Of a DNA stretch of 64,000 nt, positions 1-64,000 are shown in pieces. The DNA is taken from positions 2,108,001-2,172,000 of the forward strand of contig NZ_CP040709.1 of the NCBI RefSeq assembly GCF_005952805.1. Direction: 5' to 3'. Position numbers and translations under genes: made by a program. Source of the DNA: Inhella inkyongensis. Its GTDB lineage: Bacteria > Pseudomonadota > Gammaproteobacteria > Burkholderiales > Burkholderiaceae_C. Below the pieces are notes generated by a model. That model had not been told where the DNA came from, ran no database searches, and saw only the letters and a program-made list of their open reading frames with translations. Numbering within the stretch: the first letter of the stretch is position 1; each line of letters begins with the position of its first letter.

Positions 1-1846
1 TCATTTCCACCAGGCTGAGTTGCCGATTGGCGCGCACAGCCGCGTGGCAGGCCAGCGTGGCAAGCAGATCGTGCTGTGCACGCTCCAGCACGGCGCTGCC
101 GCCGAATTGGGCCAGGTCGGACAGCACTTGGCGACTCAGGGCCAGCAGATCGGCGCCCTCCAGCAGCGCAGGGCGGCTGCGCAGGGCCAGTTGCTGGCGG
201 CCGATGGGGCTCAGATCAAGACCCAGGGCCAGCAGGGCCTCGGCATGGGCCTCGGCGCAGGCCATCTCTTCGGCCGAGGCCACAAACACCAAGGGAATCA
301 GCAGCGGCTGGGCATCCATGCGCCGCGCCAGGGCGGCTTTCAGCCGCTCGTAGAGCACGCGTTCATGGGCGGCATGCATGTCCACCAGCACCAGGCCTTG
401 GCGGTTCTCGGCCAGGATGTAGATGCCCTGCAACTGGGCGAGTGCGCGGCCAAGCGGCCATTCCTCAGGCCCAGTGGTCGTAACCATGGCCGTGGCCGCG
501 GACGTGGCCCCATCGGAGACAGTGGGCGCGTCACGCGCACTGGGTGCAGCCTCCAACGTGCGCGCCAACCAGGCGTCACGTGCCGGCGGGGCGGGGCCCT
601 CGGCGGCAGCTGCACTGCTCGGAGTCGCCCTAAAAAGACTCGAGCCTGCGGAAGAGGGCGCGCTGAAGCTGCTGGGCTGGGTCATCCAGTCCAATCGGCT
701 CTGCTGCACCGGCATCGGTGGGGGCGGGGCCCAGCCTGAAGCTGGCGAGGGCTCCCGTGCACTCAGGGTTGAGGCCGGCGCTTCGCTCTCGGTGCTGATC
801 TGGCTGCGAGAAGCAGCCAAGGCCTCGACGGCCAGGCGTCGCAACTGCTGGTGCAGGCCGCGGCTGTCACGGAAGCGCACCTCGATCTTGGTCGGGTGCA
901 CATTCACGTCCACCAATTCGGGCGCGATGTCGATGGCAATGAAGTAGCTGGGCTGACGCTGGCCGTGCAGCACGTCATCGAAGGCCGAACGCAGCGCGTG
1001 AGCCAGGGTGCGATCGCGCACAAAGCGGCCGTTCACATAGAGATATTGCTGGTCGGCGCGGCTGCGGGCGGCCTCGGGCAGGCCCACCCGGCCTTGGATC
1101 CGCAAGGCGGGCACTTCCCAGGCCAGAGCGCGGCTGCTGGCCACGAACTCAGCGCCCAGCACATCGCTCAGGCGCTGCTCGGCACTGCTGGCTCGCCACT
1201 GCTCAATCAGCTTGCCTTCGGCCCACAGGGCAAAACCCACCCCGGGGTAGGCCAGGGCGATACGACGCAGGGTTTCCACGCAGTGCGCCTGTTCGGTGGC
1301 GTCGGTTTTCAGAAACTTGCGCCGTGCCGGGGTGTTGAAGAAGAGTTCGCGCACCTCGACCGTGGTGCCCCGTGCCCGCGCCGCAGCGCGCAACTCGCCC
1401 GAGCGGGCGTCCAAGCGGGTGGCGTGCTCAGCACCGGCACAGCGGCTGGTGATGCTCATATCCGAAATGGAGGCCATCGCGGCCAGGGCCTCGCCGCGAA
1501 AGCCCATGGTGGCCACCGACTCCAACTCGCGCAAATCGCGGATCTTGCTGGTGGCATGGCGTTTGAGTGCCAGCGGCAGCTCCTCGGCCGGGATGCCGCC
1601 GCCATCGTCCTCCACCGTGACGGCGCGCACGCCGCCGCCCATCAAGCGCACAGTGATCTGGCTGGCGCCCGCGTCAATGGCGTTGTCCAGCAACTCGCGC
1701 ACCACGGAGGCCGGGCGTTCCACGACTTCACCGGCGGCAATCTGGCTGATCAGCTCGTCGGGCAGTTCGGCAATGCTGCGGCGGGCGGCCCGACCGTCGG
1801 ACACGGAGGCGGCGGGGGCCGACTCCAGGGTCGGGATCTCATTCAT
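1..1846 (-). CDS. mutL: DNA mismatch repair protein MutL (C-terminal end outside window)
   Basis: MutL couples mismatch recognition by MutS to strand incision and excision. The gene runs off the left edge; 615 codons are visible from an ATG at 1846. The N-terminus carries the GHKL ATPase signatures: the Asn-containing helix ELLDNAIDAGA near residue 45, then DDGGGIP near residue 75 and a KRHATSKI stretch. A poorly conserved, Pro/Ala-rich linker follows, and the last visible residues (RANRQLSLVEM) resemble the MutL C-terminal dimerisation domain. The ATG is the only good start before the ATPase motifs. The gene is divergent from the DedA gene, with 59 bp between the two starts. Identification is firm; only the extreme C-terminus is unseen. 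Confidence 0.95.
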   Translation of the reverse strand, partial: MNEIPTLESAPAASVSDGRAARRSIAELPDELISQIAAGEVVERPASVVRELLDNAIDAGASQITVRLMGGGVRAVTVEDDGGGIPAEELPLALKRHATSKIRDLRELESVATMGFRGEALAAMASISDMSITSRCAGAEHATRLDARSGELRAAARARGTTVEVRELFFNTPARRKFLKTDATEQAHCVETLRRIALAYPGVGFALWAEGKLIEQWRASSAEQRLSDVLGAEFVASSRALAWEVPALRIQGRVGLPEAARSRADQQYLYVNGRFVRDRTLAHALRSAFDDVLHGQRQPSYFIAIDIAPELVDVNVHPTKIEVRFRDSRGLHQQLRRLAVEALAASRSQISTESEAPASTLSAREPSPASGWAPPPPMPVQQSRLDWMTQPSSFSAPSSAGSSLFRATPSSAAAAEGPAPPARDAWLARTLEAAPSARDAPTVSDGATSAATAMVTTTGPEEWPLGRALAQLQGIYILAENRQGLVLVDMHAAHERVLYERLKAALARRMDAQPLLIPLVFVASAEEMACAEAHAEALLALGLDLSPIGRQQLALRSRPALLEGADLLALSRQVLSDLAQFGGSAVLERAQHDLLATLACHAAVRANRQLSLVEM

Positions 1847-1905
1847 AGGGCCAATTGTAGGGAGGGGGCCATGCCCCCCTGGGCTTGCCCTGAGAATGCG
1901 CGCCC

Positions 1906-2565
1906 ATGGAAACGCTGAACTTCTTGATCGATTTCATCCTGCATGTGGACCAGCACCTGGCCAATTTTGTGGCGGCCTATGGGGTTTGGGTCTACGCGCT
2001 GCTGTTTGCCATCGTGTTTGTCGAGACCGGCCTGGTGGTCATGCCCTTCCTGCCCGGCGACTCGCTGCTTTTCGTGGTCGGCGCCCTGTGCGGCGTGGGG
2101 GCCATGAACCTGCCCTTGGCCATTGCGGTGCTGCTGGTGGCCGCCATCCTGGGGGATCAGTGCAATTACACGATCGGGCGTTACTTTGGTCCCAAGGTCT
2201 TTCAGTGGGAACAGAGCCGCTTCTTCAATCGCAAGGCCTTTGATGCAGCGCACGAGTTCTACGAGCGCCATGGGGGCATCACCATCGTGATCGCCCGATT
2301 CATGCCCTTTATCCGCACCTTCGCGCCCTTTGTGGCCGGGGTGGCCGAGATGACGCGCAGCAAATTCACCGCTTTCAACATTCTGGGCGCGGTGATCTGG
2401 GTGGTGGGTCTGTGCTTGCTGGGCTACGCCTTCGGCAACATCCCGCTGGTCAAGCAGCACATGAGCAAGGTGATCTGGGCGCTGATCATCATTCCGGGCC
2501 TGATCGCCATCGTCGGCGGCTGGCGCGCCCAGCGGCGCGCCACGGTGCAGGCCTCAGGGGTGTAA
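1906..2565 (+). CDS. DedA family inner-membrane protein
   Basis: 219-residue polytopic membrane protein of the DedA/VTT superfamily, proposed to act in lipid flipping and proton-motive-force homeostasis in the inner membrane. Visible family marks are the N-terminal VETGLVVMPFLPGDSLLF stretch (residues 39-56), GDQCNYTIGRYFG (about 83-95) and FMPFIRTFAPFVAG (about 133-146), whose conserved Arg and Pro sit in a re-entrant helix. Four or five hydrophobic segments are evident. The length is typical of YqjA/YghB-like members. Its 3' end overlaps the convergent regulator gene by 12 bp. The exact substrate cannot be inferred. Confidence 0.9.
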   Translation: METLNFLIDFILHVDQHLANFVAAYGVWVYALLFAIVFVETGLVVMPFLPGDSLLFVVGALCGVGAMNLPLAIAVLLVAAILGDQCNYTIGRYFGPKVFQWEQSRFFNRKAFDAAHEFYERHGGITIVIARFMPFIRTFAPFVAGVAEMTRSKFTAFNILGAVIWVVGLCLLGYAFGNIPLVKQHMSKVIWALIIIPGLIAIVGGWRAQRRATVQASGV

Positions 2566-3123
2566 GACCACCAGCAAGCCGACCGCCATGGTGGCGCCCG
2601 GATTGCGGATGGCATGGGCCTGATCGGCGGCGTAACGCGCGGTCTCGCCCAGCTTCAAGGCCTGACGGTGCTCGCCGACCTCGATTTCCATCTCGCCGCT
2701 CAGCACACTCAGGTGCTCGCGCGAGCCGGGCTCGTGAGGCTGGGAAGCCAACACCCCGCCCGGCTGGATGATCAGCTCATACCACTCGTACTGGCCGGCC
2801 AACTCGATCGGCCCCAGGATGCGCAGGCGCGCCAGACTGTCCGGGCTGGCCAAGGAGGGCGTGGCATGGGCCTGCACCCACTCGATGCCGTTTTGCGCGG
2901 GTTTGGCGCCCTCCAGCAGCTCCGAAATTTCCACGCCCAGGGCGTGGGCCAGGCGCCAGACCACCGCCACGGTGGGATTGGCCTGGTTCCTCTCGATCTG
3001 CGAGAGCATGGACTTCGACACCCCGGCACGGCGGCTCAATTCGTCCAGCGTCAGCTGGCGTTTGGCGCGCAATGCGGCCAGCGCCTCGCCGACCTGGGGC
3101 GGCTGGGCAAGATCCATCTCCAT
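2554..3123 (-). CDS. XRE-family transcriptional regulator with C-terminal cupin
   Basis: 189-residue regulator: an N-terminal helix-turn-helix (about residues 12-66, with the recognition-helix region GVSKSMLSQIERNQANPTV) followed by a cupin fold (about 110-185, with HEPGSREHLSVLSGEMEIEV). Such proteins usually repress a neighbouring catabolic operon and release when the cupin binds a metabolite. The ATG at 3123 was chosen because the upstream in-frame extension looks non-coding; an ATG two codons later is possible. It is divergent from kbl-tdh across 97 bp that hold a promoter and inverted repeat, so control of threonine catabolism is the natural inference. The ligand is unknown. Confidence 0.88.
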   Translation of the reverse strand: MEMDLAQPPQVGEALAALRAKRQLTLDELSRRAGVSKSMLSQIERNQANPTVAVVWRLAHALGVEISELLEGAKPAQNGIEWVQAHATPSLASPDSLARLRILGPIELAGQYEWYELIIQPGGVLASQPHEPGSREHLSVLSGEMEIEVGEHRQALKLGETARYAADQAHAIRNPGATMAVGLLVVLHP

Positions 3124-3148
3124 CGGCGTGATCCTGTGTAAGGTGCTC

Positions 3149-3191
3149 TTGATCGGGTGAACCAAAGTTCGATATAGTGAACAGGTTCGAT
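3149..3191 (+). promoter_or_regulatory. Predicted kbl promoter with overlapping operator
   Basis: TTGATC (3149-3154) and TATAGT (3173-3178), 18 bp apart, form a plausible sigma-70 promoter for kbl. An imperfect inverted repeat GTTC-N8-GAAC (3167-3182) covers the -10 box, and GTTCGAT occurs twice (3167-3173 and 3185-3191). The position suits repression by the divergent XRE-cupin protein. The binding itself is inferred. Confidence 0.5.
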
Positions 3192-3220
3192 GCGGCGCAT
3201 TGTGCGCCAGGAGACTGAAC

Positions 3221-4429
3221 ATGACCAGCACGACGGCGGACTTTTACGCCCACATCCAATCAGAGCTCGCCGGCATCGAAAGCAATGGCCTGTTCAAGCG
3301 CGAACGCATCATCGCCACGCCGCAGGGTGCCGTCGTCAGGACGACCGATGGGCGTGAGCTGATCAATCTTTGCGCCAACAACTATCTGGGTCTGTCCAGC
3401 CACCCCAAGGCCATCGAGGCCGCGCACAAGGCGCTGGATAGCCACGGTTTTGGTCTCTCCTCGGTGCGCTTCATTTGCGGCACGCAGGACATCCACAAGG
3501 AGTTGGAGCGTCGCATCGCCGCCTTTGTGGGCTGCGAGGACGCCATCCTTTACGCCGCCGCCTTTGACGCCAATGGTGGTTTGTTCGAGCCCCTGCTGGG
3601 TGAGCAGGACGCGATCATTTCCGACGCGCTGAACCACGCGTCCATCATCGACGGCATCCGTCTGTGCAAGGCGCAGCGCTATCGCTATGTGAACAACGAC
3701 CTCACCGATCTGGAAGGTTGCCTGCGCGCGGCGCGCGAAAAGGGCGCCCGCCACATCCTGGTCTTCACCGACGGCGTGTTCTCGATGGACGGCACGATCG
3801 CGCAACTCAAAGAGATTCGCGCCCTGTGCGACCGCTACGGCGCGCTGCTGGGCATCGATGAGTGCCATGCCAGCGGCTTTCTGGGCAAGACGGGGCGCGG
3901 CACGCCCGAGCATTGCGGCGTGCACGGCCAGATCGACATCGTCACCGGCACCTTCGGCAAGGCCCTGGGCGGAGCCAGCGGCGGCTTCACGGCCGCGCGC
4001 AAGGAGGTGGTTGAACTGCTGCGCCAGCGCTCGCGCCCCTATCTGTTCTCCAACACCCTGGCGCCCGCCATCGTTGGCGCCTCGCTGGCGGTGCTGGATC
4101 TGATCGAAGGCAGCACCGCGTTGCGCGACAAGCTGGAAGACAACACGCGCTTCTGGCGAGATGGATTGACCGCAGCCGGCTTTGACATCAAGCCCGGCAC
4201 CCACCCCATCGTGCCGGTGATGGTCTATGACGCCGTCAAGGCGCAGCAGCTTTCGGCGCGCCTGTTGGAGCTGGGCGTCTACGCCGTCGGCTTCTTCTAT
4301 CCGGTGGTGCCCAAGGACCAGGCGCGCATCCGCACCCAACTGAGTGCCGCGCACGATCGCGCGCATCTGGAAAAGGCCCTGGCCGCCTTCACCCAGGCCG
4401 GGCGTGAACTGAATCTGATCAAGGCTTAA
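3221..4429 (+). CDS. kbl: Glycine C-acetyltransferase (2-amino-3-ketobutyrate CoA ligase)
   Basis: PLP enzyme that cleaves 2-amino-3-ketobutyrate with CoA to glycine and acetyl-CoA, the second step of threonine degradation. It has 402 residues, as in the family. PLP lysine is K247 in TGTFGKALGGASGG; the cofactor-contacting Asp and His are D213 and H216 in IDECHASGF. The usual family motif is DDSHA, so Glu-Cys here is a mild departure that keeps both key residues. The start at 3221 has an AGGAGA ribosome-binding site at 3209-3214. tdh follows after 3 bp, so the two are surely co-transcribed. Confidence 0.95.
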   Translation: MTSTTADFYAHIQSELAGIESNGLFKRERIIATPQGAVVRTTDGRELINLCANNYLGLSSHPKAIEAAHKALDSHGFGLSSVRFICGTQDIHKELERRIAAFVGCEDAILYAAAFDANGGLFEPLLGEQDAIISDALNHASIIDGIRLCKAQRYRYVNNDLTDLEGCLRAAREKGARHILVFTDGVFSMDGTIAQLKEIRALCDRYGALLGIDECHASGFLGKTGRGTPEHCGVHGQIDIVTGTFGKALGGASGGFTAARKEVVELLRQRSRPYLFSNTLAPAIVGASLAVLDLIEGSTALRDKLEDNTRFWRDGLTAAGFDIKPGTHPIVPVMVYDAVKAQQLSARLLELGVYAVGFFYPVVPKDQARIRTQLSAAHDRAHLEKALAAFTQAGRELNLIKA

Positions 4430-4432
4430 TTC

Positions 4433-5377
4433 ATGTCGCAGACCCGCATCCTGATCGTCGGGGCCAATGGCCAGATCGGCACCGAGCTGGCCCTGGCCCT
4501 GGCCGAGCGCCATGGCGATGCCAACGTCATCACCAGCGACATCGCGCCGCAGGGTCGCCTGCCCCAACTGCGCCATGAAATGCTGGACTGCACCGATGGC
4601 GCGGCCCTGACCGCCATCGTGCAGCGCCACCGCATCACCCAGGTCTATCTGCTGGCGGCTGCGCTGTCGGCCACGGGCGAAAAGCACCCGCAGTGGGCCT
4701 GGGACCTGAACATGAAGGGCCTGCTCAATGTGCTGGAGCTGGCTCGCACCCAGCCGCTGGAGCGCGTGTTTTGGCCCAGCTCCATCGCCGCCTTTGGGTC
4801 CACCACCCCGCAGGACCACACGCCCCAGACCACGGTGATGGAGCCCACCACCGTCTACGGCATCAGCAAGCAGGCCGGTGAGCGCTGGTGTGCCTGGTAC
4901 CACCGCATGCATGGTGTGGATGTGCGCTCGCTGCGCTATCCCGGCTTGATCAGCTGGAAGACGCCGCCCGGCGGCGGCACCACCGACTATGCGGTGGACA
5001 TCTTCCACCAGGCACTCAAGAGCGGCCGCTACACCTGCTTCCTGCAGGCGGACCAGCGCCTGCCCATGATGTACATGCCCGACGCGATTCGCGCCACGCT
5101 GGAACTGATGGAGGCGCCCGCTGCCGCCATTCAGGAGCGCGGCAGCTACAACCTGGCCGGCTGCAGCTTCACGCCCGCTGAGATTGCGGCCGAGATCCGC
5201 CGTCACATCCCAGGCTTCGAGATGGATTGCCAGCCCGACTTCCGCCAGCAGATCGCCGCCAGTTGGCCGCGCTCCATCGACGATTCGGTGGCATCGGCCC
5301 ACTGGGGCTGGAAGGCCGAGTTCGGTCTGCCCGAGATGGTGGCAGACATGCTGGAGAACTTGCGCCGCAGTTTGTGA
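4433..5377 (+). CDS. L-threonine 3-dehydrogenase, SDR (epimerase-like) type
   Basis: 314-residue extended short-chain dehydrogenase. Nucleotide-binding GxxGxxG is G10-ANG-QI-G16; the catalytic triad is S118, Y143 and K147 (YGISK). The stretch SWKTPPGGGTTDYAVD and the partner kbl identify the SDR-type threonine dehydrogenase, which oxidises L-threonine with NAD+ to 2-amino-3-ketobutyrate. This is not the zinc-dependent MDR-type Tdh of E. coli. It lies 3 bp after kbl, and no terminator is evident before the next gene 22 bp downstream. Confidence 0.9.
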   Translation: MSQTRILIVGANGQIGTELALALAERHGDANVITSDIAPQGRLPQLRHEMLDCTDGAALTAIVQRHRITQVYLLAAALSATGEKHPQWAWDLNMKGLLNVLELARTQPLERVFWPSSIAAFGSTTPQDHTPQTTVMEPTTVYGISKQAGERWCAWYHRMHGVDVRSLRYPGLISWKTPPGGGTTDYAVDIFHQALKSGRYTCFLQADQRLPMMYMPDAIRATLELMEAPAAAIQERGSYNLAGCSFTPAEIAAEIRRHIPGFEMDCQPDFRQQIAASWPRSIDDSVASAHWGWKAEFGLPEMVADMLENLRRSL

Positions 5378-5399
5378 GCGCGGCGGTTAGGCTTGTTGC

Positions 5400-6197
5400 A
5401 TGCACAAGCCGACTTACTCGCTTTTCCTGATGTTGCTCGCTGGGCCGCTAGCGGCCCAGGAGCCAGCGCTCATTCCCGGCGCACGCCTGGCGGTTCTGGG
5501 CCTGCGTGTGGCGGACGGGCCGGTCTACTTCGGTCAGCGCGAGCGGGGCCAGGGGCTGCGGCCCGTTTTGGCTGTGCGCTGGGGGCGGTTTCAGATCAGC
5601 AATTCCGGCGGGAGCTCCCTGCTCGGCGAGCGCGGCAGCGCCGGCGCCACCACCGATCTGCTGGACGACGAGGACTGGCGCCTGACCCTGGGCCTGCGAT
5701 TGGATCGTGGCCGCGACCTGGGCGGCACCCTCCGCCTTCAGAACCTGCCCGAGGTGCGCGCCACCTTGAGAGGCCGCATGGCCCTGACCTGGCACCAGAC
5801 CCCTGAGCGCGACTGGACCCTGGCGCTCAACCCCGATCTGCTGGGGCGGGATGGCGGGCTGCTGGCACAACTGGGATGGAATGAGCGCCTCCCCAGCTGG
5901 TCTGGCCCGGTGGCGGGGGAATGGACGGCCTTTGCCCAAGTGGTGGCCGGCAGCCGGCGCTATCAGCAAAGCTACTTTGGTGTGCCTGCGGGGCTGCCGA
6001 GCTTTGCGCCTTATGTACCGGGGGCCGGGCTGCGCAATGCCAGCGTCGGGCTGGGCTGGCAGCGCCCGGCGGGGCGGCACTGGGTGCTCTTCGGGGGCGC
6101 CGCGCTCAGCCGCTTGCTCGGCCCGGCGGCTGAGGCTCCCTTCGTGGAGCTGCGCAGCGACTGGAGCGCCAACCTCGGGCTGGCCTATCGCTTCTGA
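5400..6197 (+). CDS. MipA/OmpV family outer-membrane protein
   Basis: 265-residue predicted beta-barrel with a signal peptide (about residues 1-20, ending LAAQ). Alternating amphipathic strands run to a terminal aromatic residue (LGLAYRF), as expected for outer-membrane insertion. The SYFGVPAGLPSFAPYVPGAG stretch near residue 195 is characteristic of MipA/OmpV proteins, some of which scaffold murein hydrolases. It begins 22 bp after tdh and may be read through from that operon. The precise role is unknown. Confidence 0.8.
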   Translation: MHKPTYSLFLMLLAGPLAAQEPALIPGARLAVLGLRVADGPVYFGQRERGQGLRPVLAVRWGRFQISNSGGSSLLGERGSAGATTDLLDDEDWRLTLGLRLDRGRDLGGTLRLQNLPEVRATLRGRMALTWHQTPERDWTLALNPDLLGRDGGLLAQLGWNERLPSWSGPVAGEWTAFAQVVAGSRRYQQSYFGVPAGLPSFAPYVPGAGLRNASVGLGWQRPAGRHWVLFGGAALSRLLGPAAEAPFVELRSDWSANLGLAYRF

Positions 6198-6228
6198 ATC
6201 GGGCGGAGAGGCCCCGCACACTGGGGCG

Positions 6229-7158
6229 TCATAGCGCCCCTCTCCATGACCTCACAGGCTCCTGCGAAAAGGCGGCGGGCTTTGATTGAGGAGGGCCGGC
6301 TTGTGGCTCCGCCCGAGGGCGAAAGCGCGCATAGGACCAGTAGTAGTGCTCTGGATGGGCGCGAACCAGTGCATCAAAACGGCGGTAGCAGCGCCGGACT
6401 TGGCGTTTCAGGCTGGCCAAGTCGCGCCCAGGTGCTTGGGTGCTGAGTGTCGAAAAGCTCACCCGGTAGTGCCCCGCAGCAAGCATTTGCGCATGCCCCA
6501 ACAACAGCGGCGCGCCGCCCAAGGCTGCGACCAGGGCACAGCCGACAGGGGCCTTTGTGGTTTGTCCCAGGAAGCGCACCTCAATGTCCCGACCTTGGTG
6601 GTCCGCATGCAAGCAGACAAAGCCCCCCTTGCGCAGCGCAGCGACCAGCTCGAAAAGCTGATTGCCCTCGGTTCGATCCAAGTAGCGGATGCCGGAGGCG
6701 CGCAGGCGGGTAGCGATGCTGGGCAGCCCGGGTGGCAGCTTGGCCAAAGTCGTGCAGCGGCCGGTCAGGCGCTGCAAGGCCAGGGCCACCGTTTCATAGC
6801 AACCCATGTGCAAGGTGCTCACGCAGGCCCGTTCGCCCTGTGTGAGGGCCTGACGCGCGCCCGCATCCTCGTAGGCGATGTCCACACGGAGCTCCTTGAG
6901 AAAGAGGCTGTCCAGCACGCCCATGCAAACCCGCGCATAAGAGCGCAGCGCCAAGCGCGTTCGTGCGCTTCGGCCCATGGCCGGAAAGGCGAGGTGAAGG
7001 TGCTGGATCAGGCGCCGGCGCGTGGAGTGCGCCAGCAAGAGGACCAGCGGCGCGAGGCATCGACAAACACGCCAACGGCCTGCTGGCCCCAAGAGAGCCA
7101 GGAGCGATACGAAGTGGCGCAGCAGCGCATCAGCAAAGGGGCGAGTGGACAAGGCCAT
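6229..7158 (-). CDS. LpxL/HtrB-like lysophospholipid or lipid A acyltransferase
   Basis: 309-residue member of the lauroyl/myristoyl acyltransferase family, which transfers acyl chains to lipid A precursors or related lipids at the inner membrane. The HX4E catalytic motif is H117-MGCY-E122. Further family-like marks are an N-terminal hydrophobic anchor (residues 13-45) and HADHQGRDIEVRFLGQTTKAP, which resembles the LpxL substrate region. It is monocistronic and convergent with the MipA-like gene. Because it lies near a PmrA-type two-component system, a role in envelope modification is plausible but not shown. Confidence 0.78.
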   Translation of the reverse strand: MALSTRPFADALLRHFVSLLALLGPAGRWRVCRCLAPLVLLLAHSTRRRLIQHLHLAFPAMGRSARTRLALRSYARVCMGVLDSLFLKELRVDIAYEDAGARQALTQGERACVSTLHMGCYETVALALQRLTGRCTTLAKLPPGLPSIATRLRASGIRYLDRTEGNQLFELVAALRKGGFVCLHADHQGRDIEVRFLGQTTKAPVGCALVAALGGAPLLLGHAQMLAAGHYRVSFSTLSTQAPGRDLASLKRQVRRCYRRFDALVRAHPEHYYWSYARFRPRAEPQAGPPQSKPAAFSQEPVRSWRGAL

Positions 7159-7209
7159 GGGGTGCGCGGAGCGCTCTGAGCCTGCAGGAGGCTCAGAGCC
7201 ATCGGGGCC

Positions 7210-7806
7210 TCAGTAGGAGTAGCGCAGGCCCAAGGTGACAGCAGCGGCTGCCAGGCGCGGGCTGAAGTTGCCGAATCGATCCGCGTCCAGGTGCAGAGAC
7301 AGGCCGTTGTGGAAGCGGTACTCGGCGCCGATGCCGGCCATCAAAGAAGTCTTGCTTCCAGCCAGCCCCTGCGCGCCGGCAGGCACGGTCCCGCCGCGCG
7401 CCCGGTTGTTGGCCACCCCCAAGCGGCCATGCAGCGCGAAGTGCTCGCCCAGATTGAGCGTGCCCACCGCCGCACCGTAGAACAACTTGGTGTTGACGGT
7501 CTGCTCGGATGTCACGTTGGCCTGACGGGTGCGTTCGGTATAGCGACCCAGGTGCGCGTAGCCCGCCTCGATCGCCCAGTTCTCGCTCAGGCGGAAGCCG
7601 TAATAGGCCTTGAAGGGGCGGCCCGACGTGGAGTCGGACACCACCGTGGCGCTGGGCGAAGAAATGGCCAGCACGCTCGCACCTGCGCTGAAGCCGATGT
7701 AATCGTCGCGGTCCTCAAAGGTCCGCTGACCGGCGGCATGGGTGGATTGCAGCGCAAGCAAGCTCAACAGGGCGGCGGCGACGGACAAGGAGATGCGGGA
7801 CTTCAT
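7210..7806 (-). CDS. Small outer-membrane beta-barrel protein (OmpA-like/OmpW-like barrel)
   Basis: 198-residue exported protein. A clear signal peptide (MKSRISLSVAAALLSLLALQ... cleaved near ...THAA|GQ, residue 25) is followed by about eight amphipathic strands and a terminal LRYSY. The pattern AYYGFRLSENWAIEAGYAHLG is typical of eight-stranded OmpA/PagP-like barrels. The ATG at 7806 begins the signal peptide; upstream in-frame sequence is non-coding. It is divergent from the response regulator, and the CTTAAG box cluster lies in the shared promoter region, so it may belong to that regulon. The function is unknown. Confidence 0.75.
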   Translation of the reverse strand: MKSRISLSVAAALLSLLALQSTHAAGQRTFEDRDDYIGFSAGASVLAISSPSATVVSDSTSGRPFKAYYGFRLSENWAIEAGYAHLGRYTERTRQANVTSEQTVNTKLFYGAAVGTLNLGEHFALHGRLGVANNRARGGTVPAGAQGLAGSKTSLMAGIGAEYRFHNGLSLHLDADRFGNFSPRLAAAAVTLGLRYSY

Positions 7807-7912
7807 GATGGGTACTTGAATTGCCCGGTAGCGCCCGGACTCGGCGTTGGGACGACCTCCGTCCCTTGACCGAAATTGTTGGGTGTCAAGGGTTTTCCAT
7901 GATTCAGACTGG

Positions 7913-7940
7913 CTTAAGCGCACCTTAAGACTGGCTTAAG
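7913..7940 (+). promoter_or_regulatory. Three CTTAAG boxes with 11-bp period (PmrA/QseB-type operator)
   Basis: CTTAAG occurs at 7913-7918, 7924-7929 and 7935-7940, each separated by exactly 5 bp. The known PmrA/QseB recognition element is CTTAAG-N5-CTTAAG, so this array contains two overlapping perfect boxes. It sits 51 bp upstream of the response-regulator start and 107 bp upstream of the divergent barrel-protein start. Autoregulation and control of the barrel gene are inferred. Confidence 0.75.
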
Positions 7941-7990
7941 AACCCTGAGAAGGGGCCTGGCCAGTCGTCCAGGCGAGGCAGGATGGCGGC

Positions 7991-8638
7991 ATGCAAGTCC
8001 TTTTGATTGAAGACGACCTGGATCTGGGGCAGGCCACCTTGATGGGGCTGCAACAGCATGAGTTGCAGGTGACCTGGGTGCGGAACCTTGAGCGGGCTGG
8101 TGCCACCCTGCAAAGGCAGCTGGTCGATGCGGTGGTGCTGGATCTGGGTCTGCCGGATGGCGATGGGGTTGAATGGTTGGCGCAGCAACGCAAGCGCGGG
8201 ATGGCTTTGCCCGTCCTGATCCTTTCGGCCCGAGACGGCCTGGGGGATCGCCTGCGAGGGTTGGGGGAAGGGGCCGACGACTACCTGGTGAAGCCTTTCG
8301 CGCTGGACGAACTGGTGATGCGTCTGCGGGCCATCTGGCGGCGCAGCCACGGGCAAAAGCTGCCCACGCTGTGTGGGCTGGAGCACGACGCCGCAGCCAT
8401 GCAGCTTCGGCAAGATGGCCAGCCTTTGACGTTGACCCAAACCGAGTACCAACTGCTGTTGGCCTTGTTGAGGCGACAGGGCGCCGTGGTGTCGCGCAGC
8501 CATCTGGAGGATCTGACCCGGGGTGGGGTCAGCGCTTCGTCCTTGGATGTGCATATGTCCAACTTGCGCCGCAAGCTGGCGCCGGACACGTTCAGAACCC
8601 TGCGGGGCATCGGCTACGCGCTCATCATTCGTCCATGA
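7991..8638 (+). CDS. OmpR/PmrA-family response regulator
   Basis: 215 residues: an N-terminal receiver (acidic pocket E7-D8-D9, phospho-acceptor D51 in VVLDLGLP, K101 in LVKPF) and a C-terminal winged helix (about 125-213, ending LRGIGYAL). The sequence and the CTTAAG-N5-CTTAAG array upstream place it in the PmrA/QseB/BasR branch, which commonly controls lipid A modification and metal or cationic-peptide responses. Its stop overlaps the kinase start (ATGA at 8635-8638), so the pair is translationally coupled. The name pmrA or qseB cannot be decided from sequence alone. Confidence 0.92.
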   Translation: MQVLLIEDDLDLGQATLMGLQQHELQVTWVRNLERAGATLQRQLVDAVVLDLGLPDGDGVEWLAQQRKRGMALPVLILSARDGLGDRLRGLGEGADDYLVKPFALDELVMRLRAIWRRSHGQKLPTLCGLEHDAAAMQLRQDGQPLTLTQTEYQLLLALLRRQGAVVSRSHLEDLTRGGVSASSLDVHMSNLRRKLAPDTFRTLRGIGYALIIRP

Positions 8639-10065
8639 AACCAGATCGAAAGGAGGCGCATTGGGCATTTGGCTGGCGGCGCTGGTTGGGCCAATCCAGC
8701 TTTGTGGTGCGTCTGGTGCTGGCGCAACTCACGCTGCTGAGCCTTCTGTGGCTGCTCATCGTGGTGCTGATTGCAAGCAGCGAGAACGAAGACACCGTCG
8801 TTTTGGACCGCAGCGGTCGAACCCTCGTCTGGCTGCAAATCGCCCAGGCTCTTGGGGAAGATGAGGGCCAGCTTCGCAACCTGATGGCCCGCATTGACGC
8901 CTACCAGCGGACCGAAGACATCGACGTCGACGACGAGGCAGTTCGGGTCTCCATGGTGTTGCGATATCAGGGGCGCGTGCTCTATGTCAGCCCGGGCAAG
9001 CCGGGCGCCTTGAGCGCCGGGACGGACGGCGAGGCCCAGCTCGTGGAGCATGAGGGTCGCAACTGGCGCACCTTGACGCGCCATCTCAACGGTTACAGCC
9101 TGACCTTGATCCAGGCCAAGGAGTCCTGGAGGCAGGTGTTTTCGCCCTCGGGCCGTGCCGTGTTGCTATTGCCCTTGTTGATCAGCCTGCCGCTGCTGAT
9201 CTTGCCGACTTGGCTGGCAGTGCGCCTGGCGGTGCGGCCTGTTCAGCGGCTTGGGGAAGAGTTGCTGCGGCGTCCCGCCGATCAGTTCGAGCCATTGCAA
9301 GTGCAGGGCTTGCCGAAGGAATTGGCGCCGCTGCGCCGGGCTATCAACGCCTGGATGGCTCGATTGGCCGCCGGACGTCGACGCGAGCGGGACTTTGTTG
9401 AAAACGCCGCGCACGAGTTGCGCACGCCGCTGGCGGCCTTGAGCACGCATCTGGAGGTTTTGCAGCGCGCTGCCGTTATTGGACCGGAGGGCACGGCGAC
9501 GCTGAACGGACTGGATCGGGCGGCTCGTCGCGCCAGCCAGTTGGTCAAGCAACTGATGTCCCTCACCCGCATCGAGTCGGTCGACGAGGGCACCCGGCAG
9601 CCGGTTGATTTGCGTCGACTTTGCGAGGACAAATTGGTGGACCTGGTGCCGCTGGCTGAGCGCCGCGGTGTCGGTCTGGAGCTGGACTGCGGGGAGGACC
9701 TCGAACTGTTGGGCTTCCCGGAAAGTCTGGAGTCCATCATCGAAAACCTGGTGACGAACGCATTGCGCCATTCCCCGGCCGGTGGGTCGGTCCGGATTGC
9801 GCTGCGACGGCTTGCCGGACCAGGGGAAAGCACATGCCTGCGTCTGCGGGTGGAGGACCAGGGCCCAGGCATCCCTGCGGCCAGTCGGACCCGGATGCTG
9901 GAGCGATTCCAGCGTGGCCCACAAAGTGGTGAGGGCGCGGGCTTGGGGCTGTCCATCGTGCAGGCGGCGGTCCAACTGCATCATGGCAGCCTGCGCTTGG
10001 AAGAAGCCCCTGGCGGTGGGCTGCGAGTCGATGCGGACTTCCCTGTCGCCTCGCCGCAGCCGTAG
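8635..10065 (+). CDS. Sensor histidine kinase, QseC/PmrB-like
   Basis: 476-residue membrane kinase, partner of the preceding regulator. TM1 is about residues 26-47, a periplasmic domain of about 125 residues follows (with YQGRVLYVSPGKPGAL and GRNWRTL, reminiscent of the QseC-type 2CSK_N sensor), and TM2 is about 174-198. A HAMP-like linker leads to the H-box AAHELRTPLAAL with H260, then ENLVTNALRHS (N box) and the G boxes VEDQGPGIP and GAGLGLSIV. The start at 8635 is fixed by the ATGA overlap. The stimulus is unknown. Confidence 0.9.
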   Translation: MKPDRKEAHWAFGWRRWLGQSSFVVRLVLAQLTLLSLLWLLIVVLIASSENEDTVVLDRSGRTLVWLQIAQALGEDEGQLRNLMARIDAYQRTEDIDVDDEAVRVSMVLRYQGRVLYVSPGKPGALSAGTDGEAQLVEHEGRNWRTLTRHLNGYSLTLIQAKESWRQVFSPSGRAVLLLPLLISLPLLILPTWLAVRLAVRPVQRLGEELLRRPADQFEPLQVQGLPKELAPLRRAINAWMARLAAGRRRERDFVENAAHELRTPLAALSTHLEVLQRAAVIGPEGTATLNGLDRAARRASQLVKQLMSLTRIESVDEGTRQPVDLRRLCEDKLVDLVPLAERRGVGLELDCGEDLELLGFPESLESIIENLVTNALRHSPAGGSVRIALRRLAGPGESTCLRLRVEDQGPGIPAASRTRMLERFQRGPQSGEGAGLGLSIVQAAVQLHHGSLRLEEAPGGGLRVDADFPVASPQP

Positions 10066-10078
10066 CGCCCGGCAGGCC

Positions 10079-10885
10079 TCAGCCTTGAACCAGCGCGCCC
10101 CCCAAGCAGGCCCTCAGCCCCTCGGGGTCCTCTTGCATCATGGCGTGTCCACAATTCAGCGCGACGGTTCTGGCCTTCAGGGCCTCCATCAGCGCTTTGG
10201 CGGATCGAGCCGGAGTCATCTGATCCAGGGCGCCAATGACGACGGTGCTGGTACAGCGGACCTTGGCCGCGGCCTGTAGCGCATTGGCGTAGCCATTGCA
10301 CAGCTCAAAGTCCTTGAGGAACAGATTGCCATCAAGCCAGCCGGCTTGGGTGCGCTCCATCAGGGCCTGGTTGGCGCCGTGCAGCCAGGCGCCGGGCCCG
10401 GGGTAGCCGGGCTTGGCGGCGATTCCGCTGTGGCTGAAGGTGTTGACCATGCGCATGGCGGCCACGGGGTCGCTGGCTGCGGTGCCCAATAGGGCCGGGC
10501 TCACGCCCATCGGGGCGGCCGTGCCCAGCAGGGCCAGATGCCATGCCCGATCGGGCGCCTGTGCGGCGGCTTCGAGGGCAATGAGCGAACCCATGCTGTG
10601 CCCCACAAACGCGGCTTGCTGCACGCCGGCGGCGTCCAGGCAAGCCAGCACCCAGGCGCCGGCAGCTTCGATGGACTCGGGCGGCGGCCCCTCGCTGCGG
10701 CCGTGAGCCGGCAGATCCAGGGCCAGCACGCTGAAACCCGAGTGGGCGAAGCTGCGCGCCAGCAGTGTGAAAACCGAGTGGTCGTGCAAGGCGCCGTGCA
10801 GGAAGACCACGCAGGGTAGAGCGGCGTCAAAGGGCTTGCCGCCGGTGTAGGCGTAGACGCGGCGGTTCAGAACAATCAATTCCAT
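10079..10885 (-). CDS. Alpha/beta hydrolase
   Basis: 268-residue alpha/beta-fold hydrolase. The nucleophile elbow is GHSMG with S97; likely acid D221 (GALDQMTP) and base H247 (NCGHAM) complete the triad. The HGALHDHSVF loop near residue 30 supplies the oxyanion region, and LDLPAHGRSEG is the usual strand-4 signature. No signal peptide is present, so the enzyme is cytoplasmic. The substrate cannot be inferred. It is convergent with the sensor kinase gene, 13 bp apart. Confidence 0.82.
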   Translation of the reverse strand: MELIVLNRRVYAYTGGKPFDAALPCVVFLHGALHDHSVFTLLARSFAHSGFSVLALDLPAHGRSEGPPPESIEAAGAWVLACLDAAGVQQAAFVGHSMGSLIALEAAAQAPDRAWHLALLGTAAPMGVSPALLGTAASDPVAAMRMVNTFSHSGIAAKPGYPGPGAWLHGANQALMERTQAGWLDGNLFLKDFELCNGYANALQAAAKVRCTSTVVIGALDQMTPARSAKALMEALKARTVALNCGHAMMQEDPEGLRACLGGALVQG

Positions 10886-10944
10886 CGGGAGGGGCTCCGT
10901 GCCAATGGTGTGGCACTTGGGACGCAGAGAGGCCGGATCAAGGG

Positions 10945-11023
10945 GCCACCGCGGAACCGGCTTTGCCGGGCCGCTGGTGGCGCCCCCTTGAGGGGGAGGC
11001 GCCGAAGGCGCTTCGGGGGTGGG
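10945..11023. repeat. REP-like intergenic palindromic element
   Basis: About 80 bp made of nested hairpins: GCCACCGCGG pairs roughly with CCGCTGGTGGC around an inner CCGGC-TTT-GCCGG, followed by CCCCC-TTGA-GGGGG and GCGCC-GAA-GGCGC. Burkholderiales genomes carry many dispersed intergenic elements of this style. It lies between metY and the hydrolase, directly after the metY stop, and could also act in termination. No second copy was noticed in this window. Confidence 0.55.
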
Positions 11024-12316
11024 TCACTTGAACGCGGCCTTCAAGGCCACTTTGAGGTCGGCAATGAGGTCGGCCGGGTCCTCCAGGCCGATCGAGAGGC
11101 GAATACTGCCCGGTGCGATGCCGGCTGCCGTCAGGGCCGCTTCGTCCATGCGCGAGTGGGTGGTGCTGGCCGGGTGGATCACCAGTGAGCGTGCGTCTCC
11201 CACATTGGCCAGATGGCTGAAGAGCTTGAGCGACTCGATGAACTTCTGGCCTTGTGCGCGGCTGGCATCCAGCTCGAAGCTGAACACCGCGCCTGGCCCC
11301 CGCGGCATCAGGGCCTGGGCCTTGGCATGGCTGGTGTGGCTGGGCAGGCCGGGGTAGCCCACGGCCTTGACCTGGGCTTGTTGGGCCAGGAATTCGGCCA
11401 CCGCCTGTGCATTGGCCACATGCCGGGCCATGCGCAGGGGTAGGGTCTCCAGGCCTTGCAGCAGCAGCCAGGCCGTGTGCGGGCTCATGCAGGCGCCAAA
11501 GTCACGCAGGCCCTCGCGGCGCGCGCGCAGCAAGAAGGCGCCGACGGTGGACTCCTCCGCAAACACCATGTCATGGAAGCCCGCGTAAGGCTGGGTGAGT
11601 TCAGGAAACTTGCCGGACTTCACCCAGTCGAAGCGCCCCGAGTCAATCAGTACGCCGCCCACCACCGTGCCATGGCCGCACAGGAATTTGGTGGCCGAAT
11701 GCATGACCAGATCCGCCCCTTGCTCGATGGGGCGCGAGACCCAGGGCGTGGCCAGGGTGGCGTCCACCAAGAGCGGAAGACCCGCCTCGTGGGCGATGGC
11801 CGCCACGCCAGGCACATCCAGCACGTCCATGCCGGGATTGCCAAGCGACTCGCCGATCAAGAGCCGGGTTTCCGGGCGGATGGCCGCTCGCCAAGCCTCC
11901 AGATCGGCGGGCGCCACAAAGGTGGTCTGGATCCCGAAGCGAGGCAGGGTGTAGTGCAGCAGGTTGTGCGAGCCCCCGTAAAGCTGCGAGCTGGCCACGA
12001 TGTGGCCACCGGCAGCGCAGATCGTGCCAATGGCCAGCCACAGCGCTGCCTGACCGCTGGCGGTGGCAATGGCGCCCACGCCACCTTCCAGCGCGGCCAT
12101 GCGCTCTTCAAACACCGCCGTGGTGGGGTTGCTTAGTCGGGAATACACATGGCCGCTGCGTTCCATATTGAACAGGCCGGCGGCGTCTGCGCTGCTGTCG
12201 AACACAAAGCTGGTGCTCAGATGCAGCGGCGTGATGCGGGCGCCGGTGCAGGGGTCGGGGGCGCTGCCGGCGTGCAGGGCCAGGGTGTCAAAACCGGGAT
12301 CTAAGGGGCCTGGCAT
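11024..12316 (-). CDS. metY: O-acetylhomoserine aminocarboxypropyltransferase (sulfhydrylase)
   Basis: 430-residue Cys/Met-metabolism PLP enzyme. It makes homocysteine directly from O-acetylhomoserine and sulfide. The PLP lysine is K210 in [13 protein letters not shown]. Other family marks are YSRLSNPTT (58-66), ASGQAA (86-91) and [12 protein letters not shown] (109-120). A length near 430 rather than 390 favours MetY over cystathionine gamma-synthase. It is monocistronic; the ATG at 12316 begins the usual [11 protein letters not shown]-terminus. MetZ-like substrate choice (O-succinylhomoserine) cannot be excluded. Confidence 0.88.
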
Positions 12317-12417
12317 GGAGCGTTTTTGGCAATCTTGCTGAGGGGTAGGGCGGGCATTGTGTGCTATGTTGGCGTCAAGCTTTCTCCACCCCTTTTCATA
12401 GCTCTGGGAGTGCTTTC

Positions 12418-12879
12418 ATGAAGGTCGCCGACATCCTCCGCGTCAAAGGCAACACGCTCTTCACTGTGGGGCCGGATTCCCCGCTGGCCGATGCCGTGAC
12501 GGCCATGGCCGAACGCGACATTGGCTCGCTGGTGGTGATGGAACTGGGGGATCTGGTCGGCATGCTGACCTTCCGCGAGGTCATTGCCGCCGTGGTCAAG
12601 AACGGCGGCACCGTGGGCAGCAGCCAGGTGCGCAGCGTGATGGACGACCATCCGCTGACCTGCACCCCCGAGACCGAGATCGACGAAGTGCGCCGCATGA
12701 TGCTGGGTCGCCATGCACGCTACATGCCGGTGCTCAATGGCAAGACCTTGATGGGGGTGATTTCCTTCTACGACGTGGCCAAGGCCGTGGTGGATGCGCA
12801 GGACTTCGAGAATCGCATGCTCAAGGCCTATATCCGCGACTGGCCGGTGGAAGAGGGCGCTGAAGAACCCAAGGCCTGA
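12418..12879 (+). CDS. CBS-domain protein
   Basis: 153-residue protein consisting of a pair of CBS domains (about 7-62 and 74-130), a module that senses adenosine ligands. The first domain shows DSPLADAVTAMAERDIGSLVV, the second PETEIDEVRRMMLGRHARYM and MGVISFYDVAKAVV. No catalytic domain is attached. Small stand-alone CBS proteins of this type are common in Burkholderiales and their role is unknown. The ATG at 12418 is preceded by GGGAGTG at 12406-12412. A terminator follows the stop, so it is probably a single-gene unit. Confidence 0.85.
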   Translation: MKVADILRVKGNTLFTVGPDSPLADAVTAMAERDIGSLVVMELGDLVGMLTFREVIAAVVKNGGTVGSSQVRSVMDDHPLTCTPETEIDEVRRMMLGRHARYMPVLNGKTLMGVISFYDVAKAVVDAQDFENRMLKAYIRDWPVEEGAEEPKA

Positions 12880-12899
12880 GCCTTCTTGCTGGCCGCAGC

Positions 12900-12932
12900 A
12901 AGGGTCGCCTGGAGGCGGCCCTTGTGCTTTTT
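12900..12932 (+). terminator. Rho-independent terminator after CBS gene
   Basis: A 10-bp stem, AAGGGTCGCC (12900-12909) with GGCGGCCCTT (12914-12923) including one G-T wobble, closes on the loop TGGA and is followed by GTGCTTTTT. It separates the CBS gene from aroC. Confidence 0.75.
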
Positions 12933-12943
12933 AGAATGCCTCG

Positions 12944-12971
12944 ATGAGTGGAAGCACATGAGTGGAAGTAC
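12944..12971 (+). repeat. 14-bp tandem duplication spanning the aroC start
   Basis: ATGAGTGGAAGCAC (12944-12957) is followed at once by ATGAGTGGAAGTAC (12958-12971), 13 of 14 identical. The first copy opens a 5-codon frame, MSGST-stop, whose TGA overlaps the second ATG, and its GGAAG lies 3 bp before that ATG where a ribosome-binding site would be. Confidence 0.8.
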
Positions 12972-14058
12972 CTTCGGGCGTTGGTTCGCCGTCACCAATT
13001 TCGGCGAGAGCCATGGCCCGGCCATAGGCTGCGTGATCGATGGCTGCCCGCCCGGGATGGCCCTGAGCGAGGCCGATATTCAGCCCGACTTGGATCGGCG
13101 CAAACCGGGCACCAGTCGCCATGTCACCCAGCGCCAAGAAGGCGACCGGGTGGAGATCTTGTCCGGCGTTTATGAAGGCCAGACCACGGGCACGCCCATC
13201 GCGCTGCTGATCCGCAATGAGGACCAGCGCAGCAAGGACTACGGCAATCTGCTCGACACCTTCCGCCCCGGTCATGCGGACTACAGCTACTGGCGCAAGT
13301 ACGGGCTGCGTGACCCGCGCGGCGGTGGCCGGTCCTCGGCCCGCCTGACCGCGCCCATGGTGGCCGCCGGTGCGGTGGCGAAGAAATGGCTGCAGCAGCA
13401 ATACGGCACCACCGTGCGCGGCTGCATGGTGCAACTGGGCGAGATCGAGATCCCCATCGAAGACTGGGCGCAGACGGCGCACAACCCCTTCTTTGCTGCC
13501 ACGCAGCGGGGATTGCCCGAGCTCGAGGCCTATATGGACGCTCTGCGCAAGAGCGGCGATTCGGTGGGCGCCAAACTGCGCGTGGAGGCCCAGGGCGTTC
13601 CGCCGGGTTGGGGCGCACCGCTCTTTGACAAACTCGACGCCCAAATCGCCTACGCCATGATGGGCATCAATGCGGTCAAGGGTGTGGAAATTGGCGACGG
13701 CTTTGGTGTGGTGGCCCAGCGCGGCAGCCTGCATGGCGATGAACTGCACCCTGACGGCTTTGCCAGCAACCATGCCGGTGGCGTGCTCGGTGGCATCAGC
13801 AGCGGCCAAGATCTGGTCGTGAGCATCGCCATCAAACCCACCAGTTCCATCCGCCTAGAAAAGGCCAGCATCAATCGCGCCGGCGAGCCCACCACGGTGG
13901 TGACCCACGGACGCCACGACCCCTGCGTGGGCATCCGCGCCACGCCCATCGCCGAAGCCATGCTGGCCCTGGTGCTGATGGACGCGGCACTGGAACAGCG
14001 AGCCCAGGGTGCGGACGTCTGCCTGCCCATCTCCCCGGTGCCCGCTAGCCGGCCCTGA
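12958..14058 (+). CDS. aroC: Chorismate synthase
   Basis: 366-residue flavoenzyme that converts EPSP to chorismate, the last step of the shikimate pathway. The three family signatures are visible: [18 protein letters not shown] near residue 16, [19 protein letters not shown] near 50, and [10 protein letters not shown] near 125; RATPIAEAM is near the C-terminus. The start is placed at 12958 ([10 protein letters not shown]), the second ATG of a tandem duplication; the first ATG is out of frame and ends after five codons. The tautomerase gene follows 3 bp after the stop. Confidence 0.96.
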
Positions 14059-14061
14059 TCG

Positions 14062-14451
14062 ATGCCTGTTGCCAAGATCGAAGTGCGCCGCAGTCGCGCA
14101 CCCCATGAAGTGCAGGCCTTGATCGAGGCCGTCTACCAGGCCCAGCGCGAGGCCCTGAAGGTGCCGGAAGACGACCGCCAGATTCGCTACATCGAGCACC
14201 GCCCCGAGCACTTCGCGGTGCCTCCGGGCAGGAGCGAGAACTACACCTTTGTGGAAATCCTGCTCTTCCCCGGCCGCTCGCTGGACGCCAAGCGGCGGCT
14301 CTACGCGAGTATCGTGCGGCGCTTTGGCGAATTGGGCATCGCCCCGCACGATGTCTTCATCGTGCTCCAGGAGCCTGCTCTGGAGAATTGGGGCATCCGA
14401 GGTGGACAGGCTGCGGTCGATGTCGAGCTGGGCTTTGAGCTCAAGGTCTGA
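14062..14451 (+). CDS. Tautomerase-family protein
   Basis: 129-residue protein of the Tautomerase_2 type (4-oxalocrotonate tautomerase/MIF superfamily). The expected catalytic Pro directly follows the initiator Met (M-PVAKIEV), and EPALENWGIRGG near residue 98 matches the conserved C-terminal part of this subgroup. It begins 3 bp after aroC and asd follows 22 bp later, so it is probably co-transcribed with them. The physiological substrate is unknown; adjacency to aroC does not by itself imply a shikimate role. Confidence 0.8.
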   Translation: MPVAKIEVRRSRAPHEVQALIEAVYQAQREALKVPEDDRQIRYIEHRPEHFAVPPGRSENYTFVEILLFPGRSLDAKRRLYASIVRRFGELGIAPHDVFIVLQEPALENWGIRGGQAAVDVELGFELKV

Positions 14452-14470
14452 ACCTCCAACCAGGAGATAG

Positions 14471-15523
<1,053 letters not shown>

Positions 15524-15657
15524 GCCTGCACAGGGTCCTCTGTCTGTCCGGCGCGGGCGCATTCCAGGCGCCCAAGCCTGCAACTCGTCGACTGACTTCT
15601 GGACTTCCATCACAGCCTGCCTAGCATCGCCCCGTTTTCCTATATCAGGGGCCCGAG

Positions 15658-16881
15658 ATGCTGCTGCAGACCCAGAACAAGTCCCAAGTTCACAAGACCC
15701 AAACTCAAAAGCGCTGGTGGATCGGCGGCGGACTCAGCGCGCTGGCGCTGGCCATCGCGGCCGGTGTGGCCGTTGGTGCAGGCAAGAACGAGGCCAAGCC
15801 CGAGGGCAAGCAGGCCAAAAAGGACGAAGTCAAGACGGTGCGCTTCAGCCCGGCGGAGGTGGTGCAGCCGCAGGCTCAAAAGCTGGCCGCGCAGATCGAA
15901 TTCAGTGGGCCCTTGGTCGCCCCCAATACCGCCATCGTGCGGGCCAAGTCGGGTGGGGTGCTGCTGAACCTGGCGGCCCAAGAGGGCAGCCGCGTCAAGG
16001 CCGGACAGTCCCTGGGCAGCCTGGACCTGGAGGACCTGCGCCAGCGCGTGGCCGAACGTGCAGCCACTGTGGAAGCCGCGCGTGCCCAGGCCTTGCAGGC
16101 CGAGCGCAGCTTCAACGCCAATGACGGGCTGGCCCGCCAGAACTTCATTGCGCCGACCGCGCTGGACAACAGCCGCAGCCAGCTCGACACCGCCCGTGCG
16201 CAGCTGGCCGCAGCCCAGGCCCAGCTGCAGACCGTGCAAGTGGCGCTGCGTCAATCCACGTTGACCGCACCCATCAGCGGTTGGGTGGCCAAGCGCCACG
16301 CCGTGCCGGGTGAAAAGCTGCAGCTGGAGCAGCCGGTCGTCACCGTGGTGGACCTGAGCCAGCTGGAGCTGGCCGGCCTGGTGGGCACGCACGAGGTGGC
16401 GCGCCTGAAGCCCGGCATGACGGCCCAGCTGCAAATCGAGGGTCAGGCCGAGCCGGTGACCGCCAAGCTGAGCCGCATCAATCCGGCCGCCGAGCCGGGC
16501 ACGCGCTCCATTGGCGTGATCCTCAGCGTGCCCAATGCGGCCGAACACCTGCGCGCCGGCCAGTACGCCGTGGCCCGCGTCACTTTGGACGATCCGGAAC
16601 CGCGCCTGACCCTGCCGGTCAGCGCGCTGATGGGATCGGCCGGCCAACAGGCGGTATGGGTGATCGACAAGGGTGAGCTCAAGCGCCGCCTGGTGACCAC
16701 CGGCCGCCAGGACGCCAAAGAAGGCCGGGTCGAGATCCTGGCCGGGGTCGACGCCACCGCCCAGGTGCTGGCCGCGCGCTACGACAACCTGCGCGAGGGC
16801 AGTAAGGCCCTGATCGACACGGCCAAGTCCGACGACGCCAGTAAGGCCAAAGTGGCCGCGCTGAGCACGGTCCAGCGCTGA
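15658..16881 (+). CDS. RND efflux periplasmic adaptor (membrane fusion protein)
   Basis: 407 residues. A single N-terminal membrane anchor (about residues 20-42) is followed by a split biotinyl-lipoyl-like domain (SGGVLLNLAAQEGSRVKAGQSLGSLD and TAPISGWVAKRHAVPGEKL), an Ala/Gln-rich alpha-helical hairpin (about 125-195), a beta-barrel and a membrane-proximal domain. It links the inner-membrane pump to an outer-membrane channel not encoded here. The permease gene starts 11 bp downstream. Substrates cannot be inferred. Confidence 0.9.
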   Translation: MLLQTQNKSQVHKTQTQKRWWIGGGLSALALAIAAGVAVGAGKNEAKPEGKQAKKDEVKTVRFSPAEVVQPQAQKLAAQIEFSGPLVAPNTAIVRAKSGGVLLNLAAQEGSRVKAGQSLGSLDLEDLRQRVAERAATVEAARAQALQAERSFNANDGLARQNFIAPTALDNSRSQLDTARAQLAAAQAQLQTVQVALRQSTLTAPISGWVAKRHAVPGEKLQLEQPVVTVVDLSQLELAGLVGTHEVARLKPGMTAQLQIEGQAEPVTAKLSRINPAAEPGTRSIGVILSVPNAAEHLRAGQYAVARVTLDDPEPRLTLPVSALMGSAGQQAVWVIDKGELKRRLVTTGRQDAKEGRVEILAGVDATAQVLAARYDNLREGSKALIDTAKSDDASKAKVAALSTVQR

Positions 16882-16892
16882 GGGGGCATGCC

Positions 16893-19800
16893 ATGTGGAT
16901 GACCCGCGTTTCCATCAACAACCCTGTCTTTGCCACCATGGTCATGGTGGCCCTGTGCGTGCTGGGTCTGTTTGCCTTCAATCGCCTGGGTGTTGAACAG
17001 ATGCCCGAGATCAGCTTGCCCGGCGCCTGGATCGACGTGCGCTACCCCGGAGCCGGTCCGGATGCGGTCGAGCGCGAAGTGGCGAAGACCCTGGAGGAAG
17101 CGGTCAACACCATCGCCGGGGTGAAACGCATTCAGTCGCGCAGCTTTGAAGGCCGCGCACAGATGAGTGTCGAGTTCACGCTCGACACCAATATGGACCG
17201 GGCCATGCAGGACCTGCGTGATCGCGTGGCCCTGGCGCAGGCGGCCTTCCCCCGCGATGTGAAGCCCCCCATGATCAATCGCTTCCAAGAGGGCAATCAG
17301 CCCGTGATGGTGGCGGCGCTGATCAGCCCCAATCGTTCGCTGCGCGAGCTCTCGCTGATGGCGGAGCAGACCGTGGTCAAGCGCATCCAGCGCGCCGAGG
17401 GCGTGGCGGTGGTGGGCCTCTCGGGCCAGGCCAGCCGCGAAGTCCGCATCGATCTGGACCCGCAGCGCCTGCGCGCATACGGCGTGACGGTGGCCGAGAT
17501 TGCCCAGGCCCTGCGCGAGGCCAATGGCGACCAGGCCATCGGCTTGCTGAGCGATCGGCAGCTCGAGTCCGCCCTGCGCCTTGAGGGACGCATCAAAGAC
17601 CCGCGCGCCTTCAACTACGTGGTGGTGGCGCGGCGCGGCAATCTGGCCCTGACTCTGGGAGATCTGGGCGTCCTGAGCGAGCGCGAGCGTGAGCCTGACA
17701 GCCTGTCGCGCATCGATGGCAAGCCGGCCATCACCTTCAACGTCTTCAAACAGCAAGACGCCAATGTCGTGAAGGCCGGCGAGGCCGTCAAAGAGGCCCT
17801 GGCCGATCTGCGCAAGACCCTACCGGCCGACGTTGAGCTGCGCGAGATCTGGGCCAGCTCGGACTTTGTGAAAGGCTCGCTGGATGGCCTCAAGCACACC
17901 CTGATCGAGGGCGCGCTGCTGACCATCGCCATCGTCTTCCTGTTCCTGCACAGCTGGCGCTCCACCGTCATCACCGGGCTGACCCTGCCGATCGCGGTGA
18001 TCTCCAGCTTCATCGCCGTCTATGCGTTTGGCTTCACGCTGAACTTCATGACCATGATGGCGCTCTCGCTCGTGATCGGTCTTTTGATCGACGACGCCAT
18101 CGTGGTGCGCGAGAACATCGTGCGCCATGTGGCCATGGGCAAGAGCCACCGCCAGGCGGCCTTTGACGGCACCAACGAAATTGGTCTGGCCGTGCTGGCC
18201 ACCACCTTTGCCATCTGCGCGGTGTTCGTGCCCGTGGCCTTCATGGGCGGGGTGATCGGCAAGTTCTTCTACCCCTTTGGCATCACGGTGGCGGTGGCGG
18301 TGCTGGTGAGTCTGTTTGTCAGCTTCACGCTGGACCCCATGCTGTCGGCCGTCTGGCACGACCCCGGCGCCGCCCCCATGCGCCGCTGGCGCGTGGTGGG
18401 CCCGGCCATTGGCTGGCTGCTGGACACCAGCGACCGGATGATGGATGCGCTGCACCGCGTATACGAGCGCAGCATTCGCTGGGCCTTGGGCACCAAGCGG
18501 TATCGCGTGTTCGTGCCGCCCATTCCTGTCTACGCCCGGCCCTTTGATGCCGAAAACCGCCGCGACAAGACCCAGGCCCGCCGCTGGCGCCTGGCGACCC
18601 TGACGCCACGCGGCCTGGTCATGTGGGGTGCCACGGCCAGCTTTGTGGTGGCCATTGGTCTGGCCGGCGTGGTGGGTAGCGAGTTCGTACCCGAGACCGA
18701 CCAAGGCTTCACGCAAATCAATCTGCGCATGCCCACCGGCTCCAGCCTGGAGCGCACCAATGCCAAGGTGCTGCAGGTCGAGGCCATCGTGGCAGCCATG
18801 CCCGAGGTCAAGACCATCTCCACCACCGTGGGCGCCAGCGGCGAAGGCTTTGCAACGGGGCGCGCTCAGGCTTCGCTGCAGATCGCGCTGAAGGACAAAC
18901 GTGAGCGCAAGCGCTCGCAGAAAGAGTTCGAGGCCGAGGTGCGCAAGGCGATCGAGCAGGTGGCGGGCGTGGAACTCAGCGTCGGCTGGGGCAAGCCCAT
19001 CTATGTGGCCATTCTGGGCAATGACAGCGAGGCCCTGGCGCGTGTGGCCGAAGAGTTCGCCGCCAAACTGCGCAAGGTCAAGGGCGCCGTGGACGTGGAG
19101 ACCACCTCCAAGCCGGGCCTGCCCGCCTATGCCGTGCGCCTGAAGGACTCGGCCGCGCGTGAGCTGGGCCTGACCGCCCCGCAACTGGCCAATGCGCTGC
19201 GCACCTATGTGAATGGCGACGCCGCAACGTTCTGGACCGCCCCCGATGGCGCCCAGGTGGAGGTGAATCTGCGCCTGCCCAAGGAAATGCGCGAGCGCGT
19301 GGACCAAATGGCCAAGCTGCCCGTGGCCTATGCCCGCGACGGCTCACCCATTGCGCTGGACCAAGTGGCCACCATTGAGCCGGTGTTCAACCCCGAGGTG
19401 ATCCGACGTCAGAACCTGCAACGTCGCGAGGCCATCATCGCGGGCGTCAATGGTGCCAGCGTGGGTGAGGTCAGCGCAGCCGTGGACAAGCTCATCAAGG
19501 AAACCGAGTTGCCCCCGGGCCTGAGCTTTGACATCGGCGGCCAGAGCAAGGAGCAGGCCGAAGCCTTCAGCGGTCTGCTCCAGGCCATGGCCCTGGCGGC
19601 GATCTTCATCTACATCGTGCTGGCCAGCCAGTTCGGCAGCTTCATCCAGCCCTTGGCCATCATGGCCAGCCTGCCGCTGGCGTTGATCGGGGTGATGCTG
19701 GCCTTGCTGCTGTGGAACTCGACGCTGAACGTGTTCTCGATGATCGGTCTGGTGATGCTGATGGGCCTGGTGACCAAGAACGCCATCCTGCTGGTCGACC

Positions 19801-20123
19801 GCGCCAATCAGATGCGCAAGGCGGGTCTGTCGGTCGTGGAAGCCCTGGTGGAGGCCGGCCTGACGCGCATGCGTCCGATCGTGATGACCACCGCGGCCAT
19901 GGTGTTCGGCATGCTGCCCCTGGCCCTGGCGCTCAACGACGGCGGCGAGATCCAGGCACCCATGGGCCGAGCCATCATCGGCGGGGTGATCACCTCGACC
20001 TTGCTGACCCTGGTGGTGGTGCCGGTGCTCTACAGCTACCTGGTGCGTGGCAAGAAGGCCGTGTCAGCGGCTGACCTGAACCAGCCGGTGTCGCTCGGCC
20101 TCAGTCCCGCCGACGACAAGTAG
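16893..20123 (+). CDS. RND efflux transporter permease (HAE1/AcrB-like)
   Basis: 1076-residue inner-membrane proton-driven drug exporter. The N-terminus (VSINNPVFATMVMVALCVLGL) is the usual TM1. TM4 carries the proton-relay Asp pair in LVIGLLIDDAIVVRENIVRH, and the C-terminal half repeats the fold with GLVTKNAILLVD and MRPIVMTT. A basic segment near residues 545-570 (RRDKTQARRWR) lies before the second-half TM. No outer-membrane partner is adjacent, so a shared TolC-like channel is likely. A strong terminator follows. Confidence 0.92.
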   Translation: MWMTRVSINNPVFATMVMVALCVLGLFAFNRLGVEQMPEISLPGAWIDVRYPGAGPDAVEREVAKTLEEAVNTIAGVKRIQSRSFEGRAQMSVEFTLDTNMDRAMQDLRDRVALAQAAFPRDVKPPMINRFQEGNQPVMVAALISPNRSLRELSLMAEQTVVKRIQRAEGVAVVGLSGQASREVRIDLDPQRLRAYGVTVAEIAQALREANGDQAIGLLSDRQLESALRLEGRIKDPRAFNYVVVARRGNLALTLGDLGVLSEREREPDSLSRIDGKPAITFNVFKQQDANVVKAGEAVKEALADLRKTLPADVELREIWASSDFVKGSLDGLKHTLIEGALLTIAIVFLFLHSWRSTVITGLTLPIAVISSFIAVYAFGFTLNFMTMMALSLVIGLLIDDAIVVRENIVRHVAMGKSHRQAAFDGTNEIGLAVLATTFAICAVFVPVAFMGGVIGKFFYPFGITVAVAVLVSLFVSFTLDPMLSAVWHDPGAAPMRRWRVVGPAIGWLLDTSDRMMDALHRVYERSIRWALGTKRYRVFVPPIPVYARPFDAENRRDKTQARRWRLATLTPRGLVMWGATASFVVAIGLAGVVGSEFVPETDQGFTQINLRMPTGSSLERTNAKVLQVEAIVAAMPEVKTISTTVGASGEGFATGRAQASLQIALKDKRERKRSQKEFEAEVRKAIEQVAGVELSVGWGKPIYVAILGNDSEALARVAEEFAAKLRKVKGAVDVETTSKPGLPAYAVRLKDSAARELGLTAPQLANALRTYVNGDAATFWTAPDGAQVEVNLRLPKEMRERVDQMAKLPVAYARDGSPIALDQVATIEPVFNPEVIRRQNLQRREAIIAGVNGASVGEVSAAVDKLIKETELPPGLSFDIGGQSKEQAEAFSGLLQAMALAAIFIYIVLASQFGSFIQPLAIMASLPLALIGVMLALLLWNSTLNVFSMIGLVMLMGLVTKNAILLVDRANQMRKAGLSVVEALVEAGLTRMRPIVMTTAAMVFGMLPLALALNDGGEIQAPMGRAIIGGVITSTLLTLVVVPVLYSYLVRGKKAVSAADLNQPVSLGLSPADDK

Positions 20124-20142
20124 TCACCGGCACTCAGATGAG

Positions 20143-20170
20143 GGCACCCGCGGAGGCGGGTGCCTTCTTC
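20143..20170 (+). terminator. Rho-independent terminator after RND operon
   Basis: GGCACCCGC (20143-20151) and GCGGGTGCC (20156-20164) form a perfect 9-bp stem with loop GGAG, followed by TTCTTC. It ends the adaptor-permease operon 20 bp after the permease stop. Confidence 0.85.
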
Positions 20171-20204
20171 ATTGAGGTAAGGTGTCGCCCCTTGCCGAGG
20201 ATCC

Positions 20205-22016
20205 ATGAGCGACACCGTCCCCCCCCTGATCGATGAACCCAATGCCTTGCCAGCCGGCACGCGCTTTGGTGAGCTGGAAATCCTGCGCGTGCTGGGTGTG
20301 GGCGGCTTTGGCATCGTCTATCTGGCCATGGATCATGCGCTGGAGCGGCAGGTCGCCATCAAGGAATACATGCCGTCGCAGTTGGCGCAGCGCCAGCAAA
20401 GCACGACGGTGGTGGTGCGCTCTTCGCAAGTGGTCGAAACCTTTGAACTGGGCCTGCGCAGCTTCGTGAACGAGGCGCGCATGCTGGCGCGCTTTGACCA
20501 CCCCTCGCTGCTCAAGGTCTATCGCTTCTGGGAAGCCAATGGCACCGCCTATATGGTGATGCCATACCTGCAGGGCAAAACCCTGAAGCAGGTGCGCGAG
20601 GCCAGTGGGGACGCGCCGGGCGAGGCCTGGATCATGAAACGCGTGTTGCCCTTGATCGAGGCGCTGGAGTTGTTGCATGCCGAGCAGGTGTTCCACCGCG
20701 ACATCGCACCCGACAACATCCTGCTTCCCAGCGATGGGGCCGACCCCATCCTGCTGGACTTTGGCGCGGCCCGCCGCGTGATCGGCGACCGCACGCAGAG
20801 CCTGACTGCCATCTTCAAGCCCAGTTACGCGCCCATCGAGCAATACGGCGAGACCACCCAGCTGCGCCAAGGCGCCTGGACCGATGTGTACTCGCTGGGT
20901 GCGGTGCTGCACTATTTGTTGGTGGGCACACCGCCGCCCCTGGCTACCACCCGTGCGGTGGTAGACGAGATGGTGCCGCTGGCGCAACGGCGCGACTGGC
21001 CCATGCACTCGCGCCATTTCCGTGCAGCCATTGATTGGGCGCTCTCGGTTCGCCCCAGCATGCGGCCCCAGTCCATGGCGGAAATGCGCGATGCGCTGAT
21101 GGGCGACCGCACGCTGCCGGTGGTGCGGCCCAATCTGCCGCCACCTGCTGATAAGGGCTCCAGCGTCGCGGCAGCGTTACCGTCTGCCGCACCGGCGCCA
21201 ATGGCCGCCGACCAGGGTTACGAGTTCACGCAGATCTTGCCGGCAGCGGCCGTCATGGATCAGGCGGTGACGCAGCCGCTGCACCAGGCCCCCCCAGTCG
21301 CTGCAGTGCAGAGTCCGGCGTCCGCTTCGGCACCGAAGCCTGCGCCACAACCCGCAGCGGCAGCCCCAGCACCCCAGACCGCCAAGTCGGGCCCCCTTTC
21401 TGTTGCAGGGGCCTTGCCCAGCCAAGACCACAAGGAAGTGGCCAAGGGCCTGCCCAAGGCATGGTGGTGGGGTGCGGGCGCCTTGGGCCTGGTGCTGTTG
21501 ACCAGCTTTTGGTGGGTGTTGGTCAGTCGACCGGCTGGCCCGCCAGGCGCCGAATCTGCTGATCTGACCCACGCGGACGCGGCCAGCGCGCCCTCTTCGG
21601 CTGCGGTGACCGCGGCCTCGACTCCTGCAACGCAGACCAGCGCCGTTCCTGTCGTGCCGCCGACGGTTCAGACAGGGAAGGCCGGTGCGGTCGCCGGGCT
21701 GGAGTCCACTGGCAAGTCGCCGGCCTCGGCGATCACTGCTCCCAAATCGGTGGCATCCGCTGAACCCGCCGCATCAAGGCCGCCTGCGGCCCGATTGCCG
21801 CGCCTGGCCAAGCCTGAACCGGCTGTGGCGCAACCCGCTGTTCAGGCCGAGCCTGAGACTGCTGTGGGTCATGAAGATCCGCGTGCTGCCTGTGGCGACC
21901 GGGTCTTCATCGCACTGTGGCGCTGCATCGAGCGCAATTGCGAAGAACCACGTTACCGCGAGCACGCCGAGTGCGTGACTCTGCGGGAGCGCCGCGAACG
22001 CCGGGAACGGCGCTAG
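20205..22016 (+). CDS. Membrane-anchored Ser/Thr protein kinase
   Basis: 603 residues. An N-terminal eukaryotic-like kinase domain (about 22-305) has the glycine loop GVGGFGIVY (31-39), ATP lysine K53 (VAIKEY), catalytic HRD 164-166 with N171, and DFG 185-187. A Pro/Ala-rich juxtamembrane linker (about 310-415), one TM segment (about 419-442), a second Ala/Thr/Pro-rich extracytoplasmic stretch and a short Cys-containing tail (CGDRVFIALWRCIERNC) ending in an Arg/Glu repeat follow. The HRD is followed by IAPDN rather than the usual LKPxN, as in many proteobacterial kinases. Targets are unknown. Confidence 0.88.
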   Translation: MSDTVPPLIDEPNALPAGTRFGELEILRVLGVGGFGIVYLAMDHALERQVAIKEYMPSQLAQRQQSTTVVVRSSQVVETFELGLRSFVNEARMLARFDHPSLLKVYRFWEANGTAYMVMPYLQGKTLKQVREASGDAPGEAWIMKRVLPLIEALELLHAEQVFHRDIAPDNILLPSDGADPILLDFGAARRVIGDRTQSLTAIFKPSYAPIEQYGETTQLRQGAWTDVYSLGAVLHYLLVGTPPPLATTRAVVDEMVPLAQRRDWPMHSRHFRAAIDWALSVRPSMRPQSMAEMRDALMGDRTLPVVRPNLPPPADKGSSVAAALPSAAPAPMAADQGYEFTQILPAAAVMDQAVTQPLHQAPPVAAVQSPASASAPKPAPQPAAAAPAPQTAKSGPLSVAGALPSQDHKEVAKGLPKAWWWGAGALGLVLLTSFWWVLVSRPAGPPGAESADLTHADAASAPSSAAVTAASTPATQTSAVPVVPPTVQTGKAGAVAGLESTGKSPASAITAPKSVASAEPAASRPPAARLPRLAKPEPAVAQPAVQAEPETAVGHEDPRAACGDRVFIALWRCIERNCEEPRYREHAECVTLRERRERRERR

Positions 22017-22049
22017 CGGTGTGAGCGGCACACAGTGCCGCCCCCGCGC

Positions 22050-23438
22050 TCAACACTCGACGATATTGACCGCAAGACCGCCGCGGGCGGTTTCCTTGTA
22101 CTTGGTCATCATGTCGGCACCGGTGTCGCGCATGGTCTTGATGACCTTGTCCAGGCTGACAAAGTGCGTGCCGTCGCCGCGCAGGGCCATGCGGGCGGCA
22201 TTGATGGCCTTGACCGAGGCGATAGCGTTGCGCTCGATGCAGGGGATCTGGACCAGGCCGCCCACCGGATCGCAGGTCAGGCCCAGGTGGTGCTCCATGC
22301 CGATCTCGGCGGCGTTTTCCACCTGCTCGGGCGTGCCGCCCATCACCGCGCACAAGGCGCCGGCGGCCATCGAACAGGCCACGCCCACCTCGCCCTGGCA
22401 ACCCACCTCGGCGCCGCTGATGCTGGCGTTTTCCTTGTAGAGGATGCCGATGGCGGCGGCGGTGAGCAGGAAGTCGACCACGCCGTCCTCGGTTGCCCCA
22501 TGGAAGAAGCGCGAGTAGTAGTGCAACACCGCCGGCACGATGCCGGCCGCGCCGTTGGTGGGCGCAGTGACCACGCGGCCGCCAGCGGCGTTTTCCTCGT
22601 TGACCGCCAGGGCGTAGAGGTTGACCCAGTCCATCACCTGCAGCGGATCGCGCAGCGCGGCCTCGGGGTTGGCGGTGAGTTGGGCATGCAGATCGGCGGC
22701 GCGCCGCTTGACCTTGAAGCCACCGGGCAGGATGCCCTCGGTCTTGCAGCCGCGCGTCACGCAGTCCTGCATCACCTGCCAGATTTTCAAGAGGCCGGCG
22801 CGGGTCTCGGCATCCGGCCGCCAGTGGGCCTCATTGCGCCGCATGATCTGGGCGATCGACAGTCCGTGCCGTTTGGCCTGGGCCAGCAACTCATCGCCGG
22901 TCTTGAAGGGGTAGGGCAGGACGGTGGCATCGGGTGCGATCACCTTTTGCTTGCTGCCGTCGGCAGCCACCTCGTCGCTGACGATGAAGCCGCCGCCCAC
23001 CGAGTAATAGACCCGGTTGGCGATCTCCTGGCCCGCTGAATCGAAGGCCAGGCAGCGCATGCCATTTGCATGGAAGGGCAGGGACTCGCGGCGTTTGAAG
23101 ATCAGGTCGGTGGACTCAACGAAGCCCACATCCTTCTGGCCCACCACACTGAGTCGACCGCCGCGAATCGTGTCCAGATAGGTCGGGATGGCCTCGATGT
23201 CCACCGTGTCCGGCTCATGCCCGGCCAGGCCCAGCAGCACGGCTTTGTCGCTGCCATGACCCTTGCCGGTGGCACCCAGAGAACCGTAGAGGATCACCTG
23301 GACACGCGCCACATCCTCCAGCAAGCCCTCGCTGGCCAAGCGCAGGCCGAAGAGGCGCGCCGCGCGCATCGGGCCCACAGTGTGGCTGCTCGATGGGCCG
23401 ATGCCGATCTTGAAGAGGTCGAAAACCGACACGGCCAT
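22050..23438 (-). CDS. sdaA: L-serine ammonia-lyase (iron-sulfur type)
   Basis: 462-residue 4Fe-4S L-serine dehydratase converting serine to pyruvate and ammonia. The N-terminus [24 protein letters not shown], the SVGGGF motif and the cluster-region stretches [11 protein letters not shown] and [19 protein letters not shown] are all present. Beta and alpha parts are fused in one chain, as in E. coli SdaA. It starts 11 bp after gcvP, making it the last gene of a glycine-responsive operon: serine formed from glycine plus methylene-THF would be drained to pyruvate. Confidence 0.95.
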
Positions 23439-23449
23439 GGCGCGGCTCC

Positions 23450-26359
<2,910 letters not shown>

Positions 26360-26438
26360 GGCGCGGTCTCGGCAGTTCTCGGCAAATACGAGTCGGCCCA
26401 CCAAACAGGCGGGCCGAGGGTTCAGCGGGGCAGGGCGA

Positions 26439-26813
26439 TCAGCTGTTCTTCAGCAGGTCGTCGTAGGCGGTGCTGTCCATCATGGCGTCCAACTCGGCCG
26501 GGTTGGCCAGCTTGACCTTGAAGAACCAGCCGGCCTTGAGCGGGTCGGTGTTGGCCAGGGCGGGGTCGGCGCGCAGGCCTTCGTTGACTTCGACGATCTC
26601 GCCGGTCACCGGCATGTAGACGTCAGCGGCGGCCTTGACCGACTCGACCACGCCGGCGATTTCCTTCGGCGCATAGCTCTTGCCGATTTCAGGCAGGTCC
26701 ACGAACACCACATCGCCCAGGGCGTCCTGAGCGTGGTGGGTGATGCCGACGGTGGCGGTGCCGTCGCCGTGAACTTCGATCCACTCGTGGTCGGGGGTGT
26801 ACTTGATGGTCAT
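26439..26813 (-). CDS. gcvH: Glycine cleavage system H protein
   Basis: 124-residue lipoyl carrier that shuttles the aminomethyl group from P- to T-protein. The lipoylation site is K60 in [18 protein letters not shown]; the N-terminal [11 protein letters not shown] is typical. It has full length and no oddities. It is 28 bp downstream of gcvT with a GGAGCACCGAC ribosome-binding region before the ATG, and is part of gcvT-gcvH-gcvP-sdaA. Confidence 0.97.
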
Positions 26814-26841
26814 GTCGGTGCTCCTAAGAAATGGAAAGGGT

Positions 26842-27975
26842 TCAACCGCGGAAATAGCGTTGCGGGGCGAAAGGCATGGCGGCGACCTTCATGGCCACCC
26901 GCTTGTCGCGCACCAGCGCGAAGACTTCGGTGCCGATGGCCGCATGGCTGCTGGCCACATAGCCCATGGCCACCAGATGGCCGACCGTGGGGCCCAGGGT
27001 GCCGCTGGTGACGGTGCCGAGTTCAACGCCTTCGGCACTTACCAGCTTGGCGCCCTCGCGCACCGGCATCTTTTCGTTCGAGACCAGACCCACGCGCTTG
27101 CGCTGCACCGGGCTGGGTTGGGCCGCCTGGGTATTGGGCAATTGCGGGTCGATCACCGCATAGCCGGGGTAGCCACCGGCACGCGCGCCGCCACTGCGAC
27201 GCACCTTCTGGATCGCCCAGGTCAACGCAGCTTCCGCCGGGGTGGTGGTGGTGGTGATGTCGTGGCCGTAGAGGCAAAGGCCCGCCTCCAGGCGCAAGGT
27301 GTCGCGCGCGCCCAGTCCGATGGGCTTGACCTCGGGTTGGTCCAGCAACAAGCGCGCCACGGCCATGGCGTCGCGTTCGTGGATGGAGATCTCGTAGCCG
27401 TCTTCGCCGGTGTAGCCGCTGCGGGTGATGAAGGCCTCAAAGCCATCGATCTTGAAGAAGCCGCCGTCCATGAAGACCATCTTTTCGACGCCGGGTGCCA
27501 GACGGGACAGGGCGGTGACGGCCTGTGGGCCTTGCAGTGCCAACAGCGCACGCTCCGGGCTCTCGATGACCTCGCAGCGGCTGCTGAGGTGCTTCCTAAT
27601 GTGGGCGGTGTCCTGCACCTTGCAGCCGGCGTTGACCACCACGAACAGGTCGTCGGGCCGGCGGCAGACCATCAGGTCGTCGAGGATGCCGCCGTTCTCG
27701 TCGGTGAAGAGCGCATAGCGCTGCTTGAAGACTGGGAGGTCAATGATGTCGACCGGCACCAGGGTTTCCAGTGCGGCGGCGGCATCGGGACCGACCAGGC
27801 GCAACTGGCCCATGTGCGAGACATCGAACAAGCCCGCGGCCGTGCGGGTGTGGCGGTGCTCGGCCAGGATGCCTTCGCGGTATTGCACGGGCATGTCATA
27901 GCCGCCAAAAGGCACCATCTTGGCGCCGAGTTCGACGTGCAATGCGTGCAGCGGGGTCTTGAGCAGGGTGGTCAT
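26842..27975 (-). CDS. gcvT: Aminomethyltransferase (glycine cleavage T protein)
   Basis: 377-residue T-protein that releases ammonia and forms 5,10-methylene-THF from the H-protein-bound intermediate. Family marks are [20 protein letters not shown] near residue 10, VSHMGQLRL near 50, and the folate-domain stretch [14 protein letters not shown] near 190. It is the first gene of the operon; the start codon lies about 60 bp downstream of the second riboswitch aptamer, so the leader can control expression of the whole unit. Confidence 0.96.
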
Positions 27976-28037
27976 CGCGGAGCCTCACAGGGACAAGTCG
28001 TCATAAGGCGCAACCCCGTCGGGATGCACCGGCTTGC

Positions 28038-28242
28038 CCTCGCTGTCCGCTTTACCTGAGAGATTGGCAGGTCGCCCCGCTTGCCCCTTCGGTGGGCGGC
28101 CTGATGGCTCGCCTCTCTCCAGCTCGGAACGTGCGCTTGCGCGCACGGTACCCAGTCCTTTTGCCTGAGCGTTCGGCCCTGCAAGTCACCTTGCAAAGCC
28201 TGCGCCTTCGGCGGCCCGCCAATTGAACGGACTCTCTCCTGA
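28038..28242 (-). promoter_or_regulatory. Tandem glycine riboswitch upstream of gcvT
   Basis: Reading the minus strand, two glycine aptamers lie head to tail. Aptamer 1 (about 28242-28152) has GGAGAGAGTCC, GCCGAAGGCGCAGGC and CGCTCAGGCAAAAGGACTG. Aptamer 2 (about 28122-28038) has CTGGAGAGAGG, CACCGAAGGGGCAAGC and CTCTCAGGTAAAGCGGACAG. The linker between them is about 30 nt. Glycine riboswitches of this arrangement normally switch the gcv operon on when glycine is high, and here the switch would also drive sdaA. Confidence 0.93.
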
Positions 28243-28281
28243 GCGGCGCGGATTCTAGGCGGCGTCGCTATCCTGCCGATC

Positions 28282-28896
28282 ATGGATGAGAAAACTTTTT
28301 CGCCCACGGAGTGGGCGCTTCGTCCGACGCGATTGACTTGCGATCGAGGACGCGCCGTCGCCCTGGGCACCGAGGACGCGCCCCAGCTGCAGGCCTTCCT
28401 GGATCTCAACCCACGCTACAGCCAGATCGTCGCCGGCCGCCCTTGGCTGCCGGACGAGGCCCTTCAGGAACTGACTGAGACGCCGCCACCTGATTGGCCT
28501 CAAGGGCGAACCTGGAAGCTCGCATTGCTGGGGCCTGATGGCGACTGCCAGGGTTTGCTGGTCTATAGCGAGGATTTGCTGGCCCACGGCGTCTGGCATT
28601 TGGGCTTGCTTTTGATCGATGAACGTCTACAGCGTCAAGGCCTTGCGCGCCACTGGGTGGATGCCTTCGAGCGCCATGCCCGCGCTTGCGGTGCGCGCTG
28701 GGTGCGCCTGGGTGTGGTTGTGGGTAATGCGCCGGCCGAAGCCTTTTGGAGTGCGAGGGGTTGGGCTGAAGCCAAGCGACGGGAGGGTGTTCAGATTGGT
28801 GAGCTGGTGCAGGACCTGAGGGTGATGGTCAAGCCCTTGGCTGGCGATGCAAACCTCGACGAGTATCTGGAGCTCGTGAGCCGGGACAGGCCCTAA
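28282..28896 (+). CDS. GNAT-family N-acetyltransferase
   Basis: 204-residue acetyltransferase of the GNAT superfamily. The central part shows WHLGLLLIDERLQRQGLARHWVDAFERHARACGARWVRLGVVVGNAPAEAFWSARGW, i.e. strand 4, the R/QxxGxG/A acetyl-CoA loop (QRQGLA, about residue 115) and the NAxAxxFWxxxGW motif that closes the fold. The acceptor substrate is unknown. It is divergent from the glycine-riboswitch leader. Confidence 0.82.
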   Translation: MDEKTFSPTEWALRPTRLTCDRGRAVALGTEDAPQLQAFLDLNPRYSQIVAGRPWLPDEALQELTETPPPDWPQGRTWKLALLGPDGDCQGLLVYSEDLLAHGVWHLGLLLIDERLQRQGLARHWVDAFERHARACGARWVRLGVVVGNAPAEAFWSARGWAEAKRREGVQIGELVQDLRVMVKPLAGDANLDEYLELVSRDRP

Positions 28897-28974
28897 TGCG
28901 CGGCTCTGCGGTCGATGGGCATTCGGCTTCTCGTCGCGTGTTTCGGGCAAGGGTTTTGGCGGGGAGTAGTTGGC

Positions 28975-29004
28975 TTGTGTTCTTGTCTGTAAGGGCATAC
29001 AGTG
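28975..29004 (+). promoter_or_regulatory. Weak sigma-70-like promoter for the 27-codon gene
   Basis: TTGTGT (28975-28980) and TACAGT (28999-29004) are separated by 18 bp and lie 30 bp before the small-gene start. The match is moderate and the assignment tentative. Confidence 0.3.
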
Positions 29005-29033
29005 CTGGTATTGCATCCAGCCAGGAGTCCTCA

Positions 29034-29117
29034 TGTATCCCTTGTTGCGCCAAAACTATCAGCCCAAGCCTCAGTACCTCCCGCGTTGGGCGCGCTGGAT
29101 TTGGGCTTGGTGTTGAG
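29034..29117 (+). CDS. Small Trp/Arg-rich protein of 27 residues (hypothetical)
   Basis: A 27-codon frame from ATG 29034 to TGA 29115-29117 with AGGAG at 29024-29028, 5 bp before the start. The peptide begins MYPLLRQNYQPKPQYLPR and ends WARWIWAWC, so four Trp fall in the last nine residues after a Pro/Gln/Tyr-rich, net-positive N-terminal part. No similar family is recognised. It could be a membrane-interacting microprotein, or a Trp-sensing leader peptide, since inverted repeats follow, but no gene lies downstream on this strand. It stands alone in a gene-poor segment of about 570 bp. Confidence 0.45.
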
Positions 29118-29118
29118 C

Positions 29119-29162
29119 AACTCAATGCCCGCGGCGGGCTCCAGTGCTTCTCGTTGAGTTGA
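29119..29162 (+). repeat. Nested inverted repeats after the 27-codon gene
   Basis: Outer arms CAACTCAA (29119-29126) and TTGAGTTG (29155-29162) are perfect complements. Inside lies a second perfect hairpin, GCCCGC-G-GCGGGC (29128-29140). It starts 2 bp after the stop codon. There is no clean T-run, so terminator function is uncertain. Confidence 0.55.
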
Positions 29163-29225
29163 GAGGTCGGGAGTCGGCGCCTCGCGGCCAGGCACGACTC
29201 ACCCATGTGCCAGCCAAACGAGAGG

Positions 29226-29281
29226 GGTGAGGCTCCGGCGGATCTAGGGGACGTCCAAAGGCAAACGGACGTCCTCACCCT
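29226..29281. repeat. Inverted-repeat element with paired GGACGTCC palindromes
   Basis: GGGTGAGG (29226-29233) and CCTCACCC (29274-29281) are perfect inverted arms. Between them GGACGTCC, itself a palindrome, occurs twice (29250-29257 and 29268-29275), separated by 10 bp. The element lies in non-coding sequence about 35 bp left of the dif-like site. A structured RNA or a protein-binding site are both possible. Confidence 0.5.
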
Positions 29282-29315
29282 GAGCGCAAATCATCTGGGT
29301 CTGCGTGTCCAAGTT

Positions 29316-29343
29316 GGTTTACATAATGCACATTGTCGCCATG
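29316..29343 (-). other. dif-like XerCD recombination site (candidate)
   Basis: On the minus strand the 28-mer has an 11-bp right arm TTATGTAAACC (XerD side; 8 of 11 match E. coli dif), a 6-bp centre TGTGCA (4 of 6) and a left arm CATGGCGACAA (5 of 11). It sits in a non-coding gap exactly where gene direction and FtsK-type octamer polarity reverse. The XerC-side arm is weak, so assignment rests largely on context. Confidence 0.5.
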
Positions 29344-29463
29344 TTGGATAGGGAGTGATGGGGGCTCAGCCAGCGACGCCCGCCCTAACGGCAAAGCAAG
29401 CAGATCAAGCACCGGTTCAAGCCCCAGCAGGAAATGGCTGAGCACGGACGGTCGCAGCGGGGT

Positions 29464-29766
29464 CTAAAGCTTGACCGAATCGCCGAAAGGCGTTGAGGCC
29501 TTTGGCTCAGGCGACTGCAAACCACTTTCGGCTGGAACAACCCAGGGCTGGGGCTCTGCGGGCCGCTGCAGCAGGTAGCGATCCGCCAACCAGGAACCCA
29601 GACACAGAAGGCCGATCCAAAACGCCAGCGGCCAGAACAGAGCCTTGAGCTCGGGCAATCCGCCCGATCGAATCGGCGGTTTGTTTGCCGTCGCGCTTGG
29701 CGGCAGCCCATGATCCCCCCCGTCCCGCGGGTTCTCCTTCACGACGTTGTGATCCTGAGTGCCCAT
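29464..29766 (-). CDS. Hypothetical single-pass membrane protein
   Basis: 100 residues with a hydrophilic N-terminal half (Asn/Pro/Gly-rich), one strong TM segment (about residues 43-62, ALFWPLAFWIGLLCLGSWLA) and a Pro/Glu-rich C-terminus. GAGGGAG ends 4 bp before the ATG. No family is recognised. It lies 53 bp downstream of the next minus-strand gene and may share its transcript. The first gene to the right of the dif-like site. Confidence 0.6.
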   Translation of the reverse strand: MGTQDHNVVKENPRDGGDHGLPPSATANKPPIRSGGLPELKALFWPLAFWIGLLCLGSWLADRYLLQRPAEPQPWVVPAESGLQSPEPKASTPFGDSVKL

Positions 29767-29819
29767 TGATCTCCCTCTTGCCAGGATTGTGGCCCGGTGC
29801 GGGCCCTGGGCCGGAGCGC

Positions 29820-30062
29820 TCAGTGCGGTTCGCCGATGTCCACTTCCATGGCCTCGTCCTCAGGCAACTCCGAGTCCAGCCAGGCATCGAAGTCCGCGCA
29901 GGCCGAAGCGGCTGAGCCACTCAAGGGAATCAAGGGGCGATCCAAGGGCCGGTAAATGCGGCTGCGAAGACGGGCCAAGCGTTCAGAAGCGGCCACCTCG
30001 CGGGCCACGCCCTCAGGGTCCAGCAGCAAGGCAAAGGGATCGCCGAGATGGGAGTGCAACAT
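29820..30062 (-). CDS. Small conserved hypothetical protein, 80 residues
   Basis: The 80-residue product begins MLHSHLGDPFALLLDPEGV and contains RLARLRSRIYRPLDRPLIPL, a pattern I associate with small Burkholderiales proteins of unknown function. The C-terminus is acidic (DFDAWLDSELPEDEAMEVDI). The start at 30062 is preferred over a longer in-frame extension because the similarity-like part begins there. No membrane segment or signal peptide. It precedes the hypothetical membrane gene on the same strand. Confidence 0.6.
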   Translation of the reverse strand: MLHSHLGDPFALLLDPEGVAREVAASERLARLRSRIYRPLDRPLIPLSGSAASACADFDAWLDSELPEDEAMEVDIGEPH

Positions 30063-30142
30063 GATGAGGCCTTTCAAAGTGATGGCCTCACTGTAGGAAT
30101 GCATGCAGGCTGGCAACAGAGGGCCTGCGCCCAAGGGTCTTG

Positions 30143-30844
30143 TCAGGGTTTTGCTGACACCGTGTCAGGCTCGCGCAGCCCCAGGCGGCGCATGGCTTCG
30201 GCTTTGCCTGCGCGGCGTCCAAAGTCCCAGGGGCTGAACCCCAGGTCGTTGCGGGCGTTCCAGTTGGCGCCGCGCGCGAGCAGCATGACGGCTGTGTCCA
30301 GGCTGCCGTAGCCCAGGGCCATCATCAGCGGGGTTGTGCCGTTGGTTGATCGGGCATCCAGTTCGGCGCCCTGCTCCACCAGCCACTTGGCCACGCCGTT
30401 GTCCGGTCCGCTGCCGGCGTAATGCAGGGCGGACCAGCGGCGTTCTCCGCGTTGCGGGTCGATGGCGGCCCCGCGGGCCACCAGCGCCTGCGCCCAGTCC
30501 AGGCGCCCGCGCAGGGCGGCAATCATCAGCGGCCGCTCGTCGTTGTCATTGACGGCCTCGACGTCGGTACGCGGCTCGGCCAACAAGGCCTTGACGGATT
30601 TGGCCGACTCCTGCATCAGCGCCCAATGCAGGGGGCGCTGGCCCTTGTCATTGCGCACATTGGGATCCTGCCCGGCACGCAGCATCTCGGCCACGGCCGC
30701 GCCACTGTCGATGTCGATGTAGCGAAACAGGGTCAACACCGGATCGTTCCAGGCCTGGGACCACGCGGGCGGAACCGCCAGGGCGGCCCCCAAGGCTCCG
30801 AGTACCCCCAATGCGCCATTTGCCAGTGCGTTCCTGCGCTTCAC
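30143..30844 (-). CDS. Exported ankyrin-repeat protein
   Basis: 233 residues. A signal peptide (KRRNALANGALGVLGALGAALAVPPAWSQA, residues 2-30) precedes about five ankyrin repeats with the usual cores, e.g. KGQRPLHWALMQESAKSVKALL, NDERPLMIAALRGRLDWAQALVARGA and NGTTPLMMALGYGSLDTAVMLLARGA. The protein is likely periplasmic and protein-binding. The GTG start at 30844 overlaps the tatD stop (GTGA), giving translational coupling; an upstream extension inside tatD is less likely. Confidence 0.82.
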   Translation of the reverse strand: MKRRNALANGALGVLGALGAALAVPPAWSQAWNDPVLTLFRYIDIDSGAAVAEMLRAGQDPNVRNDKGQRPLHWALMQESAKSVKALLAEPRTDVEAVNDNDERPLMIAALRGRLDWAQALVARGAAIDPQRGERRWSALHYAGSGPDNGVAKWLVEQGAELDARSTNGTTPLMMALGYGSLDTAVMLLARGANWNARNDLGFSPWDFGRRAGKAEAMRRLGLREPDTVSAKP

Positions 30845-31629
30845 GCCTGCGCCTCCGGCAGCCCAAACAGGGCTCGCGCGTTGGCGCTGGTTTGCGCGGC
30901 CACAGCTTCCAGCGGTTGGGCCCACAGCGCTGCCAGCTGCGCCGCCACATGGGGCACATAGGCCGGCTGATTGAGCTTGCCTCGGTAGGGCACCGGGGCC
31001 AGATAGGGGCTGTCGGTCTCGATCAGCACCCGGTCCTGCGGCATGGCGCGCGCCACCTCGCGCAAGTCAGCCGCATTCTTGAAGCTCAGGATGCCGCTGA
31101 AGGAGATGTAAAAGCCCAGATCCACCACCGAGCGCGCAACCGCCAGGTCTTCGGTGAAGCAGTGGAAAACACCGCGCGCACGGCCCTGCCCTTCCTCGCG
31201 CAGGATGGCCAGGGTGTCTGCCGCGCTGGAGCGGGTGTGGATCACCAGCGGGAGATCGGCCTGCACGGCCGCGCGGATATGCACCCGAAAGCGCTCGCGC
31301 TGCCACTCCATGTCGGCCAGGCTGCGGCCGTTCAAGCGGTAGTAGTCCAGGCCGGTTTCGCCGATGGCGCGCACGCGCGGATGTTGCGAAGCCTGCAGCA
31401 ACTCGGCCACATCGGGCTCATGCACGTCTTCGTTGTCAGGGTGCACGCCCACGCTGGCCCACAACTCGGGGTGTTGCTCGGCCAGGCTGAGGACGGTGGG
31501 GAACTCTTCCATCGTGGTGCAGATGCACAGCGCCTGATGCACCCGCGCGGCGCGCATGGCGGCCAGCAGGTCGGGCAGTTGCTGGCGCAACTCGGGGAAG
31601 CTCAGATGGCAGTGAGAGTCGATGAACAT
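30841..31629 (-). CDS. tatD: TatD-family metal-dependent hydrolase/DNase
   Basis: 262-residue TIM-barrel hydrolase. Metal ligands are visible: H6 and H8 (FIDSHCHL), a Glu in AIGETGLDYYR near residue 92, His in LVIHTRSS and GVFHCFTE, and Asp in LIETDSPYLAP. TatD proteins are Mg-dependent 3'-5' DNases or related hydrolases. The order holB-pilZ-tatD is conserved in many proteobacteria. The gene lies 41 bp after pilZ and overlaps the ankyrin gene. Confidence 0.9.
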   Translation of the reverse strand: MFIDSHCHLSFPELRQQLPDLLAAMRAARVHQALCICTTMEEFPTVLSLAEQHPELWASVGVHPDNEDVHEPDVAELLQASQHPRVRAIGETGLDYYRLNGRSLADMEWQRERFRVHIRAAVQADLPLVIHTRSSAADTLAILREEGQGRARGVFHCFTEDLAVARSVVDLGFYISFSGILSFKNAADLREVARAMPQDRVLIETDSPYLAPVPYRGKLNQPAYVPHVAAQLAALWAQPLEAVAAQTSANARALFGLPEAQA

Positions 31630-31670
31630 GGTCGCAGCCCCCGCGCGAGCATTGGGGGCAAGAGCCCGCC

Positions 31671-32051
31671 TCAGATGGTCTGGGTGGGCTTGGAAGACGA
31701 AATGCTGGTGCCCAAGATCTCCTCGATCTTGTGCTTGATCTGGCGCGTCTTCTCGTCGCTGGGGAAACGCACCCCGATGCCCTGCGTGCGACCACCGGCC
31801 GCATTGGGCGGCGTCACCCAGGCCACCTTGCCGGCCACGGGATAACGTGCGGCGTCATCGGGCAAGGCGATCAGCAGATAGACGTCTTCGCCCAGCCGGT
31901 AGTCGCGCGTGCTGGGCACGAACAAGCCGCCATCCGTGAACAGCGAGATGTAGGCCGCGTAGAGGGCGCCCTTTTCCTTGAACACCAGCTGGATGACGCC
32001 GGGCCGGCCGGCACCGGCCACGGCCGTATTGGGGAGTTTGGTATCGCTCAC
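31671..32051 (-). CDS. pilZ: PilZ-domain protein (type IV pilus assembly type)
   Basis: 126-residue PilZ domain with GVIQLVFKEKGALYAAYISLF, GGLFVPSTRDYRLGEDVYLLI and WVTPPNAAGGRTQGIGVRFP. It appears to lack the RxxxR c-di-GMP-binding motif at its N-terminus, as in the PilZ type that acts in pilus assembly rather than nucleotide sensing. The GTG at 32051 (VSDTKLPNTAV) is chosen because homologue-like sequence begins there. Position between holB and tatD supports the name. No pilus genes lie in the window. Confidence 0.78.
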   Translation of the reverse strand: MSDTKLPNTAVAGAGRPGVIQLVFKEKGALYAAYISLFTDGGLFVPSTRDYRLGEDVYLLIALPDDAARYPVAGKVAWVTPPNAAGGRTQGIGVRFPSDEKTRQIKHKIEEILGTSISSSKPTQTI

Positions 32052-32092
32052 GGCGGCGAGTGTAGTGGTGGGTCTGAGGCCGGCGGGCTGGG

Positions 32093-33079
32093 CTATCCCT
32101 TGGCCGGCCGCAGGCCGGCCTGCGCCTGGGCCGCCAGGGTGTCGAGCCACAGGCCCGGGGTCAGCGGATGCTCACCCTTGGCACGCGCCTGGCGCAACTC
32201 CTGCGCCCAGCGCTGTAGGGCTTCGGCCTTGGCCGGCGGTGGCAGGCTGGCGCCATCGAAGTAGAGCGCGGCCTGGCCATGCGCACGGCGCAATTGGTCA
32301 TGGGCCAGCCGTGCCAACAGGTCGATGAGCGTGGGCAGCCCCAGGGCTTCATGGGCGCTCAGATCGCCCTGCTGAGCGTCCGTCACCAAGGCCGCCAGGC
32401 GTTGCGTATTCAAACCGGCGCTGTGCCAGCTCAAGGCCTGGCCGGGTCGGCCGGCTGAAAGGCTCAGCAGCGTTTGCGCGTCTGCCGCGGGCAGGCCTTG
32501 ATGGGCCAGCCACTGGGTGGCCTGCGCGGCGCTGGGGGCCTCCAGCTGCAGCACCTGGCAGCGCGATCGAATGGTGGGCAAGAGTTCGTCTGGCGCGGCG
32601 CAGCTCAGCACAAAGCGCAAGGCGCCGCCCGGCTCTTCCAGGGTCTTGAGCAAGGCATTGGCCGCAACGGTATTGAGGGCCTCGGCCGGGTGGATGCCCA
32701 CCACCTTGCCCTGGCCCCGGCCGCTGGTGGAAATGCTGAAGTCCAGCATCGCCCGCACTTCGTCGATGCGGATTTCCTTGCTCGGTTTGGCCTTGCCTTC
32801 GGCCGGTGCCTCCTCGAAGCCAAGCTGCACGCGCAAGGCAGCCGGCAGCAGCCAGCGCTCATCGGGGTGGCTGCGCTGCGCCACCAGATGGCAGGAGGCG
32901 CAGTGGCCGCAGGCCGGTGTGCCGGGTGCATGGTCCTCGCACAACCAGGCTTGGCTGAGCGCGCGGGCCAACTCGAACTGCCCCAGTCCCGCCTGGCCGG
33001 TGATCAACACCGCGTGGGTCTTGCCCAGGCTGAGTGCCTGCTGCAAGGCGCCCTGCAGGAAATCCGGCAGCGGGGCCAT
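32093..33079 (-). CDS. holB: DNA polymerase III subunit delta'
   Basis: 328-residue clamp-loader subunit. The degenerate P-loop GQAGLGQFELA (Lys replaced by Gln) is normal for non-hydrolysing delta'. The zinc-binding cysteines fall in CEDHAPGTPACGHCASCHLV, and the sensor-like region HPAEALNTVAANALLKTLEEP is typical. The ATG at 33079 shares its A with the tmk stop (TGATG); a GTG one codon earlier is possible. Part of mltG-tmk-holB-pilZ-tatD. Confidence 0.92.
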   Translation of the reverse strand: MAPLPDFLQGALQQALSLGKTHAVLITGQAGLGQFELARALSQAWLCEDHAPGTPACGHCASCHLVAQRSHPDERWLLPAALRVQLGFEEAPAEGKAKPSKEIRIDEVRAMLDFSISTSGRGQGKVVGIHPAEALNTVAANALLKTLEEPGGALRFVLSCAAPDELLPTIRSRCQVLQLEAPSAAQATQWLAHQGLPAADAQTLLSLSAGRPGQALSWHSAGLNTQRLAALVTDAQQGDLSAHEALGLPTLIDLLARLAHDQLRRAHGQAALYFDGASLPPPAKAEALQRWAQELRQARAKGEHPLTPGLWLDTLAAQAQAGLRPAKG

Positions 33080-33693
33080 CACCAGCCGCGCTCCTGCAGG
33101 GCCGCCGCCAGTTGAGCACCGACGGCGGACACGGCTTGCCCAGCGTCAAGGCGCACAAAGCGCTCGGGCTCGGCGGCGGCACGGCGCGCATAGGCGTCCC
33201 GGACGCGCTCGAAGAATTCCAGATCCTGGGCTTCAAAGCGGTCGGCGTCGCGCGCTGCCGCGCGGCGTCGGGCGGCTTCTGCAGGGTCCAGGTCAAACCA
33301 CAAGGTCAGGTCCGGGCGGCGACCCGCGACGGTCCATTGCTCCAGGGTTTCCAACTGCTCCCAGGCCACGCCACGGCCGCCGCCCTGGTAGGCAAAGCTG
33401 GCATCGGCAAAGCGGTCGCACAGCAGCACGCGGCCGGCCGCTAGCGCCGGCTCCAGCACGGTCAGCCAATGGTCACGCCGGGCACCGAACACCAGCAGGG
33501 CCTCGGTCAGCGGGTCCATGCTTTGGTGCAGCACCAGTTCTCGCAGGGTCTCGGCCAGGGGCGTGCCACCGGGCTCGCGGCTGCGCAGCACGTCGGCGCC
33601 ACAGGCACGCAGACGGGCCTCCGTGGCTTCCAAATGGGTGGACTTGCCGGCACCGTCGATGCCTTCGAAGCTGATGAAGCGAGGGGGAGTCAC
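33079..33693 (-). CDS. tmk: Thymidylate kinase
   Basis: 204-residue dTMP kinase. P-loop [11 protein letters not shown] (K17), the DR(Y/F) motif [17 protein letters not shown] near residue 93, and the LID region [14 protein letters not shown] are visible. It catalyses dTMP to dTDP. It sits 4 bp after mltG and overlaps holB by one base; the mltG-tmk-holB order is the classical one. Confidence 0.95.
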
Positions 33694-33697
33694 GGAA

Positions 33698-34702
33698 CTA
33701 TCGATTCAATTGAAAACGCTGGACGGCGCGATTGTGGGCGTCCAAGGTGGCGCTGAACTCTGAGCTGCCATCGCCGCGTGCGACGAAGTACAGCGCATCG
33801 GTGCGCTCCGGGCTCACGGCCGCGCGCAGCGCCTCGCGGCCGGGCAAGGCAATGGGCGTGGGCGGAAGGCCACGCCGGGTGTAGGTATTGAAGGGCGTGT
33901 CGGTCTGCAGATCGCGTTTGCGCAGATTGCCGTCAAAGCCTGTGCCCAGGCCGTAGATCACGGTCGGGTCGGTCTGCAGTGGCATGCCGATGCGCAGGCG
34001 GTTGTGGAACACGCCCGAAATCCGCCCCCGGTCGGCCGCGCGCCCGGTCTCCTTCTCGACGATGGAGGCCAGCACCAGGGCGTCATCGGCGCTCTTTAAG
34101 GGGCTTTCGGCGTTGCGCTGGACCCAGGCGTTCTCGAGCTCGCGCTGCATGGCCGCATGGGCCTGCTTCAACACGGTCAGATCGCTGACGCCGCGGCCAT
34201 AGCGGTAGGTGTCTGGGAAAAAGCGCCCCTCAGCCGCTTGCCCCGGTGCACCCAGGCGGGCCATCAGCTCGGCATCACTCAGCGCGCCCACCGTCTGCCG
34301 CAACCCCGGCGCTTTGGCCAGGGCGGCACGCGCCTGGGCAAAGGTCCAGCCTTCGATCAGTCGCAGCGCTTCCAGCTGCTCTTCGCCGCGCAGCATCTTG
34401 TCCAGCCAGCGCTGGGGGGTGTCGCCCGTGCTTAGCGCGTAGCTGCCGGCGCGAATCTGGTGCGCACGGCCCGAGAGGCGCAGTACCGCAAAAAGCAGGC
34501 GCTCATCCACTTGCACTCCAGCGGCCGCCCAATCGCGCGCCACCCCTCTGGCCGTGCTGCCGGGGGCGATGGTCAGCTCCACGCTGGCCGCGGCCAGCGG
34601 CAGCGGCGCGCGCCACCACTGCCAGGCCCAGACGCCCAGGGCGCCGCCCGCCAGCACCAGCAGCAGCAAACTCACAAGGGCGAAGCGAAACAGCGATTTC
34701 AT
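33698..34702 (-). CDS. mltG: Endolytic murein transglycosylase
   Basis: 334-residue YceG-like protein that cleaves nascent glycan strands at the inner membrane. One TM anchor (residues 6-28), a LysM-like region (about 40-110) and the YceG catalytic domain follow; the catalytic Glu is E216 in [10 protein letters not shown]. Other marks are [14 protein letters not shown] and [14 protein letters not shown]. The ATG at 34702 starts the TM anchor; the longer in-frame extension overlaps the divergent ygfZ. First gene of the run to tatD. Confidence 0.93.
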
Positions 34703-34778
34703 GGGGCGCGGATCATGCCTCAAGCAGGGAGACCGGCGGGGAGGCCGGAGGGCTTTTTGGCGTTTGGATAATGCCGCC

Positions 34779-35666
34779 ATGACAACCGCTACCCAAGGCG
34801 CCTGCCGCCTCGCCCACTGGGGCCTGATCCGCGCCGAAGGCGCTGACGCCGCCAGCTTCCTGCACGGCCAACTCACCCAGTCCGTCACCGATCTGTCCAC
34901 AACTCAGGCCCGCCTGGGCGGCTATTGCTCGGCCAAGGGCCGGTTGATGGCCAACTTCGTGCTGCTGCGCGAAGGGCCTGAAAACTTTGCGCTGCTGCTG
35001 CCGCGTGAGCTGATCCCCGGCCTGGTCAAACGCCTGTCCATGTTTGTGCTGCGTGCCAAAGCCAAGCTGCGCGACGCCAGTGACGAGACCCCGATCTGGG
35101 GATTGGTGGGGCCCGGAGTGCCCGCTGAGCTGCCCATCTGGGGCGTGCAGGCCGGTTTGCTGCGTTTGCCCGATGCCTTGGGCCAGCGCCGCGCGCTGGT
35201 TCTGGGCACGCAGCCGCCCTCCTCTGCCGAGTTGTCTGCGCCGGACTGGGCCTGGCTCGAGGTACAGGCCGGCCTGCCCTGGGTCAGCGCCGGCACCGCG
35301 GAACACTTCGTGCCGCAGATGATCAATTGGGAGCTTCTGGGCGGCGTGAACTTTCAAAAGGGTTGCTACCCCGGCCAGGAAGTGGTGGCGCGCAGCCAGT
35401 ACCGGGGCACGGTCAAGCGCCGCACCCAGCTGTTGTTGGGGGCTGCGGCAAGCCCGTTGCCGCTGGCCGGTGCCGAGCTGTTCGCGGGGCCGGATCGTGA
35501 GCAGCCGGTGGGCGAGGTGGTGATGGCCGCGCAGCAAGGCGACCAGATGGCCCTGCTGGCCGAGCTGCAGCTCAGCGCCTGGGAAACCGAGGCCGAGCTG
35601 CAAACCAGCGATGGCCAGCGCCTGCAGCGCGCCGCCCTGCCCTACGCGGTGAAGGCACCCGAATGA
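34779..35666 (+). CDS. ygfZ: Folate-binding protein YgfZ
   Basis: 295-residue GcvT-like folate-binding protein involved in assembly or repair of certain iron-sulfur enzymes. The hallmark KGCYPGQE motif includes C196. The N-terminal FLHGQLTQSV matches the family. It is divergent from mltG with 76 bp between starts, and its stop overlaps the DUF4936 start (ATGA). Its genomic proximity to the iron-sulfur enzyme SdaA is probably coincidental. Confidence 0.9.
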   Translation: MTTATQGACRLAHWGLIRAEGADAASFLHGQLTQSVTDLSTTQARLGGYCSAKGRLMANFVLLREGPENFALLLPRELIPGLVKRLSMFVLRAKAKLRDASDETPIWGLVGPGVPAELPIWGVQAGLLRLPDALGQRRALVLGTQPPSSAELSAPDWAWLEVQAGLPWVSAGTAEHFVPQMINWELLGGVNFQKGCYPGQEVVARSQYRGTVKRRTQLLLGAAASPLPLAGAELFAGPDREQPVGEVVMAAQQGDQMALLAELQLSAWETEAELQTSDGQRLQRAALPYAVKAPE

Positions 35667-35965
35667 AGGGCGCTGCGCCCTACGGCCCGGTCCGCTTGTA
35701 CGTCTACTTCAAGCTCAGCCTGGAGCAGGCCCAGGCCTGGCGGGAGCGCTGGCGCAGCGCGGCTCAGCAGGCCGCAGCGACCGTGCCCGGCGTGCAGCTC
35801 AGCCTGAGCGAGCGCCCTGAGGCGCACATGACCTGGATGGAGAGCTACCGCGCCGCCACGCCAGCGCAGATGGCCGACGCCGAGGCGCTGATGGCCCGTT
35901 CGCTGATGGAACTGGGCGTTGAGCGGCACCGCGAGGTCTTCGTCGAAACGTATCGGGTCGGGTAA
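35663..35965 (+). CDS. DUF4936 family protein
   Basis: 100-residue protein of the DUF4936 type. It begins with a strand VRLYVYFKLSLEQAQAW, has a conserved MTWMESYRA near residue 57 and ends RHREVFVETYRVG. The fold is probably a ferredoxin-like alpha/beta domain. The function is unknown. The start overlaps the ygfZ stop, so the two are translationally coupled, which is common in Burkholderiales. Confidence 0.78.
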   Translation: MKGAAPYGPVRLYVYFKLSLEQAQAWRERWRSAAQQAAATVPGVQLSLSERPEAHMTWMESYRAATPAQMADAEALMARSLMELGVERHREVFVETYRVG

Positions 35966-36392
35966 CTGCGCGGGTGGCTCCCCGGCCCCGAGCCTGAGCC
36001 TGAGCCGAGTGCGCGCCCAGTTGCCCGGCTTTGAAATCAACCGCGTCGACACCAGCGGCGACGGCAGCCAGCCCCGTCGGGTGGAGGTGCTGCGCCTCGG
36101 GCTTTGAAAAGCTGCCCGGCTTGCGCTAGCCCGGCCTTCAGTTGATCAAGCGCTCAGGCAAGAAGGAAGGCAACCTCGCCCAGAAGCGGGTCAAACGGTC
36201 CAGCAAGAGGCACAAAAAAAAAGGGGTCGATGCCCAGGCCTTCTACGGTCGGCAAAAACCTGGACCGATTCCGTTGCCGGGTCGGCAGCGAGCACCTTTA
36301 CACAAGCCAGGGCCCGAACCAAAAACATCGAACTGCTCATACACCCCCCTGCCAGGGCATTTCGCTCAAGCCATTCATCGGCGAACCCACCA
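35966..36392. other. Gene-poor spacer of about 430 bp
   Basis: No convincing gene. A short in-frame stretch near 36010-36107 on the plus strand (PGFEINRVDTSGDGSQPRRVEVLRL, split here only by quoting) has gene-like codon use and could be a gene remnant. A run of nine A's lies near 36214-36222. The right part is lower in GC than its left neighbours. Confidence 0.4.
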
Positions 36393-37469
36393 TCACAAAT
36401 TCTCCAACGCCGCCCGCGCACTGTTCAATTGCTCAACCCAGCGTGCGTGATATTCTTCAGGCTCGCGTCCGAGTGGAAACTTTCGGACCTGCCGCTCAAT
36501 GATGGCGCCGAGATCTTGCCGACCGAGCGAATGGGCCAGCGCCAGAAAACTGATGCTGACGCCCAGCGATGCAATATTCTCTTCATCCTCTCGCAGAATA
36601 TCCGCCGCTGTCTGGCAACGATTTAAGAAGGGAATGTATTTATTCAGCAGCAAATCAAGCGCCACCTCCAGCCAGGCGGAAAACTCAACCGAAGTCTCCG
36701 CGCGATGCTCCCAAACGCTCAAATATTGGCAATGGAGCGCGTGATTCGGAAAATCCGCCCCGGAATGCAGGCAAACCGAAATCGGGTACATCGGCGCCAG
36801 AGCAGTCTCTATCGCAGCGTCGACCTCCAGCTCAAGCCGGCAGGTAAGCTGGTGATTGATCGTTCCGGGAGGGGGCCGCGTCACCTGAATGACCTGTTCG
36901 CCCGCCTCGGTTCGACGCCGAAATTGGCTGTAGTTTTCTCCGGCCACTAAACGGAAACCCAGCGGGGCCAAGGCGGGCAGCAGCCGCTCGCGGGTCATGG
37001 CTTGGGCCAGTCGCTCGCTCAGGCGTTGGGCACGCCAGTCCGGCGGGACGGCTGCCGCTGCCCCCGGCACAACCGCACTGCGCTCCAGGCGCCCGTCGTG
37101 ACCGAATAGCCGGCCGTCTGGCAGTTGCACCGTCCCGGCCTGCTCGTCCAGCAGCACCAGACCCAGGGCCTGGGCCTCGTCCTCCAGCACTGGTATCAAC
37201 TCCGCCGGCCCGTCGCCATAAAGGGCCAGGCTGAACACCGCGCCATCCCATTCCAGACGCGGCGGCGCCGGCACCAGCCAGGTGGGCCCATTGGGGTCCG
37301 CCGCGCCCACCTCTTGCGGAAAGTGCGCCACCAGGCGGGCAATCAAAGCCCGGAACTTGTCCGGCGCCGGTGCCGGCACCCCTTCTTCGCTCAGGCGCTC
37401 CAACATCTCGCAGGCCTGATCCAGGGAGTCCGGTACCGGCGACTCCCACAACTGCACCACATAACTCAT
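36393..37469 (-). CDS. Tandem paralogue 1, two-domain protein of unknown function
   Basis: 358 residues, ATG at 37469. The N-terminal half (1-157) begins MSYVVQLWESPVPDSLDQ and contains GLVLLDEQAGTVQLPDGRLFG; the C-terminal half (about 158-358) contains LLPALAPLGFRLVAGENYSQFRRR and a PMYPISVCLHSGADFPNH stretch, loosely reminiscent of DUF4304-type domains. There is no signal peptide or TM. Residues 2-157 are identical to those of the next gene, while about 20 substitutions fall after residue 157. The DNA of the C-terminal half is visibly AT-richer than that of the N-terminal half. The function is not recognised; adaptor or immunity-like roles are speculation. Confidence 0.8.
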   Translation of the reverse strand: MSYVVQLWESPVPDSLDQACEMLERLSEEGVPAPAPDKFRALIARLVAHFPQEVGAADPNGPTWLVPAPPRLEWDGAVFSLALYGDGPAELIPVLEDEAQALGLVLLDEQAGTVQLPDGRLFGHDGRLERSAVVPGAAAAVPPDWRAQRLSERLAQAMTRERLLPALAPLGFRLVAGENYSQFRRRTEAGEQVIQVTRPPPGTINHQLTCRLELEVDAAIETALAPMYPISVCLHSGADFPNHALHCQYLSVWEHRAETSVEFSAWLEVALDLLLNKYIPFLNRCQTAADILREDEENIASLGVSISFLALAHSLGRQDLGAIIERQVRKFPLGREPEEYHARWVEQLNSARAALENL

Positions 37470-37577
37470 GGTCTTTTCCCTGATTGGACTCTTGATGAAT
37501 GCGCAGGCAATTCTTGGTTGTGTGCTGCGGCAATCGGTTTTTAGGTTGACTGCGAGGCCAACTCACCCACTCTGTCA

Positions 37578-38672
37578 TCAATCCAGACTTTTTTGTTGAA
37601 GTTGCTCCAACGCCGCCCGCGCACTGTTCAATTGCTCAACCCAGCGTGCGTGATATTCTTCAGGCTCGCGCCCGAGTGGAAACTTTCGGATCTGCCGCTC
37701 AATGATGGCGCCGAGATCTTGCCGACCGAGCGAATGGGCCAGCGCCAGAAAACTGATGCTGACGCCCAGCGATGCAATATCCTCTTCATCCTCTCGCAGA
37801 ATATCCGCCGCCGTCTGGCAACGATTTAAGAATGGAATGTACTTCTTCAACAGCAAATCAAGCACCACCTCCAACCAGGCGGAAAACTCAACCGAAGTCT
37901 CCGCGCGATGCGTCAAAACACCCATATATTGGCGATAGAGCACGTGATTCGGAAAGTCCGCCCCGGAATGCAGGCAAACCGAAATCGGGTACATCAGCGC
38001 CAGAGCAGTCTCTAGCGCAGCGTCTAACTGCAGCTCAAGCCGGCAGGTAAGCTGGTGATTGGACGTTCCGGGAGGGGGGCGGGTCAGCTTAATGAATTGC
38101 TCTCCCGCCTCGGTTCGACGCCGAAATTGGCAGTAGTTTTCCCCGGCCACCAACTGGAAACCCAGCGGGGCCAAGGCCGGCAGCAGCCGCTCTCGGATCA
38201 TGGCCTGGGCCAGCCGCTCGCTCAGGCGTTGGGCACGCCAGTCCGGCGGGACGGCCGCCGCTGCCCCCGGCACAACCGCACTGCGCTCCAGGCGTCCGTC
38301 GTGACCGAACAGCCGGCCGTCCGGCAGTTGCACCGTCCCGGCCTGCTCGTCCAGCAGCACCAGACCCAGGGCCTGGGCCTCGTCCTCCAGCACCGGTATC
38401 AACTCCGCCGGCCCGTCGCCATAAAGGGCCAGGCTGAACACCGCCCCATCCCATTCCAGACGCGGCGGCGCCGGCACCAGCCAGGTGGGCCCATTGGGGT
38501 CCGCCGCGCCCACCTCTTGCGGAAAGTGCGCCACCAGGCGGGCAATCAAAGCCCGGAACTTGTCCGGCGCCGGTGCCGGCACCCCCTCTTCGCTCAGGCG
38601 CTCCAACATCTCGCAGGCCTGATCCAGGGAGTCCGGTACCGGCGACTCCCACAACTGCACGACATAACTCAC
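37578..38672 (-). CDS. Tandem paralogue 2, two-domain protein of unknown function
   Basis: 364 residues, GTG start at 38672 with GGGGAG 5 bp before it. Same two-part architecture as the gene that follows it. Residues 2-157 are identical to the paralogue with only silent base changes, the rest carries about 20 replacements, and the C-terminus is longer (QLQQKSLD in place of NL). Flanking sequences upstream of the two starts are unrelated, so the duplicated unit begins at the coding sequence. The 108-bp spacer between the copies holds no gene. It looks like a recent duplication with diverging C-terminal domains. Confidence 0.8.
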   Translation of the reverse strand: MSYVVQLWESPVPDSLDQACEMLERLSEEGVPAPAPDKFRALIARLVAHFPQEVGAADPNGPTWLVPAPPRLEWDGAVFSLALYGDGPAELIPVLEDEAQALGLVLLDEQAGTVQLPDGRLFGHDGRLERSAVVPGAAAAVPPDWRAQRLSERLAQAMIRERLLPALAPLGFQLVAGENYCQFRRRTEAGEQFIKLTRPPPGTSNHQLTCRLELQLDAALETALALMYPISVCLHSGADFPNHVLYRQYMGVLTHRAETSVEFSAWLEVVLDLLLKKYIPFLNRCQTAADILREDEEDIASLGVSISFLALAHSLGRQDLGAIIERQIRKFPLGREPEEYHARWVEQLNSARAALEQLQQKSLD

Positions 38673-38740
38673 GGTTTCTCCCCTGGAATGCTTTGGCCGA
38701 GGCGATGGGGCCTCCTGGCAGCCTTTTTCCCACTGCACTG

Positions 38741-38758
38741 CGGGGTTCGAACCCCGCT
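38741..38758. promoter_or_regulatory. 18-bp perfect palindrome upstream of paralogue 2
   Basis: GCGGGGTTCGAACCCCGC reads the same on both strands. It lies 68 bp upstream of the paralogue 2 start and 75 bp after the stop of the binding-protein gene. No T-run follows on either strand, which argues against a terminator. It could be an operator or a recombination remnant. Confidence 0.4.
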
Positions 38759-38833
38759 TGGCGCCACCGGCAGCGACACCGACAGTGACACTGTGCCAGA
38801 CCCCCCTTGGGTGGTTGCTGGCTGGAGGATCGC

Positions 38834-39664
38834 TCAATCCCCCGGTCGCAGCGCCTTCAAGTGTTTGTCGTACAGCGCGTCGTAGGCGCCCGATTTGCGC
38901 AGCTGCGCCAGGGCGCTGTTGAAGGCTTCGCAGTGCCGTTTCTCACGAAACGCCATGTAGCTATAGGAGTCGGGGAACAGGCGGTGAATCGTGAAATGAC
39001 CGGCCTGCACCGAAGGGTCGGCGCGGGTCTTGAGGCCGTGCAGAAAGATGTAGAGGTCGCCGATGCTGAGGTCGGCCGTGCCCTGCGTCAGGGCATGCAC
39101 CTGCATCAGGGGTTGCGGGGTTTCGCGGTACTGAGTGCTGTCGCTGGCGACCGCACGCGCGAAGTCCTGGCCCAGAAACTCCTTGGCGCCCTGGTAGGTG
39201 ACGATGCGCTTGCCGGCCAGGTCGTCCAGTTTGTCCACGACCAAGCGGCTGTCCGCGCGGCTGATGGCGACATCGGTGAAGCGAAACACCGGATCGGTGC
39301 GGCAGCCCTGGATCTGCGTGCCCGAAAAGATGTTGGCCACCCCATCGATCGCGCCGGAATTCAGGGCGCGCACCAGGCGGTAGTTGGACATCTGCGGCAC
39401 CAGCTGCAGCTGAAACTGCGGCATCAGCGCGAACACCTCACGGATCAGATCATTGAACAGCCCGTCGGTGCCGCGCTCATTGAAATAGGGCGGAAAGTTG
39501 CCGGTGCCAATGCGCAGGGTATGTGGCTCGGCACTCCAGGCGGGGGCGATGCCAGGACCGGCGCCGAACGCTAGTGCAAATGCAAATGCCAGCGCAAGAG
39601 CCGCCCGCGCCAGAGCGGCTCGCGCCTTGCGGAACAGACTGATCCAGCGGCTTTGCCCCACCAT
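38834..39664 (-). CDS. Periplasmic amino-acid-type substrate-binding protein (SBP_bac_3)
   Basis: 276 residues with a long signal peptide (about 1-45, ending PAWSA) built on an Ala/Phe/Leu low-complexity core. The mature part starts LRIGTGNFPPYFNE and shows the family-3 fold, with SRADSRLVVDKLDDLAGKRIVTYQGAKEFLG at the lobe boundary. No permease or ATPase gene is adjacent, so it may be an orphan receptor rather than a transporter component. The ligand is unknown. Confidence 0.8.
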   Translation of the reverse strand: MVGQSRWISLFRKARAALARAALALAFAFALAFGAGPGIAPAWSAEPHTLRIGTGNFPPYFNERGTDGLFNDLIREVFALMPQFQLQLVPQMSNYRLVRALNSGAIDGVANIFSGTQIQGCRTDPVFRFTDVAISRADSRLVVDKLDDLAGKRIVTYQGAKEFLGQDFARAVASDSTQYRETPQPLMQVHALTQGTADLSIGDLYIFLHGLKTRADPSVQAGHFTIHRLFPDSYSYMAFREKRHCEAFNSALAQLRKSGAYDALYDKHLKALRPGD

Positions 39665-39769
39665 GGCCCACCCTCTCCTTTTGGTTGACGCTCACCCCAA
39701 GCAAACCATTCTGTCCCGGCTGGCGTGGTGTCCACTGGGTTCGGCCGGTTCAGCGCGGTCGGATTGGCG

Positions 39770-40261
39770 TCAGTCGACGGCGATCAGCAGGCACACCGCC
39801 CGGGCCTCGATGGCCTTCTTCTCGCCCACCGGCCCCAGCTTTTCGGCCGTTTTGGCCTTCACATTAATCGAAGCACTCTCCAGGGCCAGCACTTGAGAGA
39901 GGCGCAGGCGCATGGCGTCGATGTGCGGCGCGAGCTTGGGCGCCTGGGCCACGATGGTGCTGTCGATGTTGACGATCTGCCAGCCCTGCTCGCGCACGCG
40001 GCGTGCGGCCTCGGCCAGCAGCAGCATGGAGTCGGCGCCCTTGAACTCGGCCGCCGTGTCGGGGAAGTGGCGGCCGATATCGCCCAGGCCGGCGGCACCC
40101 AAGAGCGCGTCGGTGATGGCATGGGCCAGGGCGTCGGCGTCCGAATGCCCCAGCAAGCCGTGCGTGTGCGGCACGGTGATGCCGCCCAGGATCAACGGCC
40201 GGCCCTCGACCAGTTGGTGCACATCCCAGCCCTCTCCGATGCGCAAATTCGTCAACTTCAT
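39770..40261 (-). CDS. ispF: 2-C-methyl-D-erythritol 2,4-cyclodiphosphate synthase
   Basis: 163-residue trimeric enzyme of the MEP isoprenoid pathway. Metal ligands D13 and H15 lie in GEGWDVHQL; the signature [30 protein letters not shown] and the C-terminal [19 protein letters not shown] are present. Its start overlaps the ispD stop (ATGA), so the two consecutive pathway enzymes are coupled. Last gene of the long minus-strand run. Confidence 0.96.
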
Positions 40262-40944
40262 GGTCTTGTCCTCAGCAATCGTTCGGCCAGCTCGAAGTCG
40301 GCCGGCAGGGTCAGTTTGAAGTTTTCCAACGGCGCGGCCACCAGGCGGGGCGAGAGGCCCAGGGCCTCGATGGCGCTGGCCTCGTCGGTGATCGCCTCAC
40401 CGGGCTGGCTCAGTGCTTGCGCCAAGAGCCCGAGGCGGAACATCTGAGGCGTCTGCGCGGCCCACATGGCGCGGCGGTCCACGGTCTGCTGCACCTGCAT
40501 CCCTTCGGCGCGCTTGAGCGTGTCGGCCAGCGGCAGGGCCAGCAATCCGCCCACGGCGTCGTCGCGGCACTCGGCGATCAGGCGACTGACCCACTCGGGG
40601 CGCAGCAGGCAGCGGGCGGCGTCGTGCACCAGCACCCAGTCGTTTGGCGCCGCCCCGCGCTCGCGCAGGGCCTGCAGACCGGCTGCCACCGACTCGGCCC
40701 GGCTGGCGCCGCCGCAGCGCGCAGTCCAGCCCGAAAAGCCCGGCACGGCGGCCTCAAAGCGATCGTCCTCGGGCGCCAGCACCACCAGGGTCTGGTCCAG
40801 CTCGGGCACGGCTTGCAGCGCGGCCAGTGTGTGACTGATCAGGCTGAGGCCTGCCAGCGCCACATACTGCTTGGGGATGGCATGGCCGGAGCGACTGCCC
40901 ACCCCAGCAGCCGGCACCAAGGCAAAGAAGCGCGTCGCGCTCAT
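40258..40944 (-). CDS. ispD: 2-C-methyl-D-erythritol 4-phosphate cytidylyltransferase
   Basis: 228-residue nucleotidyltransferase of the MEP pathway, making CDP-ME. The N-terminal [19 protein letters not shown] carries the CTP-binding Gly-rich loop; [20 protein letters not shown] and [18 protein letters not shown] are conserved. The ATG at 40944 overlaps the rng stop (ATGA), which fixes the start; the longer in-frame sequence lies inside rng. It also overlaps ispF. Confidence 0.95.
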
Positions 40945-42401
40945 AGCAGCACGATGTCGTAGTGCTCGGTCTGGTTGCCCGGCTCGGCGGTCAGGGAAAT
41001 GGGCCGGCCTATGAAGTCCGACAGCCCGGCGAGGTGGGCGGACTCCTCGTCCAGCAGCATCTCCACCACATCTGCCGCGGCCACCACGCGGAACTCCTTC
41101 GCGCTGAACTGGCGCGCCTCGCGCAGGATCTCGCGCAGGATGTCGTAGCAGACCGTGCGCGCCGTCTTGACCTGGCCGCGTCCCTGGCAGGTCGGGCAGG
41201 GTTCGCACAGCATGCGCGCCAGCGACTCCCGGGTGCGCTTGCGCGTCAACTCCAAAAGACCCAACTGGGTAAAGCCGCCCAGGGCCACCCGTGTCTTGTC
41301 GCGTGCCAGGTATTTGCGCAGCTCAGCCATCACGGCCTGGCGGTGCTCGTCACGCGCCATGTCAATGAAGTCGATGATGACGATGCCGCCCAGATTGCGC
41401 AGGCGCAGCTGCCGGGCGATGGCGCCTGCGGCTTCCAGATTGGTCTTGAAGATGGTTTCGTCGAAGTTCTTCGCCCCGACATAGGCCCCGGTGTTGACGT
41501 CGATGGTCGTCATGGCCTCGGTCTGGTCGAACACCAGATAGCCGCCGCTCTTCAAATCGACCCGGCGCGCCAGCGCGCGCTCGATCTCGGCGTCCACATT
41601 CACAAGGTCAAAGATCGGTCGCTCACCGGCGTAATGCTCCAGCTTGGACACCGAGCTGGGCATGTATTGCTGTCCGAAGGCCTGCAGGGTTTGGAACTGC
41701 AGCGCGCTGTCGATGCGCACCTTGGCGGTGCGCTCGCTGCACAGATCGCGCAGCACGCGCTGTACCAGGGTCAGGTCCTCGTGCAGCAGGCTGCCCGACG
41801 GCAAGGTGATGGCGCGCTGGCGAATGGCGGCCCAGGTCTTGCGCAGATAGGCGATGTCGGCCGCCAGCTCCTCGTCGCTGGCCTCTTCGGCATTGGTGCG
41901 CAGGATGAAGCCGCCGCCCCCGCCACTCTCGCGCGTGCCCACCAGGGCCTGCATGCGCTCGCGCAGAGCTTCGCGGGTCTCGGGCGAGCCGATCTTCTGG
42001 CTGATGCCGATGTGCTCGTCGCCGGGCAGATGCACCAGCATGCGCCCGGCAATCGAGATCTGGCTGGACAGGCGGGCGCCCTTGGTCCCAATGGGGTCCT
42101 TGATGACCTGCACGGTCAGGGTCTGGCCCTCAAACAGCAAACGCTCGATGGGCGTGGGCGTGTCGCTACGCGGTGCGGCGCTGTGCAGATCGGCCACATG
42201 CAAAAAGGCGGCACGCTCCAGGCCGATGTCGATGAAGGCCGACTGCATGCCCGGCAGCACCCGCGCCACCTTGCCCAGGTAGATATTGCCCACCAGGCCG
42301 CGCTCCAGCGTGCGCTCGATGTGCAGTTCCTGCACCGCGCCGTTCTCGACCACGGCCACTCGGGTCTCCTGCGGAGACCAATTGATCAGGATGTCTTCCA
42401 T
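40941..42401 (-). CDS. rng: Ribonuclease G
   Basis: 486-residue endoribonuclease of the RNase E/G family, acting in 16S rRNA 5' maturation and mRNA decay. It starts MEDILINWSPQETRVAVVENG and has an S1 domain (about 38-125), the catalytic DNase I-like part with TTIDVNTGAYVG and IIDFIDM (metal Asp residues), and the zinc-link CEPCPTC. It lacks the long C-terminal scaffold of RNase E. The ATG at 42401 is preferred to a GTG one codon earlier. Coupled to ispD. Confidence 0.95.
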   Translation of the reverse strand: MEDILINWSPQETRVAVVENGAVQELHIERTLERGLVGNIYLGKVARVLPGMQSAFIDIGLERAAFLHVADLHSAAPRSDTPTPIERLLFEGQTLTVQVIKDPIGTKGARLSSQISIAGRMLVHLPGDEHIGISQKIGSPETREALRERMQALVGTRESGGGGGFILRTNAEEASDEELAADIAYLRKTWAAIRQRAITLPSGSLLHEDLTLVQRVLRDLCSERTAKVRIDSALQFQTLQAFGQQYMPSSVSKLEHYAGERPIFDLVNVDAEIERALARRVDLKSGGYLVFDQTEAMTTIDVNTGAYVGAKNFDETIFKTNLEAAGAIARQLRLRNLGGIVIIDFIDMARDEHRQAVMAELRKYLARDKTRVALGGFTQLGLLELTRKRTRESLARMLCEPCPTCQGRGQVKTARTVCYDILREILREARQFSAKEFRVVAAADVVEMLLDEESAHLAGLSDFIGRPISLTAEPGNQTEHYDIVLL

Positions 42402-42472
42402 CACGTTCGGTGCCCTCGCACCGCCTCGTTGAAGGGTTCACGCAAGGCCTTGGCCTTGCGTCAAGCCTTCGC

Positions 42473-43087
42473 TCAGATGTCCAAACCCGCCTGCCGCAGC
42501 AGCCCAGCCGTCTCAAACAGGGGCAGGCCCATGATGCCCGAATAGCTGCCCTCGATCTCTGCGATCCAGCCCGCCAACTGGCTCTGAATGGCATAGGCGC
42601 CCGCCTTGCCCATGGGCTCGCCGCTGGCCACATAGCGGCGCAGCCAGGCTTCAGGAATCGCCGCAAAGCGAACCCGCGAAATGCTGAGCGCCTGCGCCTG
42701 CTTGGGGCTTTGCCCCTCCATCCAGGCCAGGCTCACGGCGGTCAGCACCTGATGCGTCCGGCCCGACAGGCGCTGGAGCATGGCCAGCGCCTCCTCGGCA
42801 TCGGCCGGCTTGCCCAGGATGTCGCCTCCCAAGGCCACCGTGGTGTCCGAGCACAGGATGGGGCGCTCGGGCAGGCCGCGCGCCTGGCGGCGCAGCAGCG
42901 CAGCACCCAATTTGTTGGCGGTGGCACGCCGCACATAGTCCTCGGGCACCTCGCCCGCCACCAGGGCCTCCAGCCCCTCCGCATCCTCTTCGGGGCCGGG
43001 CAGCAGCAGCTCGTGGGTCACACCCAGTTGATCGAGCAGCTGACGCCGGCGCGGACTCTGGGAGGCGAGATAAATCAAAGCGTTCAT
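42473..43087 (-). CDS. maf: Maf-like nucleoside triphosphate pyrophosphatase
   Basis: 204-residue house-cleaning pyrophosphatase that hydrolyses non-canonical or pyrimidine nucleotides. Family marks are ASQSPRRRQLLDQLG (residues 8-22), ILCSDTTVALGGDILGKP (about 77-94) and GKAGAYAIQS near 160. Its ATG overlaps the rlmH stop (ATGA). The substrate class (m7GTP versus dTTP/UTP) is not decided here. Confidence 0.92.
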   Translation of the reverse strand: MNALIYLASQSPRRRQLLDQLGVTHELLLPGPEEDAEGLEALVAGEVPEDYVRRATANKLGAALLRRQARGLPERPILCSDTTVALGGDILGKPADAEEALAMLQRLSGRTHQVLTAVSLAWMEGQSPKQAQALSISRVRFAAIPEAWLRRYVASGEPMGKAGAYAIQSQLAGWIAEIEGSYSGIMGLPLFETAGLLRQAGLDI

Positions 43088-43554
43088 TCGCGGTGATAGG
43101 GATGACCGGCCGTGATGGACCAGGCGCGGTAGAGGCCCTCAACCAGCAGCACCCGCGCCATCGCATGCGGCAGGGTCAGATCGGAGAGGCGCAGACGCTC
43201 ATCCGCACTCTGGCGCAGGGCCGGATCCAGCCCATCGGGCCCGCCCATGTACATCACCACATCGCGGCCGTCGAGCTTCCAACCTTCCAGGCGCTGCGCC
43301 AATTGCACGCTGGTCAGCCGATCGCCGCGCTCGTCCAGCACCACGCGCCGCGCGCCCTTGGGGGTGGCCGCGATCAGGCGCTCGGCCTCCAGCGCCATCA
43401 TCTGCGCGGCGGTCTTGCCCGTGGTGCGGGGCTCGGCCTTCACGGTCTTGAGCGTGAAGGGCAGATCGGGCGGAAAGCGCTTGGCAAAGTCAGCCGTGGC
43501 CTCATCCGCCCAAGCGGGCAGACGCTGACCCACGGCCAGCAGCAGCAACTGCAC
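43084..43554 (-). CDS. rlmH: 23S rRNA (pseudouridine-1915-N3) methyltransferase
   Basis: 156-residue SPOUT-class methyltransferase that modifies pseudouridine 1915 in helix 69. The AdoMet knot is formed by MYMGGPDGLDPALR and LSDLTLPHAMARVLLVEGLYRAW, ending in the typical HPYHRE. It directly abuts rsfS and overlaps maf. The rsfS-rlmH pair is a conserved ribosome-related unit. Confidence 0.96.
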   Translation of the reverse strand: MQLLLLAVGQRLPAWADEATADFAKRFPPDLPFTLKTVKAEPRTTGKTAAQMMALEAERLIAATPKGARRVVLDERGDRLTSVQLAQRLEGWKLDGRDVVMYMGGPDGLDPALRQSADERLRLSDLTLPHAMARVLLVEGLYRAWSITAGHPYHRE

Positions 43555-44385
43555 TTAGCGAGCGGCCTTCTTGGCGGGGGCCTTCTTTGCAGGCGCCTTG
43601 ACCGGGGCGGCTTTGACCGCCACCTTCTTGGCCGGGGCCTTCTTCGCCGGAGCCGCCGCCTTCTTGGCCGGGGCTGCTGCAGCCACCTTTATCGCCGGTT
43701 TGGCCGGGCTGGCCGCACTGACCTTCTTGGCGGGTGCAGCCACCTTCTTCGCCGGGGCGGCGCGTTTGGCGGGGGCTGCAGCGCTCGTGCTGGTCTTGGC
43801 CGGCGCGGCACGCTTGGCCGGCGCGCGAGGAGTGGACGCACGCTTGGCAGGGGCCGCCTTCTTCTCGGCGGCGGCTGCACGCGCGGCGGCTTTTTCCGAG
43901 CGCGTCATCGGCAGGGCCACGGGCTCGTTCTTCAGGGCCTCGGCGGCACTGCCCGAGCGGCGCGACCCGCCGCTCTTGCTGGCCTTCTTGGCCGCGGGTT
44001 TGGCGGCGCCGTCTTCGCTGGCCTTGACCAGGCCCTTGGCGGCGCCCAGCTTCATGGCCACGGGCTTCTCGCCCCAGATCTCTTCAAGGTGGTAGTAGTC
44101 GCGGATCTGCGGTTGCATCACGTGCACCACGGCGGCGCCGCAGTCCACGATGATCCACTCGCCGTTGTCCTCGCCCTCGGTGCGCATGATGTCGAAGCCG
44201 GCCTTCTTGACCGCATCGCGCACGCTGCTGGCCAGCGCGCGGGTTTGGCGGTTGCTGGTGCCGCTGGCCACGATCACGCGCTCGAACAAGGGGCTCAGAT
44301 GCTCGGTATTGAAGACCTGGATGCCTTGCGCCTTGACGTCTTCCAGGCCGTCCACGATGGCCCGTTGCAGTTTGCGAATGTCCAT
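43555..44385 (-). CDS. rsfS: Ribosomal silencing factor with long Lys/Ala-rich tail
   Basis: 276 residues, more than twice the size of a minimal RsfS. Residues 1-110 are the RsfS domain, which binds uL14 and blocks subunit joining (core: IVASGTSNRQTRALASSV and GEWIIVDCGAAVVHVMQPQIRDYYHLEEIWG). From about 125 onward the chain is an Ala/Lys/Pro-rich repeat (AAPAK, KKAPAKK), like histone H1 or AlgP-type tails, presumably disordered and nucleic-acid binding. The tail DNA is repetitive and prone to length change. It lies between nadD and rlmH. Confidence 0.93.
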   Translation of the reverse strand: MDIRKLQRAIVDGLEDVKAQGIQVFNTEHLSPLFERVIVASGTSNRQTRALASSVRDAVKKAGFDIMRTEGEDNGEWIIVDCGAAVVHVMQPQIRDYYHLEEIWGEKPVAMKLGAAKGLVKASEDGAAKPAAKKASKSGGSRRSGSAAEALKNEPVALPMTRSEKAAARAAAAEKKAAPAKRASTPRAPAKRAAPAKTSTSAAAPAKRAAPAKKVAAPAKKVSAASPAKPAIKVAAAAPAKKAAAPAKKAPAKKVAVKAAPVKAPAKKAPAKKAAR

Positions 44386-44400
44386 GGGGTTGATGCGGCG

Positions 44401-45015
44401 TCAGGCGCCGTTAAGAGGGTGTTGGGCAATATAGCCGGCCACTTCGGGGCCGACCATGGGGGTGATGTCCTCGCCACGCGACAGCGCGGCCCGGATTTTT
44501 GTGGCACTGACGGCGTCCGCCGGCAGCGCCAGAACTTGCATGCGATGGGGCGGCAGCGCCGGGTCAGCCGTCACCGCCTGGCCTGCGCGCGCTGCCACGG
44601 CCAAGCTGCAGGCGCCCAGCAAGGCGTCCACATGCTTCCAGGTGGAGAGCCGGCCGTACTGGTCCTGTCCCATCACCAGCCACCACTGTGCGCCGGGATG
44701 GCACTGCTGCAGGCGCTGCAGCGTGCCCCAGCTGGTGCTTGGCTCGGGGTCCTGCAGTTCCAGCTCAGAGACTTCCACCGGGGCCAGGCCCTGCATCTGC
44801 AGCCGCGTCATCGCCAGCCGGTCTGCGCCCGGGGCGATGGCATAGCCTTGCTGGCCTTCCTTCTGCCAGGGGCGACCTGCGGGCATGACGATCAAACGGT
44901 CCAGATCCAGTTGCTGGCAGGCCAGGGCCGCCAGCGCACGATGCGCCCGATGGGGCGGGTTGAAGCTGCCGCCAAACAGACCAATCCTTGGGGGCTGGCG
45001 ATTCGTCAAAGCCAC
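44401..45015 (-). CDS. nadD: Nicotinate-nucleotide adenylyltransferase
   Basis: 204-residue enzyme of NAD synthesis, forming deamido-NAD from NaMN and ATP. The N-terminal [18 protein letters not shown] carries the HxxH nucleotidyltransferase motif, and SATKIRAAL near the C-terminus matches the ISSTxIR motif. Its first ten bases overlap hemF. The nadD-rsfS-rlmH order is conserved across bacteria. Confidence 0.94.
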
Positions 45016-45938
45016 AGCGCCGTGGCCTGGGCGTCAGCCCAGTCGCGCGGCGGCAGAAAGTCGGTATAGAGCTTGGCCTCGGGCGTGCCGAGCTCGGGCT
45101 CCCACTGATAACGCCAATTGGCCTGCGGCGGCATCGACAGCAGGATGGACTCGGTGCGCCCGCCCGATTGCAGGCCGAACAGGGTGCCCCGGTCCCAGAC
45201 CAGATTGAACTCGACGTAACGGCCGCGCCGGTAGGCCTGGAAGTCGCGCTGGCGCTGCTCGTAGGCATAGCCCTGGCGGCGCTCGACGATGGGGGCGTAA
45301 GCCGGCAAAAAGGCATCGCCCACCTGGCGCATCAGGGCAAAGCCAGCGTCAAATCCGCCCTCCTCGAAGTCGTCGAAGAAGATGCCGCCGATGCCACGCG
45401 CCTCGCCCCGGTGCTTGAGGAAGAAGTACTCGTCGCAGGCGGGCTTCATGCGTGCGTAGTGCGCCGGGCCGACGGCCTCGCGGCAGACGCGATGGAAATG
45501 CTGGGCATCGCGCTCGAAGCCGTAATAAGGCGTCAGGTCCATGCCGCCGCCAAACCAGCTCACCGCCGGCCCGCCCTCGGGCTGGGCGCTGAGCATGCGC
45601 ACATTCAGATGCACCGTGGGCACAAAGGGGTTGTGCGGATGAATGACCAGGCTCACCCCCAGGGCCTCGAAAGGCGCGCCAGCCAGATGCGGCCGCGCCG
45701 CCGTGGCTGAAGGCGGCAGCACCCTGCCCTTCACATGACTGAACAGCACCGCCGCGCGCTCGAACACCGGGCCGCCCTCCAGCATGCGCGAAAGGCCCTC
45801 GCCCTCCAGCCGGCCGCCGGGCTCACGCTGCCAGGGATCGGTGGCAAAGGGGGTGCCGTCCAAGGCCTCCAGGCCGCTGACGATGCGCTGCTGCAGATCC
45901 AGCAGGTAGGCGCGGACGGTGTCGGTTTGCAGATTCAT
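45006..45938 (-). CDS. hemF: Oxygen-dependent coproporphyrinogen III oxidase
   Basis: 310-residue aerobic heme-pathway enzyme converting coproporphyrinogen III to protoporphyrinogen IX. The signatures [48 protein letters not shown] and [16 protein letters not shown] are all present. The start overlaps the acyltransferase stop (ATGA). Full length. Confidence 0.96.
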
Positions 45939-46561
45939 GAAGACTTGAGTTGGATCGGGCTGGCCAGCTCGGGCTTGCAGCCCTTCTTGTCACCCAGCAC
46001 GGCGCGGAAGGTGGCGAAGTCGCGCTCCAGCTCGCCGCTGGGTTGCACGAAGTCCACGATGCCAAAGGTCTTGCTCGGGAAGTCAAAGTAGGCCAGGCCG
46101 ACCGGCACCTGGGCCTGCACGGCTACGTGATAGGCCCCGCCGCGCCAGCCTGGCACATAGGAGCGCGTCCCCTCGGGGGCCGCGGCCAGCCAGAAGAACT
46201 CTTCGGCTTGTTTGGCTGCCTTCACCTGGGCCACGGTGGCGCCCACCAGGCCCTTGGGGTTCTTGCGGTCCACCGGGATGCCGCCAATCCAGCGCGCCCA
46301 GGCACCGATGACCGGAATCTTGAACAGACTGTCCTTGCCCCAGTAGCGCACCGGCACGCCGATGGCCCACTTGACCAGCACGCCGATCACGAAGTCCCAG
46401 TTCGAGGTGTGCGGGTAGACCAGCACCACCCCTTGGCGAGTGGGGAAGCCCTCGAACAGCACGCGCCAGCCGAATAGGGCCAGCAGGCCCCGCGCCAGCG
46501 CGCTGCCGCGCGGCTTGAACTCGGGCCGACCGTGCAGGCGCTGCAGCGGGAGTGGATTCAT
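45935..46561 (-). CDS. PlsC-like 1-acyl-glycerol-3-phosphate acyltransferase family protein
   Basis: 208 residues. The acyltransferase HX4D motif is H51-TSNW-D56 and the second motif is PEGTRS (E130). [11 protein letters not shown] between them matches the family. It is probably membrane-associated and acylates a lysophospholipid-like acceptor; the HTSNWD form is typical of a subgroup distinct from canonical PlsC (NHQSxxD). The ATG at 46561 is used; a GTG four codons upstream at 46573 is possible and lies next to a small tandem duplication. Coupled to hemF. Confidence 0.82.
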
Positions 46562-46578
46562 GCTGGGGTCCACTTGCG

Positions 46579-46603
46579 GGAGATCACTTCCAGGAGATCA
46601 CTT
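46579..46603. repeat. 14-bp tandem duplication covering the purD stop
   Basis: GGAGATCACTT occurs at 46579-46589 and 46593-46603, a 14-bp period. On the minus strand each unit reads AAGTGATCTCC, so the purD stop codon lies in one unit and is duplicated in the next. It lies just upstream of the acyltransferase start. Confidence 0.6.
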
Positions 46604-47884
46604 GCGAGTGACTGCGCGGTGACCGATGTCTCGGCGCAGCTGCAGGCCGTCGAAGTGGATGCCTTCCAGCAGCTCATAGGCGCGGGTCTGCGCCACGCGC
46701 ACCGACTCGCCCAAGGCCGTGGCGCACAACACACGGCCGCCGCTGGTGACCAGCTGGCCCTGTGCGTTGGCGGCCGTACCGGCGTGAAACACCATGGCGT
46801 CATCCTGGTCCGCAGGCAGGCCGCTGATCACATCGCCCTTGCGCGGGTTCATCGGGTAGCCATGCGCGGCCAGCACCACGCCGAGCGCGGCACGGCGGTC
46901 CCATTGCAGCTCCTGCTCCATCAGGCGGCCGTCGGTGGCGGCATAGAGCAGCTCGAACAGATCGCTCTTGAGGCGCATCAGGATGGGCTGGGTCTCGGGG
47001 TCGCCCAGGCGCGCATTGAATTCGATGGTGTAGGGCCGCCCCTCGGCATCGATCATCAAACCGGCGTAAAGGAAGCCGGTGAACGGAATGCCGTCCTTGG
47101 CCATGCCGGCAATCGTCGGGCCGATGATTTCGTGCATCGCCTTGGCGTGCACATTGGGCGTCACCACCGGCGCAGGCGAATAGGCGCCCATGCCGCCGGT
47201 GTTGGGGCCTTCGTCGCCATCCAGCAGACGCTTGTGGTCCTGGCTGGTGGCCAGGGCCTGCACGTTCATACCGTCACTGATGACGATGAAACTGGCTTCC
47301 TCGCCCTGCAGGAACTGCTCGATCACGACCCGGGCGCCGTCCACGTTGTGGCTCACGCCCAGCGTGTTGTCGCGCAGGATCATGTCGATGGCCGCATGGG
47401 CCTCATCCAGCGTCATCGCCACCACCACGCCCTTGCCGGCGGCCAGGCCGTCGGCCTTGATGACGATGGGGGCGCCCTGCGCGTCCACATAGGCGTGGGC
47501 GGCATCGGCCTCGCTGAAGACTTCGTAGCGCGCCGTCGGGATGCCATGCCGGGCCATGAAGTCCTTGGCGAAGGCCTTGGAGCTTTCCAACTGCGCCGCA
47601 CCCTTGGTGGGGCCAAAGATGCGCAGGCCGCGGCCGCGGAAGATGTCCACCACGCCGGCCGCCAGCGGCGCCTCGGGGCCCACCACGGTCAGCGCAATCT
47701 TGTTGGCCTCGGCCCAATCTGCCAGCTCATGCGGATTGCTGATAGGCAGGTTCTTCAGCCGCTCGTCGCGCAAGGTGCCGCCATTGCCCGGCGCCACAAA
47801 GACCTGGGTCACCCGCTGGCCCTGCGCCAGCTTCCAGGCCAGGGCGTGTTCGCGGCCGCCGTTGCCAATGACAAGAACGCGCAT
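46598..47884 (-). CDS. purD: Phosphoribosylamine-glycine ligase
   Basis: 428-residue ATP-grasp enzyme (GAR synthetase), second step of purine synthesis, which uses glycine. N-terminal VLVIGNGGREHALAWKL, the ATP-grasp VIKADGLAAGKGVVVA and the PurD signature RLGDPETQPILMRL are present. The start shares one base with the yebC stop (TGATG). The last codons lie in a 14-bp tandem duplication. Confidence 0.96.
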   Translation of the reverse strand: MRVLVIGNGGREHALAWKLAQGQRVTQVFVAPGNGGTLRDERLKNLPISNPHELADWAEANKIALTVVGPEAPLAAGVVDIFRGRGLRIFGPTKGAAQLESSKAFAKDFMARHGIPTARYEVFSEADAAHAYVDAQGAPIVIKADGLAAGKGVVVAMTLDEAHAAIDMILRDNTLGVSHNVDGARVVIEQFLQGEEASFIVISDGMNVQALATSQDHKRLLDGDEGPNTGGMGAYSPAPVVTPNVHAKAMHEIIGPTIAGMAKDGIPFTGFLYAGLMIDAEGRPYTIEFNARLGDPETQPILMRLKSDLFELLYAATDGRLMEQELQWDRRAALGVVLAAHGYPMNPRKGDVISGLPADQDDAMVFHAGTAANAQGQLVTSGGRVLCATALGESVRVAQTRAYELLEGIHFDGLQLRRDIGHRAVTRK

Positions 47885-48612
47885 CAGGGCAGATCCAGTT
47901 CAGCGTTGTGATAGACGTTTTGCACGTCGTCCAGGTCTTCAATCACGTCGAGCAGCTTTTGCATGCGCGCGGCGTCGTCGCCGGCCAGCGCAATGTTGTT
48001 CTCGGCACGCATGGTCACCTCGGCGATCTCGGCCTTGAAACCCTTGGCCTCCAGCGCATCGCGCACGGCCTCGAAATCGGCTGCGGCGGTCAGCACCTCG
48101 ATGGCGCCATCGTCACCGGTGATCACGTCCTCGGCGCCGGCGTCCAGTGCCGCCTCCATCAGCGCGTCTTCCGACGTACCCGGGGCGAAGATCAGCTGGC
48201 CGCAGTGCTTGAACTGGAAGGCCACCGAACCCTCGGTGCCCAGATTGCCGCCGTATTTGCTGAAGGCATGCCGCACTTCGGCCACCGTGCGCACGCGGTT
48301 GTCCGTCATCGTGTCCACGATGATGGCCGCGCCGCCAATGCCATAGCCCTCGTAGCGGATTTCTTCGTAGGTCACGCCCTCGAGGTTGCCGGTGGCCTTG
48401 TCCACATTGCGCTTGATGTTGTCGGCCGGCATGTTGGCGGCCTTGGCGTTGGCAATGGCCAAGCGCAGGCGCGGATTCATCGCAATGTCGCCGCCACCGC
48501 TGCGGGCCGCGACGATGATTTCACGCGTCAGCCGGGTCCAAACCTTGCCGCGCTTCTCGTCCTGACGGCCTTTTCGGTGCTGGATGTTCGCCCATTTGGA
48601 ATGTCCGGCCAT
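47884..48612 (-). CDS. yebC: YebC/PmpR-family protein
   Basis: 242-residue member of the YebC/TACO1 family, described both as transcriptional regulators and as translation factors that relieve stalling. The N-terminus [18 protein letters not shown] and [18 protein letters not shown] near residue 95 are diagnostic. The ATG at 48612 starts the conserved sequence. It heads the minus-strand run through ispF, although internal promoters are likely. Confidence 0.93.
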
Positions 48613-48671
48613 AGCTGCTCGCTCAAATCGTGTGTTGGCAAAGGGGCGGGATTCTACGAGGGCCCCCAATG

Positions 48672-48708
48672 CAAAAAGCCCCCGACGCGCTTTTGCGCTC
48701 CGGGGGCT
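48672..48708 (-). terminator. Rho-independent terminator of the S8 protease gene
   Basis: On the minus strand GCCCCCGGAGCGC pairs with GCGCGTCGGGGGC (one mismatch region) around loop AAAA and is followed by TTTTT. It lies 16 bp after the protease stop and isolates that gene from yebC. Confidence 0.85.
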
Positions 48709-48723
48709 CGGCTCAGGCAGGTC

Positions 48724-50100
48724 TTATTGCGAGACCGCCTTCAGCGCATTCACAAAGCCGCGACCGTAGTAAGGGTCGTGGCCCTTCTTGCCTTCGTCGT
48801 CGGTGGAGTTCATCAGCATGTTCTTCAGCGCGCCCACCGACGCGCCGGGGTACTTTTGCTTGATGAGGGCTGCCACCGCCGAAGCCGCAGGGGCTGCCAT
48901 GGAGGTGCCGGCCATCCAGCTGTAGCTGCCTGTGCCCGGGCCGCCGCTGCCGCGCACGGTGGAGATCACCATGTCAAACGCCCAGCAGGGAATGACCACC
49001 GGGCTGCCATTGGCACGCGGCAGCATGCAGGGTGCATTGCCTTCGAGCGCAAAGTCGCCACCCGGTGCGGCCACACTGATCATGGACGAGCCGTAGTTGG
49101 TGTAGGAGCTGATGCGGCGGGTGTTGGTGGCGCCCATCGCAAAGCCCAGCGGACCGGTGGAGGAAACCGCCAAGCCGTTGCCACTCATGGCCGGGGTGGT
49201 GATCAGGTTGCCGCTGTGGTCCAGGTCATAGCCATCGTTGCCGGCGGCCGAGATCACCAGCACGCCCTGACGTGTGGCCGTATTGATGGCCTTGTTCATG
49301 GCGGCCACCAGTTCGGCGGCATCACGGTCGCCGCGATTGAAGTCCGCACCCAGACTCATATTGATGATGTCGGCCCGGCCTTCGCCCGCTGCGTAAAGGA
49401 TGGCCGAGATGATGGCGCCGAAGCTGCCGCTGCCACTGTGCAGGGCCTTGACCGGCACGATGGTGGCCTCTGGCGCAATGCCCACCACACCCAGGCCGTT
49501 GGCAGGCGCGGCAATGATGCCGGCCACATGAGTGCCATGCCAGGCGGTGCCGGTATCGCAGTCCCACTTCACTTGGCAGCTGCCCGGTGCACCGGCCACG
49601 AAGGACCGGGCAGCCGCCGTGTCGACATTGGCTGCCAGGTCGGGGTGGCTGCCCCACACGGCGCCGTCGATCACGGCCACGCGCACGCCCTTGCCGGTAT
49701 AGCCCAGGCCCCAGGCCTGCGGCGCCTTGACCGACTGCGGCGCCCATTGGATGTAGGGGTAGAAGGCATCGCTGATGACCGCTGGCACGCCGCTGGCGTC
49801 CACCGGCATGTCAAAGCTCTTCACATTCGGGGTGAACTGCGCCACGCGATCAGGGGCGCCACTTTGGATCGCGCCCGAGGCCAGCACCTGGCTCAGGAAA
49901 TCAGCGCGCTCGGACTCCACCACCGCCACGCCGCTGGCGTGCGAGAAGCGTGCCTTGCCGCCGGCGGCCTGCACGGCGGCGTCTTGGGCGGCACCCCACT
50001 GGGCGGCCTGCAGCACATAGTCGGCGGCCATTGCGGGCAGAGCGGCGGCGGCGCATGCAGCTGCCACCAGGGAATGGATCAAATTCTTCTTCAGGGCCAT
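48724..50100 (-). CDS. Exported subtilisin-like serine protease (S8 family)
   Basis: 458 residues. A signal peptide (1-26, ending LPAMAA) and a propeptide-like region (about 27-120) precede the subtilase domain. The catalytic triad is D145 (VAVIDGAVWG), H188 (WHGTHVAGI) and S400 (GTSMAAP); the oxyanion Asn lies in VISAAGNDGYD. Cys residues at the APGSCQVKWDCDTG loop could form a disulfide. The normal DSG around the catalytic Asp is DGA here. Secreted, probably extracellular. Confidence 0.92.
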   Translation of the reverse strand: MALKKNLIHSLVAAACAAAALPAMAADYVLQAAQWGAAQDAAVQAAGGKARFSHASGVAVVESERADFLSQVLASGAIQSGAPDRVAQFTPNVKSFDMPVDASGVPAVISDAFYPYIQWAPQSVKAPQAWGLGYTGKGVRVAVIDGAVWGSHPDLAANVDTAAARSFVAGAPGSCQVKWDCDTGTAWHGTHVAGIIAAPANGLGVVGIAPEATIVPVKALHSGSGSFGAIISAILYAAGEGRADIINMSLGADFNRGDRDAAELVAAMNKAINTATRQGVLVISAAGNDGYDLDHSGNLITTPAMSGNGLAVSSTGPLGFAMGATNTRRISSYTNYGSSMISVAAPGGDFALEGNAPCMLPRANGSPVVIPCWAFDMVISTVRGSGGPGTGSYSWMAGTSMAAPAASAVAALIKQKYPGASVGALKNMLMNSTDDEGKKGHDPYYGRGFVNALKAVSQ

Positions 50101-50175
50101 GAGTACTCCGTGGGTTGAAGGCCGGGCGACGCCCGGGTTCACAAACTGTGACGAAATGCACGGATTCAAGGGAAT

Positions 50176-50242
50176 GGGGGAACCCGCGCTTCTCGGGTTT
50201 CACCGGATCCTCACCCCCTCGGTCACGGGTCGGGTTCCCCCC
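50176..50242. repeat. 11-bp inverted repeat in the protease/metalloprotease intergenic region
   Basis: GGGGGAACCCG (50176-50186) is complementary to CGGGTTCCCCC (50231-50241), with 44 bp between the arms, which themselves include CGGGTTT. It lies between the divergent starts at 50100 and 50376. It may be an operator or a leader hairpin. No clear promoter was picked. Confidence 0.4.
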
Positions 50243-50375
50243 AGCCGGCCGGGTTCTGAGCCCAAAGCGCCCCGGGCTTACCCTCGATCAGACCTGAGTT
50301 TCAGGGCGTGACCTCTGGAGGCGCAGGCGGCTGGCCCGATGCTGCGCGCCGATCCCAACTCATCCCCTTCCCTCC

Positions 50376-52985
50376 ATGCTGAACATGCCATCTGCCTGGC
50401 GCCTCAAGGCCCTTAGCGCCGCCGCCCTGCTGGCCTGCGGCCTGGCCGCCCAGGCCCAGACCCCCGCCACGCCACCCGCCTCGGCCGTAGCCGGCGCCCG
50501 CCCGACCCCGCCTGCCGCCGCGCCCGATGCGGCCGAGCCCAAGGCCTATGACAAGGTCATCACCAAGGACGCCAGCACCCAGGCCGGCCTGTTCACCCTG
50601 CACGAGCAAAAGGGCAAGTTCTATTTCGAGATCCCCAAGGCCAAGCTGGACCAGAACCTCTTGATGGTGGCCACCGCCAAGAGCGTGCCGGCCAACACCG
50701 ACCACGCCGGCCGCGCCCTCAACCGCGACGTGGTGCGCTTCGTGCTGCGCAACCACAAGGTCTATCTGGAAGAGATCTCCTTTGCCTATCAGGGCGACCC
50801 CAGCCGCGCCATCCACTCGGCGGTGGAGCGTTCGCAGCGAGCCACCGTGCTGGCCGTGGTCCCCGTGGAGGCCTATGGCAAGGACGGCGCGCCGGTGATC
50901 GAGGTCAGCAAGCTCTTCACCACCGAGGTGGGCGACTTCACGGCCCGCCCCCTGGTGCGCGCCGCCGGCCTGGACAGCGCGCGCAGCTATCTTGACAAGG
51001 GCCGCGCCTTCCCCACCAGCCTGCGCATGGACGCCGTGCACACCTACACCCTGGCGCCCCAACCCCTGCCGCCCGGCCTGCCCCTGCCCCCGGGCTTCCA
51101 GATGCCGCCCCAGCCGGTGCGCAGCGGCACCGTGGACATGGCCTACAGCATCGTGGAACTGCCCGCGCAACCCATGATGCCGCGCCAGCACGACGACCGC
51201 GTGGGCTTCTTCAGCACCGCCCATGTGGACTACGCCACCGACGACCACGAGAGCACGCGCAAGCGCTGGATCGCCCGCTGGCGCCTGGAGAAGAAGGACC
51301 CCGGCGCGGCGCTAAGCGAGCCCGTCAAGCCCGTGGTCTGGTACATCGACTCGGCCACTCCCGAGTTCCTGGTGCCCTACATCAAGAAGGGCGTCGAGGC
51401 CTGGAACGTCGCCTTCGAGGCCGCCGGGTTCAAGAACGCCATCCAGGCGCGCCCCTTCCCCACCAAGGCCGAGGACCCCGAGTTCGACCCCGATGACGTG
51501 CGCTACAGCCTGATCCGCTGGGTGCCCTCGCCCGTGCCCAATGCCTATGGTCCGCACTTGAGCGACCCGCGCAGCGGCGAGATCCTGAACGCCAACATCG
51601 TCATGTATCACAACATCCTGCAACTGCAGCGCGACTGGTACGTGACGCAGGCCGGTGCCGTGGACAAGCGCGCCCAGCAACTGCCCCTGCCCAATGACCT
51701 GATGGGCGACCTGGTGGCCTATGTGGTCACGCACGAGGTCGGCCACTCGCTGGGCCTGCCGCACAACATGAAGGCCAGCTCCACCTACCCGACCGAGAAG
51801 CTGCGCGACCCGGCCTGGCTCAAGACCATGGGCCATGTGCCCACCTTGATGGACTACAGCCGCTTCAACTACCTGGTGCAGCCCGAAGACAAGGTCGACA
51901 CGGCCCTGCTCTTCCCCAAGGTCGGCCCCTACGACCTCTTCGCCGTGCGCTGGGGCTACAGCCCCATCGCTGGCGCCACCAGCCCCGAGGCCGAGCGCGC
52001 GACGCTCGACGCCTGGGCGCGCGAGCAAGACAGCAAGCCCTGGCTGCGCTTCACCACCCCCAAGGCCGAAGGCGATCTGGGCGAGAACACCGAGGCCGTG
52101 GGCGATGCCGACGCCGTGCTGGCTACCACCTGGGGCACCAAGAACCTGCAACGCATCGTCAAGGGCCTGCCCAAGATGGCCATGGCCCCGGGCCGCGACG
52201 ACCGCGCGCTGCAGGAGCTCTACCGCGCCGTCTGGGGCCAGTGGGGCCGCGAACTGGGCCATGTGGCGGCCATCGTCGGCGGCTACGAGACCCAGAACAA
52301 ACATGGCAGCCAGCCCGGGACCATTGCCACCCCCACCACACGAGCCAATCAAGCGCGCGCCGTGAAGTTCCTGGGCGAGCAGATCCTGGCCACCCCCACC
52401 TGGGCCCTGGAGCCCACGGTGACCGAGCGCCTGCCCGTGAGCGAGCCCGCCACCCTGCTGCTCAACACCCAGCGCCAGGTCTTGCGCAACCTCTTGGAGC
52501 GCAGCCGCACCGCGCGCCTGCAACTGCATGAAGCGCAACTCGGCGCCAAGGCCTACCGTGTCAGCGATTTGCTGGCCGACCTGCGCGGCGCCGTCTACAG
52601 CGAGCTGCAGGGCAGTGCCGCCCCCAGCCCGCACCGCCGCAATCTGCAGCTGACCTATCTGGGGGTGCTCAACGAGCGCCTGAACAACCACAACCCGGCC
52701 AACGCCGACGATGCACGCTCCGCCGTGCGCGCCGAACTGCGCACCCTGCAGGCCCTGTTCAGCGCCAAGGCCGCGCAAGCCGGCGATGCGGGTGCCAAGG
52801 CGCACTGGGGCGAACTGTCCCACAGCGCCCAGGCCAGCCTGGACCCCAAACTGGCCCAAGCCTTTGCGCCCGCCCTGCCGCTGGTGCGGCCGGGCTTTGC
52901 GGAAGAGAGCTGCTGGCCGGGGCGTGAGGCGTGGTTGTTGCAGGGGCTGAGCTCAGAGGAGGACCACAGCGGGCATCGGCACTGA
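50376..52985 (+). CDS. Exported zinc-dependent metalloprotease (DUF5117-type)
   Basis: 869 residues. A signal peptide (about 1-28, ending LAAQAQ) is followed by an Ala/Pro-rich linker and a domain of the DUF5117 type (SFAYQGDPSRAIHSAVERS and the DDRVGFFSTAHVDYATDD segment). The zinc site HEVGHSLGLPHN (HExxHxxGxxH, first His near residue 453) defines a metzincin-like active site. The C-terminal third is helical without recognised domains. Probably periplasmic or secreted. ATG 50376 is chosen; a second ATG three codons later is equally possible. Confidence 0.87.
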   Translation: MLNMPSAWRLKALSAAALLACGLAAQAQTPATPPASAVAGARPTPPAAAPDAAEPKAYDKVITKDASTQAGLFTLHEQKGKFYFEIPKAKLDQNLLMVATAKSVPANTDHAGRALNRDVVRFVLRNHKVYLEEISFAYQGDPSRAIHSAVERSQRATVLAVVPVEAYGKDGAPVIEVSKLFTTEVGDFTARPLVRAAGLDSARSYLDKGRAFPTSLRMDAVHTYTLAPQPLPPGLPLPPGFQMPPQPVRSGTVDMAYSIVELPAQPMMPRQHDDRVGFFSTAHVDYATDDHESTRKRWIARWRLEKKDPGAALSEPVKPVVWYIDSATPEFLVPYIKKGVEAWNVAFEAAGFKNAIQARPFPTKAEDPEFDPDDVRYSLIRWVPSPVPNAYGPHLSDPRSGEILNANIVMYHNILQLQRDWYVTQAGAVDKRAQQLPLPNDLMGDLVAYVVTHEVGHSLGLPHNMKASSTYPTEKLRDPAWLKTMGHVPTLMDYSRFNYLVQPEDKVDTALLFPKVGPYDLFAVRWGYSPIAGATSPEAERATLDAWAREQDSKPWLRFTTPKAEGDLGENTEAVGDADAVLATTWGTKNLQRIVKGLPKMAMAPGRDDRALQELYRAVWGQWGRELGHVAAIVGGYETQNKHGSQPGTIATPTTRANQARAVKFLGEQILATPTWALEPTVTERLPVSEPATLLLNTQRQVLRNLLERSRTARLQLHEAQLGAKAYRVSDLLADLRGAVYSELQGSAAPSPHRRNLQLTYLGVLNERLNNHNPANADDARSAVRAELRTLQALFSAKAAQAGDAGAKAHWGELSHSAQASLDPKLAQAFAPALPLVRPGFAEESCWPGREAWLLQGLSSEEDHSGHRH

Positions 52986-53087
52986 GTCCTTGGTGGAGCA
53001 CCGCGGGCCCAGCCCGCGGGCTCACCTGATCAGCTAACGGCGGGGTGCCCGCCCATCATCAGGACAACACCCACTCGAACCCAGTCG

Positions 53088-54239
53088 CTATCGACCCTGG
53101 TGACGAGTAGCAGCCATGGACTCAGTGCTTGGGCTACTTGCCAACCGCGACGCATCACTCAGGTTTTTCGCGAACTGCGTCATGCTGTGAAAGTCGCTGG
53201 TAATCTGGCTGAAGGTCATTCGATAGTCCACCCGGTGCTTGCGCGCAAAGTTGAAAGTGGTGGTGATCTTGCGCACTCCCGACAGCACCTCCTTGCTGAC
53301 GTAGGCGCGGGTAATGGCGGGATCAGCGTTCCGAATCGCCAAGTTAGCCAGCAGGGAAGTCCACCCTGTCACCGGACTGGTGTCGAACGTAATCGCCTCG
53401 GTCGCATCGCAAGCCGACAACGAGTAGGCGGCGTGCTGAGCCAAGCCTCCACCCAGGGAATGGCCAACCAGTAAAAGTGGAATTTGGTCTTTGGGGTTCT
53501 TGGCGAGTTCGCACTGGGGCGTTCGCGCGATCTTCGGCAAGACCGGGCGGAATGCGTTGGCAACGGACTGGGCCACCCGTCGGGCTTGGCGATAGTCCTT
53601 GCCGCCAAGCTTCAAGCCCGAGAAGTTTGCCAACCAATCGTGGACCGCCTGCCAAGAGTCGTTTTCAGTCCCGCGATAGGCCAGCGCCAATTCACTGGGC
53701 TGCCCTCCATCGGTGACCTTGGCGTAGAGCTCGTAGTTCAGGCCAGCCTCAGCACGACAAAGCGACTTCTTGTCTAGCTTGACGCCCCAGCTCACGAGAC
53801 GAGCCTGATCGACGCGCACCCATCGATCGGGCAATCCCTTCGGATCCTTCGCTGCGTCCTCAACATAGTCACATCCGTGCTTGAGGCGTGCATGCGCCGG
53901 ATCAGGCGTGCCATTGAAGTCGCGTCGATAGGCCGCCTCTGCCAGCGCAGCTGGAACCACCAGCTTTCCGACGAGCCGACTCACTTCGCTGGCATCCAGG
54001 TCGCGCCGAGGCCATCCATCCTTGGTACGCCTGTGCTCCGTTACTGCGGGGTCCGTAGCAGGGTTGGCCTTCTCCTCGGCTCCCTCAGGAAAAACGTCCG
54101 CCCCAGGCTCTGATGTTTCCATCGCCGCGGCGGGTCCCGTGAGGGTTGCAAGCAGCACTGTGCTGATCAAGGGACCTGAGAGGCGACCCATAAAGGTTGG
54201 GCCACCTTGCCCGCATGACGTCATGCTCAGAAAGTTCAT
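53088..54239 (-). CDS. Exported class-3 lipase-like alpha/beta hydrolase
   Basis: 383 residues. The export signal is probably MGRLSGPLISTVLLATLTG...AAA, which starts 17 residues into the protein at an internal Met. The lipase core shows LALAYRGTENDSWQAVHDWLANF (oxyanion region) and the nucleophile elbow LLLVGHSLGGGLAQHAAY (Ser near residue 260), followed by ITFDTSPVTGW with the likely acid. The base composition is clearly lower in GC than both neighbours, suggesting acquisition. GAGAGG lies 3 bp before the ATG at 54239. The substrate is unknown. Confidence 0.78.
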   Translation of the reverse strand: MNFLSMTSCGQGGPTFMGRLSGPLISTVLLATLTGPAAAMETSEPGADVFPEGAEEKANPATDPAVTEHRRTKDGWPRRDLDASEVSRLVGKLVVPAALAEAAYRRDFNGTPDPAHARLKHGCDYVEDAAKDPKGLPDRWVRVDQARLVSWGVKLDKKSLCRAEAGLNYELYAKVTDGGQPSELALAYRGTENDSWQAVHDWLANFSGLKLGGKDYRQARRVAQSVANAFRPVLPKIARTPQCELAKNPKDQIPLLLVGHSLGGGLAQHAAYSLSACDATEAITFDTSPVTGWTSLLANLAIRNADPAITRAYVSKEVLSGVRKITTTFNFARKHRVDYRMTFSQITSDFHSMTQFAKNLSDASRLASSPSTESMAATRHQGR

Positions 54240-54642
54240 TCGCCTCTCACCAGTGGTTTTCGGAGGCGCGATGCTGCATGCGCCTGCCCACTGCAGCAAC
54301 CTCAATTTGAAGGAGGCAGACGCAGCCCAATAGCCAGACTGACACGGATCCCCTCCGGGACGATTGCTCAGGGGGCACGGTTGAATCCCGGCCATTTAAG
54401 CCCCTTGCAAAACGCTAAACCTCTGCACGACTTTGCCAGCGTGATGTCGACGCATTCGGCACAGCAGCCTGTGAATGTCACAGATTCGGCACGCCTCTCT
54501 CATCGAATCAAAAAGGCACTGCCTTCGCCATTGCATACAAGCCAATGGCTTGACTCGGCCTTCTGGAAGCGGCTACTTGAGCACGATCGCCAACTCAGGG
54601 CACTAGACTCCCCGCGCCCGCACACCCCCACACACATCCACC
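54240..54642. other. Divergent intergenic region of about 400 bp with low GC
   Basis: Between the lipase-like gene (-) and the HerA-like gene (+). A plus-strand frame from ATG 54453 (MSTHSAQQPVNVTDSARLS and onward, including FWKRLLEHDRQLRAL) reads through to overlap the next gene in another frame and has no ribosome-binding site, so it is not called. Promoters for both genes should lie here, but none stands out. Confidence 0.4.
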
Positions 54643-56205
54643 ATGGCCGACCCCATCCTCCTCGCCCGCCACGGCGCCACCGTTTGCGAACTGCTGCCCG
54701 CCCTGGCCAACCGCCACGGCTTGATCACTGGGGCGACCGGCACGGGCAAGACCATCACGCTGCAGCGCCTGGCCGAGGGCTTCAGCCAGATGGGCGTGCC
54801 GGTCTTCATGGCCGATGTGAAGGGTGACTTGACCGGCATCAGCCAGACGGGTGCGCCCAGCGAAAAATTGCTGGCGGTGCTGAAGGATCGCGGGCTGGAG
54901 GTCCCGGCGCCCCTGCGTTGCCCGACCACGCTCTGGGATGTGTTTGGCAAGAGCGGGCACCCGGTGCGGGCCACGGTCAGCGACATGGGGCCGCTGCTTT
55001 TGAGTCGCATGCTGGCGCTGAACGAGACCCAGGCCGGTGTGCTGCAGATGGTGTTCAAGATCGCCGACGACGCGGGGCTCCTGCTGCTGGACCTGAAGGA
55101 CCTGCGCGCCATGCTCCAGCATGTGGGCGACAACGCGAGCAACTTCACCACCGAATACGGCAATGTGAGTGCAGCGTCGGTAGGCGCCATTCAGCGCGGC
55201 CTGCTGCAGATCGAGGCCCAGGGCGGCGACCAGTTCTTCGGCGAGCCCATGCTCAACATCGCCGACTTCATGCAGACAGAGGGCGGCGCCGGTGTGGTGA
55301 ACATCCTCGCCGCCGACCAGCTGATGGCCGCCCCGCGCCTCTACGCCACCTTCCTGTTGTGGCTGCTGTCCGAGCTGTTCGAGACCCTGCCCGAGGTGGG
55401 CGATCTGGAGAAACCGAAGCTGGTGTTCTTCTTCGACGAGGCGCATCTGCTGTTCAAGGACGCGCCGGCGGCCCTGGTCGAGCGCATCGAGCTGGTGGTG
55501 CGCCTGGTGCGCAGCAAGGGCGTGGGCGTGTATTTCGTGACGCAAAACCCGCTGGACATCCCCGACACCGTGCTGGGCCAGCTGGGCAACCGCGTGCAGC
55601 ACGCGCTGCGCGCCTTCACCCCACGCGACCAGAAGGCCGTGAAGAGCGCGGCCGAAACCATGCGCCCCAAGGAAGGGCTGGACATCGAGGCCGCCATCAC
55701 CGAGCTCGGTGTGGGCGAGGCCTTGGTGAGCCTGCTGGACGAAAAGGGCCGGCCCAGCATCACCGAGCGGGTCTTCGTGCTGCCCCCGGGCAGCCGCATC
55801 GGCCCGGTAACGCCGGCGGAGCGCCAGGCCTTGGTTGCCGGCTCGCTGGTGGCGGGCGTGTATGAAAAGCAGTTGGACCGTGAATCGGCCTACGAGCGCC
55901 TGCGCGGTGCAGCGGCGCAGGGCAACCCGTCCGCCGCCCCGGCGGGCATGGCGGACGAGGCCGGCGCCGTCTTCAAGTCCGGCCCGGCGCCCTCCCCGGC
56001 ACCCGCTGAAGCTGCGGGCGGCGGCATGCTGGATGGGCTCAAGGATGTGCTGTTCGGCTCCACCGGCCCGCGCGGCGGCCGGCGCGAGGGCCTGGCCGAG
56101 ACGGCGGCCAAGTCGGCGCTGCGCTCCATCGGCTCCTCGGTGGGCCGCGAGATCGTGCGCGGGGTGCTGGGCAGCTTGCTGGGCGGTGGCAAGCGGCGGC
56201 GCTGA
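54643..56205 (+). CDS. HerA-like/DUF853 ATPase (YjgR type)
   Basis: 520-residue P-loop ATPase of the HerA/FtsK-related DUF853 family. Walker A is GATGTGKT (30-37), Walker B with the DEAH box is [12 protein letters not shown] (about 258-269), and a sensor-like [25 protein letters not shown] follows. From about 425 it has an Ala/Gly/Pro-rich linker and a short C-terminal [18 protein letters not shown] segment. The family is widespread and its role is unsettled. No NurA-like nuclease lies next to it. Confidence 0.85.
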
Positions 56206-56311
56206 ATTCCCAAGCCCTCCGCTCACGCCCCACCCAAGCCACTCACGCCGACGCCCAGCGGCCCATCCCCCGCCGCTGGCGCCGCTTGGCCCGGCCGCGC
56301 ATGTTCTGTCC

Positions 56312-57400
56312 ATGACCCCTGATTCCCTCGCCCCGCCCTGGCGCCAGCGCCACCCCCGCATCAACGAGCTGCTGAACATCCTGGCCGTGGGCCTGGTCAT
56401 CGGGGTGTTGAACTGGTTGATCCGCGGTGGGCGCCACTTTTGGGGCGGCATGCTGTATTCGCAGGCCATCACCCTGTGCATCGCCTATGGCATTGCGCTC
56501 TACAACACCGGGGTCAGCCGCTGGTTGCTGCGCCGCGGCGGCCAAAGCCCAGCCCTGCTGAAGAACTGGCCCGGCTGGACCTGGGCCCTGCCCGGCCTGG
56601 TGCTGATGCCCCTGCTGGGCTACACCCTGGGTCACGGCCTGGTGGACTGGCTGCTAGACCGCCCACAACGCAATCTATGGGGCGGCAGCCTGCTGCAGAC
56701 CCTGGTGACGGTGGGCTTCATCGTGCTGATCTCGGCCGCGGTGGCGTACTACTTTTTCACCCGCGAATCGCTGGCAGCACTGAAGTTGGCGCATGAACAG
56801 GCCCAGCGTCAGGCCGCCGAGGCCCAGCTGCAAACCCTGCAGGCCCAGCTGGAGCCGCACATGCTGTTCAACACCCTGGCGCATCTGCGGGTCCTGATCA
56901 AGCTGCGGCCCGACGACGCGCAGGCCATGCTGGATCAGCTGATCGCCTTTCTGCGCGCCACCCTGCAGGCCAGCCGCCGCGAAAGCCATCCCTTGAGCGC
57001 CGAGTTCGAGCGCCTGCGCGACTACCTGGCCCTGATGCAGGTGCGCATGGGTGCGCGCCTGCGCCCCGAGCTGGACCTGCCGGCCGAGCTGGCCGCGTTG
57101 CCGGTGCCGCCGCTGCTGCTGCAGCCCCTGGTGGAAAACGCCATCAAACACGGGCTGGAGCCGGCGGTGGATGGCGGACGATTGCGCATCTCGGCGCGGC
57201 GTCGGGATCAGCGCCTGCTGCTGTGCGTCGAGGATGAAGGCGTCGGGCTGGGCCAGGCGCCCGCCAGCGATGGCACCGGCTTTGGCCTGACCCAGATCCG
57301 CGAACGCCTGCAAAGCCTGTACGGCCCACGCGCCAGCCTGACCCTGCAAGCCTTGGATCCCCAGGGCTGCCGGGCCGAATTGGAGTTGCCCCTGAAATGA
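56312..57400 (+). CDS. LytS/AlgZ-type sensor histidine kinase
   Basis: 362 residues. Four predicted TM helices (about 19-36, 47-67, 88-112, 127-149) are followed by a coiled-coil linker rich in Ala/Gln (about 155-180), the His_kinase domain LEPHMLFNTLAHLRVL with phospho-acceptor H183, and an ATPase domain with LVENAIKHG and GFGLTQIRERL. The ATG at 56312 is preceded by weak ribosome-binding sequence; an out-of-frame ATG lies 11 bp earlier. Its stop overlaps the regulator start (ATGA). Confidence 0.9.
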   Translation: MTPDSLAPPWRQRHPRINELLNILAVGLVIGVLNWLIRGGRHFWGGMLYSQAITLCIAYGIALYNTGVSRWLLRRGGQSPALLKNWPGWTWALPGLVLMPLLGYTLGHGLVDWLLDRPQRNLWGGSLLQTLVTVGFIVLISAAVAYYFFTRESLAALKLAHEQAQRQAAEAQLQTLQAQLEPHMLFNTLAHLRVLIKLRPDDAQAMLDQLIAFLRATLQASRRESHPLSAEFERLRDYLALMQVRMGARLRPELDLPAELAALPVPPLLLQPLVENAIKHGLEPAVDGGRLRISARRRDQRLLLCVEDEGVGLGQAPASDGTGFGLTQIRERLQSLYGPRASLTLQALDPQGCRAELELPLK

Positions 57401-58212
57401 ACAGCTGCCCCCGCGCCCTGATTGCCGAAGACGAAACCCTGCTGGGCGAGCACCTGCGTGCCGAACTGCAGGCCCTGTGGCCCGAGCTGGAGGTGCTGGG
57501 CATTGCGCCCAATGGCCAGGCGGCGCTGGAGCAAGGCCTGCGCCTGCGGCCCGAGATCGTGTTTCTGGACATCCGCATGCCGGGGCTCACTGGCTTGGAG
57601 GCCGCCACCGCCCTGGCCGAGGACTGGCCCGAAGACGCGGGTGCCCTGCCCTTGATCGTCTTCGTCACCGCGCACGACGAGTATGCGCTCAAGGCCTTCG
57701 AGGCGGCTGCGGTGGACTATGTGCTCAAGCCCGCGCAAACCGAGCGCCTGCGCCAGACCGTGCAGCGCCTGCAAGCGGCCCTGGCCCAACGGGCTGCTTC
57801 GGCGGCGCCGGGGGCTGCACAGGCCGACGACACGCTTGCCGCCCTGCGCACCTTGCTGAGCCAGGCCCAATCCGCCCCCAGCACGCCGCGCCTGCGCCAT
57901 TTGCAAGTGGCGGTGGGCAACCAGATTGAGCTGGTGCCCGTGGATCAGCTGCTCTATCTAGAAGCCGCCGACAAATACGTGCGCGCCGTGACGACCGGCA
58001 GGGAGCACTGGGTGCGCATCTCGCTGCGCGAGTTGCTGCCGCAGCTGGACCCCGAGCGCTTCTGGCAGGTGCATCGCAGCACCGTCGTCAATATCGACGC
58101 CGTGCGCCGCGCCGAACGGCTGGAAAACGGCCAGGCCCTACTGGACTTGCACGGCAGGCCCGAGCGCATCACGGTGAGCCGCGTGCATGCGGCGCGCTTC
58201 AAGCCCTTGTAG
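57397..58212 (+). CDS. LytR/AlgR-type response regulator (LytTR DNA-binding domain)
   Basis: 271 residues: a receiver domain (E11-D12, D58 in VFLDIRMPG, a Lys in VLKPAQT), an Ala-rich linker with TLLSQAQ, and a C-terminal LytTR domain (about 168-268) with LLYLEAADKYVRAVT and FWQVHRSTVVNIDAV. It is coupled to the kinase by an ATGA overlap. LytTR regulators often control pili, exopolysaccharide or secretion; no target is evident here. glnS follows 85 bp later and is probably separate. Confidence 0.92.
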   Translation: MNSCPRALIAEDETLLGEHLRAELQALWPELEVLGIAPNGQAALEQGLRLRPEIVFLDIRMPGLTGLEAATALAEDWPEDAGALPLIVFVTAHDEYALKAFEAAAVDYVLKPAQTERLRQTVQRLQAALAQRAASAAPGAAQADDTLAALRTLLSQAQSAPSTPRLRHLQVAVGNQIELVPVDQLLYLEAADKYVRAVTTGREHWVRISLRELLPQLDPERFWQVHRSTVVNIDAVRRAERLENGQALLDLHGRPERITVSRVHAARFKPL

Positions 58213-58297
58213 CCCGCTGCGGCCTCTGTGACAGAGGCGCACTTCTACAATGCCGCTCCCCGGGCCGACCAGGCCCGTTTTGCATTGCGTTTCCCCT

Positions 58298-60091
58298 ATG
58301 AATAGCCCCGTCGAAGCCCCCACCCCTGGCCACAATTTTTTGCGCGCGCAGATTGAGCGCGATCTGCAGCAGTGGAGCCGGGGCCAGGGGCCGGAGCGAC
58401 GCTTTGGGGGCTCGCCCGGCGACGCCGCCCACCACGCGGCCGGCGCGCTGGACCCGGCCAAGATCCGCACCCGTTTTCCGCCCGAGCCGAATGGCTATCT
58501 GCACATCGGCCACGCCAAGAGCATTTGCCTGAACTTCGGCTTGGCGCGGGACTACGGCGGCGCCGCCCACCTGCGCTTTGACGACACCAATCCGGAAAAG
58601 GAAGAGCAGGAGTACGTCGACGCCATCAAAGAGATGGTGGCCTGGCTGGGCTGGAGCTGGGAGCACGCCGGCCAGACCCATCTGTACCAGGCCAGCGACT
58701 ACTTTGACTTCATGTACCGCGCGGCGGAAGGCTTGATCGAAGCCGGCCTGGCCTATGTGGACGAGCAAAGCGCAGACGACATGCGCAAGAACCGCGGCGA
58801 CTTCACGACGCCCGGCACTGACAGCCCTTTTCGCACGCGCACGCCGGCCGAGAACCTGGCGCGATTCAGGGAGATGCGCGACGGCCAGCACGCGGACGGC
58901 AGCATGGTGCTGCGCGCCAAGATTGAAATGGCCAGCCCCAACATCAATCTGCGCGATCCGGCGCTCTATCGCATCAAGCATGCCGAGCACCACGCCACGG
59001 GCAATAAGTGGTGCATCTACCCGATGTACACCTATGCGCACCCGATCGAGGACGCGCTGGAGCGCATCACCCACTCCATCTGCACCCTGGAGTTCGAGGA
59101 CCAGCGGCCCTTCTACGACTGGCTGCTGGGCCATCTGGCGCAATTGGGGCTGCTGGCCCAGCCGCTGCCGCACCAGTACGAGTTCGGCCGCCTAAACCTG
59201 AGCTATGTGGTGACCAGCAAGCGCAAGCTGCGCCAACTGGTGGACGAAGGCCATGTGAAGGGCTGGGACGATCCGCGCATGCCGACCCTGGTGGGCATGC
59301 GCCGGCGCGGCTACACGCCGGAGAGCATCCGCGCCATGGTGGACGGCAGCGGCACCACCAAGACCAACAGCTGGCTGGAGTACAGCGTGCTGGAAGGCTG
59401 CCTGCGCGCCGACCTGGAAGCCCGTGCCCCGCGCGCCATGGCCGTGCTGGACCCCCTGAAGCTGGAGCTGGTGAACTACGCCGAGGTGTTCGGCTCCACC
59501 GACTTCCGCGACCCCTGCAGCGCCCCGGCCCATCCGCACCACCCTGAGTTGGGCGAGCGCCGCTTCTCCTTCGGCCCCGAGCTCTGGATCGAGCGCGAGG
59601 ACTTCGCCGAGGTGCCGCCCAAGGGCTATCACCGCCTGTTCCCGGGCAACAAGGTGCGCCTCAAGGCCGGCCATGTGATCGAGTGCGTGGGTTGCACCAA
59701 GAACGAAGCCGGCGAAGTGCTTGCCGTGCAGGCCAAGGTCGTGCCTGACACCAAGAGCGGCACACCCGGCGCGGATGCCATCAAGGTCAAGGGCGTGATC
59801 ACCTGGGTGGCCGCACACGAGGCCGTGGCGGCCGAAATTCGCCTGTTCGACCGCCTGTTCAGCGACCCCCAACCCGACGCCGGCGGCAAGGACTTCCTGG
59901 CCTGTCTGAACCCGGAGTCGCTGCGAGTGACCCAAGGTTTTGTGGAGCCGGCGCTGCTGGATGCGGCTCCCGCCAGCCACTGGCAGTTCGAGCGCCACGG
60001 CTATTTCGTGGCCGACCGAGTCGATCACTCGGCAGGCCGGGCGGTGTTCAACCGCACCGCCACTCTGAAGGACAGCTGGGGCGCGAAATGA
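58298..60091 (+). CDS. glnS: Glutaminyl-tRNA synthetase
   Basis: 597-residue class I aminoacyl-tRNA synthetase. The HIGH motif is H69-I-G-H72 in PPEPNGYLHIGHAKSI; the KMSKS-equivalent is VVTSKRKLRQL near residue 307. The catalytic and two anticodon-binding beta-barrel domains are full length (RLFPGNKVRLKAGHVIECVG belongs to the latter). Between residues 30 and 55 there is a short insertion relative to E. coli. The start at 58298 follows non-homologous upstream sequence. A terminator follows. Confidence 0.96.
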   Translation: MNSPVEAPTPGHNFLRAQIERDLQQWSRGQGPERRFGGSPGDAAHHAAGALDPAKIRTRFPPEPNGYLHIGHAKSICLNFGLARDYGGAAHLRFDDTNPEKEEQEYVDAIKEMVAWLGWSWEHAGQTHLYQASDYFDFMYRAAEGLIEAGLAYVDEQSADDMRKNRGDFTTPGTDSPFRTRTPAENLARFREMRDGQHADGSMVLRAKIEMASPNINLRDPALYRIKHAEHHATGNKWCIYPMYTYAHPIEDALERITHSICTLEFEDQRPFYDWLLGHLAQLGLLAQPLPHQYEFGRLNLSYVVTSKRKLRQLVDEGHVKGWDDPRMPTLVGMRRRGYTPESIRAMVDGSGTTKTNSWLEYSVLEGCLRADLEARAPRAMAVLDPLKLELVNYAEVFGSTDFRDPCSAPAHPHHPELGERRFSFGPELWIEREDFAEVPPKGYHRLFPGNKVRLKAGHVIECVGCTKNEAGEVLAVQAKVVPDTKSGTPGADAIKVKGVITWVAAHEAVAAEIRLFDRLFSDPQPDAGGKDFLACLNPESLRVTQGFVEPALLDAAPASHWQFERHGYFVADRVDHSAGRAVFNRTATLKDSWGAK

Positions 60092-60116
60092 ACAAGGGGG
60101 CCACAGGCCCCCTTGT
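60092..60116. terminator. Bidirectional hairpin between glnS and the rhodanese gene
   Basis: ACAAGGGGGCC (60092-60102) and GGCCCCCTTGT (60106-60116) form a perfect 11-bp stem with loop ACA, right after the glnS stop. GATTTCT follows on the plus strand and TCATTTC on the minus strand, so it can serve both convergent genes. Confidence 0.8.
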
Positions 60117-60130
60117 GATTTCTGCGTCGT

Positions 60131-60580
60131 TCAGCACGCGCAGGCCATGCCGACGACCTGCCGGCGCATTGTTCCCGGTTGAGTGCCCGTAGCGAGTGGG
60201 TGGCCATCGCGCTTCCAGAAATCCAGACCGCCCAGCATCTCCTTGACCAGAAAGCCCAGCGCAGCCAGCTTGTAGGCGCCCTTGGTTGAGCCGTTGCAGC
60301 CGATGCCGTCGCAATAGGTCACGTAGACCTTGCTGCGATCGAGCTGGGCGCAGCGCTCGGCCGTCATCTCGCGGTGCGGCAGGCTGATGGCGCCCGGCAC
60401 ATGGCCCTGGGCGTAGTGCGCGGCGGAGCGCGTGTCCACCACCACCAGGCGATCCAGTCCGAGGCTGAGGTCCTCGGCCACATCCCAGGCATCGGCATGG
60501 AAGCGCAGCTTCCACTGCATGTAGTCGGCCGTCTCAGTGGGACTGGCGGGCGGGTAGTGCAACACGGCGGAATCGTTCAT
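60131..60580 (-). CDS. Rhodanese-like domain protein
   Basis: 149-residue single rhodanese domain. RLVVVDTRSAAHYAQGHVPGAISLPHREM is the substrate-domain signature; the active Cys is C90 in VYVTYCDGIGCNGSTKGA, where the loop is longer than in sulfurtransferases of the CRKGVT type. N-terminal residues 15-40 form an extra helical segment. The C-terminus ends with a VVGMACAC motif with two more Cys. ATG 60580 is used. It is divergent from a MocR regulator with an operator-like direct repeat between them. Confidence 0.85.
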   Translation of the reverse strand: MNDSAVLHYPPASPTETADYMQWKLRFHADAWDVAEDLSLGLDRLVVVDTRSAAHYAQGHVPGAISLPHREMTAERCAQLDRSKVYVTYCDGIGCNGSTKGAYKLAALGFLVKEMLGGLDFWKRDGHPLATGTQPGTMRRQVVGMACAC

Positions 60581-60630
60581 CAAGGTCTCCTGAAGGTGAA
60601 CACACTCTAGGCTCCCGCGCTCCGCGTCGT

Positions 60631-60666
60631 CAGACCACTTTGGGGGCGATCAGCAGACCACTTTGG
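60631..60666. promoter_or_regulatory. 13-bp direct repeats, candidate MocR operator
   Basis: CAGACCACTTTGG occurs perfectly at 60631-60643 and 60654-60666, 23 bp from start to start. It lies between the rhodanese start (60580) and the MocR start (60682). MocR/PdxR-type regulators are known to bind direct repeats about two helical turns apart, so autoregulation and control of the rhodanese gene are likely. Confidence 0.7.
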
Positions 60667-60681
60667 CGCGACACTGGCGCC

Positions 60682-62112
60682 ATGCCTTTACCCAGCCGTC
60701 TTTGGTTGCAGCATTTCGACCGCGCGGCACGCTCGGGCTTGAGCCTGCGCGAACAGCTTTGCGCCAGCCTGCGTGCCCATGCCCGAGCGCGCCGCAGTGC
60801 CGTCGCAGAACGCCTGCCTGCCAGCCGCGTGCTGGCGGCCGACTTGGGCCTGTCGCGCGCCACGGTCGAGGCCGCCTATGCGCAGCTGCAGGCCGAAGGC
60901 TTGCTGGAGCGCCGCCATGGCAGCGGCAGCTATTTGCGCGCCACACCGACCCAAGCGACGCGCGCGGCCGTCCCAGGAGCGAGCCGCCCGGCCACCTTGT
61001 CAGCACGGGGGCAGTTGGCCCTTCGGATCGGCGGCTGCGTGGACCCGCTGACGCCCCTGCCCTTCGCCGCCGGCAGCCCCGACCTGCGCGCCTTCCCCTG
61101 GGCGCTGTGGCAGCGTCTGGGCCGTCGCCGCCAGGGCGATGCGCCGGCGCTGGCGCGCTACCAAGATCCACAGGGTCTGCCAGAGCTGCGCGATGCGCTG
61201 GCCGAGCACCTGCAAGCCGCCCGCGGCCTGGCAGGCCGACCCGATCAATTGCTGATCCTGACCAGTTCGCAGCAGGCCCTTCAACTGCTGGCCAGCCTGC
61301 TGCTGGACCCTGGCGACTGCGTGTGGATGGAAGATCCTGGTTATCGCGGCGCCGCCGCCTGCTTTGCAGCTGCGGGCGCCCGGGTGCAGCCCGTGCAGGT
61401 GGACGCCGAGGGCCTGTGTCCGCAGGCCGACTTGCCCCCGCCGCGCCTGATCTACCTGACCCCGGCGCACCAGTACCCGCTAGGCGTGCGCCTGAGCCCC
61501 GCACGGCGCGCGCAGATCCTGGCCCTGGCGCGTCAGCATGGCGCCTGGGTGATCGAGGACGACTACGACAGCGACTTCCACGACGCCGCCACCGCCCTGC
61601 CGGCGCTGCAGACCCAGGACCCCGATGGGCGCGTGGTCTACCTGGGCACTTTCTCAAAGACCCTGATGCCAGGGCTGCGCCTGGCCTATGCGCAGCTGCC
61701 CGATCGCTTGATGCCCGCCGCCTTGGCCCTGCGCAGCTTGCAGGATGGCCACAGCAACGGGTGGTTCCAGGCCTTGGTGGCCGACTTCATCGGCGGCGGG
61801 CACTACGCGACGCACCTGCGCGCCATGCGCCGGCTCTACAACGCCCGTCGCACGCTGCTGCAACAGGGGCTAGCCGCCGAGCTGCCCTGGGCGCGGGTGC
61901 TGGCGCCCGAGGGCTGCGGGCTGCAGCTCTGTGTGGCGCTACCGCAGGGGCAAGGCGACCGGCTGAGTCGAGCGGCGGCCCGTGCTGGTGTCGTCACGCC
62001 CGGCCTGCACAGCTTGCAGAAAACCCTGGATGCCTGGCTGCTGGGCTTTGCGGCTTTAACACCCGCTGAGATCGAAGGCGCCATCGCGAGGCTGGCGCCC
62101 CTTCGCCCTTGA
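60682..62112 (+). CDS. MocR-family regulator (GntR HTH fused to aminotransferase-like domain)
   Basis: 476 residues. N-terminal winged HTH of GntR type (about 12-85: LREQLCASLRAHARARR, RLPASRVLAADLGLSRATVEAAYAQLQAEGLLERRHGSGSYL), a Thr/Ala-rich linker, then a fold-type I aminotransferase domain (about 125-476) with the PLP lysine K326 in LGTFSKTLMPGLRLAY and EDDYDSDFH. It uses PLP as ligand or cofactor for regulation. The ATG at 60682 lies 15 bp after the second operator-like repeat. The likely target is the divergent rhodanese gene. Confidence 0.9.
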   Translation: MPLPSRLWLQHFDRAARSGLSLREQLCASLRAHARARRSAVAERLPASRVLAADLGLSRATVEAAYAQLQAEGLLERRHGSGSYLRATPTQATRAAVPGASRPATLSARGQLALRIGGCVDPLTPLPFAAGSPDLRAFPWALWQRLGRRRQGDAPALARYQDPQGLPELRDALAEHLQAARGLAGRPDQLLILTSSQQALQLLASLLLDPGDCVWMEDPGYRGAAACFAAAGARVQPVQVDAEGLCPQADLPPPRLIYLTPAHQYPLGVRLSPARRAQILALARQHGAWVIEDDYDSDFHDAATALPALQTQDPDGRVVYLGTFSKTLMPGLRLAYAQLPDRLMPAALALRSLQDGHSNGWFQALVADFIGGGHYATHLRAMRRLYNARRTLLQQGLAAELPWARVLAPEGCGLQLCVALPQGQGDRLSRAAARAGVVTPGLHSLQKTLDAWLLGFAALTPAEIEGAIARLAPLRP

Positions 62113-62140
62113 TCAGCGCCGGCGAATCAACGCCGACAAA

Positions 62141-62350
62141 TCAACGCCGACAAACATGCGGCGTGGCGAACTCGCGGCCCACCACCGCGCGCGCAAACAG
62201 GTAGTTCTCGCGGGCATGCTCGCTCAGACCATCCAGATTGACTTCCCCGTGGGCATCGCAGGGAAAGGCCAGCGCCCGGCCGGCCTGGAACAAGGAATCG
62301 AAGCGCAGCTCGAAACCCGGCTGCACGGTGGCTTGGGTGATCGGGGCCAT
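62141..62350 (-). CDS. Small conserved hypothetical protein, 69 residues
   Basis: 69 residues, MAPITQATVQPGFELRFDSL and onward, with FPCDAHGEVNLDGLSEHARENYLFARAVVGREFATP. GGAGAAG lies 4 bp before the ATG at 62350. The pattern resembles a small Burkholderiales protein family of unknown role that I cannot name. No membrane segment or signal. Convergent with the MocR gene. Confidence 0.65.
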   Translation of the reverse strand: MAPITQATVQPGFELRFDSLFQAGRALAFPCDAHGEVNLDGLSEHARENYLFARAVVGREFATPHVCRR

Positions 62351-62665
62351 GGACTTCTCCTTGCATCGGCAACACGCCTTGAAGAGGTTTTCGGCGGGCC
62401 TTGGGATCAGGTTAAGAGCCGCCTCCCGGCGGCGCGAGTGCAAAAGTCTCGGCGCGCTGTCGGGCATGCGGCCGACCTTCAGTCAGGGGGAATCCGACAC
62501 GAATGGCAGTCGGTTCAGCGCGGCCTTATCCCCGCCCGCTGTGGACAAGTTCGTGCATACCTCTTGGGGCCTTGCGCCAAGTGCTTGTCCAGACAAGTGA
62601 AAACCTGCCCTGCCACAAGATGAGGCAGTGGGCACGCGGCGTGGCGGCCTGGCGCCGGCAGGTGC
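62351..62665. other. Intergenic region of about 315 bp
   Basis: No gene is seen. It contains a perfect inverted repeat CTTGTC-CA-GACAAG (62584-62597) and a separate GTGGACAAG (62542-62550). It should hold the promoter of the small conserved gene (-). Confidence 0.5.
62584..62597. promoter_or_regulatory. Inverted repeat CTTGTCCAGACAAG, candidate operator
   Basis: A perfect 6-bp inverted repeat with a 2-bp centre in non-coding sequence upstream of the small conserved gene (-). Its form (TTGTCxxGACAA) resembles binding sites of GntR-class repressors. The cognate protein is unknown. Confidence 0.4.
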
Positions 62666-63361
62666 TCAGGGCTTGCGCGCCACCACGAAGATGCGAATGT
62701 CTTTGCCCTTCGTGCCGTGGCGCTCCTCGGCCTCGATCTGCAAGCCCTGGCGCTCCAAGGCAGCCACGAGTGTGGGCGCCTTGAATGCCCGCACCGGCGG
62801 CGCCTTGCCCAGCACGCGCGCCACGGGAATGGCCAGCCAGGGAATCAGTGGGTTCATCTCGCCCACGCAGGCCGTCTTGGAAATGAAGAGGCCGCCCGAT
62901 TTGAGCGGTTTCAGCAGCTGCGCTAGGCTGGCGTCAAGATCAGGCAGCAGGTGCAGCAGATTGAAGGCCAGCAAGGCATCAAAGCCGGGTGCTGGGCGCT
63001 GAGGCGCAGCGTCGGCTGCATCAGCCGCATCAGCTACTGCAAAGCGCAGACCCGGAGTGGGCTGCAGCGCCAAGCGCTCGCGGGCGATGGTGATCATCTC
63101 CGGCGCCAGGTCGGTCCCCAGATAACTTCGCACTTGGGGGGCCAGACGCAATGCGGTGCTGCCCGTGCCGCAGCCCAGCTCCAGCACGGTTTGCTGGGGC
63201 TGCAACAAGGCGCGCACCCGGTCCAGCGTGGCTTCATACCCAGGCAAGTCGGCGATCGCATCCGCCGCGTACTTGCGCGCGATGCGGTTCCAAAACCGCG
63301 CCTGAGCCGTCAGGGGCGTCACGCCTGAGGCTGACGCTGCGGGCCGCGACAGGCGGCTCAT
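62666..63361 (-). CDS. Class I SAM-dependent methyltransferase
   Basis: 231 residues. AdoMet motif I is VLELGCGTGSTALRLA (about residue 65), followed by GTDLAPEMITIAR (motif II) and FDALLAFNLLHLLPD. The N-terminus ARFWNRIARKYAADAIADLPGYEATLDRV is like UbiE/Coq5-related small-molecule methyltransferases. A 9-bp imperfect tandem repeat encodes ADAADAADAA near residue 115. The ATG at 63361 overlaps the stop of the upstream gene remnant (ATGA). The substrate is unknown. Confidence 0.83.
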   Translation of the reverse strand: MSRLSRPAASASGVTPLTAQARFWNRIARKYAADAIADLPGYEATLDRVRALLQPQQTVLELGCGTGSTALRLAPQVRSYLGTDLAPEMITIARERLALQPTPGLRFAVADAADAADAAPQRPAPGFDALLAFNLLHLLPDLDASLAQLLKPLKSGGLFISKTACVGEMNPLIPWLAIPVARVLGKAPPVRAFKAPTLVAALERQGLQIEAEERHGTKGKDIRIFVVARKP

Positions 63362-64000
63362 AGAACGGCCAACGCCGGACGCCACGACTCGGTCTGCACA
63401 TGGCAGCGACCCTGCGTCACCCGCACCCGCAGGCTGGCGCTGGCGTGGCCGGCCTTGCTCGCGACCACGTCGTAGTCACCCGCGCGGTCAAACACGGCGC
63501 ACGGCGCTGGATCGCAGATCAGACTCTGCGAGCTCGAGGGTTGGCCGTGATTCCTGAAAAATCCGCAGGAATGCCGTTAAACCATTGATTCAATTCGGTA
63601 TTTGCTTGCATCGGCGCGCGATGCGAAAGATGCGAGATCCCCGCCATCTATGAACGCTAGCGCGCCGCGGATGCTGCTGGCGCAAACCGGCGACACAGTC
63701 TCCCTGGCTGCGGAAACCCACTCCCCTCCGCCTCTTCTCGCTGGCCGTTGACGACGGCCAGGAGGCCCTTGGTCAATGGGCGGCGTTGTACGGGTTCGCA
63801 CGCATGACTGCCAACAAACGTTTGGTTACCGTTGTCGCAGGGATAGGAAAAAAAGAGATCAAATGGCAATTGCTCAGGCCGAGTTGCTGCGCGCTGCTCA
63901 ACGGCAACCAGTTATCAAATCGCAGGTCCGCGCCGGTCTTCAGAAGACCGCCTTCCTGTGTCACAGCCACCGAGACGAGAAGCTGGCTGAGGGCCTGCAG
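63358..64000 (-). pseudogene. Degraded or frameshifted gene spread over three frames
   Basis: On the minus strand, coding-like pieces succeed each other in different frames: ALSQLLVSVAVTQEGGLLKT and RFDNWLPLSSAQQLGLS (about 64000-63870), then SYPCDNGNQTFVGSHACEP and LTKGLLAVVNGQREEAEGSG (about 63860-63720), then IRGALAFIDGGDLASFASRA (about 63680-63590), then NQWFNGIPADFSGITANP (about 63587-63540), and finally DPAPCAVFDRAGDYDVVASK and RVTQGRCHVQTESWRPALAVL to TGA 63358. The final piece has no start codon, and its stop overlaps the methyltransferase start as a real operon neighbour would. The original function is not recognised; sequencing error is an alternative. Confidence 0.5.

Follow-up and report, generated by a model that had tools for sequence, protein, structure and literature searches.

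The replication terminus of an Inhella inkyongensis chromosome and its very probable dif site

The locus and its surroundings

The DNA analyzed here (the window, 64,000 nucleotides) comprises bases 2,108,001-2,172,000 of a genome that is assembled as one contig of 4,084,412 bases (completeness 100). A serine dehydratase gene and the gcvP, gcvH and gcvT genes are followed in the window by a short GNAT-like ORF, a dif-like 28-mer and, to the right of the 28-mer, two overlapping ORF calls (Table 1). The 28-mer lies between ORFs, as far as the heuristic gene calls show, and this agrees with the non-coding gap in which the first-pass annotation of the sequence had placed it. KOPS-type octamers are found on both sides.

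Table 1. Features of the terminus region (window positions) and of the recombination machinery (genome positions, as marked)
Feature	Position	Strand	Basis or remark
KOPS-type octamers GGGNAGGG	8265, 11438, 12343, 22909, 23076, 26428 (span 8265..26435)	+	directed at 28-mer
Serine dehydratase, gcvP, gcvH, gcvT	22050 to 27975	-	all minus, left of 28-mer
GNAT-like ORF, short	28282-28896	+	between minus-strand genes and 28-mer
28-mer, very probable dif, 28 bp: XerC half CATGGCGACAA, centre TGTGCA, XerD half TTATGTAAACC	29316..29343	-	single match at ≤2 mismatches; recurrence in relatives
XerD half-site TTATGTAAACC	29316..29326	-	
XerC half-site, lineage variant	29333..29343	-	inner CGACAA common to relatives, outer four bases free, fifth mostly G/T
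ORF right of 28-mer	29507-29920	-	Pfam: no match
ORF right of 28-mer	29820-30134	-	GC3-based call
KOPS-type octamers CCCTNCCC, first six	31184, 35635, 45722, 50365, 51082, 51453	-	directed at 28-mer
KOPS-type octamers CCCTNCCC, last six	51685, 55385, 55990, 56586, 57644, 61055 (span to 61062)	-	directed at 28-mer
GGGNAGGG, single opposite copy right of 28-mer	41194	+	octamer scan of window
Cumulative GC skew maximum	34007		continuous 162 kb around window
XerD	2,230,370-2,231,239 (genome)		TIGR02225, 361.7 bits, cut-off 329.6 (above)
Likely XerC	760,536-761,408 (genome)		best model TIGR02224 (XerC), 305.6 bits, cut-off 335.15 (below)
Different recombinase, two copies	334,856 and 346,503 (genome)		one copy scanned: NF002331, 408.9 bits, cut-off 371 (above)
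FtsK gamma	2,325,698-2,325,880 (genome)		PF09397, 93.7 bits, cut-off 30.6 (above)

The 28-mer has the 11-6-11 layout of 28 bp and resembles known dif sites, with a variant XerC half. It is equal to the dif site of E. coli at 17 of the 28 positions, and the next-best place in the window reaches 16. The XerC half, which the first-pass annotation had called the weaker one, is indeed a poor match to the classical GCATAA and is read here as the lineage's own spelling, CGACAA. A genome search with the classical dif pattern (≤3 mismatches) gave one match, at 1389186, that is unlike dif, and the reversed control gave three; the same pattern overlooks the 28-mer, which differs from it by 4 mismatches. 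The lineage pattern at ≤2 mismatches matches the genome once, at the 28-mer. The better dif site elsewhere, for which the first-pass annotation had advised a search, was thus found above chance with neither pattern. A conserved 21-mer pattern has one match in the window against none in 100 dinucleotide shuffles (≤3 mismatches), a test that is partly circular because the pattern was built from the 28-mer and its relatives; it is the recurrence in relatives that counts.

Strand polarity and the position of the terminus

A DnaA domain (PF00308) is encoded at 634-1116 of the contig, placing dnaA at about 0.6 kb, and the contig start therefore appears to be near the origin. The contig is presumably circular. 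The 28-mer (genome position 2,137,316-343) lies 52% along it. GC skew and octamer polarity were sampled in the window itself and in 718 kb of sequence beyond it, read as 36 stretches, which together amount to 782 kb or 19% of the genome. Outside the window, the GC skew was >0 in 17 of the 18 sampled stretches of the left arm, the remaining one having -0.0001, and <0 in 18 of 18 of the right arm. The sign change falls inside the window, at the 28-mer, in accord with the G-rich left and C-rich right sides of the plus strand described earlier, and no skew extremum elsewhere was seen in this 19% sample. Along the 162 kb of uninterrupted sequence that includes the window, the local maximum of the cumulative GC skew is 4.7 kb from the 28-mer and the cumulative KOPS count has its plateau at 26428-31183.

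The octamer GGGNAGGG switches its polarity at the same place. Its plus:minus ratio in the window is 6:0 to the left and 1:12 to the right of 29.3 kb (Fisher p = 0.00026), with no opposite-strand copy left of the 28-mer within the window. The octamer positions of the first-pass annotation were exact in all cases (7/7 for GGGNAGGG and 11/11 for CCCTNCCC), and one CCCTNCCC, at 51453, had been overlooked. The claim made there that the window spans the terminus is borne out by GC skew and KOPS polarity, both of which switch at about 29.3 kb. In the 782 kb sample the left arm has a ratio of 75:32 and the right arm one of 20:75 (Fisher p = 1.8e-12), whereas the control GGGANGGG is hardly polarised (27:22 and 13:24, p = 0.08). 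Genome-wide, GGGNAGGG occurs 499 times forward and 568 times reverse, about 2.4 times as often as its reversed control (224 and 223). The octamer is over-represented and aimed at dif on both arms, as is characteristic of KOPS.

It is conceivable, although unlikely, that the polarity simply follows from GC skew and gene direction and that FtsK has no part in it. Many G-rich octamers are biased to the leading strand. When 7589 octamers of the form three bases, N, four bases, with at least 60 occurrences each, were ranked by this bias, GGGNAGGG, with a leading-strand ratio of 150:52, came 12th by z-score, behind 11 others, and 14th by ratio; the ratio of GGGNGGGA (50:17) is similar. The octamer is thus among the most polarised motifs and is not alone, as further G-rich words are polarised too. 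Against a by-product speak the abundance of GGGNAGGG relative to its reversed control, the near absence of polarity in GGGANGGG, the FtsK gamma domain encoded in the genome, and the arrangement of the genes on the left side. According to the GC3-based calls in the window, 15 genes left of the 28-mer are on the plus and 11 on the minus strand (58% of codons plus), and the corresponding numbers on the right are 9 and 24. The flip of gene direction proposed in the first-pass annotation therefore stands for the right side, which is mostly minus (24/33), and is weak on the left. Three of the six left octamers (11438, 22909 and 23076) are situated in minus-called genes, two (12343 and 26428) between genes and one (8265) in a plus gene. 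The 6:0 bias is, therefore, not a simple by-product of gene direction.

Recurrence and spelling of the site in related genomes

The lineage pattern CGACAATGTGYATTATGTNAACC, a 23-mer, was searched with up to 2 mismatches in 399 genomes of the family. It matches 49 of them, the present genome included, 48 once and one (G122) twice, and 350 have no match; the reversed control gave 0. A broader pattern matches 138 of the 399 and leaves 261 without a match. Within the genus, CGACAATGTGYATTATGTNAACC matches four of six genomes (G000, which is the present one, G002, G003 and G005). A fifth, G004, has a diverged copy, in which the XerC half and the centre are unchanged and the outer XerD half is altered; in the sixth, G001 (140 contigs), neither a match to the lineage pattern nor a diverged copy was found. 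The 28-mer, for which the first-pass annotation had regarded a lack of conservation in relatives as a refutation, is instead conserved to this extent. An exact-pattern scan of contigs gave 11 stretches, which include Inhella gelatinilytica, I. crocodyli, I. proteolytica, Roseateles, Pelomonas, Rhizobacter, Methylibium and one Pseudoalteromonas.

A query of 241 bases around the 28-mer matched three of the six genus genomes at E ≤ 0.001, its own genome in full. The alignments in G002 and G005 are limited to 25 and 24 bases on the 28-mer (96% identity); hence the flanks did not align. A loose pattern (≤3 mismatches, 60 relatives) was discarded, as it matched 60 of 60 at about the same rate as its reversed control and is uninformative as a count; its best matches in G002, G003, G005 and G012 are the dif site proper. 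The best matches of the loose pattern in G052 and G038 also look dif-like.

The polarity of the surroundings was determined in nine of the 48 other matching genomes by reading 40 kb on each side of the site, so that the resolution is that of the 40-kb sides. The KOPS octamers are mostly aimed at the site on both sides in all nine (87:16 on the left, 13:78 on the right, p = 4.6e-24), the left side of G224 being represented by a single octamer (1:0). The GC skew behaves less regularly. Its local maximum is found ≤1 kb from the site in G002 and G005 and ≤9 kb from it in G161, G224 and G239. The local 80-kb cumulative GC-skew peak is off the site by -19 kb in G284, -27 kb in G003 and -33 kb in G233, and in G012 it is at -40 kb, which is the edge of the 80 kb read.

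These comparisons make it very improbable that the 28-mer, though close to the true terminus, resembles dif by chance only and that the real dif is another, unrecognised site. The low similarity to the E. coli site and the weak XerC half would fit such a coincidence. The recurrence of the 23-mer pattern in genus and family with a reversed control of 0, its persistence in G002 and G005 where the flanks do not align, the switch of KOPS polarity across the site in every relative examined, and a classical dif elsewhere in the genome that does not rise above chance do not. It is scarcely credible that the 28-mer, instead of being the chromosomal dif itself, is a XerCD attachment site belonging to an integrated mobile element or to what remains of one: phages that exploit XerCD are known in other bacteria (available part of PMC4246890) and there are two genes for tyrosine recombinases at 40 and 70 kb to the right, outside the window (2,177,790 and 2,207,073), but of 20 Pfam-scanned ORFs (16.9-60.1 kb) 16 belong to non-phage, non-integrase families and 4 have no match, and the reading was dropped because there is no second copy, either in the window at ≤3 mismatches or in the genome at ≤2. 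It can be stated with high confidence that this betaproteobacterial chromosome has its replication terminus within the window and that the 28-mer is its dif site.

The conservation of individual bases was measured over 30 sites, namely those of 50 CGACAATGTGYATTATGTNAACC matches for which the locus was returned. The information content of the XerC half is 0.15 to 0.46 bits at positions 1-4, similar to that of the flanks (at most 0.38), and 0.82 bits at position 5, which is mostly G or T. As positions 1-5 of the XerC half are outside the search pattern, these values are free of bias. The inner bases were chosen by way of the pattern, some of them again by the read-out expression, so that part of their conservation is a product of the selection. 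The pattern leaves position 24 free; it is variable (0.29 bits), and positions 23-24 are variable in known dif sites as well (Carnoy and Roten 2009, PMC2731167, available part). A tentative suggestion, which may well prove wrong, is that CGACAA has replaced GCATAA in the inner XerC half, the four outer bases being free, as a fixed and widespread spelling to which XerC has co-adapted; searches tuned to GCATAA would then overlook the dif sites of these chromosomes.

Recombination machinery and comparison with known sites

The genome encodes XerD and an FtsK gamma domain, both above the cut-offs of their models. The best model of a further recombinase is that of XerC, with a score below the cut-off, and judging from its sequence this protein is likely XerC. 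Another recombinase, present in two copies, scores above the cut-off of a different model, NF002331, which is also named XerC by NCBI, and is a second candidate for XerC.

By analogy with the E. coli system, the process of dimer resolution can be pictured as follows. Septal FtsK would load on the GGGNAGGG octamers, which are aimed mainly from the origin to the terminus on both arms, and would translocate to the point where their polarity switches. There, the gamma domain of FtsK would activate XerD bound to TTATGTAAACC. XerD, together with XerC bound to the CGACAA half, could then recombine two copies of dif, converting a dimeric chromosome into two monomers. The binding of the three proteins, the activation and the recombination at the 28-mer are all transferred from that system, and the 28-mer is most likely a functional dif site within a standard terminus.

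The locus is an ordinary terminus with dif in a lineage-specific spelling, a known kind of machinery that offers little surprise and points to no new mechanism. It pins down where the present chromosome has its terminus and its likely site of dimer resolution. It also supplies a dif spelling that can be applied to Inhella and the genera close to it, which helps to orient assemblies and to spot elements that integrate by XerCD. A limited literature search found no report on dif in Inhella, nor on XerC together with dif in Sphaerotilaceae (Burkholderiales), to which Inhella belongs.

The octamer GGGNAGGG is identical to KOPS, the FtsK orienting polar sequences, and like these it is directed mainly from the origin to the terminus and switches polarity at dif; the available part of PMC13342612 handles the octamer as general and has Burkholderia and Cupriavidus among its strains. 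The difference is that the polarity here is partial, with 150 of 202 sampled octamers (74%) directed at dif.

The 28-mer in turn resembles the proteobacterial dif sites in the available part of PMC2731167. Like these it consists of 28 bp arranged as 11-6-11, is intergenic and single, has an XerD half composed of TTATGT, a variable base and AA, and is variable in the outer XerC half. Its distance of 4.7 kb from the skew maximum compares with 146 to 102766 bp in Table 1 of that source. Two features set the site apart from them: the XerC half has CGACAA at its end, where GCATAA is usual, and the centre is TGTGCA, where TGTATA is common. According to the same source, the dif site of Syntrophus aciditrophicus has the XerD half TTATGTAAACC, identical to the present one, and in that of Shewanella oneidensis the innermost bases of the XerC half are ACAA.

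A glycine riboswitch and a recombinase gene pair

Tandem aptamers matching RF00504 make up an ordinary tandem glycine riboswitch. It lies on the minus strand, upstream of the genes for gcvT, gcvH, gcvP and serine dehydratase, which share that strand. Elsewhere in the same genome, two tyrosine recombinase genes with equal scores are separated by 11.6 kb, the nearest model for the first being NF002331; the pair appears to represent a gene that was duplicated or is mobile.

Location of the features
Feature	Location	Strand	Detail
Two tandem glycine riboswitch aptamers	window, 28033-28251	minus	RF00504, 63.0 and 50.5 bits
Tyrosine recombinase gene L116	own genome (G000:C1), 334856-335743		score equal to L117
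Tyrosine recombinase gene L117	own genome (G000:C1), 346503-347390		score equal to L116
dif-like site, XerD half TTATGTAAACT	L005 (G052), match 1501-1521
dif-like site, XerD half TTATGTAAACT	L006 (G038), match 1501-1521
Exact ACAATGTGYRTTATGTNAACC match	L083, 4131-4151	minus	Pseudoalteromonas flavipulchra record

dif-like sites in other genomes

Two genomes, G122 and G218 (the latter 73% complete), each carry two dif-like sites on separate contigs. There may be an additional replicon or an integrated element in such a genome, or its assembly may be mixed. The dif-like sites that share one XerD half (L005, L006) belong to two further families in the order, and the Pseudoalteromonas flavipulchra record with the exact match is distant from the family.
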